Origin: Zygaena filipendulae
Taxonomy: Eukaryota; Arthropoda; Insecta; Lepidoptera; Zygaenidae
DNA length: 64,000 nt
Assembly (NCBI GenBank): GCA_907165275.2
Contig: OU015669.1
Location: 766,501 to 830,500 of the forward strand
Direction: 5' to 3'
The notes under the pieces are model-generated. The model ran no database searches, had not been told where the DNA came from, and saw nothing but the letters and a program-made list of their open reading frames with translations. The number at the start of each line of letters is the position of its first letter. Position 1 is the first letter of the stretch. Shown in pieces: positions 1 to 64,000 of this stretch. The translations under genes and the position numbers were made by a program.

Positions 1-330
1 GTACAAGTATATTAACCAGTTTTTTCTTATTACACTTCAAAGTTAATATCTCGGCGACCGAGCTTCGCTCATTGTGTATAGCGCCATCTGTTGTTAATTA
101 GAAAAGCAGTACCAAACACAAATTTTTCATTGCCTGAATACACGATTAAAATTACGTTTTCTAAAAATGAAACCCATGCATACTAAATACGTATAGGTTT
201 AAAGATAGTAGATTTCTCGATTAGACTCCTATCAATAGATATGTTTAAATGGCATTAATCTCCAAACCGCCATTCGGCAAGTACTGCGTTTGCAATAAGA
301 AGGGCAGTACCACCATCAAAAAATAGAGAT
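1..330. other. no recognisable feature
   Basis: AT-rich intergenic or intronic DNA with no open frame or splice pair that I can tie to a protein. It probably belongs to an intron of the Usp8 gene, whose earlier exons lie left of the window. Confidence 0.4.
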
Positions 331-334
331 TATA

Positions 335-612
335 TTATAAAGAAGCGACACTCTCCGCGACCTATTTCATGCCTCCTCATACCCGAAAATACCACGCGAA
401 AGTTCCTTGGTGGATTCCGAGGAAAGTTTGTCACGTGCATAATCTACACGTGACAATTATGCATTGACAGCTGACGACAGTTACTGTCAGCCCGCTGTCA
501 ACATTATGACACGCACACGCGCACAACCCGTGTACAAGCCGGCCGTCTTTACTTGTGGGAAATTATTGAATCAGTTCATTTGTATGGAGTGTCAACTGGC
601 TGGGTTACATTA
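335..612 (-). mobile_element. non-autonomous repeat 'X', copy 1
   Basis: This stretch is the reverse complement of two further copies at 23303-23555 and 24182-24500. Shared landmarks, in the orientation of the other copies, are a GTGACACNCCNTACAAA start, AAGTACTTTCCNCACAAGTAAAGACGG (split here as a landmark only), GTTGTGCG, TGACAGNNNCTGTCA, CACATGT..ACATGTGTCAAACTT, GAGGAGGCATG and AGTGTCGC. No coding capacity is seen. It is probably a MITE-like or Helitron-like derivative; exact ends are uncertain. Confidence 0.6.
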
Positions 613-635
613 TGTTTTGTGCCTTATTATAAACT

Positions 636-1060
636 AGCTGACCCCCACGGTTTCACCCGCGGTTGTTTCGGAGTTCCCTCGGGAAAACTTTTGCTTCCTA
701 TCTATAAGTGAAAGAATTTTCGAAATCGGTTCAGTAGATCCATAGATTACAACCTCACAAACTCCAGAGTTCCCGCGGGAATTCCGGGCCAAAAAGTACC
801 CTATATAATTAAGGATTATTGTAGCTTCTTATAAGTGAAAGAATTTTTGAAATCGGTTCAGTAGATCCAGACACGCGAACTCACCAACTCCGGAACTCCC
901 GCGGGAATTCCGTGTTAAAAGTACCCTATGACACTCAGGATCACTGTGGCTTTCTATAAGTGAAAGAATTTTCAAAATCGGTTCAGTAGATCCAGAGATC
1001 ACCCCTTAAAACGTCACGAACTCACAAACTTTTGCTCTTTATAATATCAGTATAGACAAA
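636..1060 (+). repeat. CTAGCTG/CCGCGGG lepidopteran repeat with internal reiteration
   Basis: It starts CTAGCTGACCCCCACGGTTT and ends near TATAATATCAGTA, the hallmarks of a very abundant lepidopteran interspersed repeat (Lep1-like; family name uncertain). The middle module is repeated about three times with a period near 145 bp. Each module holds GAGTTCCCGCGGGAATTCCG, AAAGTACCCTAT, AAGTGAAAGAATTTT and ATCGGTTCAGTAGATCCA. Shorter relatives occur at many other places in the window. Confidence 0.65.
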
Positions 1061-1141
1061 CCGTAGGGGAGTGCCGGGTAACGGTCGGCCTGTACGTAAC
1101 GTCTGTATGTCTGTATGTCGGCGTGACGGTGTGTCGCGCAG

Positions 1142-3572
1142 GAGAGCCTGCCGGCGTCGGAGCGCGCGTGGCACGAGTACACGAAGGCGCGCGAGAGCCT
1201 CGTGCTGCGGCTGTTCTACGGCCAGATCCGCTCCACCGTGCGCTGCACCGTGTGCGCCAGCACCAGCGTCACGCACGAGTCCTTCAGCACGCTCTCGCTC
1301 GAGCTGCCCGCCCACGCGAGCAGGTGCTCGCTCGCCGTGAGTCCACACGCGTCACGCGTCACGCGTCCACCTGCCTGCCGCACGCGGGCACATCGCACAT
1401 ACACACATATGCACACACACACACACACATAGCGCACATGCATGCATACACACACAAATACACAGCGCACGCACCCACGCAGGCATACATATTAAATGCA
1501 CGCAATCACATACATACATGCATTCAATGCACGCAGAGACTCACACGCACTCGTACATACGCAGAGACGCACGCACTCGTACATACGCGGAAACACGCAC
1601 GCACACATACATATGTGTACACACATATACAGTATACGCCCATACACAGTTCACGCAAACACACATGTTATACTCCGACGCGCACACATACTCGGGCGCA
1701 CTCAAACGTACAAAAAAAAAATCAGACAAAATAAAGGCTAACACGCTGCTATTGCTACCGAATTTCATCATCATTTATCAGCGACTAAACGTCCACTACC
1801 GATCCTGCGCAGTGCGCTATATTCGAGTCTATCACAGCGACCTTATTCCCGAAAGTAAAGCCGCATATACTATGAAAACTATCACTGAAATATTGGCCAA
1901 ATTGCACGGAAAAATGCGAATATGAGTTTGTTTGCTTTTAGAGTAGAATAGAATAGAATATTTTTTATTGCACAACAGACACACACACATACAGATTACA
2001 CAGAGAGTTGACAAAATTAGTATACAATTTTTTTACAACTTTAAACCTAAATTAATAAATATGTATTGGTCGCGGTGTGCCTCTGTTGCTGCAAATGGCA
2101 GCTGACTCAGCATATGCTGAGGGTGGGAACCCACAGCGCTGTTTTTCAGTCAGCGCCAGCAGTCCCACGAGCGCCCCAAAGCGCGACGCAGGCAGCGGAG
2201 AAAATAAATGACATACATGATACATAACAATACGAACAATTTAAAAGATTGATATCATACATTTCACATACAAAGGACAAAGATTAGATACTAACACCCT
2301 ACACACCCTTTTACACCCTAACTACTCAACCGGGCATCGTCAAATTTTGCATACACGTTGTCGAGGGTACAGAAAAGGACATATTAGGGTACTTTTTATA
2401 GTGCAATACTCGTGGGAACTTGAAACCGCGGCTAACTGCTGATTTTAGTTATTTTAATCTTTACTTTTATAAATGCGAAAGTGAGTTTGTTTGGTTTTTA
2501 CGCTTTCACCCCTTAACGGCTCAACCGATCGTCATGTAACGTTGTCAGTGGTATAGAAAACGATATAGGGTACCTACTCTTATCCCGGAATCCCCGCGGC
2601 ATCTCCGAACGGCTGGTAAACGCAAAAACTCACCGCAACAGGACTGCCTCCGTTTGTACCTGAACGGCGAGACGATCCCCGGCTGGAACTGCCCCAACTG
2701 CAAGCAGAAGCGGGACGCGCTCAAGAAGCTGGACATATCGCGGCTGCCGCCCGTGCTCGTGATACACTTCAAGCGGTTCTACGTCGACCCCAAGGAGTAC
2801 ATATGCAACGCGTACAGGAAGAAGCAGACGTACATCGACTTCCCGCTCGAGGAGCTGGACATGCGCCAGTTCGCGCTGCACTGTCCCAGCAACCACCTGT
2901 ACAGCCTGTACGCGGTGTCCAACCACTACGGCTCCATGGAGGGCGGACACTACACGGCGTACTGCAAGAGCAGCGTCTACGGAAAGTGAGTGGAAATCGA
3001 GACTTTTTTCTTCTTCACCGAACCAACACCTAGAGATAGTGGTAACTTAACGTCTTAAAAAAATTAAAACGGTGTATTTCATATAATTCTCCATTCAGAA
3101 TAAAAAAATAATCCTCTCCCGAAAATAACATGGCCTCTCCCCAGGATAACATATGATAGATACATCCTCTCTCTCCCCAGAATAACACATGATACATCCT
3201 CTCTCTCTCCAGAATAACATATGATACATCCTCTCTCCAGAATAACATATGATACATCCTATCTCCCCAGAATAACACATGATACATCCTCTCTCTCTCC
3301 AGAATAACATATGATACATCCTCTCTCCAGAATAACATATGATACATCCTCTCTCTTCAGAATAACTTGATACATCCTCTCTTCCCAGAATAACATATGA
3401 TACATCCTTTCTCAAGAAAACAGCATATTAAGATAGATCCTCTGTCTCCAGATGGTACAAATACGACGACCACCTGGTCACCGAGATACCTCCCAGCGAG
3501 GTGAAGTCCAGCGCCGCCTACATCCTGTTCTACACGTCTTGCGGCGCCGGCGCCGGCTCCGCCCGCTCGTGA
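1142..3572 (+). CDS. Usp8: USP8-like ubiquitin carboxyl-terminal hydrolase, C-terminal three exons
   Basis: Deubiquitinating cysteine protease; the USP8/UBPY family trims ubiquitin from endosomal cargo and ESCRT-associated proteins. Exons are 1142-1336 (phase 0, acceptor CAG, donor GTGAGT), 2642-2985 (donor GTGAGT) and 3452-3572, ending TGA at 3570-3572. The reading frame is continuous across both introns, giving about 219 residues. Visible motifs are two zinc-binding C-x2-C pairs (CTVC in the first exon, CPNC in the second), the PPVLVIHFKRF core strand, the histidine box GGHYTAYCK, and a final-exon YDDH (catalytic Asp region) followed by SEVKSSAAYILFYTS, typical of USP8 rather than USP2. The catalytic Cys box and the N-terminal MIT/rhodanese parts must lie left of the window. 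The coding exons are GC-rich against AT-rich introns. The gene converges on the minus-strand gene at 6156-7640. Confidence 0.88.
1395..1720. repeat. degenerate CA/CATA microsatellite in Usp8 intron
   Basis: A long run of ACACAC, CATACATA and CGCACGCA variants lies just inside the first intron seen, directly after the donor. Open frames across it on both strands encode only His/Thr-rich low complexity and are not genes. Confidence 0.8.
1938..2340. repeat. GAATA microsatellite and retroposon-like tail
   Basis: It begins with a short GAATA tract followed by TTTTTTATTGCACAACAGAC, a pattern typical of the 3' end of truncated lepidopteran LINEs. A GC-richer stretch with AGCATATGCT follows at about 2090-2200. 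No protein is recognisable. A similar GAATA + TTTATTG block is at about 59107. Confidence 0.35.
2395..2605 (-). repeat. CTAGCTG/CCGCGGG repeat fragment (inverted)
   Basis: On the minus strand this reads from a GCGGGGATTCCGGGATAA block through GTACCCTATATCG and CGATCGGTTGAGCCGTTAAG to a CATTTATAA end. It is the 3' half of the same repeat seen complete at 27862-28172. It lies directly upstream of the second Usp8 exon. Confidence 0.55.
3110..3440 (+). repeat. 28-34 bp minisatellite of splice-acceptor-like units in last Usp8 intron
   Basis: About ten imperfect units, each CTCTCTCTCCAG-AATAACATATGATACATC, run up to the true acceptor. Unit lengths vary through the number of CT pairs. The genuine 3' splice site (CTCTGTCTCCAG at 3440-3451) resembles a divergent unit. 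Minus-strand open frames here are repeat artefacts. Confidence 0.85.
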
Positions 3573-4289
3573 TCGCTGCGCGCGTGCCGCCCGCCCGGGG
3601 GCCCCGCGTCCGGGGGGCCCTCACCCGGAGGCCCCACACCCGGAGACCTCACGCCCGAGAGCCTCACGCCCGGTGGCCCCGGCCGGACGCAGTGCCAAGT
3701 GGGGGAGAGTGTCCTACACCACAGTGCAGTGGTCGCTGCCAGTGTTCTCAAATAGGTGGCATTTCACATTATATTCACATACACTTTGCCAACATTGGCA
3801 TAGTACACAACGGCCCGGAAGAATAATTATGAAGATCTTGTGTGATAGACGAAATTTGCAGAGTGGCACAGTGGTTTGACAAAACTGGCATCTTATATTA
3901 TCTGTGTAACAAACAACAGATATACCTATACGAGATAGTTAAAATTCTAATAATTTTCGTTTTAAAATATTAAACGAAGATTATCGGAAAGCTGTATGTC
4001 TATGGTTATAATATTGTTTAGTTTGATGCGAGCTGTACAAACTGATGAGAAATTTAATTTAAATTATAAATTAGAATTGGCAATCAAACTCAATAAAACC
4101 ATACTAATCTTTGTCAAACTCACTGAATAGGTTGTTATTTTTGTATCGTTGAAAATGTTTTCACAGCAGACACTGATCATAGGATTCGAATTAAAAAGGC
4201 AAAGATGGAATTGTGCAGTGTGTAAAATTAAGCTTGTTGTGATTTTTATTATTATAATTATAGTTACAAAAAGACCTATAAATTGCGTA

Positions 4290-4295
4290 AATAAA
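4290..4295 (+). terminator. Usp8: candidate Usp8 poly(A) signal
   Basis: An AATAAA hexamer about 720 bp after the Usp8 stop is a plausible cleavage signal. The intervening 3573-4289 shows no other coding signal and would be the 3' UTR. No transcript evidence is available. Confidence 0.3.
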
Positions 4296-4439
4296 TAGTA
4301 ATATAAACTTGACATGTTAGGCCCTTTGCACGCGCCATGCCCAAAAACAAATACCTGCCTAGGTGGTAGGTAATATTAAAACTGGACATGAAATGGGAGA
4401 ACTCCAGTTTTATTATTTAAATATAGGTACATTAATTAG

Positions 4440-4735
4440 TAATTGGCTACTTGACTAAAATTTTTCTTTTTAGTCCGCCTAGTGTAGATTAATAAAAATT
4501 ATTGGACACGTATTTTTTTCCTTTTTTACGTAATCAAAACGGCGGTATCTACATTGAGTTTAAATTTTCCGTGACGTCACACCCCGGCGCAGTTTGTACG
4601 GGGCTTATACTGAATAATGACGTCACGAGTCTCCTTGCGCTTTATCTGTTTTATTTTCATTAATTTGAAAAAGCCAAAAATACGTGTCTACTATTTTTTT
4701 TTTTTATTTTCATACCCAATTCTGCGCGTAACTTT
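4440..4735 (-). mobile_element. CRE-bearing MITE, copy 1
   Basis: It is a reverse-oriented copy of a roughly 300-bp element with full relatives at 9862-10140 and 23560-23880. Shared features are terminal TAGTCCGYC/GACGGACTA-like sequence, GACACGTATTTTT near both ends, TTTACGTAATC, and two internal CRE-type palindromes (GTGACGTCAC and ATGACGTCAC). One end reads AATTGGCTACTTGAC, matching copy 3. It has no coding capacity. Confidence 0.7.
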
Positions 4736-4739
4736 TCTT

Positions 4740-6060
4740 TTTTTATATTGAGGAAGTTTCGCTGTGATCACAATATTCACAAGCTTTCCCTTCACATGTG
4801 CAAAGGGTTGTTATTCCATCGATTCGCCTGTAAAATTAGAGATACCGCTTGTTTCAATTAAAATATAGTAGGCTTAGTTATTTATTGTTTACATGTTAAC
4901 TGTAGTTTCTATATTTTGTATATTACAATTTGTATTTAGAAAGTTGATTGATTGAATAATGAAGTAAGACTGAGATTTCATTAACTTTTTATTTTTGTCA
5001 ATATTGCATATTAACAGTATTTTTCGCCATATTCGTAGAAAAGTGACGGATCCAACAAATCTTAAACTTTACACGGCAGTCATTTCAAATAGTTATATTA
5101 TTTTTTTCAACATTACATTTTTACATCTAAAATAACTATATAATTATGAAACTTGACATACAAGTAAAAATAGAGTTGGTTTTTAAACGGAATAAAAATA
5201 TTAAATAATTATTACTATACAATTTTCTAGAAAAAATCACATGCTTTATTTTTCTTCTCAAAACCGTCATAATTCTACGATCATAAAGTTTTGTTTTTGT
5301 ATTGTTTATAAAAAGCATCATAACAATTAACATTATTGCAAAGTGGTTTACTTTGCTAAAAAACCACACACATCACAGATGTGTAAAGTTGGTGTACAAG
5401 AAAGGCAGCCTTAATGTTCTATGAACATTTCACATACTTTTAGCTGTGGCACAATCACTCATCTATTGAATTTCTTGTGTTTATGGCGATGCGTATTTGA
5501 CATTTCGCCAGGCTCCAGTGTTTCTTTCGTTTCTGTTTTCTAGTTTACATGACACTCATAAATGTTTGTTGTCTTGTTTAAAAGTGGATGGATGGAAATA
5601 CTTGGATTACATCACAATTATTTCTTCACAAAAAAAAAACTTAATATGCGTAACGAATTTCAGTGCCTAACAACATATTATTATAGTCATTAATTTGTTG
5701 TTAATTTTAAAGAAAAGCACACTTTGTGCCATCAATTTCGATTGACAAAAAACAATCTGGTTTTGTTATATGCATATAGCACTAGTGTAGCACTTGGAAA
5801 TGAAAAAAATAATTTCGTTTCCAAAAGATATTTGTACATAATAATATACATACATTAATCTAAAATATGTATCATTATGTACCTACCCACTCAAAGAGAT
5901 TGTATGTAGTATGTACATTAAATATTTAAGGCAAATTTTATTAAATTCTTTGTTAATTACTTTGTGTTTATTGCCAAATTCATACTGTAGACCTATATTG
6001 CTAGCTGTGTGTGATATAGTTCTGTAATCTGTTGCCTACTAATATTTCTCTCTCACAATG
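4740..6060. other. intergenic, nothing coding seen
   Basis: AT-rich DNA between the convergent Usp8 and SNAPC5-like genes. Part of it, 5475-5545, is an inverted relative of 8425-8505. A minus-strand AATAAA (plus TTTATT at 5967-5972) could end the 6156-7640 gene. Confidence 0.4.
5475..5545 (-). repeat. inverted duplicate of 8425-8505
   Basis: Read on the minus strand, the stretch GAAACACTGGAGCCTGGCG, AAATGTCAAATACGCAT and ATAAACACAAGAAATT closely follows 8425-8505 on the plus strand. The pair is about 3 kb apart and flanks the minus-strand gene. It is an unnamed dispersed repeat. Confidence 0.5.
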
Positions 6061-6155
6061 TTCCAAAAGAAGTGAACTTCAATGGTTGCCGACTGACAGA
6101 CTGACATGCTGCTCTTGATCACAGCATGGGCAACCTTCGAGAGAACTCTGCCTCC

Positions 6156-7640
6156 TCATTTGCTCATAAACCCGTTCATCAACATGTTCATATCTATAGG
6201 CAGATCATCCTGGTCCTCATGGTCATCCTGGTCTTCGTGATCATCCTCCTCCTCTGTGTTATAAGCCAATGCCATTTTGTCTGCATTCCCAACTGAAAAC
6301 ATAATATTTTTTTTAGGATTTTTTTGCAAGGATCCACACTAACAAACTTGTTTGCCAGAATTTCACACAAGGAAACTCCTTTGTTTAATGGAATAAAATG
6401 TCCTGTGAACAGTTTTCAGTCTTTCAAATGTTTATGTGCAATGGGAACCTGTCAACGAACAGACAGAAGGGACATTAATACAGTTTAACATGAAAACAGT
6501 ATCATCGGGTTATTTTCATACACAACAATTCATCACACTTGAAAACATTCAGTCACATTGATCAAATGTTACAAATTACAAAACACTTTTACTAATAAGG
6601 ATTAGTAACTCCTGTACCTGATGATGTGTTTCCGATAGCCAAATTCAGCTCCTGATTGTTGCATATTATCTCCTCTTCAATATTTGCAGTCATGCCACCG
6701 GACCGCATCAAGTCCACGACAGACATGTGTGCCATGTTATTAGGGGCATCCCTAGTTTCGGTCTCCTCATCACGTGATAAGATTAAATCTCGCATTTTAA
6801 CATTAGCATTATCCTGTATTTTGAATTTTATACTCTCCAAGTGCAGCCTTTCAATCTGAAATATTAAATAATGACATTATGGATTATTACATTGTAAATC
6901 CTGAGTCTGTCATCAGAGACAAGGATATGCACTATCAATATCTGACAAACTTGAGTATTTCCATGTGACTGTTTTCTTTTTACATTTTCAGTCAGTATTG
7001 CCTCCCTCTGCTAAGATCAAAGGGTATTTTTTATTTTGTTTGAAAAAAGAACAGAGCATCCCAACAACAATTGGATTGGGTTTGTAATGTGACTCGGGCC
7101 AGCGACACTCCCTTGAACCAAAAGTTACCATGGATTTATGCATGAACTTCTTTACCAACTTTGGAATACTTAACCAAATTTCTATGGTTGGCACAAAATG
7201 CTTTCATAGATCGGTTCAGCGATTAGTATGGAAGTGTCTACTCTTAAAACATAGTGATTATTTGCTCAGTGATGTGACTACAGCCTGAGCAAGTATACAG
7301 CAGCAACAGCTGATGTACCTATGCTATTTTGCATTTATCATTTGCTGCCCTTCCATTTTCAACCTGACTTGTCTAAAATCTAAAATCCTTTCCGGTAAGT
7401 GCTGATTATTCTTATGAATTTATTACTATGCATATAATAGATTATGATGTGATAACAATTTCCGTCTTTACCTCGAGATGAGGCTTGACACTTATATAAA
7501 AAACACTATTTAATAGTGATTCTAACCTGCAAACTGTTGCGTTGAGTTTTGAGCTTGCTGAGTACTTCAGTGATCCATCGCTCTTCGGCCATCAGCTGCA
7601 TTTCTTCTTCGCAAACAGGTTTCTGCACGTTATTTGACAT
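6156..7640 (-). CDS. 162-residue coiled-coil/acidic-tail protein, possible SNAPC5
   Basis: Three exons on the minus strand: 7640-7527 (ATG, 38 codons, donor GTTAGA), 6855-6618 (acceptor TTTCAG, donor GTACAG, ends in phase 1) and 6292-6156 (acceptor TTTTCAG, stop TGA). All phases agree, giving one 162-residue frame. Residues about 12-65 are heptad-like and charged (EEEMQLMAEERW, then LKTQRNSLQIERLHLESIKF), predicting a coiled coil. The C-terminal third has two EDQDD acidic repeats and ends DMNMLMNGFMSK. The N-terminal Leu-rich coil, a central NQELNLA motif and the acidic tail recall SNAPC5 (SNAP19), a small subunit of the snRNA promoter-binding complex. Human SNAPC5 is shorter, about 98 residues, so the assignment is tentative. 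The gene model is much firmer than the name. Confidence 0.6.
7130..7285. repeat. dispersed repeat, inverted relative at about 59312-59460
   Basis: The two stretches are reverse complements over about 130 bp. They share ACTGAGCAAATAATCACT, ACTTCCATACTAATCGCTGA, ATCTATGAAAGCATTTTGTG and AATTTGGTTAAGTATTCCAA. This copy lies in the first intron of the SNAPC5-like gene. A short ACTGAGCAAATAATCACTAA match is also at about 7767. Confidence 0.55.
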
Positions 7641-7900
7641 CTTTATTAGAAAGTTCGAAACTTCTAAACTTTAAACAAATAATGCAAGACTGTAAAAGAG
7701 TTTTTCAATTAAAGCATGAATCGTGGTCACAAATTATCTAGACTTATAGGTCGCGTTAAAGAATACACTGAGCAAATAATCACTAAAAGAATAGTTCAAT
7801 TTTTCATATAAAATAAATTACCATAAAATTAAAAAAATTGTAAACATAAACAAATGCGGTAGTAGTATCGAGAGAGAAGGTAATCACTTGGTTTTATCTC

Positions 7901-8081
7901 TAAGGCTAGGCGCCCATTGTGACTTTTTGTCGCCGTGACTTTCTGTCACTTATGAAAAATGTACTGAGGTCACCGTATTGTCACGTCACCATAATGAGCG
8001 CACTCAGTATAGTTTTCATTGCACTTGACTAAGTGACAGAAAGTCACGGCGACAAAAAGTCACAATGGGCGCCTAGCCTAA
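7901..8081. mobile_element. MITE with ~50-bp near-perfect TIRs
   Basis: The ends TAAGGCTAGGCGCCCATTG.. and ..CAATGGGCGCCTAGCCTTA-type sequence are inverted copies that extend through GTGACTTTTTGTCGCCGTGA and TTCTGTCACT, for about 50 bp each side of an 80-bp loop. It sits just upstream of the SNAPC5-like start and may affect its promoter. It is non-coding. Confidence 0.8.
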
Positions 8082-8104
8082 GTAGTTTGACTAGTTTGTG
8101 AACA

Positions 8105-8760
8105 AATGCTACGATATATCGAATATCGATTATCGGATCAGAATTTGAAAAACTGATAAATATCGATATAATATATCGACATCCATAATCTATAAAATAT
8201 CGTTATATATCGAAATCGGCAATGAACACATATCGAGACATCAATATCGAAAATCACTGTCTACTACTACCAAAGCTACTACTGTCAAAGTTACTATTTT
8301 TATGTTCAATAGCTGGTAGGTTCTAATATTTTTCATTTTATTTTTCCGTTTTTGTCTTTACTGCTTGCTCGACATCATAATACCAACTTTAGCAGAGTTA
8401 CTAAAAAGCAATAAAACCGTAACGGCAATCAAACGAATCCAACGAAGAAACACGAGCCTGGCGAAATGTCGAATACGCATAGCCATAAATACAAGAAATT
8501 TAATTGAATAGGTATATTATACATTTTTCAATATTTTTTTTTATTTCTTAAATTTTTATTATTCACATAGTTAAGGTGTAAAATTACATACATTATTTAA
8601 AAACAAAAACTAGATTGGATTTGTATAAGCAGTTTAAAAAAAATATCGATATTTCGGCGTACTAGACCGATATTTCGATATATTAGTAACGACTTAATTC
8701 GATTTGATATATTGATATCAGTATATCGATATTTTTAAACTGCATAGTGCATCCCTAAAA
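8105..8760. repeat. ATATCGAT-rich inverted terminal blocks
   Basis: Two blocks, about 8105-8260 and 8640-8755, are packed with TATCGATA-type palindromes and point inward to a 380-bp middle. This layout fits a MITE or foldback element. The middle contains the 8425-8505 duplicate noted above. Confidence 0.5.
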
Positions 8761-9507
8761 TAAGATCAAACCAGAGATTTTTTGGTAAAGTTTACCCCAT
8801 TCGAGGAAGGCAAAAGAAACTTAGTCCATACAACCAAGTCAGTTGTTTCTTTCTTCTTCTAAGTTATTTACATGGAAATGCATTGGTGAGATGCATTTCG
8901 ATACTTTACCGGGATTTCTGGAAGCAGTTTTTCGTATTTGGACCTTAATGGGATGCCTGTAGGAAGTTAAATAGTAATATGATAACCTCCCAGCAAACAC
9001 CCCATTTCATCTTATTTCACTGTTTCCACACACTGGTTATCACTAATGGATCATTATTATGCAAATTGCAAAATCCACTACGTTCACACAATATTAATCT
9101 TAATTTGTAAAACAAAAGAAATAAAACTGACGTCAATGAGAATAAAACCACTTACGGATGAAACACACGCATCATTTTAATATAACTCATTTTTATTAAG
9201 CTCCTTTTCGAGCAGGCAAACAATTTTAATAATTTTTATGGTATATTTTATTTTAATATAATTATACAGTAGAAGGTAGGGATGCCGATAGAATATTCTC
9301 CACGTACGCGCATACCTACGTAATGTTTATGTTCTCTTTAGAATAATTTGTAAAAATTGAAGGTAGGTGATAATATTATATTCGTCTACTTTGATAGTGC
9401 AAAAATTTGAGTTCCACCTACATAACTGTTGACTCACGGAAATTCTTTTAAAATTCAAATTATTCAATTATTTTATTACGTAAAAACATATAATATTTGT
9501 AAATATC

Positions 9508-10988
9508 ATGTCGTCCGACTCTGATTCAGGATCAGAAAGTGAAAATGAATACGAATTTTGCTGCACGCGAAACAATATCGAGGGCAGCATCTTACCTTTC
9601 GAGGCAGCATCTTTGGAAAAACTAATCTTAACTATCAGCGATAACTTCAACTTCCGGGTGGTGCTTAGTGATGAAAGGCTGAAGGGAGCGGTGCTGGTTA
9701 CCTCTGGACTGGCTGTGGCAGGCAGCTTGATAGGTAGACACTACGCCGGGAACTGGGGCGCGGCACTCGGAGGAGCCGTCGGTGGGGCTTGTGGACTCGG
9801 AATTGTGGGTATGTATAAAATACATTATAAGTAATAGGGATGTTGACGACTTTTGAAAATCAAAATTATAATTAGTCCATCAGTTAGAATATTAAAAATC
9901 ATTACACACGTATTTTTTTATTTTTGAAATTAATGAAAATACACAGATAAAGTGCATTAAAGTTTAGGGTGGGGGCTCGTGACGTCACTAACCGCTACAA
10001 GTCGCCATACAAATTGCACAGTGACGTCACGCGAAATTTCAACTCAATGTATCGGCGTTATTTTTGGATTACGTAAAAAAAGAAAAAATAAGTGTTCAAT
10101 ATTTTTTATTAATCTACAAGACGGGCTAAAAAAATATGAAATCGGATGTTTTGCAGTCGTATTCTCATGCTTTGAAACCTCTTGAAGGTAAGTTAATTAT
10201 CTTAAAACAGAGGGTTTTCTTGTAAGAGTGCTACTTTTTCAGAAAGTAGGTACCTACTCGTACTTGACCATTTTTTATGATATAACCGCGATTCTATATA
10301 AGTACCTACTACAATATGGTTTTAGAATAATTTTAAATAAAATATTATTTATTTGTACGGCAGTTTTTAGTTAAAAAATCCAACTACATCAGTAGGTAGG
10401 TATCTATACCTACAAACTAAATAAAATTGAAGTGTCTGTTTGTAATTCCAAATTAACAGCTTTTCAATAAATGCATATGAAAGTAGGTACCTATATATGG
10501 TACTCACATCGTAAATTTTTTTTTTAAATTTTTGTCTGTCTGTCTGAAACGGCTGGACCGATTTTGAGGGGACTTTCACTAGCAGATAGCTATAGGTATA
10601 TATATATATGTAGTATATACATAAGGAGTAACTCAGGGTTCATTTATCCCGGAATTCCCGCGGGAACTCCGTAATGAACGCGGGTGAAACCGCGGGAACA
10701 GCTAGTATAAAATACATCAAAAGTCGGTTCCTTTTCTTTTCTTAAACTATCAATTTGATGATTCCAGCCGTATCAATGCGAGACATATGGGAAGAAATAA
10801 AATGTAAGCTAGCGGATTTGTTCGATTTGGTGTACGACTACCTAGCCGGGCTGGGCATCGACGACTACAAGAACGCTGCGATACTCCTCACGCAACACCC
10901 CGGCAGTGCCTCGCAGCTAGCCATGATCATACTGGAAACCGTCTCCAAGACCTTGGGAAAGCAAGTGCTGTCTAGCTTAACTGCTTAA
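9508..10988 (+). CDS. C19orf12: C19orf12/Nazo-like membrane protein, copy 1
   Basis: Two exons, 9508-9808 (donor GTATGT, phase 1) and 10768-10988 (acceptor TTCCAG), give 173 residues. The family is a small mitochondrial/ER-associated membrane protein: human C19orf12 is mutated in NBIA4, and Drosophila Nazo is linked to lipid storage and STING-dependent antiviral defence. Residues 59-100 are the hallmark Gly-rich hydrophobic hairpin (KGAVLV, SGLAVAGSLIG, GGAVGGACGLG). The second exon supplies the C-terminal helical part (DIWEEIK, IDDYKNA, KTLGKQVLSSL). Unlike copy 2 it has a Ser/Asp/Glu-rich start (SSDSDSGSESENEYE) and no intron within the N-terminal half. An AATAAA lies at 11165. The intron contains a CRE-bearing MITE and a CTAGCTG repeat. 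Family assignment is strong; function is inferred. Confidence 0.85.
9862..10140 (+). mobile_element. CRE-bearing MITE, copy 2
   Basis: Forward copy of the 300-bp family, inside the intron of C19orf12-like copy 1. It opens AATTAGTCCATCAGTTAG, contains CACACGTATTTTTTT, GTGACGTCACTAAC and GTGACGTCACGCG, and closes with GATTACGTAAAAAAAG and CAAGACGGGCTA. No coding capacity. Confidence 0.75.
10530..10708 (-). repeat. CTAGCTG/CCGCGGG repeat (inverted) in C19orf12-like intron
   Basis: On the minus strand it runs from ACTAGCTGTTCCCGCGGTTT through TTCATTACGGAGTTCCCGCG and ATCGGTCCAGCCGTTTCAGA to CAGACAGACA. An (AT)n tract interrupts it at about 10601. Confidence 0.65.
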
Positions 10989-11221
10989 AGGTTTCTGAAC
11001 TAAGAACGTTGATAATAAGCCATAGTGACTGACAAAAAAAATTAAGTGTAGGTAACTGACTTATAATATTAAGATTTATCTGACAGTAATTTATATTATT
11101 TTAAAACATGAATTTTATTGTGATAAACGTAGATCGTACAGAAAGGAAAATGATTAAAATGATTAATAAAATTTGAGCAAGACTATAAACGTAATATTAT
11201 TTGTGTACACTTTACAACTTA

Positions 11222-11450
11222 AACAATGTAGCTTCCTATACTTATAGGAATTAAGGAAGAATTTCAAAATCGGTTCAGTAGATAAAGATATAGCTGTTCC
11301 CCCGTGGTTTTACCCACGGGAAATTCGGAGTTCCCGCGGGAATTCCGGAATAAAAAGTACCCTATGACACTCAGGATCACTGTAGCTTCACAGTGTAAGT
11401 GAAAGAATTTTTTAAATCGGATCAGTAGACCCAGAGATCTGTGCCTTGTA
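11222..11450 (+). repeat. CTAGCTG-family repeat, intergenic between the C19orf12-like genes
   Basis: It contains TAGCTGTTCCCCCGTGGTTT, GAGTTCCCGCGGGAATTCCG, AAAAGTACCCTATGACACTC and AAATCGGATCAGTAGACCCA. It shares the AAGTGAAAGAATTTT module with the copies at 636-1060 and 43430-43680. Confidence 0.6.
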
Positions 11451-11459
11451 TAAGGCAGC

Positions 11460-12130
11460 TGCCAAACTTTGCTACTAGGTGGCGCCACTAGAGTTTGTGA
11501 CATGACATTTAATAGCGTCGCTTGACAGAAAATGAACTTATTTGGAATAATATACATAGTAACTTAAACAGACGATTATTATGTACCTACATGAAAATAT
11601 CCTACATGCTCCTGTCAAACAAAACTTTTTTATTTGAATGGCTTTGAAACTTTATCCGATAGTTTCTCGGCTTCAAATACAAAGTTTAATACTTATACAG
11701 AAAGTTTAATTATGAGGTTTTATTAAACATTGTTTCATTAAATACAATTTTTTTTAAGTTATTTTCATACGAGTTGGTACCTACTTGGTCGAGTTGTCTC
11801 AAATTTTAGTGGCGCCATCTACAATTAGCTTTCAGCTACCACAGATAATATAATACTGACTATACTCAGCTGCCTTCCTCAATGTTGTGGTCACTTGTCT
11901 ATTGTAGAGTTTGAACTTTGGAATTCCCTGAGCGAATTTTGTTTTGACTTTTTAAGTGTTTTGACTTTTGATTGTTCCCCAAAGGCCATAACTACAAATT
12001 TTACTAACTAGACTGTCCAAAACCAAGGCAAAAACATATACGGGAGGTAACACAGTAAACTCAGTCGTAATTTCGTAAAACGTTTTTTAGATTTCTTTTT
12101 GTGCAAAATTTAAATAGGTAATCAAAAATT
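11460..12130. other. intergenic, nothing coding seen
   Basis: AT-rich spacer upstream of C19orf12-like copy 2. It presumably includes that gene's promoter and 5' UTR, but no TATA or initiator motif stands out enough to place a start site. Confidence 0.35.
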
Positions 12131-12134
12131 CAAA

Positions 12135-13807
12135 ATGTCGATGGCACTCCAGCCCTACGCTGCCGACCCTTCTTGGCTTGAAAATGTCCTGTTGGAGATT
12201 GGTGAGTACCTATTTATAGAAAATATATATAATATCGAAAAATATATTTTATCGCCAAGCAAGGCCCAATATACCTATCATTTTATTAAGAAATAAGTGG
12301 AATTGTGAGATTTCACTGATATAACAATAGGTACCTCAAGAAAATATCGAGGACCCTTGGTAGGTAGGTACCTAGTTATGCTCACGCCTATTTCTAGGAG
12401 AGGTACGCAGAGACTACTATACACCTTCGCCTCGTCCAACATAATCTTTCCTTTCCATGGTCATCCCTTTCATAGAAATTTTCATTATGGATTATTTTAT
12501 ACAGATTGGTTTTGTTTGTATACATTATTGAATATAAACAAAATTTTACAAATTGCAAAATTTAAAATAAGCAGGTAATTTATGCTTAAAGGCGGACTTA
12601 TCCTGCGTGGGGATTTCTTCCAGTCAACCTTTGAAAAATCGAAGGATTTGCGGTGAACATTGGCGGGATATTTATACAAAACAGTGATCAAATTATCAGT
12701 GATAAAAAAATAAATTTTCATTTATTTATTTATTTATTTATTTTCGTTTATTCAGGACAACAACAGCTACAAAAACATATAATAGATTTAGAATACAAGA
12801 TATTGCATCTTGTCAAATAACCACAGTTTTATTTGTATAATCCTCAGGTGATGCCTTTGAAATCCGCATAGCGTGGAATAAAGAAACTGCCATATTGACA
12901 GGCGCTCTGGCCATTGCCGGCGGTCTGTTAGGTGGATATGCTGGTGGAAGGATGGGAGCTGTGCTTGGCACAGGAGTCGGCGGGGTGACTGGACTCGGAG
13001 TATCCAGTTAGCATCTCCTACTGTTACTTATTATATTAGTATATCATCAGTATTTTTAAGGACATGCCAAATATCATGGATTGAACTCCACCCCAAATTA
13101 TAGATTTGTAGTAAAGTTCTTCTTTTTCTTCTATAGGAAGACCAAACTAGTTTTCAGTTTATTATTAAAACAAATTGCTGAAACTAAACACCAAATCCAT
13201 GATTATAACTTGAAGCAAATCTGTACTTTCTGTATATTGTTTAAAAAGAAAATAGTGTGATGGTTCTTAATATCACAAAAAGTACTAATAAAAAGAACCA
13301 TTGAGCAATAATATCAAATCATAGAGTAATAGGATATGATACTCAAGGTGAAACCATTACACTTAAATACGCAATAACCGCAAGCAGAATAAAAAAATAT
13401 TTAAACAGCAACTGTACAATGATCATTGCTCAACCAAGAATCTTTGCTTTATTTCAAGTTCTGTAAAAAATATTTGTGGCATTCTCATACACTGTTAATA
13501 ATTGTTTTGTATTTCAAATTTTCAATCAGTCATAGTTACTAGTTAGTCATATATACTTACATTGATGTTCTTTGTTTCAGCCATGGTTTCCCTGCGGGAG
13601 GTCTGGTTAGAAGTGAAGGAGAAGTTGAAGGAAGTCCTGTTCATAATCCTGAATTACTTGCGGAGAATAGACCCGGTAGATTATGTGAGGGCGTTCGAAA
13701 TCATAATGGCATGCTCATCTAGTCGCAGGGAGCTGGTGTTTACGATTTTAGACTTTATTGCCACGAAATTAGGACGCGAGGTCATCTCAAACATTGCTAT
13801 TGCGTAA
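12135..13807 (+). CDS. C19orf12: C19orf12/Nazo-like membrane protein, copy 2
   Basis: Three exons, 12135-12201 (donor GTGAGT, phase 1), 12848-13006 (acceptor CTCAG, ends phase 1) and 13581-13807 (acceptor TTTCAG, stop TAA), give 150 residues, close to human C19orf12 (152). Residues about 37-75 form the Gly-rich hydrophobic hairpin (LTGALAIAGGLLGG, GTGVGGVTGLGVS). The last exon aligns with that of copy 1 (SLREVW / SMRDIW; KLGREVISNI / TLGKQVLSSL). The second donor must be GTTAGC after TCCA at 13006, which is GT but weak. If it is not used, the frame stops after one more codon and would give a short protein lacking the C-terminal helices. The gene is in tandem with copy 1, 1.15 kb downstream, on the same strand. 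Confidence 0.85.
12718..12800. repeat. TTTA microsatellite and LINE-like tail in intron
   Basis: A (TTTA)n tract followed by TTCAGGACAACAACAG resembles the 3' end of truncated retroposons in this genome. It sits in the first intron of C19orf12-like copy 2. Confidence 0.35.
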
Positions 13808-14254
13808 AAAGTTTTTGTACTCTAGTTCTATACTAGCCACTCGTGCTTCTTTTTTGTTTTATTTCGCGACTGCACATTTTGTAATCACTTACCGATTTGT
13901 GCATGTACAGTCATGTTTATTGGTTCATACAATATACATAGTTTTAAAACAAAAACCATGAGTATGCAGCTACATTTACTTATGGAAGACTTGAGATTAA
14001 ATAACAGCACTGTAGCAAATTAGAAATCTTTTTTAAATCAAATAGAAAATGCAAAAATTATCAAATGCACATGTAAAGAACCAAAAATTTATCAATAATT
14101 ATTAATCAGCGCAGAAGAAATTTTTTGGTAGATAGGTAGGTAAACTGAAAAACTAACTACCTGAAGGAAATAATTCTTCCTCGCTTGACAGTAAAAACTT
14201 GCGATTTTTAAATTCTATGTAGCCGTTTTTAACGTGTACGAAATTACGTACCTA

Positions 14255-14340
14255 CGAGTACAGTCAACAGCAGAAATATGTAATCGATTTTGACAGCTGT
14301 TGAATCTTATGGCAATAGTAATAAAGTTCAAACAGTATTT
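14255..14340. repeat. ACAGTCA-type MITE fragment
   Basis: It shares TACAGTCA...CGGC, TTATGGCAATAGTAATAAAG-type sequence and a TGACAGCTGTTGA core with related stretches at about 20112-20225 and 37409-37520. Together they define a roughly 110-bp inverted-repeat element ending near GACTGTAC. Confidence 0.4.
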
Positions 14341-14384
14341 ACTGGCTTATTTTTATTGGCACAGTAGGTCACCATGTCTAGCCG

Positions 14385-14515
14385 CTAATCAAGTGGTTCC
14401 GCGTTCGATTTCCGGTGTTGGTGAATCTTGTGTGATGAACAGGGGTTCCACTTTCTAGTCGGCGTGTGAAGATCTGTGTGTTGTGAAGTGGATTATTGTT
14501 ATTATTATTCTATAT
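14385..14515 (+). repeat. tRNA-derived SINE, copy 1
   Basis: It has a B-box-like GCGTTCGATTTCC near its start, then TTGTGTGATGAACA, TTCTAGTC, GTGTGAAGATCTGTGTGTTG and a (ATT)n tail after GTGAAGTGGATTATTG. The same landmarks recur at 14870-15060, and its 3' part at 42318-42375. A-box and exact ends are not clear. Confidence 0.5.
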
Positions 14516-14869
14516 TGCTGTTGCTGTCTGTACACTATCGATGTAACAAAATGTTCAAAATGTAAGTTAAAGTTGTCATTTGTACGCCGGCAACGGCAGA
14601 ATATGCTGAATCAATCTTAGAGTAACACCAACTTACGTACCTACCGTATTCTTGCAAATAAATAAATAGATAAACAAAACTTTTCTCGCGGAAAAAGAAG
14701 CGCGAGTGGACAACGCTCGTTTACTAAAGTTTTGAAATAGTTAGGTGGGTTTAAGTAGTTTTTAAATAAATTAGCTCACTAAAAATGGCCTTATAATAAA
14801 TTACTTAAGTCACGACTGGTTACAGGCATATCAGTCAACGCTGTTGGCCTATAATTTAATTAGTAGCAG

Positions 14870-15060
14870 TAATGACGAACAGACTTGCGGCAGTCATCAC
14901 GGCGCTCTTAAATCCTGAGGCTTCGGGTGCGATTCCCAGTGAGGGTGTTTGTGTGATGAACTGCTTTCTAGTCTGGGCATAATAAGTATTAGGTATGTTA
15001 CGGTCAATATGATAAATTGGTCCATTACACAAACTACTTGGAGATACTATTATTATTAAC
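14870..15060 (+). repeat. tRNA-derived SINE, copy 2
   Basis: It has the B-box-like GGGTGCGATTCCCAG, then GTTTGTGTGATGAAC and TTTCTAGTC, ending in ATTATTATTAAC. It is diverged from the copy 500 bp upstream, which it follows in the same orientation. Confidence 0.5.
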
Positions 15061-15111
15061 AATTCTATTTATATTTATTCAACATATAACAATTCTATTA
15101 TATTTTTTTAC

Positions 15112-15175
15112 TTTCTAACTGACGGACTAATTAGAATTTTTATTTTCATACCCTGGAGATACTCAATTGAGAGGC
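15112..15175 (-). repeat. terminal fragment of the CRE-bearing MITE
   Basis: CTAACTGACGGACTAATTAG followed by AATTTTTATTTTCATACCC and TGGAGATA is the inverted left end of the element present in full at 23560-23880. The rest is missing. Confidence 0.5.
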
Positions 15176-15352
15176 AAAGCACCCCGACGTGCTAGTTAGG
15201 TTGGGTTTGTGCGGAACTAACTTTTATTATAAATTCGCCTAGCCTCGTGAAGCTCCTATTTCTGTGTGAACAATTTGTAGATATCTACCATTGACAATCG
15301 ACTCGTTTATTGCCAACCACTTTTAGTTTGACAATGTGTTTTATTTGCTCAG

Positions 15353-15548
15353 TTATAATGGAAAGACTGGGCGCTCACAAATATCAGAAATCTTCTTGAA
15401 TTGTGATGATCAAGGTCACTTTAAATTTGTAGCACTGTGTGAACACCTGAATTGCTTAGCAACTTTAGATGCTGACTGTACCTGCTGTTCAGGTACCTCA
15501 TTAGTGTGGGATCAAGTGGATAGGTGTCTAGAAATGTTATTAGATTAG
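15353..15548 (+). CDS. possible terminal exon of an unidentified gene
   Basis: An open frame of about 65 codons starts at a good 3' splice site (TTTTATTTGCTCAG at 15339-15352) and ends TAG at 15546-15548. It is followed by AATAAA at about 15627. The product is Cys-rich and protein-like (DADCTCCSGTSLVWDQ, then CLEMLLD), and I do not recognise it. No upstream exon was identified. It could be a last exon, a retrocopy, or chance. Confidence 0.3.
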
Positions 15549-15639
15549 TAATGATTGTACAAGAGGCAAAATTATAATACCAAGCTATTTAGCTTGTGGA
15601 GTGATATCGGCATCCATTTTGCTTCAATAAATTTTTCTT

Positions 15640-18470
15640 TCTGTCTTTCATTGCACGCGTGAGAGCGAGAAAGCAATGTCGTGTCAAACACTTTTGAATC
15701 TATTAAATAAATTATAAATTTGTTTTGTTATAGATATCATTAAATGTTATGATTTTAATTTTACCCAATATGAATCGTATTTTTTTAGATTTATACATAG
15801 TTCCTTGATACATATTATTATTTTAATTTTAGATGTATTGGTATAGTTATGGTTTTGTAATACGTTTTAATAGAATTGCAATATTTTTAATTAAATAGTT
15901 TGAGATTTTTTTTGTTTTATTCCCATTTTTCATTAAGACAGATAAAAATCAGTAGAGGAACATGAATTACAGCTATTAACGATTAATTTAGGCCTTACTA
16001 CTTACCTCTTTATTCTGCGATCCTGGTACTTTTCGTAAACATTGAGAAATTATGTACAGGTTACCTAGGTTACAGGTTACCTATAACCTGCAATGATCAC
16101 ATAATTTGGTTCGTTTGTAAAAAGACCCTAATCTTTTCAATCGAAACAACTAGTCTGATCTATTTAGATGATCAGAACGAAGGATCCGGTTCGATCATCA
16201 TTCATCAGTAACTTGTTCAAACTTTATTGAGGTCAGATTTTCAACCCTACCCAACTTTAGCACAGGATTTGACGTCAAGTGTCGCGAGTTCGAACCGACA
16301 CGACATCAGGATAAAAATTGATATTGTGATTAAAATTTGTATAAATTTACCTTGTTTCTGGAACATCAGTTGTCTGTTCCATTTAGTACACACTCTGTTT
16401 AGTTAGGTGGCGCTGTGCGATAATCCATGTCCGTGCATTACTTTTTTTATTACCGTAAATACAACGACTCTACCGCCATCTATCTAAAGGTTTAAGACTA
16501 AACTTTATATTCCATTGTAATATCGACTTTAAAAACAATGGACAAGGTTGAAATTACATCAGACAAAACTTCGGAGTGATGATACAAACAGTTCTACCCT
16601 CAAACTTCCTAAAGAATTCTGTATTAATCGTTAAATGAACAGAAATAAAACGACTCATTGAGATTTTTTCTAAAATAAATAGATTTAATTTGTGCACTAT
16701 AAAAAATAAAGACTCAATTCTACTAACCCTATCACAATGCCTTACAATCACTGAAAATTCAACATCAATCGCAGCGAAAAAGGTGAAGTTATTTTAAAAG
16801 AAGTAGTATGAAATATTTAAGTAGATTAGGTAGGCACCCTCTTCTCTTTCAATTTAATAGGTACCTACGTCTTGTTAAATATTTGGGTGGAAATTATTAA
16901 TTGGTAAAAATACTGTGAATATTCGTGTTATTTCTCATCATTATTGTATATAATAATGTAAGTTAAAATAATGGCAAGATTTATTTTTAATTAAATATCT
17001 ACGCACCAAAAGCTCCAAAGGGCAGGCACCCAGGGCCGTAAAATTATTAATTTTTTTTTACCGTATTTTAATTTTTTTAACCTTTTTCAGCTGCCACTGT
17101 GACAAAAATTGTACTAACTGCAGGGTAGGTTGGGTTAAGTCCCACCACAAAGTAAGTCCAGCTACCGGTCCCTTGATTCAAGTCCCATTACTTATATTAC
17201 TCTATCATATAAAGCACATGCTCTACGCAATATTATTAAAGAATCCACTTATTTTAGTAGCTGAATTAACCCGACCTCACCATATTCATTACATAATTAT
17301 TTTACTACATTATACCCAATGAAATAACTCTTCAATATGTGACATTATTCTGTTGAATTTTGATTAAATTCACCAATCAAACTTTACGTCATAAATAGTA
17401 AAATTATTTATAATTAATTATAAAACGATAAATTTTCAATAAATTAATAGGTCAACACAAATCACAATTTTCAGGTGTAAATTTTTATACTATACCTAAA
17501 TCTAGTCCTAATTAAGTAAATAGGTATAATCAGAGATCGAGCCCCTACGAAGCCTACCAACATTTTTTATCAGAGATTTCAAAAAGTCGAAATTTCTGCT
17601 ACAAAATATGCCATAAAGATTAAAATATTTCTGCTATAACTCTTATTGCCTCTGTAGGCCGGGTGATCTGATGTAAACAGTACCTAAATTGAAAGTCGAT
17701 CGCTAACGAATGTACTAACAGCTAACTAGTCTTTTTATATGAGATTTGTTGTATAGAGGTAGAAGCGGGATGAGTTCGGTCAAGCTAGAATAAGAACCGG
17801 TTTTTTCGATTGATATAACTAGGAGGTTAATTTTAATACTTTTTGGGTGAATTTTATGTGAAGCGGAGAGTTTCTCTTAGAAATGCAACACTACATTGGT
17901 TATTTGCTAACATCCTAGGCTGGCGGAGGGTCTAGAACTCAAAATTAAGTAAAAAAAAAATCAATAAAAAAGGGGGGTAAAAATGGGATATGAGATGCAG
18001 ATTTATAGGGCACCTAGGTAGTAGGTACACCTAACCAGAGAAGTTACACATTAGTTTTATGAGAGAAAAAAACATCTTAAAACAATTCTCCGACGGCAGT
18101 TATGGGCAACGACACGCGCAAGATACAGCATCTATCTATTTATATGTATAAATAATAATTAAACATTAATTATAAGTAGGAATGCCTAAGTCTTGAGTGG
18201 TCTTAAGTGCTGAAACTCGAAAGGAACTACGTCATACGAAGTTAAGTGCTTTTGTATCCTATTATTTTAAGTCGATAACAGCACCCAAAGTGGCGACACT
18301 CGCTAAAAATAAACCATTATTATCTACTAAAATTAAGTTTAAAGAAATTGATCGTTGGATATTTAGAATAAGTTGAATATTATTTTTGATGATTCTTCAA
18401 AAGTGGCCGTTTTTGGCAGTTTTGGGGTTCAAACTTTTTGCTGATAAGTTTAAATGTCGCGGAAGTATAA
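15640..18470. other. intergenic, nothing coding seen
   Basis: AT-rich DNA with scattered microsatellite-like runs but no open frame or repeat family that I can place with confidence. Confidence 0.4.
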
Positions 18471-18479
18471 TCAATAAAT

Positions 18480-18768
18480 TTATACAACGTGTTAATGAAT
18501 TGACTGAAAACTAAAAAGTAGTTTGTTCTGAATCGATCGCAACAAGTTTTAATATAAGTTATATCTTTTGTTATATATTTGGCGGGTACACCGCCCGTAG
18601 CAAAAAAATCGAATTGGTCATTGACACGTAGGCGCGGGCTAATGTTGAATTACTTTTAGACTACCTATTAATTTTTTCGACAAAAACTATATTTAAATCA
18701 TATTATTGTTTATTTTCTAAAATGGGTATCAGGTTTTTGGTCAATTCATTAACACTTTGTATAGATTA
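18480..18768 (-). mobile_element. MITE with CAACGTGTTAATGAATT TIRs, copy 1
   Basis: One end reads ATACAACGTGTTAATGAATT followed by ACTGAAAAC. The other reads GTCAATTCATTAACACTTTG, its diverged inverse. The interior (GGCGGGTACACCGCCCG, then GCGCGGGCT) matches copy 2 at 26141-26493 in inverse orientation. It is non-coding. Confidence 0.65.
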
Positions 18769-18779
18769 TACAAAAATCT

Positions 18780-20100
18780 TCTTACTTTCCAAATTAAACC
18801 TCTTAGAGATATGTTTTAGCAAAAATCGCCACTATGTATATTGTAACTTAAGTGCTTCAAAACTATACTCCGACCTGCACATCACTATACTATGGTAATC
18901 ACTCTCTATGGTTATTATGATAAACTCTTAATAATCTATTGGAAATTCAACTGAAAGATTTTTTGTCATCGGATAACAAGTTTTTAAAGCGTTTTGAGAG
19001 TTCCCATATCAAATGCGAGTTTAAGTATGTACGTCTTCTACTCGGTAACGGCTGAACGGAATTACATGTAATCGAATAGTGATCGCAATTAAAGAATGGG
19101 AAAACTTTAAAATTAAATATTTTTTACGAGCATCGAGGAGAAATTGGCGCTTCCCGATGTGAATTCAGCCATAAGTAACGTGCGATCATAGCTCACGGCG
19201 ATTTGGTCCTTCGATCCGGATAATTTCAACTCATACAGTCTATTAGTTATGGAGAATCATGCATAGATATCACAAAATAACTCATAAACCTAATATAAAA
19301 AACAACTTAAGATAAAACAAACAGAAATAAATAAAATAATAAAATAAAACAATAAATAAACAAAGTTAAAAATCACAAAAGTGAACGAAAATTACAAGAT
19401 AATGTCGATATTACGTAGTGAAATAAACAAGTTCGAGCTCCTAGTATTGTGTCATGAACTATTCCACAATAGTGTCATGAAATGTCATGAACTGATTCAT
19501 AAGATCACTGTTTCATTAAGTCATGCTAATTTCTAATTTGAAACTAACACATTAAATTAGTTATTATTTATTACTATACATGCTACAATAAAACTTTTCT
19601 ACGCCTTTTTATTTTGTATTCGAGTAAATTACAATATTTTGACTTAGGATTCTTTTAAAATCGCCTAGGTACTTTGGTATATTAACAACAAAATCACAAA
19701 AAAACAAAGTTTGCTAATTAATTTGTCATCATTGAGCGCGTTTTAGAAATTGGAATGATTTCATAATTGTGAAAAACTAAAACTCGCTAAAAACAAATAA
19801 ATAAAATCTAAAACATCATTCGAGTGAAAAATCATCGAGGTTAACTTTAAGCTGTGAATCCTTGTTTTAAGAAATAATTTAAATATTTAAATTTAAAAGT
19901 AGGCAACTATTTAAAATCAGCCAGCGAGATATGGTACCCGCGGTACATTTCTCCACAACCACTATATTTTATCAATTATAACTTCACATTTTCAACGTTA
20001 TATTGAGAATTAGAATTATCGACTTGTAGATTTTAAGTTTTATTTTATCTAATAATAATTAACAAAAAAAAAAGAATAACAAAAAACCTAACAAGGAATA
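18780..20100. other. intergenic, nothing coding seen
   Basis: AT-rich, with A-rich tracts (about 19260-19380 and 20060-20100). I see no gene. Confidence 0.4.
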
Positions 20101-20111
20101 AATGAATAAGT

Positions 20112-20225
20112 ACAGTCACCGGCATCAATATGTATACATTTTGGTCAGTATTTGAACTCTATCTCTACTTTTGCAATGAGACTCAACGCCTGTCAAAAGT
20201 GTATACATATTTCTGGAAATGAAAA
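20112..20225. repeat. ACAGTCA-type MITE, copy 2
   Basis: It begins TACAGTCACCGGCATC and contains inverse ATATGTATACATTTT / AAAGTGTATACATATTT arms around TTTGCAATGAGACTCAACG. It is related to 14255-14340 and 37409-37520. Confidence 0.5.
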
Positions 20226-20253
20226 GCATTATGGTCGGATTTCAACACATTTA

Positions 20254-21009
20254 GGGCCGATTTTTCAATCCTCAGATAAACAGTTAGATAGTACTTATTC
20301 GACAGATAGCAAAATATTGCATTTTTCAATCGTCAGATAGGCTTTATCTGGGCAACAAGGGCCCTAACTGAGGAATAAATCTATCTGCCGGTTTGACGGC
20401 CAGATAGGCGGCTATTCGATAGATAAAACAGATCCATTGACGTTGAGTTTGAGGTTATTTCTTCTTTTTCTAAAGTAATATGAAAATTATGAAAGTTTTC
20501 GATACTGTTGACGATCTCGCAATTGAAGAAGAGGCTATAATGTATGAACATTTAAAACTGAAAGGAAATAAAGAGTAGGTAGTCAGACCAAGGCCGGACC
20601 AGTTTGCTATGTGGGATTCAAAAGAAATTCATAGCCGTTTCAGACTTAAAAGAATCTGTACCTACTATATTTGCTTCCCCTGATAAGGGATAAAATTATA
20701 CACGAAACACAAGTAAAGTCCAGCAAATTTTTACAATAAATAATAGTAAGTTAGCAGCTAGGCAACGGGATGCACCACGAAAAAAAAGGTTGAATTTGCT
20801 ATCCTCTTCTAACACACAGTACGACGTATGCGTCTTTCACGCTCCTACAGTATTACAGTGAAGTTGGCAACAAAAATCCTCGGTTAGCTATTCGCTTGCT
20901 ATCTAGCCATTGAAAAATGCAACAGTTTTATTTGTCCTTTTATCAGTCAGATAAATTTATTCGCTAGTTAGTTATTAGTCGAGTTATTTGACGATTGAAA
21001 AATCGGCCC
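20254..21009. mobile_element. PIF/Harbinger-like deletion derivative
   Basis: The termini GGGCCGATTTTTCAATC (20254) and GATTGAAAAATCGGCCC (ending 21009) are perfect inverted repeats, flanked on both sides by TTA. A 3-bp TWA duplication with G/C-rich TIR starts is typical of PIF/Harbinger. Subterminal CAGATAA/TTATCTG motifs recur on both sides. At 756 bp it is far too short for an autonomous element; a transposase-like stub lies inside at 20480-20578. Confidence 0.75.
20480..20578 (+). pseudogene. stub of Harbinger-type transposase N-terminus
   Basis: An ATG-started 32-codon frame (FDTVDDLAIEEEAIMYEHLK) ends at TAG. The same frame continues past the stop with DQFAMWDSKE and HSRFRLKR, like the Phe/Arg-rich region before the nuclease domain of Harbinger transposases. 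It is broken and truncated; the catalytic domain is missing. Confidence 0.4.
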
Positions 21010-21204
21010 TTAGTATTCTAGTGTTAAAAAGTAGTTTTGGTCTTTAGCACTAAAACTACTTTTTGAAATGTTGAGGTCCGAGACGCTTTTCGTGTCCAGA
21101 CTTCCGCAGCTGACTGACTGTGCCTGCATAAATGCCATCGTATTAAGTACAATTGTGTAGAGAGGAGGTAAGTTAACCGAGTTGTAAATAGGCGTGCGGT
21201 GAGT

Positions 21205-24200
21205 TCAGTGCGAGTCCTCCATGGCGTTCTTGAGCTCCATGGCCAGCTTGTAGCCGAGCTCGGGCCGCCGGTCGCGCCCCTCCACCATCGCCAGCACCTG
21301 CGCGGCACGACATTACAATAATACAATCTACTCATAAACAATCTACTCGTATACATATAAGATAAACAATAAAATATACTTGAATAAACAAAAAACTTGA
21401 AAAAAACATAAATAATGTGTTAATAATGTAACGAATACTTTTTTTATCGTTCCCAAAGTGCGTGCGTGTGTAGTGCGTGGTGCGTAGTGCTTGGTGCGTA
21501 GCGCGTGGCGCGTAGCGTGTGGTTCGTAGCGCGTGGCGCGTAGCGTGTGGTGCGTAGCGCGTGATGCTTCGTGCGTGGTGTGTCGTGCGTGGTACGTACC
21601 GCGTGGTGTGTAGCGCGTGGTGCGTAGTGCTTGGTGTATAGCGCGTAGCGCGTCTAGTGTAGCGCGTAGTGTGTGGTGCGTAGCGCGTCAGTGTAGCGCG
21701 TAGTGTGTGGTGCGTAGCGCGTCTAGTGTAGCGCGTAGTGTGTGGTGCGTAGCGCGTCAGTGTAGCGCGTAGTATGTGGTGCGTAGCGCGTCTAGTGTAG
21801 CGCGTAGTGTGTGGTGCGTAGCGCGTCTAGTGTAGCGCGTAGTGTGTGGTGCGTAGCGCGTCTGGTGTAATGCGTAGCGCGTTTGTTGTAGCGCGTTGCG
21901 CGTCTGGTTTAGCGCTTATGTGTGGTGCGTACCGCATCTGGTGAAACGCGTAGTGTGTGGTGCGTAGCGCGTAGTGTGTAGTGCGTAGTGTGTGGTGCGT
22001 AGCGCGTAGTGTGTTGTGCGTGATGTGTAGTGCGTAGTGTGTGGTGCGTAGCGAGTCTGGTGTAGCGCGTAGTGTGTGGCGCGTAGCACGTCTGGCGTAG
22101 CACGTTGTGTGTAGTGCGTAGTGCTTGGTACGTAGTGCGTGGTGTGTAGTGCGTAGTGTGTGGTGAGTAGCGCGTCTGGTGTAGCGCGTAGTGTATAGTG
22201 CGTGGTGCATGGTGCGTGGCGCTTACTTGGTCGCTGTTGACGATGACGCCGTTGTTGTTGACGATGGTGGCCTTGGTCCTGTCGATGTCCGCGAGGTCCA
22301 CTCCGCGGCTCGCGTCGTCGATCAGGATGGAGCGGTAGCCGATCGCCAGCGCGTCCGCGATCGTTGCGCCTGCGCACGGCGGGTAAGTAGCGCGATCATA
22401 GTTTAAGTTAAGGCAAGTACAGCTAGTCATAAATGCGAATGGTTTGTTTTTTACGCTTTCACACCTTCACTACTCGACCGATCATCATGAAAATATGTTG
22501 CATACGCGTTGCCAGGAGTACAGAAGACATTACTGAATTCCCGCTGGAACTCCGAAATGTTAAATGAGACTTCTTGCTACATAATATAAACAACATAAAA
22601 AGACTTGTACCTACCTACCTGCCTACCATATGTGGTAAAATAATGAGATTAAAGTATCGCAAGCTAGCGTGCTGGGGACCACGCTGGATTTTAATATTTT
22701 TTTTATTTATTGGAGAAAAAACAGACACAAATTGGGATATAATTACAGAATAAAAAAACTTAGAACCAGACATAACAACTTATGTCCTAAACTTTCCCAC
22801 GGTTAAGTTACATTATAAACGACTAGCATTAGCATGGTGACAGGAACATGAGTCGCCGGGTCCACTACCAATACAAACAAGAATAGGCAAACATGTTACG
22901 CGTTACGTAATACCAAATAGTTGTAGAGGAAAGAAGAAAAAGAATAAAGAATTTTAGATGATTACATCCGTATTTGATCCCTTTTTTATCCTTTACAAAA
23001 CATAAATTAGCCCAATTGCCGATCGTCTGCCTCGCCCCCCGCGCCCCCTATGCCCCTATGCCCCCACTCACCGACGCACACGTCGTACGCGAGCCCGCAG
23101 ATGTAGATGTCGGTGGCGCCGCGCGCGCGCAGCTGCGAGCCGAGCGTCGTGTCCGACAGCTTCTTGTTGTCCCAGAACACCGAGTACGAGTCCACGTCCG
23201 GGTTGGTGCCCTTGTACACCTTCACCGCGCCCTCCACTATCTGGGGAACGCCCACAGATGAACAACTTACAAGTATACGTGGGACAGTCACACTCCACTC
23301 CCGTCCCGGTGACACTCCATACAAAATAACAGCTGATTCAAGTACTTTCCGCACAAGTAAAGACGGCCGGCTTCTACGTACACGTGTTGTGCGTGCACGG
23401 GTATCGTAAGATTGACAACGATCTGACAGTAACTGTCAGCCGTTAGTGAATAATTGTCACATGTCACTGCATGTGTCAAACTTTGCTAGGAATTTCCAAG
23501 AAGGCATGAGGAGAGAAGAGAGAGAGAGAGAGAGAAGAATGAGGAGGCATGAAATTGGGTATTCTCCAGGGTATAAAAATCTAAATTCTAATTAGTCCGT
23601 CAGTTAGAAAATAAAAAAATAATAGACACGTATTTTTGCTTTTTCAAATAAATAAAAATGAACATAGATAAAGCGCTTTAAAGTTTAAGGTGGGGGACTC
23701 GTGACGTCAATATTCAGTATAAGCCCCATACAAACGGCACCGGGTTGTGACGTCACGTGAAATTTCAACTCAGTGTATCACTGTTATTTTTTGATTACGT
23801 AAAAAAGGAAAGAAATACGTGTCCAATATTTTTTACTAATCCACACGACGGACTAAAAAAAAAAATTGTCAAGTAGCCAATTGGTGGGAAGCGGAGAATG
23901 TCGCTTCTTTATATAATAATCTCCTTTCTTTGCCATAGCGATGGTGTCACGGCGTCTCACCTTGAGTTGCTTGTGCAGCTCCGCGCCCCACGTGTCCTGC
24001 ACGCAGTGCCGCGGCCACAGCCGCTGCTTCATGGGCGGCGGGCCGGCGAACACCACCGTGTCGTAGGCTTGCGCCTTGTCCGCCGACACCTGCAACCGCC
24101 AACCAGCAACCCACCGGTCACACCGACTGCCACGATTCGAAGTTAAATATCTCCATTCAAAGTTGGTTTTCGATCTGGTCAGCCCGGTGACACCCCGTAC

Positions 24201-26126
24201 AAATGAACTGATTCAAGTACTTTCCCACAAGTAAAGACGGCCGGCTTGTATGTACACGTGTTGTGCGTATGTGCGTAATACACGTGTTGTGCGTATGTGC
24301 GTAATGCGTATCGGAGGTTTGACAGCGAGCTGACAGTTGACATGCAGCTGCTGTCAGTGACAATTGTCACATGTAGAATCTACATGTGTCAAACTTCCTC
24401 GGTCGTAACCTAGGTAGCCTTCGCGGGGTATGAGGAGGCATGCAATTGGTGGGAGGCAGAGTGTCGCTGCTTTGTATTTATCATCTCTAGGTCTGGTCTG
24501 GCACTTTGTGACAGCACCCATATAACGTCTGCCCGTGTCACATCTCACAGTTTCCTAGTGCTGTTTATTTAATGTTAACAGACACTAGTAGACCTTAAGT
24601 ACATGTACAACTCCTCACAAATCTTCAGACACACAGACAAAAGTTCCATCCACTCATCAGCAACCAAATCACAACCGGCGTGGGCCCTCAGGAGAACTTT
24701 TAGTGCGGTCAAGGTGCGACATACTGGCGACATACTGACTGCGAATAATACTCCCCAAGATAGATTCAAATCACAGATAAGATAGGAAGGCGCATCTAGT
24801 TAGTGTGAAAAAAGATGAGAAACACTGTCAACCGACCAGTGATCCGGTGGGAGGTGATACACGCAGTCACTTTTGGAAATTATCATTACCACAATATTTA
24901 TTTGACAATAGAAACACGGTTTTTACGCCATTCTTTTGGGCTGGCTACATGCTCTGTGAAACAAATAGGTCGCTTATGCGAGTAAGTGCACTACTTCATC
25001 GAACTGATACTGTTATGACGGCTGACGACTTATTGCAGCAATATTTAGTTTAAGGCGTAGTTTAAATACTTCACTCTAAATCAGCGCCTAAGTGAGTTAT
25101 CGGCAAGTTTGCTGCAAACTGCATACTGAACTAACTCATAATGCTGGGCGCCATTTTAGAAAGACAGCTAAACACCTAATGCAAACCGTGTCCCAACAGA
25201 AACGAGCAACTTAGCCAGAGCAGATCTGGTGAGTCCCTAGAAAAAGAAATTCCTCAAGGTCGCAATAAACAAATACCAAAGTATCATGTCATACTTCGGT
25301 ATATGGAGTTTTACTGTTCCCCATTACCATTTCTCCAATAAGAAACCGATTAGAAAGAATGAAATAGTAGTTTTTTCCGTCTGCGGGCCGCGTCGCGTGC
25401 CCTCGTCGCGTATTGATTGAGTACGCGAGCGCTCTTCGGATTGATGCCGTTTTCGAGTAGACATAAATCATTATTGATAGGATTGGAGCGTGGGATATTG
25501 GTACCGCTGAAATGTTAGACTAATCACAATAGAAATGAAACACAATAGATAAAGAAGAGTCATGGTAAAAAGACATGGTAACAGTGGGGACATGTTTTTT
25601 TTTAATAGTTATGAGGATTTCACGTCTTGTGATGCAATTTTTGTGCAAAAAACAGCATCCATTCAATCTTGTGAAAACAAATTCGAAAAATCTTCAGAAT
25701 CTTCTTTTGCTTTCCTCTTTCAAGAGGAAGATTTTCCAAAAAAAAAAAACGTAATGTAACTGTGATTCGTGTTTTGTAGTAACGTTCCGTTTCACACAAT
25801 TAAAAGATGAATATTTTGAAAAATACCGATAGTTTTTTTAGTAAATCTTCCGTGATTGGACTTTTCTCGGGCTCTACCTTTCAAATATTGACCCAATATC
25901 TAATAATAGTGTAGTAATAAATTTCATGCAAGTTCCCCATTGTACGCCCCAGTGCTAACTGTGTGCGATAGTGTGCAGAGTCGAAGCTCACCGGACTGGA
26001 GACGTGCAGCTCGCGCATGTGCACGTTGTCGATGAAGGACACGTGGTCGGGCGGGTGCCAGTCCAGCGAGTAGAACACGCTGTCGAACGGCACCGTGTCC
26101 AGCAGCCGGTTGATCGGCTCCACTAC
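21205..26126 (-). CDS. Naam: nicotinamidase (Naam), C-terminal five exons
   Basis: Isochorismatase-fold enzyme that deamidates nicotinamide to nicotinate in NAD+ salvage. Minus-strand exons are 26126-25992 (phase 0), 24089-23961 (phase 0), 23240-23072 (phase 1), 22369-22227 (phase 0) and 21297-21205 with stop TGA. All have AG/GT borders and join in one frame of about 222 residues. Motifs are SVFYSLDWHPPDHVSF (metal-binding D-x-H region), WPRHCVQDTWGAELH, then GATDIYICGLAYDVCVG with the nucleophile Cys, followed by GATIADALAIGYRSILIDDASRG. The first visible exon starts VVEPINRLL, so the N-terminal catalytic-Asp exon (and the EF-hand region of fly Naam) is upstream. I found no such exon between 26127 and the right edge. 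Exons are GC-rich; introns are loaded with repeats. Confidence 0.9.
21456..22222. repeat. ~33-bp minisatellite in last Naam intron
   Basis: Imperfect tandem units built from GTGTAGCGCGTAGTGTGTGG and TGCGTAGCGCGTC fill the intron between the last two exons, reaching to within 5 bp of the donor GTAAGC at 22221-22226. All three minus frames stay open for stretches and give His/Thr/Tyr/Arg-rich low complexity. These are artefacts, not exons. Confidence 0.9.
22430..22565 (-). repeat. CTAGCTG-family repeat fragment (inverted)
   Basis: It contains AAATGCGAATGGTTTGTTTT, ACGCTTTCACACCTTC, CCGATCATCATGAAAAT and ATTCCCGCTGGAACTCCGAA, the 3' half of the family in reverse. It lies in a Naam intron. Confidence 0.5.
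22680..22970. other. probable retroposon tail in Naam intron
   Basis: TTTTTTTATTTATTGGAG at its left end, followed by about 270 bp of non-coding sequence with GCATTAGCATGGTGAC, suggests an inverted truncated LINE 3' end. I cannot name the family. Confidence 0.25.
23303..23935 (+). mobile_element. repeat 'X', copy 2, split by a nested MITE
   Basis: The left part 23303-23559 carries GTGACACTCCATACAAAA, AAAGACGGCCGGCTTC, TGACAGTAACTGTCA and CACATGTCACTGCATGTG. After GAGGAGGCATGAAATTGGG the element is interrupted, and it resumes at about 23880 with AATTGGTGGGAAGCGGAGAATGTCGC. Copy 3 reads straight through this junction. A GA microsatellite has expanded at 23515-23537. Confidence 0.65.
23560..23880 (+). 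mobile_element. CRE-bearing MITE, copy 3, nested in repeat 'X'
   Basis: It has terminal TATTCTCCAGGGTATAAAAA and AATTAGTCCGTCAGTTAG on the left and CACGACGGACTA..GTCAAGTAGCC on the right. Internally it holds GTGACGTCAATATTC and GTGACGTCACGTG. AATTGG flanks both sides of the insertion and may be the target duplication. Confidence 0.75.
24182..24500 (+). mobile_element. repeat 'X', copy 3 (uninterrupted)
   Basis: It runs from CGGTGACACCCCGTACAAA through AAGTAAAGACGGCCGGCTTG, a duplicated ACACGTGTTGTGCGTATGTG module, TGACAGTTGACATGCAGCTG, CACATGTAGAATCTACATGT and GAGGAGGCATGCAATTGGTG to AGTGTCGCTGC. It lies in the Naam intron upstream of the 24089-23961 exon. Confidence 0.65.
24500..25985. other. 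Naam intron, nothing recognised
   Basis: It holds a few 60-80 codon open frames (such as 24805-25053) without splice context or family motifs. I do not support a gene here. Confidence 0.35.
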
Positions 26127-26140
26127 CTGACACGATAAAC

Positions 26141-26493
26141 TACAACGTGTTAATGAATTAACTGAAAACCTGATACACCTCACTTCAAAAAATAAACAAT
26201 AATGTGATTGAAATATATTTTATGTCGAAAAAATGTATACTTTAAAAGTTATTCAATATTAGTTTGGAGGTGACCTATCTACGAGATTCCAAGCGCTACG
26301 CCCGCGCCTACCGGTTCGAATTTTTTTGCTGCGGGCGGCGTACGCGCCAAATATTGTGTTATAAATAATTTAGACATGGGTTAGTAAAAATGAAAAAATA
26401 TAACCTATATTAAAACATAGTGCGATCGATTCGCTAGTTGATTATGAGCAAACTACTTTCTAGTTTTCAGTTAATTCATTAACACGTTGTATA
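26141..26493 (+). mobile_element. MITE with CAACGTGTTAATGAATT TIRs, copy 2
   Basis: The ends are ACAACGTGTTAATGAATTAA and its inverse TTAATTCATTAACACGTTGT, about 28 bp including GTTTTCAGT / ACTGAAAAC. The interior has a CCGCGCC / GGCGGCG inverse pair around AATTTTTTTGCTGC. It starts 15 bp upstream of a Naam exon, very near the branch-point region. Confidence 0.75.
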
Positions 26494-26499
26494 TGGTTT

Positions 26500-27600
26500 C
26501 GACCGGTTTAGACCTCGGCCAACTGTCTGTATGTGGTCATACAGACAGGCCGAGGTCTACACTGGTCGCTATTTATTTTTCCTCGACGCTACATTCTTGC
26601 AAAGTTGTCAGTGGTTTGGAGACTAGCTGTATGATCTCGCACGAGCGTTCTTTTGATGCATTCACGAGATGTAAATCTCACAAGAAAAAAATATGTAAAA
26701 CTAAGGTCAAATTAACGCCCAAAATCGGCCGAGTCGCGCAGAACTTACTAATTGGTACAAACTGGTACTTTATTATATTTTTTATTTTTAAATTCTCATT
26801 AAAATATTCAAAAATCCTAGCTTGGGTGCTGTCAATTGTTCGCGCAAGTTTGGTAGCTTTAACTACAAGTTGCTTGAGCTAATATTCAAGTATCAAAACT
26901 CTATACTTATGGTTAGAATAACTTATAACATTATAAGTTGCCATACGATACGAAACCTTATTTGAGTGAGGTTTGAGTTGGTATTAACATGTGGGATCGT
27001 CAAGTAAAATTAAAATACGAATAATAAAAGCAATTTTAGCAGCAAATTTTCCTCAAAAAGTTTAAAGCTCGCAAATTATTCAGCCGACAATAAACCTTCG
27101 CGAATCGATAAAGTAGTCAGGGATTAATCAATTAAGAGTACTAATAGCGAACGATATTTTGGCCAGCTCGATATGGCCGCATTATGTTAATCACCTCGCA
27201 GTCCCGTCTCTATTTGTTCCAATGACGTATTGTGGTTTTTGTTCAGCTTTGACAGATAGAGGTCGCTTCGCTTCCGGTGTTTACAAACTTCAATACGGTC
27301 ATGAATAGTGCTATTGTGGCGAACTACCGATTCGATTAGCGCAACAAATGCGAATCGATTTTTCGCTATTGTCAAACCACCTTTTGAAAAAATCTAGTAC
27401 TCTAGTCGAATAAAGGATTTTAAATTAATAAATTACTAGTAATGAACTATAGGTGAAATTGTATGGGCACATTAGTTGACTGTTAGGTAGCTAAATTGTG
27501 GGAATTTTGCTTCCAACTTTGTAACGTAACAAGTTGTTTAGTCACATTCTAATGCATGTGCCGTACCTACTCTTGAGGTACACAGACTAACACAGACTAT
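26500..27600. other. nothing coding recognised
   Basis: Probably the next Naam intron or intergenic DNA. A 131-codon open frame at 26487-26882 starts inside the MITE end and shows no conserved motif. Confidence 0.35.
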
Positions 27601-27604
27601 AAAC

Positions 27605-27770
27605 AACTCACGGTCGCACTGAGTCGTTTTAATGATTACTTAATTTTAAGTAAAAACTTTAAAAACAAAACTGCCGCAAACAGAGACGTTCATTAAATTA
27701 ATGTTACCTGGCATTTAACTAATCAAGTTGTTATTATTAAAACGACTCCGAGTGCGGTCGTAATTTATAT
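27605..27770. mobile_element. MITE with CACTCNGAGTCG-type TIRs, copy 1
   Basis: The left arm CGGTCGCACTGAGTCGTTTT..AATGATTACTTAATTTTAAG and the right arm AAAACGACTCCGAGTGCGGTCG are inverse. The middle holds TGGCATTTAACTAATCAAGTTG. It is related to 35848-36084 at both ends and in the middle. Confidence 0.7.
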
Positions 27771-27861
27771 AAACTTTGTTAATTATTAAATCGTTTGATA
27801 ACTAATGACTTTATTTTTAAGGTGGAGTAAAAATAGTTTAAATAATATAGTTTTATGATGT

Positions 27862-28172
27862 ACTAGCTGTTGCCCGCGGTTTCACTCGCGTTAATATCAG
27901 GGTTACCGCGGGAATTTCAGCGCAAAAAGCACCCTATGTCCTTTTCTATACCTCTGACGACGTGTATGAAAAATTTCATTAGATTTCGCGTTTATATCAG
28001 AGTTCCCGCGGGAATTCCGGGATAAAGTGTACCCTATGTCGTTCCCTGAACCCCTAACAACGTGTATGCAAAACTTCATGGCGATCGGTTGAGCCGTTAA
28101 GGCGTGAAAGTGTAACAGACAGACAGATAGACAGACAGAGTTACTTTCGCATTTATAATATTAGTATGGATT
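27862..28172 (+). repeat. complete CTAGCTG/CCGCGGG repeat
   Basis: It starts ACTAGCTGTTGCCCGCGGTT. It has two GCGGGAATTnC / ACCCTATGTC modules, then CATGGCGATCGGTTGAGCCG, TTAAGGCGTGAAAGTGTAAC, a CAGA run and ACTTTCGCATTTATAATATT-AGTATGG. It is the best full-length reference for the family in this window. Confidence 0.7.
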
Positions 28173-28199
28173 GATACCAATCGCCTCTCGGAGGGGGAT

Positions 28200-29385
28200 A
28201 TTTATGGGGGTAAAAGATGGCCTGCCTGCCATCGTCGGCATCCGCGAGCGCATCTCATACACCATCGCAACCCGGCACGGAAAACGACCGGCGATCGAGT
28301 TGTCTTGGCGCACAACCAAGAAAAAAAAACTTTAAAAAGCTTAGACCCGCTAAACCTACACCGCAAACTTTAGACCGGTTAATGCTGTGCAATACGTATT
28401 AAGTAACGTAACGATTAAGTAAAGTAACGAGTCAGAAAGGGGCACTAAACTGCAATTTTAAGTATCACCGATTACTTATAAATCATAATTTATGAGATAA
28501 TTTTTTTAGACCATTATTTGTACGACAGGTTTTTAGTATAATGTAGTTAAATATTGTATTATTGGTAGAAGCGATTTAATGAAAAGTTAAGTTATATTAC
28601 AATTTTGTTCAAAAAACTTATTTCTGAATCTTTAGAAACTACGGAAGACTTTAATCTTGAAGATCACGTGACCTATGAAGCTGAAGTTGGCGGGTACAAG
28701 TATATAAGTTTATGGACAGTGAAACTGAGTGTAACCGCAGGCTAGTTCATTAATTCCATGCTTGTCACCAACACCTTGAATACACATATCTTTATTCGGC
28801 ATCACAGAAAAACTTAGATTACACAGAAATACCTAAATCATTTCGCTTGGCACCCCTTTCCTGACTCGTAGGTATATATTGGTATAATATTGAGGGGTAC
28901 CTAAATACAGGCCCGGTGAACATGAGTTGGCTCAGGCCTGCATTCCGCGGTAAAACAGCATGCTTGTAAGAGACGATGGGTAATGGGTTTTTGCGGTGGA
29001 AGTGGTGGAACTGATCGTACCTCCATGTACCTACCATACTCTGCATCGATGCAGTACGTAGGTACTTGCGATGGGAGTTTTTTTAGTTTTGAATCGACGA
29101 TTTGGTGCATTATTTAAGGCGCATAGACGTTATCATATCTTCCAAGATATTTCATTTAAAAGGGTTTTTTTTAGTTTATTAAAAGACAATACATCAAATC
29201 TCCTAAATACTACTCTCTGCCAAACTGCAAAAACAGTTTATCGGCAGGCACGTTCGCGCTTATTACTATACGTATTTAAATACACTTCAGGACAAACAGA
29301 CACATCAAGTGCAAATTAAATTGATAGTTGGTTACGTATAGATTAACTATATGTAAAATAGAGTTTGTTAATATATAGTATATTT
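28200..29385. other. nothing coding recognised
   Basis: Mixed AT-rich DNA. Several 60-80 codon open frames exist, none with a splice context or familiar motif. Confidence 0.35.
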
Positions 29386-29395
29386 CATTACAAGT

Positions 29396-29506
29396 GCGGA
29401 AAGCCTGTCATTGCAAAGAGTTCCGACATATGTCTACCCGAGCCGAGGCGCAGCCGGAGGTGAGGGTTGACAGTCGGAACTCTTTGCAATGACGGTTCCG
29501 CACGTG
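29396..29506. repeat. hairpin-forming inverted repeat
   Basis: AGTGCGGAAAGCCTGTCATT..GCAAAGAGTTCCGAC pairs with GTCGGAACTCTTTGC..AATGACGGTTCCGCAC around a GC-rich 45-bp loop containing CCGAGCCGAGGCGCAGCCGG. It may be a short foldback element. Confidence 0.6.
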
Positions 29507-29516
29507 TACTGAACAA

Positions 29517-29813
29517 CTATTTTTAATACAGTTGCGAAAAAATTAAGCAATTTAATAAAATATCAAAAACACAATAAACTCAACTAAGTTCCAACTGTGA
29601 TCAAGAGATGGCGCTAGTCGTATTAGTAATGCGAAACCTACGTTTCGCAATGCAAAAAGTGTGTCAAAGTCGTGTCGCCATTTTTGACAGTTGGCAAAGA
29701 AAACGCACGAGTTCGGGAAAGGTAAACAAAAAGTTCGAGTATGTAATAGCCCACATCCCGAACGCTAAACGTCCCTGCAATACGCCACTTTTTGAGCAAC
29801 TGTATTAAAAATT
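29517..29813. mobile_element. MITE with TTTTTAATACAGTTGC TIRs
   Basis: Left end TTTTTAATACAGTTGCGAAA and right end GAGCAACTGTATTAAAAA are inverse over about 18 bp. The 297-bp interior holds AGATGGCGCTAGTCG and no gene. Confidence 0.6.
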
Positions 29814-29948
29814 CTTTGTCAAAACTTGTGCTACTGGCAGGCACAGGCCTGCCAGTAGCACAGGAGTGCCTGCAGGAGTGGTTTTTTGCTGTCTCGATTG
29901 CTATTTATGTTGTTGGGTGCCGGAAAAGTAGGTATAAAAAATACTAAG

Positions 29949-30603
29949 TGGTGGCGCCAGTCAACATTTATTTGTGTTTTTATTTATTATTTTTAAACAC
30001 TCGTCGGTTGACTATTATAATAAAACCGATGTTTGTTTCGTCGTATATTTTGAGGGTCAATATGTACCTTAATTCGGCGCTTTCCTTCCTCTATGTGTGA
30101 ACCACGGCTCAGAGGACGAAGTTACTGGCACATAAGAAAGCCTTTTTTATTATTTGCCAAGATTGGTTTAAATTATTGTTTGGAACGTGTGTGGAAAAAT
30201 TATTGATTTTGTTTGGACTCTCGATTCTGTTCTGTGGTTTTGATTGAAGAACCTCGCCCTCCGTTTATGGAGCGATTTTTATTTTATTATATTATTTTTC
30301 TTCATTACCTTTCTTATTATTTAAACAATACAGCAGCTGCTCCGCGTGTGTTTGTTTTTGTGAACATTTACCTATCGTGCCGTGGTTCCTGAAGGACCTC
30401 TCGCAGTGTCCGTGGGAGGAAGCCAGGAAGGAGTATTACCCCGGGATTGCGAGGTAACAAGCTTCGATAATTATTTTATTTAACCGACGAGTGTAAAAGA
30501 GACATCCAGGCCGTCCGCATACAGTCCACTATTATCGAAGAGTTGCTGGCGTTGCCAACGACCTTGTCATTTTTCATTCACCATTTGGTCCATTTTTGGT
30601 CCA
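29949..30603 (+). repeat. BEL/Pao 5' LTR
   Basis: 655 bp, starting TGGTGGCGCCAGTCAACATT and ending TTTTTGGTCCA. I saw no difference from the 3' LTR line by line, implying recent insertion. It contains internal inverse CGTCGGTTGACTATTAT and TTATTTAACCGACGAGTG stretches. Confidence 0.9.
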
Positions 30604-31496
30604 TATTTTTTGGTCCATACGAGCCAAGGATCGCTTTCGTATTTACATATTACGACTGCGTTTTACATCTCGTTGGGTACCGCGTGTAATGAATATTGAA
30701 CCTTATTGCGTTTTACATTAGGGTGACATTTCATTGCTATATCTTAGCTTGTTACATATCAATGGTTAGAACCTACGGTTGAACAGTTTGCCAATTATTT
30801 TTTGGTTAATTGTAATTTTCGCATAAATTTCTTATTCGCATAGGTATTTGTACTACTTTCATGCAGATTATAATTTAATTTGCATAGGAAACATCGCTTA
30901 CCTATTTTATTATTTCGTTGTCATGGTGATGCCTGGTTGGAATCGTTTCGTATAAGTATTGAGTAGGTGTCTAATATTCATACTTAATATTTTGATTTTT
31001 ATTGGTTTCATACTTTCCAAGGAGAATTTGTATTTTCTTGGATAATAGTATAACCAATACCCGCGTAGTTGGTTGTCGGTCGATTTCTATTTGTTATATA
31101 TAAACAAATATCAAGTCGTAACCGCAGCTAGCTTATATATTTTATTTTGATTTTCTCCGCCGAACGAATTCTGCCCAGGTATAGCTATACAATAGGTACT
31201 TAGGTTTATCTTCATTTCGTTGCCCCGCGTAGGTACATATTTATGTTACACCTACTAAACTAAGTATAATTAAATTAATATTTTATCAGCTTTTGTGTTC
31301 GTATTCTCTCGCACCGAGCATTGTTAAATAACTCGGAATTTATTTTATTTTTAACCCGCACGTAATTTCCTACCACCTATAGGTAATTACGCTATTAATT
31401 GTTTTTTTTATTTAGTTTTATTTTGTACGTATATAATACATTAATATATTCGCATTTTCGTTGTTTCATTGACCTGAGTTTAATTTTCAATTTAAA

Positions 31497-33602
31497 ATGG
31501 AGGATTTAGGTATCAAAATAAAGTTAAACGAAGCAAAACGCGAGCAATATTTTAATCAATTGCAAACGGTCTTCGACCTAATCCCTCTTATACACGAGGA
31601 TGAAATACATCGTCGTAGGTTTTGTACACAAGCCCGTCTCGTCGATTCCTTACGTCGAGATTATATCGAAGCCGTTGATAATATTAACATGTTTAGCTTA
31701 CAAAAGAAGCCTAATTATGTAGTCAATTATCAATCTATCACCTCTTTCGATGAGTTATATTTTGCTGTAAAGGAGGCATTCGAAGAGGTATCCACAAAGC
31801 CTGTTCCGCAGCATATATCAGCTGCGCCCTGTTGTAGTGGGCATGATAAAGAGTCGATTCGTCTTCCGCGTATTCAAATTCCCATGTTCGATGGCGAAAT
31901 TCAGAATTTCCCGTATTTTTATGAAACGTTTAAACGCATCGTTCATAATAATAATAAGTTGACAGATACAGAACGCATTCATTATTTATTAACTCATCTA
32001 TCTGGTAAGGCGAAAAGTGTGGCCGCTGGCGTAGTGCCGTCGGCTGAGAACTATGCTATCGTTTGGAACGCTTTGATAGACAAGTATCATGATCGTCGCG
32101 CGTTGGCTACTTCTTATCTTAATGAATTGTTTTCTTTAAAACCTATTAACGGACCCTCGGCTTCGAATCTCGAAAAGGTTATTGATAAATACACCGCAAA
32201 TATATCTGCATTAAAGCAGCTTCAGATTGAGAATTTAGGCGATTTTGTTTTTGTGTACATGGGGTTGAAATTGTTAGATACGGATACTGCGATAATGTAT
32301 GAGTCATCTATCAGGGGATGCGCAGATATACCGAGTTACGACGGGTTCGTTCGGTTCACCCGCGAGCATGTGAAGGTGCTGCACCGCGCGTCGTCACGCG
32401 TCGGCTCCGGCTCCGGCTCCGGTCACCCGGCCACCCCGCGCGCCCCTCTCCCCGCGCCATCCGCTCGCGCTCCTCAGGTCTTTGTAGCAGCGCAACCTCC
32501 CCTCGACGACGATTCCCAATGTGGACTGTGTCGAGGCCGAAACACGAGTTCGCACATTTATACGTGTAAACGCTTTTTAGAACTCTCACCTTATGATAGG
32601 TTTAATTATATTAAAAATAATCGCGCGTGTATAAATTGTTTAAGTACACGTCACATGTCTTTTAATTGTAAGTCGAATACTTCCTGCCGTAAATGTAAAT
32701 CTAGGCATCATACGTTGTTACATTTTCTAAAGGATTCGACATCCCAGCCGCAGCCACAACCGCCGGCGACGTGCGAGTCGATTGTAGATAGTAACGCTGC
32801 TTCGAGTAACAGTGACGATATTAATAATCGTAATGATGTTAAATTAAATAACCAAGATCGTATCTCAACTGAAAATAAAGTTTCGGATATTTCGCTTTGT
32901 ACTTTGTCATCGCTCCGTGAGTTGCGCTCTTCTACCGAGGTACTCGCGACCGCCAGGGTGCTCGCTGCCGGGCGCTCCGGTCGAGATGTCCTGATCCGGT
33001 GTCTTCTAGACCCAGGCTCTCAAAAACATTATATTACTTCCAAGTGTTGTCATAAGTTGGGACTTAATGTAGATAAGAGCTCCGCGGTCACCATCATGGG
33101 CATAGGCGGCGCCTCTAAAATCGCTAAGGGAGCTGTAAGCGTTAGCTTCCGATCGCGCTTCGGTTCGAGTCCCAAGTATACTGTTTCGGCACTAGTGCTG
33201 AATCAGATCACTGGCCAGTTGCCGACCACTCGCATCGATTGTAGTTTCATGGAACGTTTTCAATCCATACCTCTCGCCGATGACACTTGGGGTACACCGG
33301 GTGAAATTGATCTCTTGTTAGGAGTTGATTTGTTTGCTAAATTGCTTTTATCTGGGAAGGTGGCTAACCCACCCGGTCTTCCTGACGCACTAGAAACCGT
33401 GCTGGGTTATGTTATTTTAGGAAATGTTCCAACCCCCGCACCTCCTTCCACCTCTTTCTCTTATTGTTCTGTCGCGACTTGTGAAGTTAACTCTTTGGTT
33501 CGCAAGTCTCGGGAGGTAGAGGACATAGATAAAAGGCAAACCTATTTAAGTATCAACGATAAGTACTGTGACGCTTTTTGTAATGCGCCAACGTCTAAAT
33601 GA
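31497..33602 (+). CDS. BEL/Pao gag-protease polyprotein (intact, 701 aa)
   Basis: An uninterrupted 701-residue retrotransposon polyprotein. Residues about 125-270 resemble the DUF1759 gag region of Pao elements (RIQIPMFDGEIQNFPYF, then HLSGKAKSVAAGV). A Pro/Ser/Gly-rich linker (about 300-335) precedes a CCHC zinc knuckle, C378-x2-C381-x4-H386-x4-C391, with a second Cys/His cluster C397-x2-C400 / H405 / H409 after it. The aspartic protease domain (DUF1758 type) has its LLDPGSQ motif at 503-509. Start ATG at 31497 follows an 890-bp leader. The ORF ends TGA at the point where the RT linker should begin; the next coding block is in another frame. Confidence 0.88.
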   Translation: MEDLGIKIKLNEAKREQYFNQLQTVFDLIPLIHEDEIHRRRFCTQARLVDSLRRDYIEAVDNINMFSLQKKPNYVVNYQSITSFDELYFAVKEAFEEVSTKPVPQHISAAPCCSGHDKESIRLPRIQIPMFDGEIQNFPYFYETFKRIVHNNNKLTDTERIHYLLTHLSGKAKSVAAGVVPSAENYAIVWNALIDKYHDRRALATSYLNELFSLKPINGPSASNLEKVIDKYTANISALKQLQIENLGDFVFVYMGLKLLDTDTAIMYESSIRGCADIPSYDGFVRFTREHVKVLHRASSRVGSGSGSGHPATPRAPLPAPSARAPQVFVAAQPPLDDDSQCGLCRGRNTSSHIYTCKRFLELSPYDRFNYIKNNRACINCLSTRHMSFNCKSNTSCRKCKSRHHTLLHFLKDSTSQPQPQPPATCESIVDSNAASSNSDDINNRNDVKLNNQDRISTENKVSDISLCTLSSLRELRSSTEVLATARVLAAGRSGRDVLIRCLLDPGSQKHYITSKCCHKLGLNVDKSSAVTIMGIGGASKIAKGAVSVSFRSRFGSSPKYTVSALVLNQITGQLPTTRIDCSFMERFQSIPLADDTWGTPGEIDLLLGVDLFAKLLLSGKVANPPGLPDALETVLGYVILGNVPTPAPPSTSFSYCSVATCEVNSLVRKSREVEDIDKRQTYLSINDKYCDAFCNAPTSK

Positions 33603-33603
33603 T

Positions 33604-34146
33604 AATAATTATGAGGTAGCGCATCCCTATAAGTCAAAACGCGACTTACTTGGGAATTCACAAAGTATAACTGATCGCCGCTTTTTATATTTACAACGCA
33701 GGTTTGCTCTGCAACCGTATTTAAAATTATTATACATTATTAGAGATTATTTAAAGGGAGGTTATTTAACACCGGTTAACTAAGATTTTAGGAGTAATCT
33801 TAATTATTTTATCCCGCACCATGATGTGCGTGCTCACAAATCCACTACTCAAGTACGTTCGATCCTGGACGCAAGTGCTGAGTCGGATAGTAGTTTCATT
33901 ATATGATATGTTATACGCAGTTCCGAACCTTTATCATAATTTTTTTTTGATATTCATTTTAATATGCGACGTTATGCTATTGCCATCTCTGCTAACATCC
34001 AGCAAACCTATTTGAAAATAGGAATACGGAAGTCGGTACGTTCTTTTCAACGCATCTTATTGTATCGTTTCAATGCTAACGATCCGATACAGTTATTACC
34101 ATGTTATAATCGAGTATTATTTTGGTCTCGATGGCGTAGAAAATAA
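33604..34146 (+). pseudogene. broken BEL/Pao reverse-transcriptase remnant
   Basis: Four consecutive blocks in shifting frames resemble the start of a BEL reverse transcriptase: 33604-33780 (LGNSQS, then RRFLYLQRRF), 33802-33903 (PHHDVRAHKSTTQVR), 33905-33945 (YAVPNLYHN) and 33949-34146 (RRYAIAISANIQQTYLKIGI, then NDPIQLL). In-frame stops (33781, 33904) and frame changes separate them. The YxDD catalytic region and everything downstream are absent. Confidence 0.75.
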
Positions 34147-34468
34147 TTAATTTTCGCTCCTGCATTTTATTTTTATTTGTTCATTATTAGATATGTTTTT
34201 CGTTGACGAATAATTATGTTTTCTGTATCATAATAATTGTTTACTTAGTTATATTATTATAGGTAGTTAATTTCCGCTTCGCTTATTAATGACTCCTGCC
34301 ATATTGTGGTATTTATTGTCATTTCTTTATTGACACACGCTAATGTAGTTAAAGCGCAATAAGGTTCACACCGCGTCTCTATCAATTATTAATTGATTGT
34401 ATAGGGTATTATGTATTTTTATTATTTTTGTTTTTATTTTGAAAGGGAACCTTTCAAGGCCGGGGGAA

Positions 34469-35123
34469 TGGTGGCGCCAGTCAACATTTATTTGTGTTTT
34501 TATTTATTATTTTTAAACACTCGTCGGTTGACTATTATAATAAAACCGATGTTTGTTTCGTCGTATATTTTGAGGGTCAATATGTACCTTAATTCGGCGC
34601 TTTCCTTCCTCTATGTGTGAACCACGGCTCAGAGGACGAAGTTACTGGCACATAAGAAAGCCTTTTTTATTATTTGCCAAGATTGGTTTAAATTATTGTT
34701 TGGAACGTGTGTGGAAAAATTATTGATTTTGTTTGGACTCTCGATTCTGTTCTGTGGTTTTGATTGAAGAACCTCGCCCTCCGTTTATGGAGCGATTTTT
34801 ATTTTATTATATTATTTTTCTTCATTACCTTTCTTATTATTTAAACAATACAGCAGCTGCTCCGCGTGTGTTTGTTTTTGTGAACATTTACCTATCGTGC
34901 CGTGGTTCCTGAAGGACCTCTCGCAGTGTCCGTGGGAGGAAGCCAGGAAGGAGTATTACCCCGGGATTGCGAGGTAACAAGCTTCGATAATTATTTTATT
35001 TAACCGACGAGTGTAAAAGAGACATCCAGGCCGTCCGCATACAGTCCACTATTATCGAAGAGTTGCTGGCGTTGCCAACGACCTTGTCATTTTTCATTCA
35101 CCATTTGGTCCATTTTTGGTCCA
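34469..35123 (+). repeat. BEL/Pao 3' LTR
   Basis: 655 bp, same length and apparent sequence as the 5' LTR. It is preceded by a GGGGGAA polypurine tract and followed by the CTAAG target duplication. Confidence 0.9.
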
Positions 35124-35239
35124 CTAAGAGTTCACCCAATTTTAAGGAAATCGAATCTTAACAGTCTATCATACCTAAGCTATATCCAATATTCATAAGT
35201 CATAAGTGACGAGGGATTGACAGAGCGGCTGGATTTATT

Positions 35240-35450
35240 TATATTACCAGCTGTGCTCCGCGGTTTCACCCGCGGTAATCTCGGAGTTCCCGCGGGATTT
35301 CCGAGATAAAAAGTACCCTATGTCCTTCTCTGTACCTCTGACAACGTGCATGCCAAATTTCATCCAAATCCGTTCAGCCGTTTTTGCGTGGTTGAGTAAC
35401 AAACATCCGAACATCCACACTTTCACATTTATAATATTAGTAGGTTCTAC
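35240..35450 (+). repeat. CTAGCTG/CCGCGGG repeat
   Basis: CCAGCTGTGCTCCGCGGTTT, GAGTTCCCGCGGGATTTCCG, AAAGTACCCTATGTCCTTCT, AAATCCGTTCAGCCGTTTT and TTTATAATATTAGTAGG. A full-length but diverged copy just right of the BEL element. Confidence 0.65.
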
Positions 35451-35847
35451 AATGCGATTATTTTCCTGCGGCTTATTTTGCCGATCAATTTTTTTATCCA
35501 TCTATCTATCTATCTTTCTAGATGAATTGCATGATGATGGTTAAAGCGTGAAAGCAACAAACAAAAGCACATGCGCATTTATAATACCCAGTTACGATTT
35601 ACTAGCTGATCCGTGTGTAATCCTTTTCACTGAGTAAAACGTGTTTCTATTTTTTAGAAGAGCTATCAAATACCGATATCCATGACTAACTTCAAAAGTG
35701 ATAAGTGGCTCAACCTCCTTAGGTTATCTTTGAAAAATCAAAAATCCCAAATAGGAAAGATATTCGTTGCAAAGAGTGATTCGAAGCAGAGCTGGGATGC
35801 AATGTGTTTGCAATTATGCTAGGTATAAAAAATCGTTGAACACTTAC

Positions 35848-36084
35848 CGCCGCACTTAGAGTCGACTTTAATGATTACTTAGTTAAGTATAGATTTTTAA
35901 AACAAAACTGTCGCAATTAGACAAGTTTAATAAAAAAAAGTTAATTGGCATTTAACTAATTAAGTTACATCTCATTAAATGCCAACTAACATTAATTTAC
36001 TGAACGTCTCAAATTGGGGCAGTTTTGTTTTAAAAATCTATACTTAACTAAGTAATCATTAAAGTCGACTCTGAGTGCGGCCGT
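35848..36084. mobile_element. MITE with CACTCNGAGTCG-type TIRs, copy 2
   Basis: The arms CCGCACTTAGAGTCGACTTT-AATGATTACTTAGTTAAG and their inverse near 36020-36084 match over about 65 bp. The centre holds a second inverse pair, GGCATTTAACTAATTAAG / CATTAAATGCCAACTAAC. It is related to 27605-27770. Confidence 0.8.
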
Positions 36085-36099
36085 TATAGTTGGGACGTA

Positions 36100-37400
36100 G
36101 TTTCTGCGCCTCGTTGTTTCCAAGTTTAGTTAAAGCTCTTTCGTTCCAAAAACTACTAACCAAAAAGCGCGCAACTTCTATATGCCTAATGTTTTATGGG
36201 CTGTGTTGTCTTTTTTCTGAATAAATGTTATCTATGTCTGTGTCTATGGCGCACGTAATGACGACGTGACGGAAAATGAATCTTTGCTCCCATCCGTATA
36301 CCGTGCTATAAGGAACTAGGTAGGTACCTACCTACGTTCTAAAAATTGAAGTAAAAATAAAAACCCTCACAGAACTTAACATAAATTGATCGTGCCAACA
36401 AAAGTTAGAAACAAATTGTAACTTTAACTATCGCTTGTCGACAAGTTCTTCAACGACCCGACAACAGCTTTCACACCCCGGCGCGGTGGTGGGGGGCGAT
36501 TAAAAGGGTACTTGCGGGGATGCGCCCCGTGCCTGGCACCAGGGGTGGCTGCCGCTTCCGAGTGCACCTCGACTCGAGCGAGTCTATTTTTGAAGTGAAA
36601 ACTTCTGGGCACTTTTGGGATGGGGGAAAAAGCACTGAACCAACCCGAGTGACGTTTTCTGTTCGACGGTTCGTATTCAAATGAATGTATCTCCGAGAAA
36701 TCGTTGCCTATTTATATGATTTTTCATTACTCATACTCGGAAAGTAGGTCTGAAGTTGCCTAAGAAGCGAGTTGAAAGTAACACTTTTCAGCCCTAGGGA
36801 GAATCGCTTTCAACTGACAGCTGGATACTGCAGAAACTCAAGTTTTTTTTTATGTCATAGAGGGCATACTTACTGGCCAGTAGCACACCTAATGGTTGAT
36901 TTATGTAAAATAAAATTCACTCATTTTTTTTTTAGCTAAGTAATTCCTATTTTTATTTTGGCTTTCCTTGCATTCGTAATGAAAAGCACAGTGTTATCCT
37001 CGGGAGAAAGACTTATTTAGTCCCTAGATCTATCTCAGGACTAAATAAGTTACTTTCACCCCTAGGATAATAATGTACTATTTTGTGCTGACCTGGTAGA
37101 TACATACGGGAGTGAAATAAAATAAGAATATTTTTTTTTTGGAATTTTTATGTGCACTGGAAATAACCGATTACAATTACTTTTGGGATCACCCCACGTA
37201 GATGTATTTCAGATGAAAATGCAGCATCGTTATGGAATGGAGCCGAAAGAGGGCCACGTTAAACTCTGTACTTAAGCATGGACTTGTTAGATTGCTCTTG
37301 ACGAGGACTCTGGTCCTAGATTACTTGTTAGTTATGTATACTCTTAAAGCGCGGTTTTTTATTTATCGCTACAGTATTCAGTACCTACACACCATACGTC
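36100..37400. other. nothing coding recognised; hairpin at 36985-37070
   Basis: A GC-richer tract at 36465-36650 looks repeat-derived (TTTTTGAAGTGAAAACTTCT is a short palindrome). At 36985-37070, TTATCCTCGGGAG..CTTATTTAGTCC and GGACTAAATAAG..CCTAGGATAA form a stem of about 30 bp. No gene is supported. Confidence 0.4.
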
Positions 37401-37408
37401 CTACCGCG

Positions 37409-37520
37409 TACAGTCAGCCTAAAAATATAACAAAACTTCTGCCAGCCGTCAACTTTATTACTATTGCAATAGGACTCGACCGCTGCCAGAAGTGACTACG
37501 TATCTCAGTTGCCGACTGTA
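37409..37520. repeat. ACAGTCA-type MITE, copy 3
   Basis: It starts TACAGTCAGCC, contains AACTTTATTACTATTGCAAT and ACTCGACCGCTGCCAGAAGT, and ends TTGCCGACTGTACAG. Related to 14255-14340 and 20112-20225. Confidence 0.5.
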
Positions 37521-37679
37521 CAGTGTATGCGTCGCGTCGCGCTTACTAGTGGGACTTGTTTGGTCGATACGATTCGCTTGTATCTTTCCAGACTTTACAG
37601 CTACCAGTAATAGGACACTACACCGAATGGAAAAGGATTCTATATCCTAACTAATGTCACAAATGCGAATGCAGAGTTT

Positions 37680-37757
37680 GCTTAATTATTTGTTTGTTTA
37701 GTTATCACGGCTTCCCGCTGTCTGTCTGTCCCTATGTATGCTTAGATCTTACAACTA
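37680..37757 (+). repeat. lepidopteran repeat split by the 18-kb element, left part
   Basis: CTGTCTGTCTGTCCCTATGT-ATGCTTAGATCTTACAACTA runs into the 18-kb element. The continuation (CCTACGCAACGGATTTTCAT-GCGGTTTT, AATAGATAGAGCGATTCA) resumes at 56084. I recognise the joined string as a common lepidopteran interspersed repeat, which supports a single insertion event. Confidence 0.7.
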
Positions 37758-37769
37758 CACTGGGAAAAA

Positions 37770-39960
37770 TACACGGCTTTTGAACACGGCTACGTTTTGC
37801 GTAGCCGTGCAAACGGTTCTGACAACCGAGTTTGGCAGCCGTGTAAAGAACCGTGTACACGGCTACATGAAACGTAGCCGTGTAAGCGGTTAAGATAGCC
37901 GCTTTAGACGGTTACGTGTACCATGTTCGTAATTTTTTCAGCCGTGTTGAAATCCTAGCCGTGTAAAATTACACGGCTACCTTTTGACTCGGTTGTCGGA
38001 GCGGTGTGCACACAACAAACACGGCCTCGGTAACGTTGTTGACACGGTACGGTGCACCGCGTGCTTATCACGTTAGCCGTGTCATATATTAAACTTGCTA
38101 ACATGGCTGTCGGAGCCGTATAGACACGGTACAGCAGGTCGTGTGCTTATCAAAACTTGGCCACGTTAGCCGTGTCATATAATAAACTTTCTAACACGGC
38201 TGTCGGAGCCGTTCTATAAACGGTACAGCTGGCCGTGTGCATAACATAACTTGTTCCCGTTACCCGTGTCATATATTTAACTTGCAAACACGGCTGTCGA
38301 AGCCGTTTAGACACGATACAGCAGATCGTGTGCTCGTCAAAACTTGGCTATGTTAGCCGTGTCATACAATAAACTTGCTAACACGGCTGTCGGAGCCGTT
38401 CTATAAAGGGTACAGCTGGTTGTGTGCTTATCAAAACCTGGCCACGTTAGCCGTGTCATATATTAAACTTGCTAACACGGCTGTCGGAGCCGTTAAGACA
38501 CGATACAGCAGGTCGTGTGCTTTTCAAACCTTGGCTACGTTAGCCGTGTCATACAATAAACTTGCTAACACGGCTGTCGGAGCCGTTCTATAAAGGGTAC
38601 AGCTGGTTGTGTGCTTATCAAAACCTGGCCACGTTAGCCATGTCATATATTAAACTTGCTAACACGGCTGTCGGAGCCGTTCTGTAAATGGTACAGCTGG
38701 CCGTGTGCAGAACATAACTTGTTTACGTTAGCCATGTCATATAATAAACTTGCAAACACGGCTGTCGAAGCCGTTAAGACACGATACAGCAGGTCGTGTG
38801 CTTTTCAAACTTTGGCTACGTTAGCCGTGTCATACAATAAACTTGCTAACACGGCTGTTGGAGCCGTTCTATAAAGGGTACAGTTGGTTGTGTGCTTATC
38901 AAAACCTGGCCACGTTAGCCGTGTCATATATTAAACTTGCTAACACGGCTGTCGGAGCCGTTCTATAAAGGGTACAGCTGGTTGTGTGCTTATCAAAACC
39001 TGGCCACGTTAGCCGTGTCATATATTAAACTTGCTAACACGGCTGTCTGAACCGTTCTGTAAATGGTACAGCTGGCCGTGTGCAGAACATAACTTGTTTA
39101 CGTTAGCCGTGTAATATATTAAATTTGCTAACACGGCCGTCGGAGCCGTTTGGACACGATACAGCAGGTCTTGTGCTTATCAAAACTTGGCTACGTTAGC
39201 CGTGTCAGAAATGAACCACGCAAACATGGCTGTCGTAGCCGTTATATACCTAAACGGTACAGCGGACCGTGTGCAAAACAAAACTTGTTTACGTTAGCCG
39301 TGTCATTAATTATCTTGCAAATACGGCTGTCGGAGCCGTTTAGACACGATACAGCAGGTCTTGTGCTTATCAAAACTTGGCTACGTTAGCCGTGTCAGAA
39401 ATGAACCACGCAAACATGGCTGTCGTAGCCGTTATATACCTAAACGGTACAGCGGACCGTGTGCAAAACAAAACTTGTTTACGTTAGCCGTGTCATTAAT
39501 TATCTTGCAAACACGGCTGTCGGAGCCGTTTAGACACGATACAGCAGGTCTTGTGCTTATCAAAACTTGGCTACGTTAGCCGTGTCAGAAATGAACCACG
39601 CAAACATGGCTGTCGTAGCCGTTATATACCTAAACGGTACAGCGGACCGTGTGCAAAACAAAACTTGTTTACGTTAGCCGTGTCATTAATTATCTTGCAA
39701 ATACGGCTGTCGGAGCCGTTTAGACACGATACAGCAGGTCGTGCGCTTATCAACACTTGACTACGTTAGCCGTGTCAGAAATGAACCACGCAAACATGGC
39801 TGTCGTAGCCGTTATATACCTAAACGGTACAGCGGACCGTGTGCAAAACAAAACTTGTTTACGTTAGCCGTGTCATTAATTATCTTGCAAACACGGCTGT
39901 CGGAGCCGTTTAGACACGATACAGCAGGTCGTGTGCTTATCAACACTTGGCTACGTTAGC
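37770..39960 (+). repeat. left subterminal array, ~94-bp units in 190-bp dimers
   Basis: Units are built from ACGTTAGCCGTGTCA, AACTTGCTAACACGGCTGTC, GGAGCCGTT and ACAGCNGGNCGTGTGC. Distances between equivalent points are 190 bp for the last four units (39361, 39551, 39741) and 281 bp earlier, so the base unit is about 94 bp with dimer and trimer higher order. The last dimers are nearly identical. Open frames here are repeat artefacts. Confidence 0.9.
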
Positions 39961-40114
39961 CTCTTATGGAATGGCTGTGTGTTAATAACAGCGCCATCTT
40001 TGATTCCAGACTGGAACCACTAGATGGTTTATCTAGGTAAGATCATCATCAGCTAATTTAGCAAGTAGTTTAGGATTAAGCCGACAGAGGGCGTTATAAT
40101 CCGAACCGCTTAGT

Positions 40115-40490
40115 ATGAGCTTTGCAAATAATTATACAAATTTTGCAAATAATTATTACACAAAAGAAGGAATAACACGCCGTTTTTACTGTCTGCAACC
40201 TAACCCTGAAGCCGTTCACATTCCTTCAGTGAACATAATCCTTTTTTGCCACATGAGTGTCTTATCTGATAAATGTGACTCACTGATATCTGATGCATGT
40301 TCAGCTTCAGACATGCAGTCTAAGGAGAGAATCCACCCTAGAAAAAAGCGGCCAAGTGCGGACTCGCCCATGAAGGGTTCCGTAGCAGCAAGTAACATTA
40401 ATATAAAAGTTCTTGTAGTTCGTTGTAACTTTGATCGATGTTTTAATAATATTGTAATTTTTTATTGCGGTTTACGATCTATGACGTATT
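40115..40490. other. unique-looking stretch, no supported gene
   Basis: A 125-codon open frame (40115-40492) runs here between the left array and a foldback repeat. Its composition (IHPRKKRPSADSPMKG) gives no family clue and no splice partner was found. Confidence 0.2.
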
Positions 40491-40528
40491 AAAAAAACTA
40501 CTTACTAGATCTCGTTCAAACCTAGACC

Positions 40529-41664
40529 GATACCGATTTAATCCAAAAGACAAAAACACACGTAATTATTATTGGTTTGTGCTACCACTGATCGGTTTGA
40601 ATTCGGTGACAAGCCCGCTGGTGTCTGCCCACTTGGGTCGTTCTGCTTACGAAGAGCTGGTGGCGGGAGTCGACTGAGCCCATCTACCCCCTCCATATTC
40701 ATACCTACCTATCAGTGGTAGCACAAACCAATAATAATATTACGTGTGTTTTTGTCTTTTGGATTAAATTGGTATTTTGTTATTTATAGCTTTTTATTTT
40801 TAGCTTTTTTAATTTGTGTTTTTGAAAGTCGGTTTTAATGTTTTTGTTAAAATTTTGTTTATTTCTCGATTTTAAGTGACATAGTTCGCAATTTCTCTAA
40901 GTTACAATAGCCTAATGTCAACTGCTCATCGCCTTTTACAAAATATTGCCTTTCCCGACGCAGGGACGTTAATTATTGAGGAGTTCTCCTAGTACATCAC
41001 TAACAGTTCCACTTCACCATATACATTGTGACGAGCATAAATTGTTTAGAACCCATATTAAAGGTAACGATTCGGAACCTGTGAAATACCTATTATTGAG
41101 TAGTTCCGATAACCATCTGTGGTCTTCATCATCAGTTCCACTTCTTCAAATTTTGCTTTCCGAAAGCAAATACACGATTTACTATAAAAATACAAAAATC
41201 GCTATAGGTGTACCTATAATTTTTGAAGAGTTCCCTCAATTACTCCAAGATTCCACCATCAGATCTTGACTATCCCCTTTTAAACAAAAAAACAATTTTC
41301 GAAATCGCTCCAATCAGAACGTACTATTGTTGAATAGTTCCGATGACCATCTGTGGTCTTCATCATCAGTTCCACTTCTTCAAATTTTGCTTTCCAAAAG
41401 CAAATGAACGATTTACTATCAAAAATACCCAAATCGCTATAGGTGTGCCTATAATTTTTGATGAGTTCCCTCGATTTCTCCAAAATTTCATCATCAGATC
41501 CCGACTTGGTGGCAATGGGACCTAATTGGGAGTATACCCTTTCAAACAAAAAAAGAATTTTCCAAATTGGACCAACCGCCTTCGAGTACTCGGTGAACAT
41601 ACATAAAAAAAAACATACATACAATCGAACATAGAACCTCCTCCCTTTTGGAAGTCGGTTAAAA
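40529..41664 (+). repeat. AACCGACTTCC foldback repeat, copy 1
   Basis: Left block 40529-40790 is a palindrome: ATTGGTTTGTGCTACCACTG..GATCGGTTT mirrors ATCAGTGGTAGCACAAACCA. The right end is CTCCCTTTTGGAAGTCGGTT. Between them lie inverse-repeating GATGATGAAGACCACAGATG-type modules. Related copies are 48268-49848 (inverted) and 63040-64000. Open frames with a RRFYVRLYV motif read through it and are not genes. Confidence 0.65.
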
Positions 41665-41669
41665 AGAAA

Positions 41670-42310
41670 CGCATCGCACCGCGCCATGTCGCATCACGCA
41701 TCCGCCACCACCGGGCGGATGCGTATTGCGTGGCGCGTGGCGCGGCTCGCGGCCCAGCCGCCCAGCCAATGGCAGTCGTTGAATGCTAGGTACCTACTCA
41801 CTCTCTCGCAAAAACGACAATACAATCGACGTGGACAACAGAATAGATTATTCAATAATGAATTAACTATAGGTAATATGTACAGAGAAAAATTCTAATA
41901 TTTAAAAATTTCATGCACCATGTTAGGTTAGCATCGTAGGTTAGTAACGTAAGCATCCATCAAAAAATTCAATGGCAATTGGCAATATTAAAATTTGAAA
42001 CAATGTATTTATAGACTATATTATAATAAATTTTTTTAAACGGTCAAGTTGTCTTTCAGAGACTGAACACACGTAGGGACATGTTTATTTATTAAAAATA
42101 TTCCTCATAAATGTTATTTTTGAGATATTTAAAGCTATATCGTAATTCGTAGCCCGTAAAGAACATGTTCAAACTTGTTCCCAATGTTCCCGCATTTCTA
42201 CTTGAATGGGTGTGTATATATGTATGTATATGTATATCTATAGTATAATATATATGTAATAATATGTGTAGTATATACCACGTTTGTTTGGTTTCCACGA
42301 CACAAGCTTA
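41670..42310. other. nothing recognised
   Basis: Interior of the 18-kb element. It includes a short GC-rich stretch (41690-41780) and AT-rich DNA with TATATGTA runs. Confidence 0.3.
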
Positions 42311-42317
42311 TAGCTTA

Positions 42318-42375
42318 GTGTGCTGTGTGGGATCAAGTACATCTGTGTGTTGTGAAGTGGATTATTATTATAAAA
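42318..42375 (+). repeat. SINE 3' fragment
   Basis: GGGATCAAGTACATCTGTG-TGTTGTGAAGTGGATTATTA matches the 3' part of the tRNA-derived SINE at 14385-14515. Confidence 0.4.
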
Positions 42376-42479
42376 AAAAATGAAGGTCACAAGTCGCAAA
42401 AGCACAACTGCTGACTGCAGAGTGCACACTGTAGTGCAGACTCAAGATTCAAGACTGCTCAACCAAAAATTTATAAAAA

Positions 42480-43270
42480 GTAGGTAGGTAGGTACCTACC
42501 ATCCATGTAGGTAGGTACTTTTAATCTCGGAACTACCTCGGGAACTCCGAAATTAAAGCGGATGATACCCGCGGGGAACAGCTAGTATTCCTCATAAATA
42601 CATCAATAGAAGTCTTCTGGAGGCCGAAACGTCCAGTAGGTACCTACCCAAACGGTGACTACCTAGTATACCTACCTACCTACGGAATTTTTATACCGGT
42701 AGCGTCCAGTAGACACACGTTGTCTACAGACGAAACAGATTGGTAATTTTTCTACGTCGACGTGACGTCGATGCATACGAAGTAAAAAAGGTCGGCCTCT
42801 CAGACGAAAGAGGTCGGCCTTTTACCCACCTATTTTACTGGCTTTTTATACCCCAATGAGCCCCAGTGAAAAAAATCCGTAACTTTTGAATGACGCAATT
42901 TAATTTGCAATGACGACTGATAAAAAAAACAAATGAAATAACTAATTTGTATACTGTTCAATTTCTTTTCTAATAGGTAGTAGGTATTCATTGAGGTCAT
43001 TGAGTAGTAAATCAATGATTGAGGTAGGTAGGTATTCATTTGTTCAAAACTTTACGAAAAATCAATAGTTTTGTAGCAAATTTATTTAAAATTTCATTTC
43101 ACATCTATATTATAATATATAGATAGGTAAGTAGGTACCTACCTCCCTAGTACCTACTATAATAAAAGAGTAGAATCCACGATTAAGTACCTTCAGCAGC
43201 GTAGTAGGTAGGTACCATGTAGGTACCTACCTAAGTCGGTAGTTACCTATTACACTTGGCTAATTTTGTC
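42480..43270. repeat. GGTAGGTACCTACC-rich tract
   Basis: Many palindromic TAGGTACCTACC / GTAGGTAGGTACC motifs cluster here (42480-42520, 42640-42690, 43130-43260). A CTAGCTG-family fragment in inverse orientation is at 42520-42587. No gene is seen. Confidence 0.5.
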
Positions 43271-43429
43271 TCCTAAGTCATTCAGAAGCAAATTTGAAGC
43301 TTCTGATCATACCTACTATCCTAACTTTTAGTTACTGAATGAAGCGCGGCGCGACGGAGTCGAAGGAATACGAGGATGGCTTCAGTATTGTATATTGTAG
43401 TATCCAAAAAATTGTCCTTTGCGGCCAAA

Positions 43430-43680
43430 AATTCTTTCACTAAAAAGAAGCTACAGTGGTCCTGAGTGACATAGGGTACTTTTGTCCCATCCCGGAATTC
43501 CCGCGGAAACTCCGGAGTTTGTAATATCTGAATCTACTGCACCGATTTTGAAAATTCTTTCACTTATAAGAAACTAAAGTAATCCTGAGTGACACAGTGA
43601 CACACCCTTCATCCCGGAACTCCCACGAGAACTCCGAAACCACCGCGGGTGAAACCGCGGGGGTCAGCTAGTTTTTATAT
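43430..43680 (-). repeat. CTAGCTG-family repeat with reiterated module (inverted)
   Basis: On the minus strand it starts ACTAGCTGACCCCCGCGGTT and has two copies of the AAGTGAAAGAATTTT / CAGGATTACTTTAG module, like the copy at 636-1060. A forward fragment of the family follows at 43775-43880. Confidence 0.55.
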
Positions 43681-44082
43681 AAACTCACTAACACTTGAAA
43701 GCCCTCATTTTTCTTCAGGAAAATTTCGTCATTTTTGTCCCAAAGATAGGGCATAATATCTTTATAGTATAGTACTAACTGTGCCCCGCGGCCTCACCCG
43801 CGTCAATTCCGGAGTTCCCGCGGGAATTCCGAGACAAAAAGTAAAGCACTAAGTTACTCTTTATAACATCAGCTATCTGCCAGTGATAGTCTAAGTTTAT
43901 TACTATTTACTAGGTAAGTATCCAATCTAAGATAACAAGATCAGAATTAAATGTTAGTGATACCTTACTAATTAATCGACTAGTGGACGATATTCATAGT
44001 TTATATAGAAAAATTAATTCCTTAGTAGGCTAGTTAGTAGGTACCTAGGTAGGTACATTGCAGTGAGTCGATAGAAAGTAAA

Positions 44083-44205
44083 ATGGCTACCGATAATTTT
44101 GATTTAAAAACGGCTCTTGTCTTATTTCCCATTATGACAGGAGTAGAGAATATTACAAAACAATTAATCAATGGGATCAAGTTAGGTATACGATTCTATG
44201 ATTAA
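44083..44205 (+). other. short ATG open frame inside the 18-kb element
   Basis: ATG at about 44083 opens 40 codons (MATDNFDLKTALVLFPIMTG, then ENITKQLINGIKLG) and stops. The context looks protein-like but no splice donor or family was identified. It may be a decayed exon of the element's lost gene set. Confidence 0.2.
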
Positions 44206-44639
44206 TATTGCATCTAAACCTCTATTAATTGAATTTGCTTGAAAAACGCGACTTTAAGCCAGTGCAAAACTTCGTTTAACCTCTTAGTCCAAGTATTGTT
44301 CAGTTTATTGCCTGGTTGGGGATATGAAAAAATATCTTATCCCGAGAAAATCAGATGTCGCAATCCAGGCACAGTTGCAACGAGCAACGCAGGGGCACAA
44401 AAGTGTGCAATCATTTGGTTTAGAATTAGAGGAACTTTTTGTTAATTATATATACTTAGTCTATACTCTATAGTCCAAAGTAACGATGATGAAAATAAGT
44501 ACGAAATATTGCGTCCAATTAATGGTTCTTTGCCGCCGGCCGCGAATCAAAGCTCACGACATAGCAGACACGGACATGATTTACGCAGTAGTACCAACTA
44601 CCACGGTGTAGTAGGTACGTAGGTAGGTATATAGGAACT

Positions 44640-44945
44640 TCCGGATCTGGCTCGCAAGAGCGGCGGTGATTTTGTCATGCCGCGCTGTGATTGGTGGACA
44701 ACCGACGCGCGACGCCACGCGCTGAGAGTAGGTACCATTGACCGCCGCGCGCCGGCGCGGAAGGAACAGCGAACAACACTCTAGCGCTGACCGTTATTGC
44801 GCAAAATCAATGCGCAGAAGTCAAAAAATAGGATTCACAGGGGGGCTAGAGGGACGAGGGGTGTGCGTGCGTAGCGCCGGTTGGCAAGCTCGTCGTATTC
44901 CGTCCCCCGCCCCGATACGACGCTCCACGGACTTCTGACTGTACA
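44640..44945. other. GC-rich CpG-dense tract upstream of the TE gene
   Basis: It stands out from its AT-rich surroundings, with CGCCACGCGCTGAG, GCGCGCCGGCGCGGA and TAGCGCCGGTTGGC. It lies 1.6 kb upstream of the first coding exon of the 331-residue gene and could be its promoter region, but nothing proves it. Confidence 0.25.
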
Positions 44946-45059
44946 GTCATGGTCTAAAGTGTATTGTTATTGCCGTTCATTATTATTGGTTTTATTAAGT
45001 TTGAGGTTCTTTGTTATTGTTGGGTTTTTTATTAGTCTATTTTTAGTAGATAGTGAATA

Positions 45060-46500
45060 TATCTAAAAAAAAAAATATTTTGAAAAGACATGCACAAAAA
45101 TGGTGTATGACGTGCATTGTTTGCGCGCGCGACAGTAGCTTATATCCTCCACATTACGCTCAGTGATAGACTTACTATTCATTTAAATATATTCTAAAAT
45201 TACTTGGTTAAATTAATTAACCCATGGAAAGCGCCACCCTCATTGGTCCGCGCACCGTGACCCTCGGAACTACCAAACAAATTTATACACCCACTCTCCG
45301 AACAAATTTATATTATGTTTTATATGTCTATGTGTAGGTAGTTTAATGACGATAAATAAAAAATAAAAACTTAAAGTAAGAAATAAAGTGTGATTTTGAA
45401 TATATTTTATTTACCTACTTACCAAAGATGAGGTCCTTTTTCATATCCGTCACTGGTTTACACTAAATTTATAGCCACATACACATTTCACATACACTAA
45501 GATGTAACTGGCCAGTATAGGCGTCGATTTTATGTAATTACACCATCAAAAAACTAATAATGACTTCACAACAAACATTTATTGACAAAATACGTGCCGG
45601 CTAGCCGTGAAACAGCCATACCTAGCGTTACCGTGGTTAAACAAAAACAAAAATGTAGGTTATTTAGAAGATTTAACACCAATATAATTTATTTAAAATT
45701 ATATCATGAGTAAATTTGCTACAAAACAATTGATTTTTCACATAGTTTTGAACAAATGAATATTAGAAAACAAATAAAGTATTTCATTTGTTTTTTGTTT
45801 GACAGCCGTAAACAAATTATTGCGTCATTAAAAGGTACTGACTTTTTTTACTGAAAATTTTGTCATGCGGCTAAATTAAATATTAAAACTAAAAACCTTA
45901 TTTAATTTCCATCAATTTGATCATGGGCCAATAATTAGTCCATGATTTGATATATAACACTTGATATAAACACTAACCGATTACTTATATTTCGACATAT
46001 TTATGCGAGACGGCGCGAGCCGCTCACTAACCGAACACAGACTACAGAGACTGATTGTCAAAATCGCGGGTGAATTTCGCCCGCACTACCTTAACTTTTT
46101 TAATTCTGGCCAGTATGTGCGTTATGGAATATGGATTGGGAAAAAAATACATATTTTGTATTGTGACCAGCCAATAAAACTTTTACAGTACTGTCAACCA
46201 ATATGGAACGCCGTAAAAAAATAAGAAAACCGCCATTGAGTTAGTGCCAACTGTGGGGACTAGGACATTTCAGAGTTAGTCCATACTGTAGGGACTAGGA
46301 CATTTCAGAGGTAAACTTATAATTATTATATTAGGTGCGCGACTGTACCCATGCGCAGCTATCCCTTCCACATTTCGCTCACTAGTCACTTTCGTGCTAA
46401 TACTTGTACATCACATTGCCTAACGTCGAGTGCGCTGCTTACGTCTAAAAATTAGATGCTGTGATATTTTCCCGGTAAATAGAGTGTTTGTGTCCTGAAT
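45060..46500. other. nothing firmly recognised
   Basis: AT-rich DNA upstream of the TE gene. At 46245-46310 a 38-bp direct repeat containing GGGACTAGGACATTTCAGAG occurs twice. This stretch would include any 5' UTR. Confidence 0.3.
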
Positions 46501-46518
46501 GAAACCTATGACGGCATC

Positions 46519-49500
46519 ATGAGGTGAGTAGGTACTTAATTTTAATTGTAATACTCATGTGTGCAGTAATAGTGGAGCATTATCAAACTGCGAACCCGTT
46601 TGGAGGTTAGCGCATCCCCCTAAAGGAAAAAACGATATTTACTTGATATACCATTGTTTTGCAAACAAATATTGAATTGAAGCATAAACACGTTGTGCCA
46701 AACGTCGGTAGGTAGGTGCTACCTACATATTTAATAAAGTAGACAGTTTTAAAAAAAGATGGCGCCTCGCCTTTTTTACGCGTCCTAGTTAGTGCAAAAG
46801 TTCGCGCCACTTTGTAACGGCTCCATGGTACTGTAAAAAAATATGATAGATTTGTTTTGTTTCTAGTTTGTGTCACGAATTAAGCGAACTGTTGAACGCG
46901 TGGGGTTTCGAGAAATACGCCGAAGCATTTCTTGGTAAGTTGGAATATATCTTACACAAAATTATATTTACATTTTATGCCTATTTTGATGCGTTCTATG
47001 TTCTATATAATAAAAGACATGATGAAACATTAAAAAAAAACTGAATCCATGCCATAGCTGTACTTTGACCAATAAAAAATGAATAATTTTTAAATCAATT
47101 GAAGTGTGATAAAAAAAGTGATAAGACATCAAGTTAGGCCGAGTTCCAATAATCAAACCACCGAAACCAACAACATTCCGTACCAACAGTTACCTAAGAC
47201 ACATTTTCTAGGGGTAATCTGTCAAACAAAATCTTATTTAGGTACCTACCTATATATAAAAATTTCGTGTCACGATGTATGTTCGCGATAAACTCCGAAA
47301 CTACCTACTGAACTGAACTGAACTAAAAAAAATATATAATAAATACCTAGGTTAAATGTGAGGGTGGCAACATATGAAAAAGCTTCAAAAAATCTATCCA
47401 GTGCAATTATGAGTAGGTACGTACCTACCAATGTCTGTATAGAATGATTGAATCCAATTGCTTACTCTTATTTCATGTTAGGCAAAAGGCAGGCTATTTG
47501 GCGAGAGACCAGAGGGTTAGTAAACAAGAAGACCTCATCCGTCACTACAGCAGAGACATCTGACGATTCAGAGGAAATTGGTACAGGGCGACGTGGCCTT
47601 AAAAGGAAACTATCACAGCGGCCATTACAGGACGAAAAACTTGATCAGGACCAAAACTTAGAAGGTAGGTATACAGTATAGTTCATATACAATTTTAAAT
47701 GTGTACGTAGATCCAATAGGGCGGATCCACACCGGACGAGTGGCTCGGCCGAACATGGCTCGCCCTAACATGCGCGCTGAACCGAGTGTAGATGTGGTGG
47801 CTATAGGTGTGGATCCGCGTGATGACAGGGCTGTGAACTAAGAGGGCTGATAGAGCACCTCATATGATATCCATATTAATTAAGGTGATGCTTACAGACG
47901 CTAAACATCTGTGTTGTGTTTATATTATGAAATAAATATTTATAATTATAATTAATAATACCTATATAATTTGTATATATATATAATTTATAATGAAATA
48001 AACTTCACTATTACTTATACTTGAACGTTTTCCACAGAGGAGCTGAAAATTAACGGCGACATTATCACAATAGCCAAGTACCAGGGAGTAGAATCTTCAT
48101 CCATACTAGAAACAGCTTGGAAAGCCACGCGGTCACTTCGCAAGCGGTACTTAATGACTGTTTCAACTTCACAGTACTTGAAAAAGTTTCCTTTGCTTCG
48201 TTTGGAGAGAGTTGGTCCACACCTGGTAAGAGATTGGCACATTTGTGAATCATATTATATCTATTTTTTTAACCGACTTCCAAAAAGGAGGAGGTTCTAT
48301 GTTCGATTGTATGTTCACCGACTACTCGAAGACGGTTGGACCGATTTGGAAAATTCTTTTTTTGTTTGAAAGGGTTTACTCCCAATTAGGTCCCATTGCC
48401 ACCAAGTCGGGATCTGATGATGGGATCTTGGAGAAATCGAGGGAACTCTTCAAAAATTATAGGCACACCTATAGCAATTTGGGTATTTTTTATAGTAAAT
48501 CGTTCATTTGCTTTCGGAAAGCAAAATTTGAAGAAGTGGAACTGATGATGAAGACCACAGATGCTCATCAGAACTACTCAACAATAATACGTATTTCAGG
48601 GGTTCTAGTTAGAGCGATTTGGAAAATTGTTTTTTTTTGTTTGAAAGGGGATACTTCCGAATTGGTCACATTGTCATCAAGTCAGGATCTGATGGTGGGA
48701 TCTTGGAGAAATCGAGGGAACTCTTCAAAATTTATAGGCACACCTATGGCGATTTGGGTATTTTTTATAGTAAATCGTTTATTTGCTTTTGGAAAGTAAG
48801 ATTTGAAGAAGTGGAACTGATGATGAAGACCGCAGATGGTCATCGGAACTACTAAATAATAGGTATTTCACAAATTCCGATTCGTTAACTTTAATGTGGT
48901 TTCTAAATAATTTATGTTCGTCACAATGTATATGGTGAAGTGGAACTGATGGTGTTGTACCAGCAGAACTCCTCAAAAATTAACGTCCCTACATCGGGAA
49001 AAGCAATATTTTGTAAAAGGTTATGAGCAGTTGACAGTAGGCTATTGTAACTTAGATAAATTACAAACCGACTCACTAAAAAGCAAGAAATAAACAAATT
49101 TTTAACAAAAAAATTTAAACTGACTTCCAAAAACACAAATCTAAAAAAGCTAAAAATAAAAAGCTAAAAATAACAAAATACCGATTTAATCCAAAAGACA
49201 AAAACATACGTAATATTATTGGTTTGTGCTAACACTGATCGGTATGAAGTCGGTAACAAGCCAAATATGGAGGGAGTAGATGGGCTAAGTCAACTCCCGC
49301 AACCAGCTCTCCGTGAGCAGAACAACCCAAGTGGGCAGACACCAGCGGGCTTGTCACCGAATTCAAACCGATCAGTGGTAGCACAAACCAATAATATTAC
49401 GTATGTTTTTGTCTTTTGGAAAAATTAATTTATTATTGCTAGTGTGTATGGTTTGTGTGCGCCCGTTCGTCTTGCGTGGTATTTGTAAGTCACTATGGCC

Positions 49501-51651
49501 TTGACTGAAAACCAGCGTCGTGAGTGTTCCCACACTCACGACATAATGCTGAGTCAAGGACCATTTTGAGCGTGGAGACACACCACACAAGTGACAAAAT
49601 ATATTATTATTTCTTGTTTAGTTTTATTTCGTTTTTCATTGTTTTGTTTTTATTTTTTTTATTTTTTTCTTCTTTATTTCTTTATTTTTTTTGTTATTCT
49701 TTAATAGTCTTCATTTGTGTTGTTCTGTATGTGTTCATTTGTGTTGTGTTTCTTCTTGCTTAAATAAATCTTTCTTTATCTTTATCTTTAAATCGGTATT
49801 TTGTTATTTTTAGCTTTTTTAGATTTGTGTTTTTGGAAGTCGGTTTAATTACAACCTTTTATTTAACTTGCACATCACATCAATCACATCAATTGCTCAA
49901 TAGGCAGCAGCAACTTACACAGTGGGAACTAAGTCCGACCAGTGAAGCACGTAACCCTTGCAACGCGAGTCCGACTCGCACTTGGCCGGTTTTTAAATTT
50001 TAACAAAATTAACTTGTTTATTTTTGTTTCACAGATAAACATTGACTTCACAAATCTAAATTATAATATTAGCCCCTCAGCACTGTACACTGGGTTAAGA
50101 CAAATCTCAGACCTGATAGAAAACAGAGCTTCCGCAAAGCAAACACTATCGAAGCCCTTACGGGCTCAGCAACAAAGAATCCACGATCTTCCAAAAGGTA
50201 ATGGATATTGTTTTGAACCGACTTCAAAAAAAGAAAGTTCTTAATTTGGTTATATATTTTTATCTTTTTGTTTGTTACCTCAGAACTGCGTCATTTATAA
50301 ACTGTTATTAAAGTTTTTAGATTTTCGCGTTTTGAGCACATTATATTATGTAAATTACGCGGGACTTGAATGCGATGTTTTTTATTACCTTTTTTGCCTG
50401 ACGTTTCGGCTGAGTTGCATCACGCCGTGGTCACAGGCTGACTGAAGCATTGCGGCGTCGATAGCGAGCCGCGCGAGCAGATTCCTCATCTACCCTCACT
50501 GGATGTTCTTTTTTATTAGATGCACTTTTAAGGTCCCTGCACACTACACTCACTCGGTCCGCATTCACCGGTTCCGGACGGCCGCAACGATTTTTTCTTT
50601 TTTGAATTATAGGATCCCATGTCGTTGGCAACCGAGTGAGTGTAGTGTGCAGGGATCTTAAAAGTGCACCTAATAAAAAAGAACATCCAGTGAGGGTAGA
50701 TGAAGAATCTGCTCGCGCGGCTCGCTATGGACGCCGCAATGCTTTAGTCAGCCTGTGACCACGGCGTGATGCAACTCAGCCGAAACGTCAGGCAAAGAAG
50801 GTAATAAAAAACATCGCGTTCAAGTCCCGCGTAATTTACATAATACTAGCTGTCCCCCGCGATTTCACCCGCGGTAATTTCGGAGTTCCCGCGGGAATTC
50901 CGGGATAAAAACTATCCTATCTTTTAAGTTGGACCATATTATAAATGGTTGCAAAATTTTATCAAAATCCGTTCAGTAGTTTCGGAGTCCATCGCGGACA
51001 AATAACGTGACACGTGATTTATATATATTAGATTTATATTTACATAATATTTATAAACTGATTTAGATTTTTTTTTATTTGAAAGAATAATACTCCCGAG
51101 GTGATCCCACTGTCACCAAGTCAGGATCTGATGATGGGATCCCAGGGAAATTGAGGGCAACCCTCAAATTTTTTAGGCACTTTTCTAAAGTTATTTAAGT
51201 ATTTGCGTCTGGTGTTTAGTGGACATTCGCTTGATTAATTAACATTTAATTCTATTTTTCAGATACTGAGTCGTCGTCGTTGTCGTTCGTCGGGGGAAGA
51301 ACCGGTGTTCGAACTAAAGCCTCGCGGATCGACGCAGCCATCCGCTTCATTTTAGTTGCCAAAACTCGCAGCGAGGGCGAGGCTCATTTACAGGAATTCA
51401 GAAAGGAAGCTTTAAACAAGTCAGCACCTGGTATTGGAGTGCAGCCTCTAGTTATTGCTATAGGTGAGAACTTGGCGAACATTAATAGCGCATTCGTCGT
51501 TGTAGATGACGTTTGGTTATGCTGTCTTAATATTCTGGAAGCTGTAGACCTATGTTTTAAAAGTTTCTATGTTTTTAACCTAAGATACCCAATACAGTGT
51601 GAGCACATTTGGCAGCCGATTACAGATTTTCGCACATGGGTAGTGGAATAA
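46519..51651 (+). CDS. TE-borne six-exon gene, 331-residue protein of unknown function
   Basis: Exons are 46519-46523 (ATGAG, donor GTGAGT), 46867-46934 (acceptor TTTCTAG, donor GTAAGT), 47482-47664, 48038-48225, 50035-50197 and 51263-51651 (TAA). Every junction has AG/GT borders and matching phase, and the total is 996 nt. The start was chosen because ATGAG gives the phase needed by exon 2 (protein MSLCHELSELLNAWGF..). That N-terminus is SAM-like in spacing. Exon 3 is Ser/Thr/charged (TTAETSDDSEEIGTGRRG, then KRKLSQRP, a possible nuclear signal). The C-terminus (FVVVDDVWLCCLNILEAVDL, then CFKSFYVFNLRYP) resembles a domain I recall in uncharacterised animal proteins linked to transposons. Exon 3 (183 nt, phase 1-1) could be skipped without a frame change. 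AATAAA overlaps the stop at 51650. No enzyme motif is visible. Confidence 0.65.
48268..49848 (-). repeat. AACCGACTTCC foldback repeat, copy 2, with nested retroposon
   Basis: This inverted copy lies in the intron between exons 4 and 5 of the TE gene, from AACCGACTTCCAAAAAGGAG to TTTTTGGAAGTCGGTT. The palindromic block (GGTTTGTGCTAACACTGATC..GTGGTAGCACAAACC) is at 49205-49395. At about 49425-49788 it is interrupted by an unrelated insert ending TAAATAAATC-TTTCTTTATCTTTATC, typical of an RTE-like or SINE retroposon tail. Confidence 0.65.
50318..50848. repeat. foldback repeat with hammerhead-like motif, copy A
   Basis: Long inverse arms run from AATTACGCGGGACTTGAATG to CGTTCAAGTCCCGCGTAATT and share CTGACGTTTCGGCTGAGTTG, CATCACGCCGTGGTCACAGG, CTACCCTCACTGGATGTTCT and TGCACTTTTAAGGTCCCTGC. 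The right arm has TGATG (50767) and GAAACGTC (50782-50789), spaced as in hammerhead-type Penelope repeat motifs, although the core is not canonical. Confidence 0.7.
50850..51030 (+). repeat. CTAGCTG/CCGCGGG repeat, duplicated at 52803-52998
   Basis: It starts ACTAGCTGTCCCCCGCGATT and contains TTCGGAGTTCCCGCGGGAA and AATCCGTTCAGTAGTTTCGG. It was copied together with the exon duplication. Confidence 0.65.
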
Positions 51652-51660
51652 TAAACAAAA

Positions 51661-53460
51661 ACATCAATTGCTCAATAGGCAGCAGCAACTTACACAGTGG
51701 GAACTAAGTCCGACCAGTGAAGCACGTAACCCTTGCAACGCGAGTCCGACTCGCACTTGGCCGGTTTTTATATTTTAACAAAATTAACTTGTTTATTTTT
51801 GTTTCACAGATAAACATTGACTTCACAAATCTAAATTATAATATTAGCCCCTCAGCACTGTACACTGGGTTAAGACAAATCTCGGATCTGATAGAAAACA
51901 GAGCTTCCGCAAAGCTGCAAACACTATCGAAGCCCTTACGGGCTCAGCAACAAAGAATCCACGCTCTTTCAAAAGGTAATGGATATTGTTTTGAACCGAC
52001 TTCAAAAAAAGAAAGTTCTTAATTCTTAAATATTTTTATCTATGTTTGTTACCTCAGAACTGCGTCATTTATAAACTGTTATTAAAGTTTTTAGATTTTC
52101 GCGTTTTGAGCACATTATATTATGTAAATTACGCGGGACTTGAACGCGATGTTTTTTATTACCTTTTTTGCCTGACGTTTCGGCTGAATTGCATCACGCC
52201 GTGGTCACAGGCTGACTGAAGCATTGCGGCGTCGATAGCGAGCCGCGCGAGCAGATTCCTCATCTACCCTCACTGGATGTTCTTTTTTATTAGATGCACT
52301 TTTAAGGTCCCTGCACACTACACTCACTCGGTCCGCATTCACCGGTTCCGGACGGCCGCAACGATTTTTTGTTTTTTGAATTATAGGATCCCATGTCGTT
52401 GGCAACCTATATCCGTCATCTCGATTGAAAGTTTTGTGTTTCTTTATTTCAACCGCTTCACGCACTATCCTCGCGTAGTAGTGACGTTCAGTTGAGAGAA
52501 CCTTCAAACGATGGAACTCAATCCAGTGGTTCAGATCCGGTTGCAAGATGTGTTCCGCATCATTACGGCCGTTCCGAACCGGTGAATGCGGACCGAGTGA
52601 GTGTAGTGTGCAGGGACCTTAAAAGTGCATCTAATAAAAAAGAACATCCAGTGAGGGTAGATGAAGAATCATCTCGCGCGGCTCGCTATCGACGCCGCAA
52701 TGCTTTAGTCAGCCTGTGACCACGGCGTGATGCAACTCAGCCGAAACGTCAGCCAAAAAAGGTAATAAAAAACATCGCGTTCAAGTCCAGCGTAATTTAC
52801 ATAATACTAGCTGTCCCCCGCGATTTCACCCGCGGTAATTTCGGAGTTCCCGCGAGAATTCCGGGATAAAAACTATCCTATCTTTTAAGTTGGACCATAT
52901 TATAAATGGTTGCAAAATTTTATCAAAATCCGTTCAGTAGTTTCGGAGTCCATCGCGGACAAACAACGTGACACGTGATTTATATATATTAGATTTATAA
53001 TTTACATAATATTTATAAACTGATTTAGATTTTTTTTTATTTGAAAGAATAATACTCCCGAGGTGATCCCACTGTCACCAAGTCAGGATCTGATGATGGG
53101 ATCCCAGGGAAATTGAGGGCAACCCTCAAATTTTTTAGGCACTTTTCTAAAGTTATTTAAGTATTTGCGTCTGGTGTTTAGTGGACATTCGCTTGATTAA
53201 TTAACATTTAATTCTATTTTTCAGATACTGAGTCGTCGTCGTTGTCGTTCGTCGGGGGAAGAACCGGTGTTCGAACTAAAGCCTCGCGGATCGACGCAGC
53301 CATCCGCTTCATTTTCGTTGCCAAAACTCGCTGCGAGGTCGAGGCTCATTTACAGGATCGTACAGGATCGGATCCCGTGGTCGATCAGGCAAAGTTATGT
53401 GGGCCCACACGGCACACGCTTGTCAAGCTTTGGAAAACCGGCAGGACGTCCTTAAGTTAG
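51661..53460 (+). pseudogene. tandem copy of TE-gene exons 5-6 with a changed 3' end (unit B)
   Basis: The exon-5 copy is 51810-51975 (one extra Leu codon, same phase, same splice sites). The exon-6 copy starts at 53225 after TTTTTCAG and is near-identical to 51263 onward. At 53357, after CATTTACAGGA, it switches to unrelated sequence and stops at TAG 53458-53460, replacing the conserved C-terminal domain by about 34 new residues. It could serve as an alternative 3' end, or be a non-functional duplicate. Confidence 0.6.
52120..52805. repeat. foldback repeat, copy B, carrying a Penelope-like fragment
   Basis: It has the same arms as copy A but retains about 187 bp more centre. On the minus strand 52546-52376 encodes HWIEFHRLKVLSTERHYY, REAVEIKKHKTFNRDDG and LPTTWDP, resembling the GIY-YIG endonuclease end of Penelope-like elements. 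This suggests the foldback derives from paired termini of such an element. Confidence 0.6.
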
Positions 53461-53529
53461 TGTGACTTAGAAACGCATCAGCTAATAAAACTAACGTACC
53501 ACAGCGTCCTGCAGGTTTGACAACGAGAT

Positions 53530-53985
53530 CCTCTAGTACACAGTTTCATTAAATTTGATCCATGTTTACTAAATCTTCTTGTGTACAGGAAATATAATTG
53601 GATTAAAATTGTCTATAAATTTAAAAATTGGATTAGAATTGTGTATTGAATAAATTATTTGAATTTGTATAAATTTGAAACCATTTAAGTAATTTTGGAA
53701 AATAAATGAACAGTATCTTAAAATAAATATGTTAATTATTTACTAATCATATCATTCTTCACCAAATAGGAAAATCAGTAATTTTAAGAGATTTCTTGTA
53801 TTCTTTTAGTGTTTATCTTGTATAATTCAACTGCAGCTTTCTTTCGCAGGTGTTCAAGTATATCTGACTCTTCTACCTTTATGCTATACAGCTGGTGATC
53901 TTGAGACATTCGTGTCAGTACGGCTACTTATTATTGCCTAAGTAGCCATATTGATGCAGCTGAGATCACTGTTTTGCAACGGAGA
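53530..53985. other. spacer between exon duplication and right array
   Basis: AT-rich, no coding signal seen. The array motif ACGGCT first appears at about 53918. Confidence 0.35.
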
Positions 53986-53989
53986 CCTC

Positions 53990-56060
53990 AACCGTGTTAC
54001 GCGGCTCCTCCAGCGGCGTAGGGACGTACAGGGACGGCTGGGGTAGCCGTGCTCCTGCGTCCATGCGCAGATGGCGGAGCCGTGTGACGCGGTGTGCGCT
54101 AGCCGTACAAAACGGTTGTCTCAACCGCGTCACCGGCTCCACCAGCTGTATAGGGACTTAGAAAGACGGCTGGGATAGCCGTGCTGACGTGGCTGAGGCA
54201 ACCGTTTTACACGGCCACTTCAAACCGCGTCACATGGCTGCGCCAGCTGCGTAAATACGGCTGGAATAGCCATGTTGACGTGGCTGAGGCAACCGTTTTA
54301 CACGGCCACGTCAGACCGCGTCACACGGCTACGCCAGCTGCGTAGGGACGTAGGGAGACGGCTGGGACAGCCATGTTGACGTGGCTGAGGCAACCGTTTT
54401 ACACGGCCACTTCTGACCGCGTCACACGGCTACGCCAGCTGCGTAGGGACGTAGGGAGACGGCTGGGATAGCCATGTTGACGTGGCTGAGGCAACCGTTT
54501 TACACGGCCACGTCAGACCGCGTCACACGGCTACGCCAGCTGCGTAGGGACGTAGGGAGACGGCTGGGATAGCCATGTTGACGTGGCTGAGGCAACCGTT
54601 TTACACGGCCACTTCAGACCGCGTCACACGGCTACGCCAGCTGCGTAGGGACGTAGGGAGACGGCTGGGACAGCCATGTTGACGTGGCTGAGGCAACCGT
54701 TTTACACGGCCACTTCTGACCGCGTCACACGGCTACGCCAGCTGCGTAGGGACGTAGGGAGACGGCTGGGATAGCCATGTTGACGTGGCTGAGGCAACCG
54801 TTTTACACGGCCACTTCAGACCGCGTCACACGGCTACGCCAGCTGCGTAGGGACGTAGGGAGACGGCTGGGACAGCCATGTTGACGTGGCTGAGGCAACC
54901 GTTTTACACGGCCACTTCTGACCGCGTCACACGGCTACGCCAGCTGCGTAGGGACGTAGGGAGACGGCTGGGATAGCCATGTTGATGTGGCTGAGGCAAC
55001 CGTTTTACACGGCCATTTCAGACCGCGTCACACGGCTAAGCCAGCTGCGTAGGGACGTAGGGAGACGGCTGGGATAGCCATGTTGACGTGGCTGAGGCAA
55101 CCGTTTTACACGACCACTTCAGACCGCGTCACACGGCTACGCCAGCTGCGTAGGGACGTCGCGAGACGGCTGGGATAGCCATGTTGACGTGGCTGAGGCA
55201 ACCGTTTTACACAGCCACTCCAGACCGCGTCACACGGCTACGCCAGCTGCGTAAGAACGTAGCGAGACGGCTGGGATAGCCATGTTGACGTGGCTGAGGC
55301 AACCGTTTTACACGGTCACTCCAGACCGCGTCACACGGCTACGCTAGCTGCGTAAGGTCGTAGCGCGAGACGGCTGGGATAGCCATGTTGACGTAGTTGA
55401 GGCAACCGTTTTACACGGCCACTCCAGACCGCGTCACACGGCTACGCCAGCTGCGCATGAACATAGGGAGACAGCTGGAACAGCCGCGTTGACATGGCTC
55501 AGACAGCCGTTCACACGGTCACATCAAACCGCGTCACACGGCTTAACCAACGGTGTCATTAGGTAGGAAAACGGCTGAACTAGCCGTGTCGATATGGATG
55601 AGGTAGCCCTTTCACACGGCTACTCCAGCCATGTTGGCTGTAACCGTGTGTCTGATCTAGCCGTGTCTGTTTATAGCCGTGTTAAAAAATTTACACGCCT
55701 GACAAATTGACACGGCTGCAACCGCAGTACCGTGTGCAAATCTAGCCGTGTATGATAATAGCCGTGTTGAAAAATTGAGACACGGCTGATAAATTGACAC
55801 GGCTGACAAGATTGACACGGCTGCAACCGCAGTACCGTGTGCAAATCTAGCCGTGTATGATAATAGCCGTGTTGAAAAATTGAGACACGGCTGATAAATT
55901 GACACGGCTGACAAGATTGACACGGCTGCAACCGCAGTACCGTGTGCAAATTAGCCGTGTGTCCACCGTAGCCGTTTCAGCGTCACACGGCAAATGTTAC
56001 CGTGTTGACGCGGCTGCAACCGTAGTACCGGGTTTACACGGCTGTGGATAGCCGATAAAT
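53990..56060 (+). repeat. right subterminal array, 101-bp units
   Basis: About 15 units contain TACGCCAGCTGCGTAGGGAC, GGAGACGGCTGGGATAGCCA, GACGTGGCTGAGGCAACCGT and TTTACACGGCCA. The period is 101 bp (54431 to 54532). Toward the terminus (55640-56000) the unit changes to another form holding ACACGGCTGCAACCGCAGTA and ATCTAGCCGTGTATGATAAT. It shares ACACGGCT / AGCCGTGT with the left array. Confidence 0.9.
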
Positions 56061-56083
56061 CGACCCTTTTTTTTCCCAGTGTA

Positions 56084-56155
56084 CCTACGCAACGGATTTT
56101 CATGCGGTTTTCACGAATAGATAGAGCGATTCATAAGAACGGTTTATATCTATAC
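56084..56155 (+). repeat. lepidopteran repeat split by the 18-kb element, right part
   Basis: CTACGCAACGGATTTTCATG, GTTTTCACGAATAGATAGAG and GATTCATAAGAACGGTTTAT continue the repeat whose left part ends at 37757. Confidence 0.7.
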
Positions 56156-56156
56156 C

Positions 56157-56450
56157 TACTAGCTGTTGTGCCCCGCGGTTTCACCCGCGTTAATTTCAGA
56201 GTTCCCGCGGGAATTCCGGGATAAAAAGTACCCTATGTGTTAATCTGATGTATAAGCTATATTATTGTAAAGTTTCATTTAAATCCATTCAGTAGTTTTT
56301 GCGTGAAAGAGTAACAAACATCCATCCATCCATCCATTCATACATTCTTACAAACTTTCGTGTTTATAATATTAGTAGGATTTTATCCTGGAATTCCCAC
56401 GGAAACTACGAAATTACCGCGAGTGAAACCGCGGGGGACAGCTAGTTATC
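56157..56450. repeat. two CTAGCTG-family repeats, head to head
   Basis: A forward copy runs 56157-56382 (ACTAGCTGTTGTGCCCCGCG to TTTATAATATTAGTAGG). An inverted fragment follows at 56386-56450 (TGGAATTCCCACGG.. to CAGCTAGT). Confidence 0.65.
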
Positions 56451-56459
56451 TATAAAAAC

Positions 56460-56880
56460 GGCAAAAAATATCACGTTTGTTGTATGGGAGCTCCCTTAAA
56501 TATTTATTTTATTCTGTTTTTTTTTTTTGTATTTGTTGTTATATGTAGTTAGCGGCAACAAAAACACATCAGCTGTGAAAATTTCAACTATCACGGATCA
56601 TAAGATACCTACAGCCAACCCTGAGTTCAAGTCAAGTATGAGTTATGGTTGTATTATTTGCCTCCTACATTGTATAGTACAGTTATTTTAGAGCGGAGGA
56701 AACCACCCCCCACCCCCCTTCCACAAACCCCCTGTAGCGGTTAACTTATAAAGTTATAACTCTATTAGACATGCAATTGTAGTTTAGAAGTTAAACGGAA
56801 TACGCGAGTGGAACTATAATCAAATGGATAAGGTAATCGAGCTAGGAACATGGTTGGGCGACTTTAAGTTATATCTACAT
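56460..56880. other. nothing recognised
   Basis: AT-rich spacer with a short C-rich run at 56700-56730. No gene is supported. Confidence 0.35.
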
Positions 56881-56884
56881 ATTT

Positions 56885-57200
56885 ATACTAGCTGTTGCAT
56901 CCACTTTAATTTCGGAGTTCCCGCGGGAATTCCGGGATAAAAAGTATTTCATGTCCTTTTATGTACCTCTGACACAGATAATATAATACACAACGGGTAT
57001 GCAAAACTTCATGGTGATCGGTTAAGCCGTTAAGGCGTGAAAGCGTAACAAACAAACAAACTTACTTTCGGATTCATAACAATAGTACTAGCTGTTCCCC
57101 GCGGTTTCACCTACGTTTATTTCGGAGTTCCCGCGGCAATCCCGGAACAAAAGTACCCTATGTCCTTCTCTGTACCCCTGATAACGTGTAAAGCAGTAGG
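56885..57200 (+). repeat. two tandem CTAGCTG-family repeats
   Basis: The first copy is 56885-57085 (ACTAGCTGTTGCATCC to TTCATAACAATAGT). A second, truncated copy is 57087-57200, starting ACTAGCTGTTCCCCGCGG. Confidence 0.6.
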
Positions 57201-57499
57201 ACCTGTAGTAGATGAACGTTGTACTATACTACTTACTTGGGACATCTTTTAGACTAATCGTAAATACCAATAATATCGGCTCCATGCGCACGCGGTCTCA
57301 GCACTGTACTTACACACCACACTCGTCTCTCGGTCGGTAACGTACTAACTCTGTGCGTCACACACATCTACATTTGAGCCCGTGCGAAGGAGACGACAAG
57401 TGCATGCTTATTTCTTACTCGCATACACTACATCCCTTCCTTATTATTTTATTAGTTAATTAATTAATTACTATACTTCGTTACTTCTATACCTTCATT

Positions 57500-57740
57500 T
57501 TTTCCACTCTTATTACTCCTCAGTAATTTCGAGTTCATCAACACTTGCCTCGCTTCCTCAATACAATTTTCCACTCTTATAGTAATAAGAGTGGAGTACC
57601 TCAGTAATTTCGAGTTCATCAACACTTGCCTCGCTTCCTCAATACAATTTTCCACTCTTATAGTAATAAGAGTGGAGTACCTCAGTAATTTCGAGTTCGT
57701 CAACGCTTCCCTCGCTTCCTCAATACAATTACATTTAATA
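57500..57740 (-). repeat. 81-bp tandem repeat, three units, in frame on minus strand
   Basis: Units start at 57521, 57602 and 57683 (CAGTAATTTCGAGTTC). Each unit holds the hairpin CCACTCTTATAGTAATAAGAG-type stem. Because 81 is divisible by three, the minus strand reads as repeated ENCIEEARQVLMNSKLLRYS-like peptides. It may be part of the decayed retroelement to its right or a chance open frame. Confidence 0.7.
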
Positions 57741-57749
57741 ACAATAGTT

Positions 57750-58690
57750 ATCATTTTACCAACTCTTTGGCCTTCATTTTTCCACTCTTAGTAATTATCT
57801 TACTCTTAGTAAGTATCTTACTTCTTTGCCTTAATTTTTCCACTCTTAGTAATTATCTTACGCTTAATAAGTATCTTACTTCTTTGCCTTCATTTTTCCC
57901 TGTTATCTATTAGTGATCAATAACTCAGAGGTCTCCTTGTCAGTTTCCGTAGGTACCTGGATTTATTAGACCCCTCAATCACCCTTCAATTTTTTTTTTC
58001 TTTTTTTTTTTCATCATTCTGAATTTCCACATCTCTACTCATCTCTAATTTCGCCGTATATGAACTTTCTGATGTAAACCTTCTCACCCGTTCCTAAATC
58101 TATCTTTGGTTTTAATTTTTTCTGTGCATCATGTTTCTTTTTCCTTTTTTTTTTTCTTTCTCTCTACATCTTTCTTTCTTTATTTCATGTATTTTCTTCT
58201 TCTTCTTCTTTCTTTTATATCTTGGTCTCTATATAAATGCTCTAGAGGCTAGAATATTATATTATCGGAAATGTATCTGTCTCTAAATTTTCGCTATGAC
58301 TAAATATTTCAGAAGAGATTATTTCCACGTTCTTTTTTTTTTCTATTTGGAACATCTTACGTTATTTAATGATGTTTCTGTTTTGGCAGTCTACTTCTCC
58401 GTTCTGTTAAAGTCAGTCAAAGTCAGCCACTAACGTATAGGTACAATGATTCAAGCGTGTGTCTTTATCACGGCAGAAGACTGCAAATTCTTCATTTTTT
58501 TTTTTAATTTTTTTTTAAGTTTCCGTTATTCTTACAAGGAGTACTAAAACTAAAAATCTGTTTCTTTTCGGCAAACTCTGGCATATCACTTAGTATAACT
58601 GCCTTCAACAACTTGAAATCTGCTTCCCCATTATACCTATGGATCATCTAGTAATTCGTCCAAATTGTGCCTTAAAAAATTTTGTAATAG
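57750..58690. other. pyrimidine-rich DNA, no gene
   Basis: T- and CT-rich tracts (such as 57990-58010 and 58140-58210) dominate. Some may be remains of a minus-strand retroelement, but no motif is clear. Confidence 0.3.
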
Positions 58691-58702
58691 TTCACTTGTG
58701 GT

Positions 58703-58840
58703 AGTCATATTCAGAATCTATTTTATGACATAATTTAGTAATCCGATAAAACTCTGTAGATCAGATACCGTACTCTGTAGATCAGATACCGTTTTAGTTG
58801 CTGTAGATATTTTCTTGTATCCTAAAAAGTAGGTAACTAT
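58703..58840 (-). pseudogene. decayed Ty3/gypsy-type RT fragment
   Basis: The minus strand reads FLGYKKIS, then KTVSDLQS and SFIGLLNYV, the signature that follows the catalytic core in Ty3/gypsy reverse transcriptases. The VSDLQS segment is duplicated in frame (a 21-bp tandem repeat, GTAGATCAGATACCGT). Stops and frame shifts interrupt both flanks. No LTRs were found. Confidence 0.4.
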
Positions 58841-58859
58841 GTAGTATACATAAAGTTAT

Positions 58860-59300
58860 GCTTGTCTTGTTTAGTGAGTTTTTTTTTTTATATCATTTTG
58901 TGCTTTCATAAACACATAGAATATTACATTCTCTGTCTCCTTGACATCATCCCAGGTGTTTTCGGTAACAAGTTATGTTCATATAGAGAATCAATTAACA
59001 TATTTGTAACATGTTTATTTGCGTTCCTCGACCCAAACGATTCACTGTTTAGTCAATTCCTCCCTCACTCCCTCACCCGAGACTTAGTCTTCATTTTCCA
59101 TATAGAATAGGATAGAATGTACTTTATTGTATACCAGAATAATGCTACAGTGTGTTAACAAAACAAAAACTTATAAATAAACCAATTGTTTAGTGTATAA
59201 ATATGTATATATTTTTTTTTTTTTAAATATCTTTCGCCTTTCATCATCGTTCTTCCTATTCAACGTCTGGGCTTTACATTTTAATTTAAACGTCAAACTT
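58860..59300. other. nothing coding recognised; GAATA/TTTATTG tail at 59105
   Basis: TAGAATAGGATAGAATGTAC-TTTATTGTA at about 59104 resembles the retroposon tail at 1938. The rest is AT-rich without a gene. Confidence 0.3.
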
Positions 59301-59311
59301 TCAAGTACCTA

Positions 59312-59460
59312 TCCACTGAGCAAATAATCACTACGTTTTAAGGAAAGGGCACTTCCATACTAATCGCTGATCCGATCTATGAAAGCATTTTGTGCCAACC
59401 ATACCAATGCAATGTATGACGCGGCCATAGAAATTTGGTTAAGTATTCCAATGTTGGTTT
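59312..59460. repeat. inverted relative of 7130-7285
   Basis: It begins ACTGAGCAAATAATCACTAC and contains ACTTCCATACTAATCGCTGA and AATTTGGTTAAGTATTCCAA, as described for the first copy. Confidence 0.55.
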
Positions 59461-59905
59461 TCCATTCTGTCATATTCTGCATCATTCCATTTTATCATCT
59501 TCCGCATCATCAAATCGGCATTTTGCAGTTTCTTCCCGCAGTTTTACTAATTTTTTTTTTTTAATTCATCTGTTTTTCAGCAGTTTATCAACCAGATCAT
59601 CCAGATTAACGCGACCTTGCGGTATATATTAAATTTCCTGAAATTCAATCCCTCTTCGGTGTTACAACTGGCCGCTTTAAATTTCATTATTTACTTCTGT
59701 AACTTCCAGGTAATATATAGACTTAACTTCCCTTTTCAGTGTATTGACATTAAATCTGCGTCACCTTTCCAGTCGAATTATTCAAGTAAAGTCATTGCCA
59801 TGAGTTATCTTTCTGTTAACCAAGACAACTCTGATTGTGGCAGGACACGGAACGGACGCCATCCGCTTAGTTATACTTCATTATATCAAATCATTTAAGT
59901 ACTGA

Positions 59906-60075
59906 CCAGGCATCCTGACCAGGCATCGTCTGCTTAGCCCCACTAGCCTCATTTACATCAATTTCAAGGTACTGAGCAGGCATCATCTGCTCAGCCCCCC
60001 CACTGGTCCTCGTCATGTCATCGTCATATTCATCTTTATCAAGCTACTGAGCAGGCATCATCTGCTCAGCCCACT
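59906..60075. repeat. three CTGAGCAG..CTGCTCAG hairpins
   Basis: The stem CTGAGCAG and its inverse CTGCTCAG flank the loop GCATCAT at about 59971 and 60045. A diverged copy (CTGACCAGGCATCGTCTGCT) is at 59915. Spacing is about 70 bp. Confidence 0.7.
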
Positions 60076-60109
60076 TTGGTTCGCGTTATAATACCATAAT
60101 ATGCAGGTA

Positions 60110-60430
60110 TATTATTAATTTATTTATATATTTGATTTAATATTATTAATACGCTCTAATTTACTAGATTTACATATAAATCTATGAACTTCAAACGAAC
60201 ATTCACTGTAGATATATATTTACAAATTTACATGTGCATCTCGGATACGGCTACAACGATCCGGGTAGAATCTTGTACGACAAGGCATTATTAATATTAT
60301 TAATACGCTTTACTAGATTTATATATTATAAATCTATGAACTTCAAACGACCATTAATTTCTTGTATATGTATAATAATCCCGGATACGGCTTCAAAGAT
60401 CCGGATAGCATATTGTACAAGACAATTTTT
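60110..60430 (+). repeat. ~145-bp tandem duplication
   Basis: TTAATATTATTAATACGCT, TTTACTAGATTTA, AAATCTATGAACTTCAAACG and CGGATACGGCT..GATCCGG occur twice in order, at about 60137 and about 60286. It ends in a T-rich run at 60426-60445. Confidence 0.6.
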
Positions 60431-60529
60431 TTTTTTTTTTTTTTAAACGTGATTAGGTATAGGTACGCCAAAGCTCAGAGTAATAATATATACTACGGCC
60501 AAAGCCTTCCTTTTATAACGACATGATCC

Positions 60530-61144
60530 ATGAAAGACGTGCTCCTGGCGCCAAAACACAATATTCCGCCACTAAGAAATCACTGCACTTCCATTTATCT
60601 ATTCATTTCTGAAAGTACACAGTCCAGACTAGGTGTAGGTACTTATAGTACACACAAATATAGATTAGATTTAATGACCGATTTTAAGCATTACCATTCA
60701 CTAACTTTACTAGAAGAAATCACGCCCATCATCATTCGCCCATATAGGTATAAGAGTATAATTACTCTTTACGTATTATACCTAATAATAATAACAATGA
60801 CACTAACACGCACCGCCATCCCGGTTCCAAACGTCGGCATCGGTACCACTTTCAACAGACCCGATACGATACCTAGTTTTATATGGTATATATATATATA
60901 TCGTGCTGCTGTTGCACACATACAAATCTACTTTGTTAAAGAAGTAAAAGTGATATCAATATTCGTCAATATACATAGGTATATAAGAATCTCATCATAT
61001 AAAAGGTTGCATATAAGTATTAAGGAAACATCATTTGGTTTGTTATTGTTGGGTAAGTACCTAGATTCAACAGATACAATCCAGTACGAAAACCCGTGCC
61101 ACCTGTCGACGCTAGCACACAAAGTCATTCATCAACGTAATTAA
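60530..61144 (+). other. 204-codon open frame without recognisable homology
   Basis: It is the second-longest ATG frame in the window. The product is rich in Ile, Tyr, Thr and Arg, has one hydrophobic run (ITLYVLYLIIITMTL, residues about 78-92), and shows no familiar motif. It has AT-rich background composition, a TATATATA tract inside, and no splice or promoter context. Chance is more likely than a gene. Confidence 0.15.
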
Positions 61145-61454
61145 ACAAAATGCAGCCAACGCTACGTCTTGGCCCGCTGAAATACCTATAAGTACATGGC
61201 TGTAATGTTTAGTACCCAATAGCTCAATGATGGCCACGCATACTATGTTTCCAAATTTAAAAGAGTGGTTAAAGAATAGGTACGTCGCGCGATAGGTACC
61301 AACAAAGAAATCTCCGTGACAGCTTAAGTTGACCGTCAGTTAAAGAAACAATTATACCTTTCAAGTTCCAAGAGTGATTCATAGTAAATACCACAAACAA
61401 ATGAATTTCACAAACCGGCAGCTCGCCATAGCTACCTACTTCGTTTCGATAAAA

Positions 61455-61510
61455 TGTTCTCAGGGGCGGATCCAGGGGGGGGCACTGGGGGCAATTGCCC
61501 CCCCTGAAGA
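61455..61510. repeat. GGGGCGGATCC / GCCCCCC terminus-like sequence
   Basis: CAGGGGCGGATCCAGGGGGG, then CACTGGGGGCAATTGCCCCC form an imperfect palindrome. CAGGGGCGGATCC is a common end of animal hAT-type elements. I found no matching second end in the window. Confidence 0.35.
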
Positions 61511-61559
61511 CCTAAATAGGTACCTACTTTAATTAGACCTTAGAAAAATCTTCGCAAGG

Positions 61560-62390
61560 TTGTGGCTTTTCACAAAAGTTTCATCGTAATTTGAATAGAA
61601 ATATACGAATGAACCTGAATGAACGAACAAATATTCATTTTTAAAACTCTATAAATTATTAGTTCGTAACGAACCCCTATGGAAGTTTGTATCTATTATT
61701 GTAAAACAAACACAAAATCTGTCAATTCTTTCTCGTTAAAACAAATTTTCTGTTTTGAAACTACGTGCCGTATGGTATATTTCTCATTTAAAAGGAGAAG
61801 TTTCTGCGTTTGGCTGTATATATGTTTTTACAATTATCCTTATATAGGTATGTAGTTTCTCTATCCCTTTTCTTTAACTTCATCCAACATCCTTGAGACT
61901 TGGAAGTAAGCTATTGTGATTTCACTTCCCAAAACTAGTTGGTACCTAACTCTTCTACTTTTTCCACGTTCAAAGCAAATCTATCCATATTATTTATTTA
62001 TATTATGTTATATGTAACTGACGAACTAAATGGAATTAATAGAATTTCGATTTTTATTCCCCGTCATATTGTACCTCTGTCCTCAAAAAATATTCGGCGA
62101 CTTTTATCACGTGCGGTGCGCGATGAATTCGGATTTGGAAAAAATTTTGGGCAAATTTCCAAAATTTATCAAATTTTTCTTCTGTTGACTGTAAATTTTA
62201 AAATCTTCTATGGTCAAAAACATCTTTTTGTTTCAATAGTACCTATTTTTCCGTATCTCGTCATATGGACGAAAATTATTCACTTCTCTGAGTTTTCTGC
62301 GTTATTTCCCAAATTTTCTCCTTATTTTACTAATCCAAGGAGTAACCTTCTCCTTTTTGTTTACGCCGATGTGTGCTGTATGAATCTGAC
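61560..62390. other. nothing coding supported
   Basis: AT-rich. A 153-codon open frame (61939-62400) is Phe/Ile-rich with no recognisable motif and is probably chance. Confidence 0.3.
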
Positions 62391-62394
62391 AGAA

Positions 62395-62655
62395 GAGTAA
62401 TTGAAATTGAAAATTGAAATTGAAAAAACTTTATTTGACACAACACAAAGATTTACAGCATACGTATACAACAGCTAGACATAGTAACGCGATAAGTTGG
62501 AGCGGCTGCAAAATGTGTGTGCTTTACATATTCGCCAGGCGCACTACACATATTCTTTGTACCATCTTTAAAGTGCTGAGGGATCCCAAATCACCGACTT
62601 ACTTCAAAGAAAGTTTCAGATTGCTTTATGTCGGTCGTGAAGCTACGTCAGGTAG
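62395..62655. repeat. ATTGAAA microsatellite and retroposon-like tail
   Basis: (ATTGAAA)n followed by AAAAAACTTTATTTGACACA is the reverse of a typical lepidopteran LINE 3' end. The following 200 bp (AGTTGGAGCGGCTGCAAAAT) may be its 3' UTR. Confidence 0.35.
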
Positions 62656-63039
62656 TTAGGTAGTTCTTTGTTCTTTTGATCACGAAACACGTTTTTATCA
62701 CATCACATGTGCACCTCTGATGGTATTTTTTCTCAGTTTAGTAAAAAAATCGCTATTAACCATAACACTTCCCATTATTTTCCTATCACTTTATAGATAC
62801 AAACCTACAAAATTTTAATTTAAAATTGTTAATTCAGGTCAGATTCGCTGGAACGTAAATTTTTCATTTTTTACCTTTATCTGTTGTAGCTTCCATGTAG
62901 ATTATTTTATGCATGAAAGTACAAGTTGAAAATAATAAAATACTAAAAAAACTTTGATTTTACAGAGAATCGTACTCAAAAACCGCTATACCTACCTAAG
63001 CTCTATCGTTTTCGACACCACATTTTTTTTAAATATAAA

Positions 63040-64000
63040 AAACATAAAACTAAAAAGCTAAAAATAACAAAATACCGACTTAATCCATCAGACAAAAATA
63101 CATGTAATACTATTGTTGGTTTGTGCTACCACTTTTTGATTTAAATTCGGTGCCAAGCCCGCTTACGTCTACCCACTTGGGTTGTTCAGCTCACAACGAA
63201 CTCGTGGCGGGACTGGACTTAGCCCATGTACCTACGCCATATTTGGCTTGTCACCGACTTCAAATAATAATAGTAGTCAAGTGGTAGAATAAACCAATAA
63301 TAACTACTGGTACTGGTTATAATAACTACTGGTAATAACTACCAAAAATAAACTTACGTGTATTTTTGTCTGTTGGATAAAATCGATATTTTGTTATTTT
63401 TAGCTTTTTAGTTTTGTGTTGTTGGAAGTCGGTTTTAATTTTTTTGTTAAAATTTTGTTTATTTCTTGCTTTCAAGTGAGTCCGTTTGTAAATTTATCTA
63501 AGTTACAATAGCCTAATATCAATTGCTCATCGCCTTTTACAAAATACTGCTTTTACCGACGGGACGACAGGGACGTTGATTGTTGAGGAGTTCTCCTGGT
63601 ACGTCAACATCAGTTCCACTTTACCATATATGTACATTGTGACGAGCATAAATTATTTAGGAACCATATTAAAGTTAACGAATCGGAACTCGTGAAATAC
63701 CTTTTATTGAGTAGTTCCGATGACCATCTGTGGTCTTCATCATCAGTTTCACTTCTTCAAATTTTGCTTTCCAAAAGCAAATAAACGATTTACTATAAAA
63801 AATACAAAAATCGCTATAGGTGTGTCTGTAATTTTTGAAGAGTTCTCTTGATTTCTCCATGATTCCATCATCAGGTTCTCGATTTGGTGACAATGGGATC
63901 AACTTGGGAGTATACCCTTTCAAACAACAAAATCAATTTTCTAAATCGGTCCAATCGAAACCCGTGAAATACGTATTATTGTTGAGTAGTTCCGATGAAC
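63040..64000 (+). repeat. AACCGACTTCC foldback repeat, copy 3, cut by window end
   Basis: It repeats AAAAATAACAAAATACCGA, GGTTTGTGCTACCAC, TCTACCCACTTGGGTTGTTC, GTTTTTAATTTTTTTGTTAAAA-like and CATCTGTGGTCTTCATCATC modules of the copy at 40529-41664 in the same order. It runs off the window. Confidence 0.65.

What the first reader, a model, noticed from the sequence alone, without database searches (positions are those of the whole stretch)
37758..56081. An 18.3-kb TIR element with long subterminal repeat arrays and one spliced gene
Perfect CACTGGGAAAAA inverted ends, flanking TA, and a host repeat that is cut at 37757 and resumes at 56084 argue that this whole block moved as one unit. Two arrays of over 2 kb sit just inside the ends. 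The CACTG start and subterminal repeats point toward CACTA/CMC-like elements, but no transposase was seen. An element of this size with satellite-like ends and a small intron-containing gene is not one I can match to a known family.
Basis: partly seen in the sequence, partly recalled or inferred. Interest (0 to 1): 0.85.

Follow-up and report, generated by a model that had tools for sequence, protein, structure and literature searches.

The report
Giant CACTA-type transposon, transposase-less copy
The 18-kb block is one of at least 28 closely related giant jumping genes in this genome; it has lost its own transposase, but longer sister copies keep an intact one beside a companion SAM-domain gene, and the copies share unusually long repeat arrays at their ends.

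Summary
The block 37758-56081 has perfect CACTGGGAAAAA inverted ends, TA flanks, two unrelated end arrays sharing one 8-base motif, and a spliced gene. In the window's own 366-Mb genome the 12-mer forms 28 facing pairs 16-29 kb apart (0.11 expected). All 28 have equal 2-bp flanks (TA 23, CA 3, TG 2). Fourteen copies were read in full: all carry a motif-dense array at each end and exons of the gene. The window copy belongs to a subfamily lacking a transposase. Six longer copies encode identical, intact 863-aa transposases with an invariant D-D-CxxC-HxxxH-E pattern and a predicted RAG1-like fold. In the three of these read, the window's gene is whole: 623 aa with an N-terminal SAM domain, directly upstream of the transposase. 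The same order occurs in five other animal gene models and in a second family here. So this is a CACTA/CMC-type transposon, and the window copy is a non-autonomous derivative. That the arrays are binding sites, and that the SAM protein helps pair distant ends, is inferred. The transposase C-terminus resembles BAH chromatin-reader folds. I rate it a new variant of a known kind.

The parts
37756..37757 (.). target-site duplication TA, left
   Evidence: 28 of 28 genomic pairs have equal 2-bp flanks
37758..37769 (+). terminal inverted repeat, L end (CACTGGGAAAAA)
   Evidence: L-end 26-mer found 30 times exactly in the genome, control 0
37770..38069 (+). L subterminal region with dense, non-tandem ACACGGCT motifs in both orientations; strong hairpin potential
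   Evidence: 38.5 motifs/kb; DNA fold of 37758-38037 z -7.7
38070..39961 (+). L array, 190-bp unit x ~10, with 29 exact motifs
46519..46523 (+). accessory gene exon 1 (ATGAG)
46867..46934 (+). accessory gene exon 2 (first half of the SAM domain of the full-length gene)
47482..47664 (+). accessory gene exon 3
48038..48225 (+). accessory gene exon 4
50035..50197 (+). accessory gene exon 5
51263..51651 (+). accessory gene exon 6 with stop (shorter than in the transposase-bearing copies)
49886..51395 (+). first copy of an internal tandem duplication (approximate limits)
   Evidence: only one copy in C7a and C28
51661..53357 (+). second copy, with extra exon 5 (51810-51975) and truncated exon 6 (53225-53357), 97.6-98.2% identical
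53900..54256 (+). degenerate inner edge of the R array
   Evidence: 25.2 motifs/kb
54257..55543 (+). R array, 101-bp unit x 12.7, alternating higher-order pattern
55544..56069 (-). R subterminal region incl. 105-bp unit x 2.6 (55687-55960), 17 exact motifs
   Evidence: fold of 55802-56081 z -5.8
56070..56081 (-). terminal inverted repeat, R end
56082..56083 (.). target-site duplication TA, right

Best explanation
The block is a non-autonomous, internally deleted copy of a giant CACTA/CMC-type cut-and-paste DNA transposon. SHOWN: copies share ends, arrays and a 2-bp duplication of a YR dinucleotide (mostly TA). Six longer copies encode an intact DDE transposase; in the three of them read, a full-length SAM-domain accessory gene lies just upstream. 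The window copy's subfamily lacks the transposase and two accessory exons but keeps both ends, and the window copy keeps a shortened open accessory frame. INFERRED: that the shorter form arose by deletion; that transposase made by the long copies acts in trans on the CAC..GTG termini with RAG1-like chemistry; that the ACACGGCT motifs, amplified into kilobase arrays, are binding sites for the transposase's N-terminal zinc fingers and/or the accessory protein; that the SAM domain self-associates, so loaded arrays stick together and bring ends 16-29 kb apart into one complex; and that the predicted BAH-like C-terminal domain directs insertion to a chromatin state.
Against: The transposase itself scores no Transposase_21 hit; only 8 of 52 relatives do at E <= 0.1, the best at 28.5 bits against a cut-off of 28.6. 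No binding, expression or mobility data. Copy C18 has two R-type ends, which a simple L/R model does not predict. C7a and C28 hold only the truncated exon 6. No empty allele from another individual was available, only paralogous repeat copies. Duplications are 2 bp, not the 3 bp described for plants. The 12-mer by itself is only 106 against 68 for the reversed control.
Confidence: 0.93

Rival explanations
1. The arrays are neutral satellite growth. Unequal exchange expanded motif-bearing end sequence; only the outer ~300 bp matter for transposition.
For: In the R array seven inner 101-bp units are 98-100% like the unit consensus and those nearer the terminus fall to 93%, as unequal exchange gives. 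L-array length varies: ~10 units in own and C21, 8.1 in C2, 9.1 in C5b. The terminal 312 bp outside the L array already hold 38.5 motifs/kb.
Against: Two unrelated units (190 and 101 bp) both keep the 8-mer, and 14 of 14 copies read have motif-dense ends.
Confidence: 0.35
2. The spliced gene is a captured host gene carried as passenger (Pack-CACTA-like), with no role in movement.
For: Intron-bearing genes inside non-autonomous elements are often captures (recalled). The window copy's version lacks half the SAM domain.
Against: It sits directly upstream of the transposase in the three B copies read. Accessory-like segments precede the transposase part in gene models of Aphis craccivora (P0047, P0033), Ignelater luminosus (P0045), Ceutorhynchus assimilis (P0068) and, SAM part only, Holothuria leucospilota (P0066), and lie upstream of a 38%-identical transposase here.
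Confidence: 0.07
3. The accessory protein is an anti-silencing or transcription-regulating factor, not an end-pairing factor.
For: Plant CACTA second proteins regulate and de-repress their element (recalled). Fungal EnSpm and other DNA transposons carry TET/JBP genes proposed to help escape silencing (PMC12730594, passages).
Against: No enzymatic domain was found; only SAM families matched at E <= 1. Not excluded.
Confidence: 0.3
4. Not one element: two independent satellites flank a gene, with chance inverted ends.
For: The arrays share no long similarity; in the window alone the ends are not far beyond chance.
Against: 28 facing pairs with equal 2-bp flanks; L and R type ends together in 27 of 28 pairs, C18 being R/R; listed R units all inside pairs; shared motif absent elsewhere in the window.
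Confidence: 0.01

Closest known systems
CACTA / EnSpm transposons of plants (subterminal repeats, two genes)
   Same: CAC..GTG termini; closely spaced direct and inverted subterminal repeats over several hundred bp; one transposase plus a second protein. A 16.5-kb Chenopodium quinoa CACTA element with a satellite array is described, the array close to the 3' end (PMC8978399, passages). Transposase relatives include Transposase_21 matches (8 of 52).
   Different: 2-bp rather than 3-bp duplication; arrays at both ends made of motif-bearing units; second protein carries a SAM domain.
Animal TRC elements (SmTRC1 of Schistosoma; Tribolium, Aedes)
   Same: 2-bp duplications, a tandem-repeat region, Transposase_21, multiple spliced transcripts; 9.2-kb Aedes element (PMC1636069, passages).
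   Different: TRC termini begin CCC, here CACTG; no SAM gene or arrays at both ends in the passages read.
Animal CMC elements with CAC/GTG ends and 2-bp duplications (ENS1_Cis, CMC-NA_1/2)
   Same: Invariable 5'-CAC..GTG-3', 2-bp duplication (PMC6004678, passages).
   Different: The two CMC-NA elements are miniature; here 16-29 kb.
RAG1 / RAG-like / Transib recombinases
   Different: 9-14% identity in the structural alignments; 2-bp not 5-bp duplication (5 bp recalled); N-terminal zinc fingers and BAH-like C-terminus.
ESTA (EnSpm-like elements with TA duplications, fungi)
   Same: RAG1-like transposase, TA duplications (PMC12730594, passages).
Enlarged CACTA of Chondrus crispus (16-20 kb)
   Same: Size class (PMC6431247, passages).
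   Different: 4-5 ORFs in a red alga; subterminal arrays not mentioned in the passage read.

Membership tests
CACTA/CMC cut-and-paste transposon | TIR with 5'-CAC..GTG-3' termini | tested here: met
   28 of 28 pairs end CACTGGG..CCCAGTG (by construction of the search; read)
CACTA/CMC cut-and-paste transposon | 2-4 bp target-site duplication | tested here: met
   2 bp in 28 of 28: TA 23, CA 3, TG 2
CACTA/CMC cut-and-paste transposon | DDE transposase with C(2)C and H(3-4)H between second D and E | tested here: met
   Invariant in 52 of 52 aligned rows; encoded by six sister copies, not by the window copy; definition from PMC12730594 (passages)
CACTA/CMC cut-and-paste transposon | Transposase_21 / tnp2 domain | tested here: inconclusive
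   No hit for the protein itself; 8 of 52 aligned rows at E <= 0.1, best 1.1e-6
CACTA/CMC cut-and-paste transposon | Subterminal repeats of a short motif in both orientations | tested here: met
CACTA/CMC cut-and-paste transposon | Transposase tree places it with CACTA rather than Mirage, Chapaev or Transib | not tested
   No named reference transposases of those groups were at hand
Non-autonomous deletion derivative (Spm/dSpm-like relation) | Same ends as a coding copy, inner part with transposase absent | tested here: met
   A copies lack, among others, about 9.35-11.06 and 15.09-20.25 kb of copy C5b
Non-autonomous deletion derivative (Spm/dSpm-like relation) | Mobilised in trans by the coding copy | not testable with these tools
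   Needs an excision or transposition assay
Pack-CACTA (captured host gene) | Carried gene derives from a host locus | tested here: inconclusive
   No host parent could be sought genome-wide; conserved order with the transposase speaks against
Transib/RAG | RAG1-like catalytic fold | tested here: met
Transib/RAG | 5-bp target-site duplication (recalled) | tested here: not met
   2 bp

The most novel reading that the evidence does not exclude
A lineage of animal CACTA elements has evolved a scaffolded way to move very long DNA. Kilobase satellite-like arrays at each end act as landing platforms for a SAM-domain polymer that pairs ends up to 29 kb apart for a RAG1-like transposase carrying a BAH chromatin reader. 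The same platform lets transposase-less copies outnumber coding ones (20 of 28 pairs show no transposase, 6 an intact one), and perhaps lets two R ends pair (copy C18).
Probability: 0.3. Interest if true: 0.8.

Novelty: new variant of a known kind. Interest (0 to 1): 0.66.

Why it matters
It gives a very young animal CACTA system in one genome: intact coding copies, many transposase-less derivatives, fixed ends and target sites. That makes three questions testable: how cut-and-paste elements over 15 kb still move, what long subterminal arrays are for, and what the second gene of CACTA elements does in animals. It also gives a predicted RAG1-like CACTA transposase with a BAH-like domain, bearing on the origin of RAG recombinases. 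PMC6431247 (passages) notes that transposition efficacy drops significantly above 6 kb of cargo, so 28 pairs of 16-29 kb are notable.

Tried and rejected
Searches with the spliced window gene gave no Pfam, NCBIfam, PDB or full-length protein match; exon 6 alone found one 72-aa relative. Single-sequence fold of exon 6 was poor (pLDDT 50.9) and not used. Pattern scans of viral and bacterial collections gave 1 and 2 places, about chance for a gapped 20-base pattern by my own estimate (no call); the contigs were not read. No relative of exon 6 in viral contigs. The host-flank pattern was absent from viral contigs. Weak Pfam hits (Tudor-knot, DUF2677) were below cut-off and dismissed. Papers: none held for SAMD3 with subterminal repeats or the Lepidoptera CACTA set; the one paper each was off topic by title and abstract start. 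The carb-TE of the peppered moth was considered from memory; its own paper was not among those listed (10 of 53, 1 of 1). Constraint on the accessory gene between subfamilies is only suggestive: 4 of 439 coding against 20 of 749 noncoding sites in the same blocks and 36 of 1926 upstream. One search used two splice sites one base off; one search corrects it. Families missing are not taken as absent.

The alignment A1 held P0002 and 51 of its 72 hits; the 21 left out were mostly shorter or fused models. In one search only the 7995 candidates sharing most words were scored. Fourteen of 28 pairs were read in full; the other 14 at 80 bp per end. Of 106 places and 349, 100 each were listed.
Full report
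OBSERVATION. In the window alone the 12-mer pair is weak evidence (7 of 100 shuffles had two or more matches at up to one mismatch); the genome makes the case. The arrays are different sequences (190-bp and 101-bp units; none of the 20 best matches between the end regions exceeds 20 bp), yet both are packed with ACACGGCT in both orientations: 37 and 31 exact copies against 0 in the remaining ~60 kb of the window. At one mismatch the density is 25-45 per kb in all five end blocks and 0.4-0.5 per kb in the three others. The motif is as dense in the non-tandem terminal 312 bp as in the array. Single strands of both termini fold far better than shuffled ones (z -7.7 and -5.8).

THE GENE. Six exons with GT..AG introns give one 331-aa frame. 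A tandem duplication of 1.5-1.7 kb (97.6-98.2% identical) repeats exon 5 and part of exon 6. Six-frame Pfam scans of the whole block found nothing above cut-off.

THE FAMILY. The window lies in a 365.9-Mb genome. CACTGGGAAAAA occurs 56+50 times (reversed control 32+36); the 100 places listed include 28 facing pairs 15,979-29,431 bp apart, where 0.11 are expected. The 26-base L end occurs 30 times exactly and once with three mismatches, controls 0: 27 of the exact ones are in these pairs, three are further places on C22, C50 and C54. Fourteen pairs, the window's included, were read in full and fourteen at their ends. All 28 have equal 2-bp flanks: TA 23, CA 3, TG 2. CA and TG are not palindromes, so the duplication is real and 2 bp long. 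Of 14 joined flanks, two match uninterrupted repeats in the 358 kb held: C1 (89% over 227 columns, window 56381-56165) and the window copy (79% L011, 76% L010). A 39-base piece of the R unit occurs 349 times, control 0; all 100 listed places lie inside 21 of the 28 pairs, none alone.

TWO SUBFAMILIES. Ten of 14 full copies, the window's included, are subfamily A. Against the window copy the nine others show 0-8 mismatches per block in three blocks of about 4.45 kb together, plus 4-42 gap columns in the middle block. Three (C4, C5b, C7b) are subfamily B; C4 and C5b differ at 7 of 22,877 positions. One, C18, has R-type ends on both sides with ~6-kb inverted arms. A lacks, among others, B's 9.35-11.06 kb and 15.09-20.25 kb. 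All 14 have gene exons, but C18 showed no exon 2, and C7a and C28 only the truncated exon 6.

THE ACCESSORY GENE. In C5b the gene has eight exons and 623 aa; C4 is open over the same exons with one substitution, and C7b has exons 2-8 identical. SAM_1 matches residues 6-62 at E 1.2e-6, 29.2 bits against a cut-off of 23. Its stop lies 44 bp before the transposase ATG. The window copy lacks the exon with the second half of the SAM domain and the next exon, yet its frame stays open. Of 72 proteins compared (all P ids but P0002 and P0003), five besides P0001 match the accessory protein: aphid P0047 and P0033, click beetle P0045, weevil P0068, sea cucumber P0066 (best E 4e-12 to 0.001). All five came from the transposase search, and in 5 of 5 the accessory part precedes the transposase part. 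They are gene models, some fused or partial. In this genome a second family at C42 (transposase 38% identical, open) has an accessory-like exon just upstream (35%, E 1.6e-17). The gene is thus an old partner of this transposase, not a chance passenger.

MECHANISM. Shown: mobility as a unit, recent amplification, coding and transposase-less forms, paired genes. Inferred from CACTA biology and SAM chemistry: transposase in trans, motif arrays as binding platforms, SAM-driven pairing of distant ends. Array length varies between copies, which fits function or neutral growth.

KNOWN AND NEW. Termini, duplication and catalytic pattern make it a CMC element; CAC..GTG with 2-bp duplications is described in animals (PMC6004678, passages) and a 2-bp duplication with tandem repeats in SmTRC1 (PMC1636069, passages). 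Subterminal repeats and a second gene are typical of CACTA, and a 16.5-kb plant CACTA with a satellite array near one end is on record (PMC8978399, passages), so neither size nor arrays are without precedent. The searches brought up no held paper on a SAM-domain partner gene or BAH-like domain in CACTA elements; Repbase and subscription papers were not searchable. The host looks lepidopteran from its repeats (recalled, not tested).

Noticed in passing
copy C18 (L032-L034): 22,088-bp copy with R-type ends on both sides, ~6-kb inverted arms (98.7% identical over 5.7 kb) and equal TA flanks: either two R ends can be used together or one end was converted after insertion.
   Followed up: partly
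G000 C42:197329, C3:5492332, C22:9370451, C31:411751, C20:3928478, C22:469357, C2:9553530: Further open frames 31-38% identical to the transposase: other families of the same kind in this genome. C42 also has an accessory-like exon upstream.
   Followed up: partly
L024 5343-7931 (-), protein residues 722-854: Predicted BAH-like domain at the C-terminus of the transposase family.
   Followed up: partly
window 50344-50845: ~500-bp inverted repeat inside an intron (88% self-complementary), with related copies in 52118-52806: a likely nested foldback element.
   Followed up: no
window 40542-41665, 48266-49420, 63072-63998: Three copies of a ~1-kb repeat, two of them nested inside the element in opposite orientation.
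   Followed up: no
window 31473-33599 (+): 709-aa open frame with DUF1759 and a weak aspartyl-protease match, a retroelement gag-like gene.
   Followed up: no
window 21457-22217: Minisatellite of 14/35-bp units, about 760 bp.
   Followed up: no
window 2540-2986 and 9484-9831: Host gene exons: ubiquitin carboxyl-terminal hydrolase and a C19orf12-like match below cut-off.
   Followed up: no
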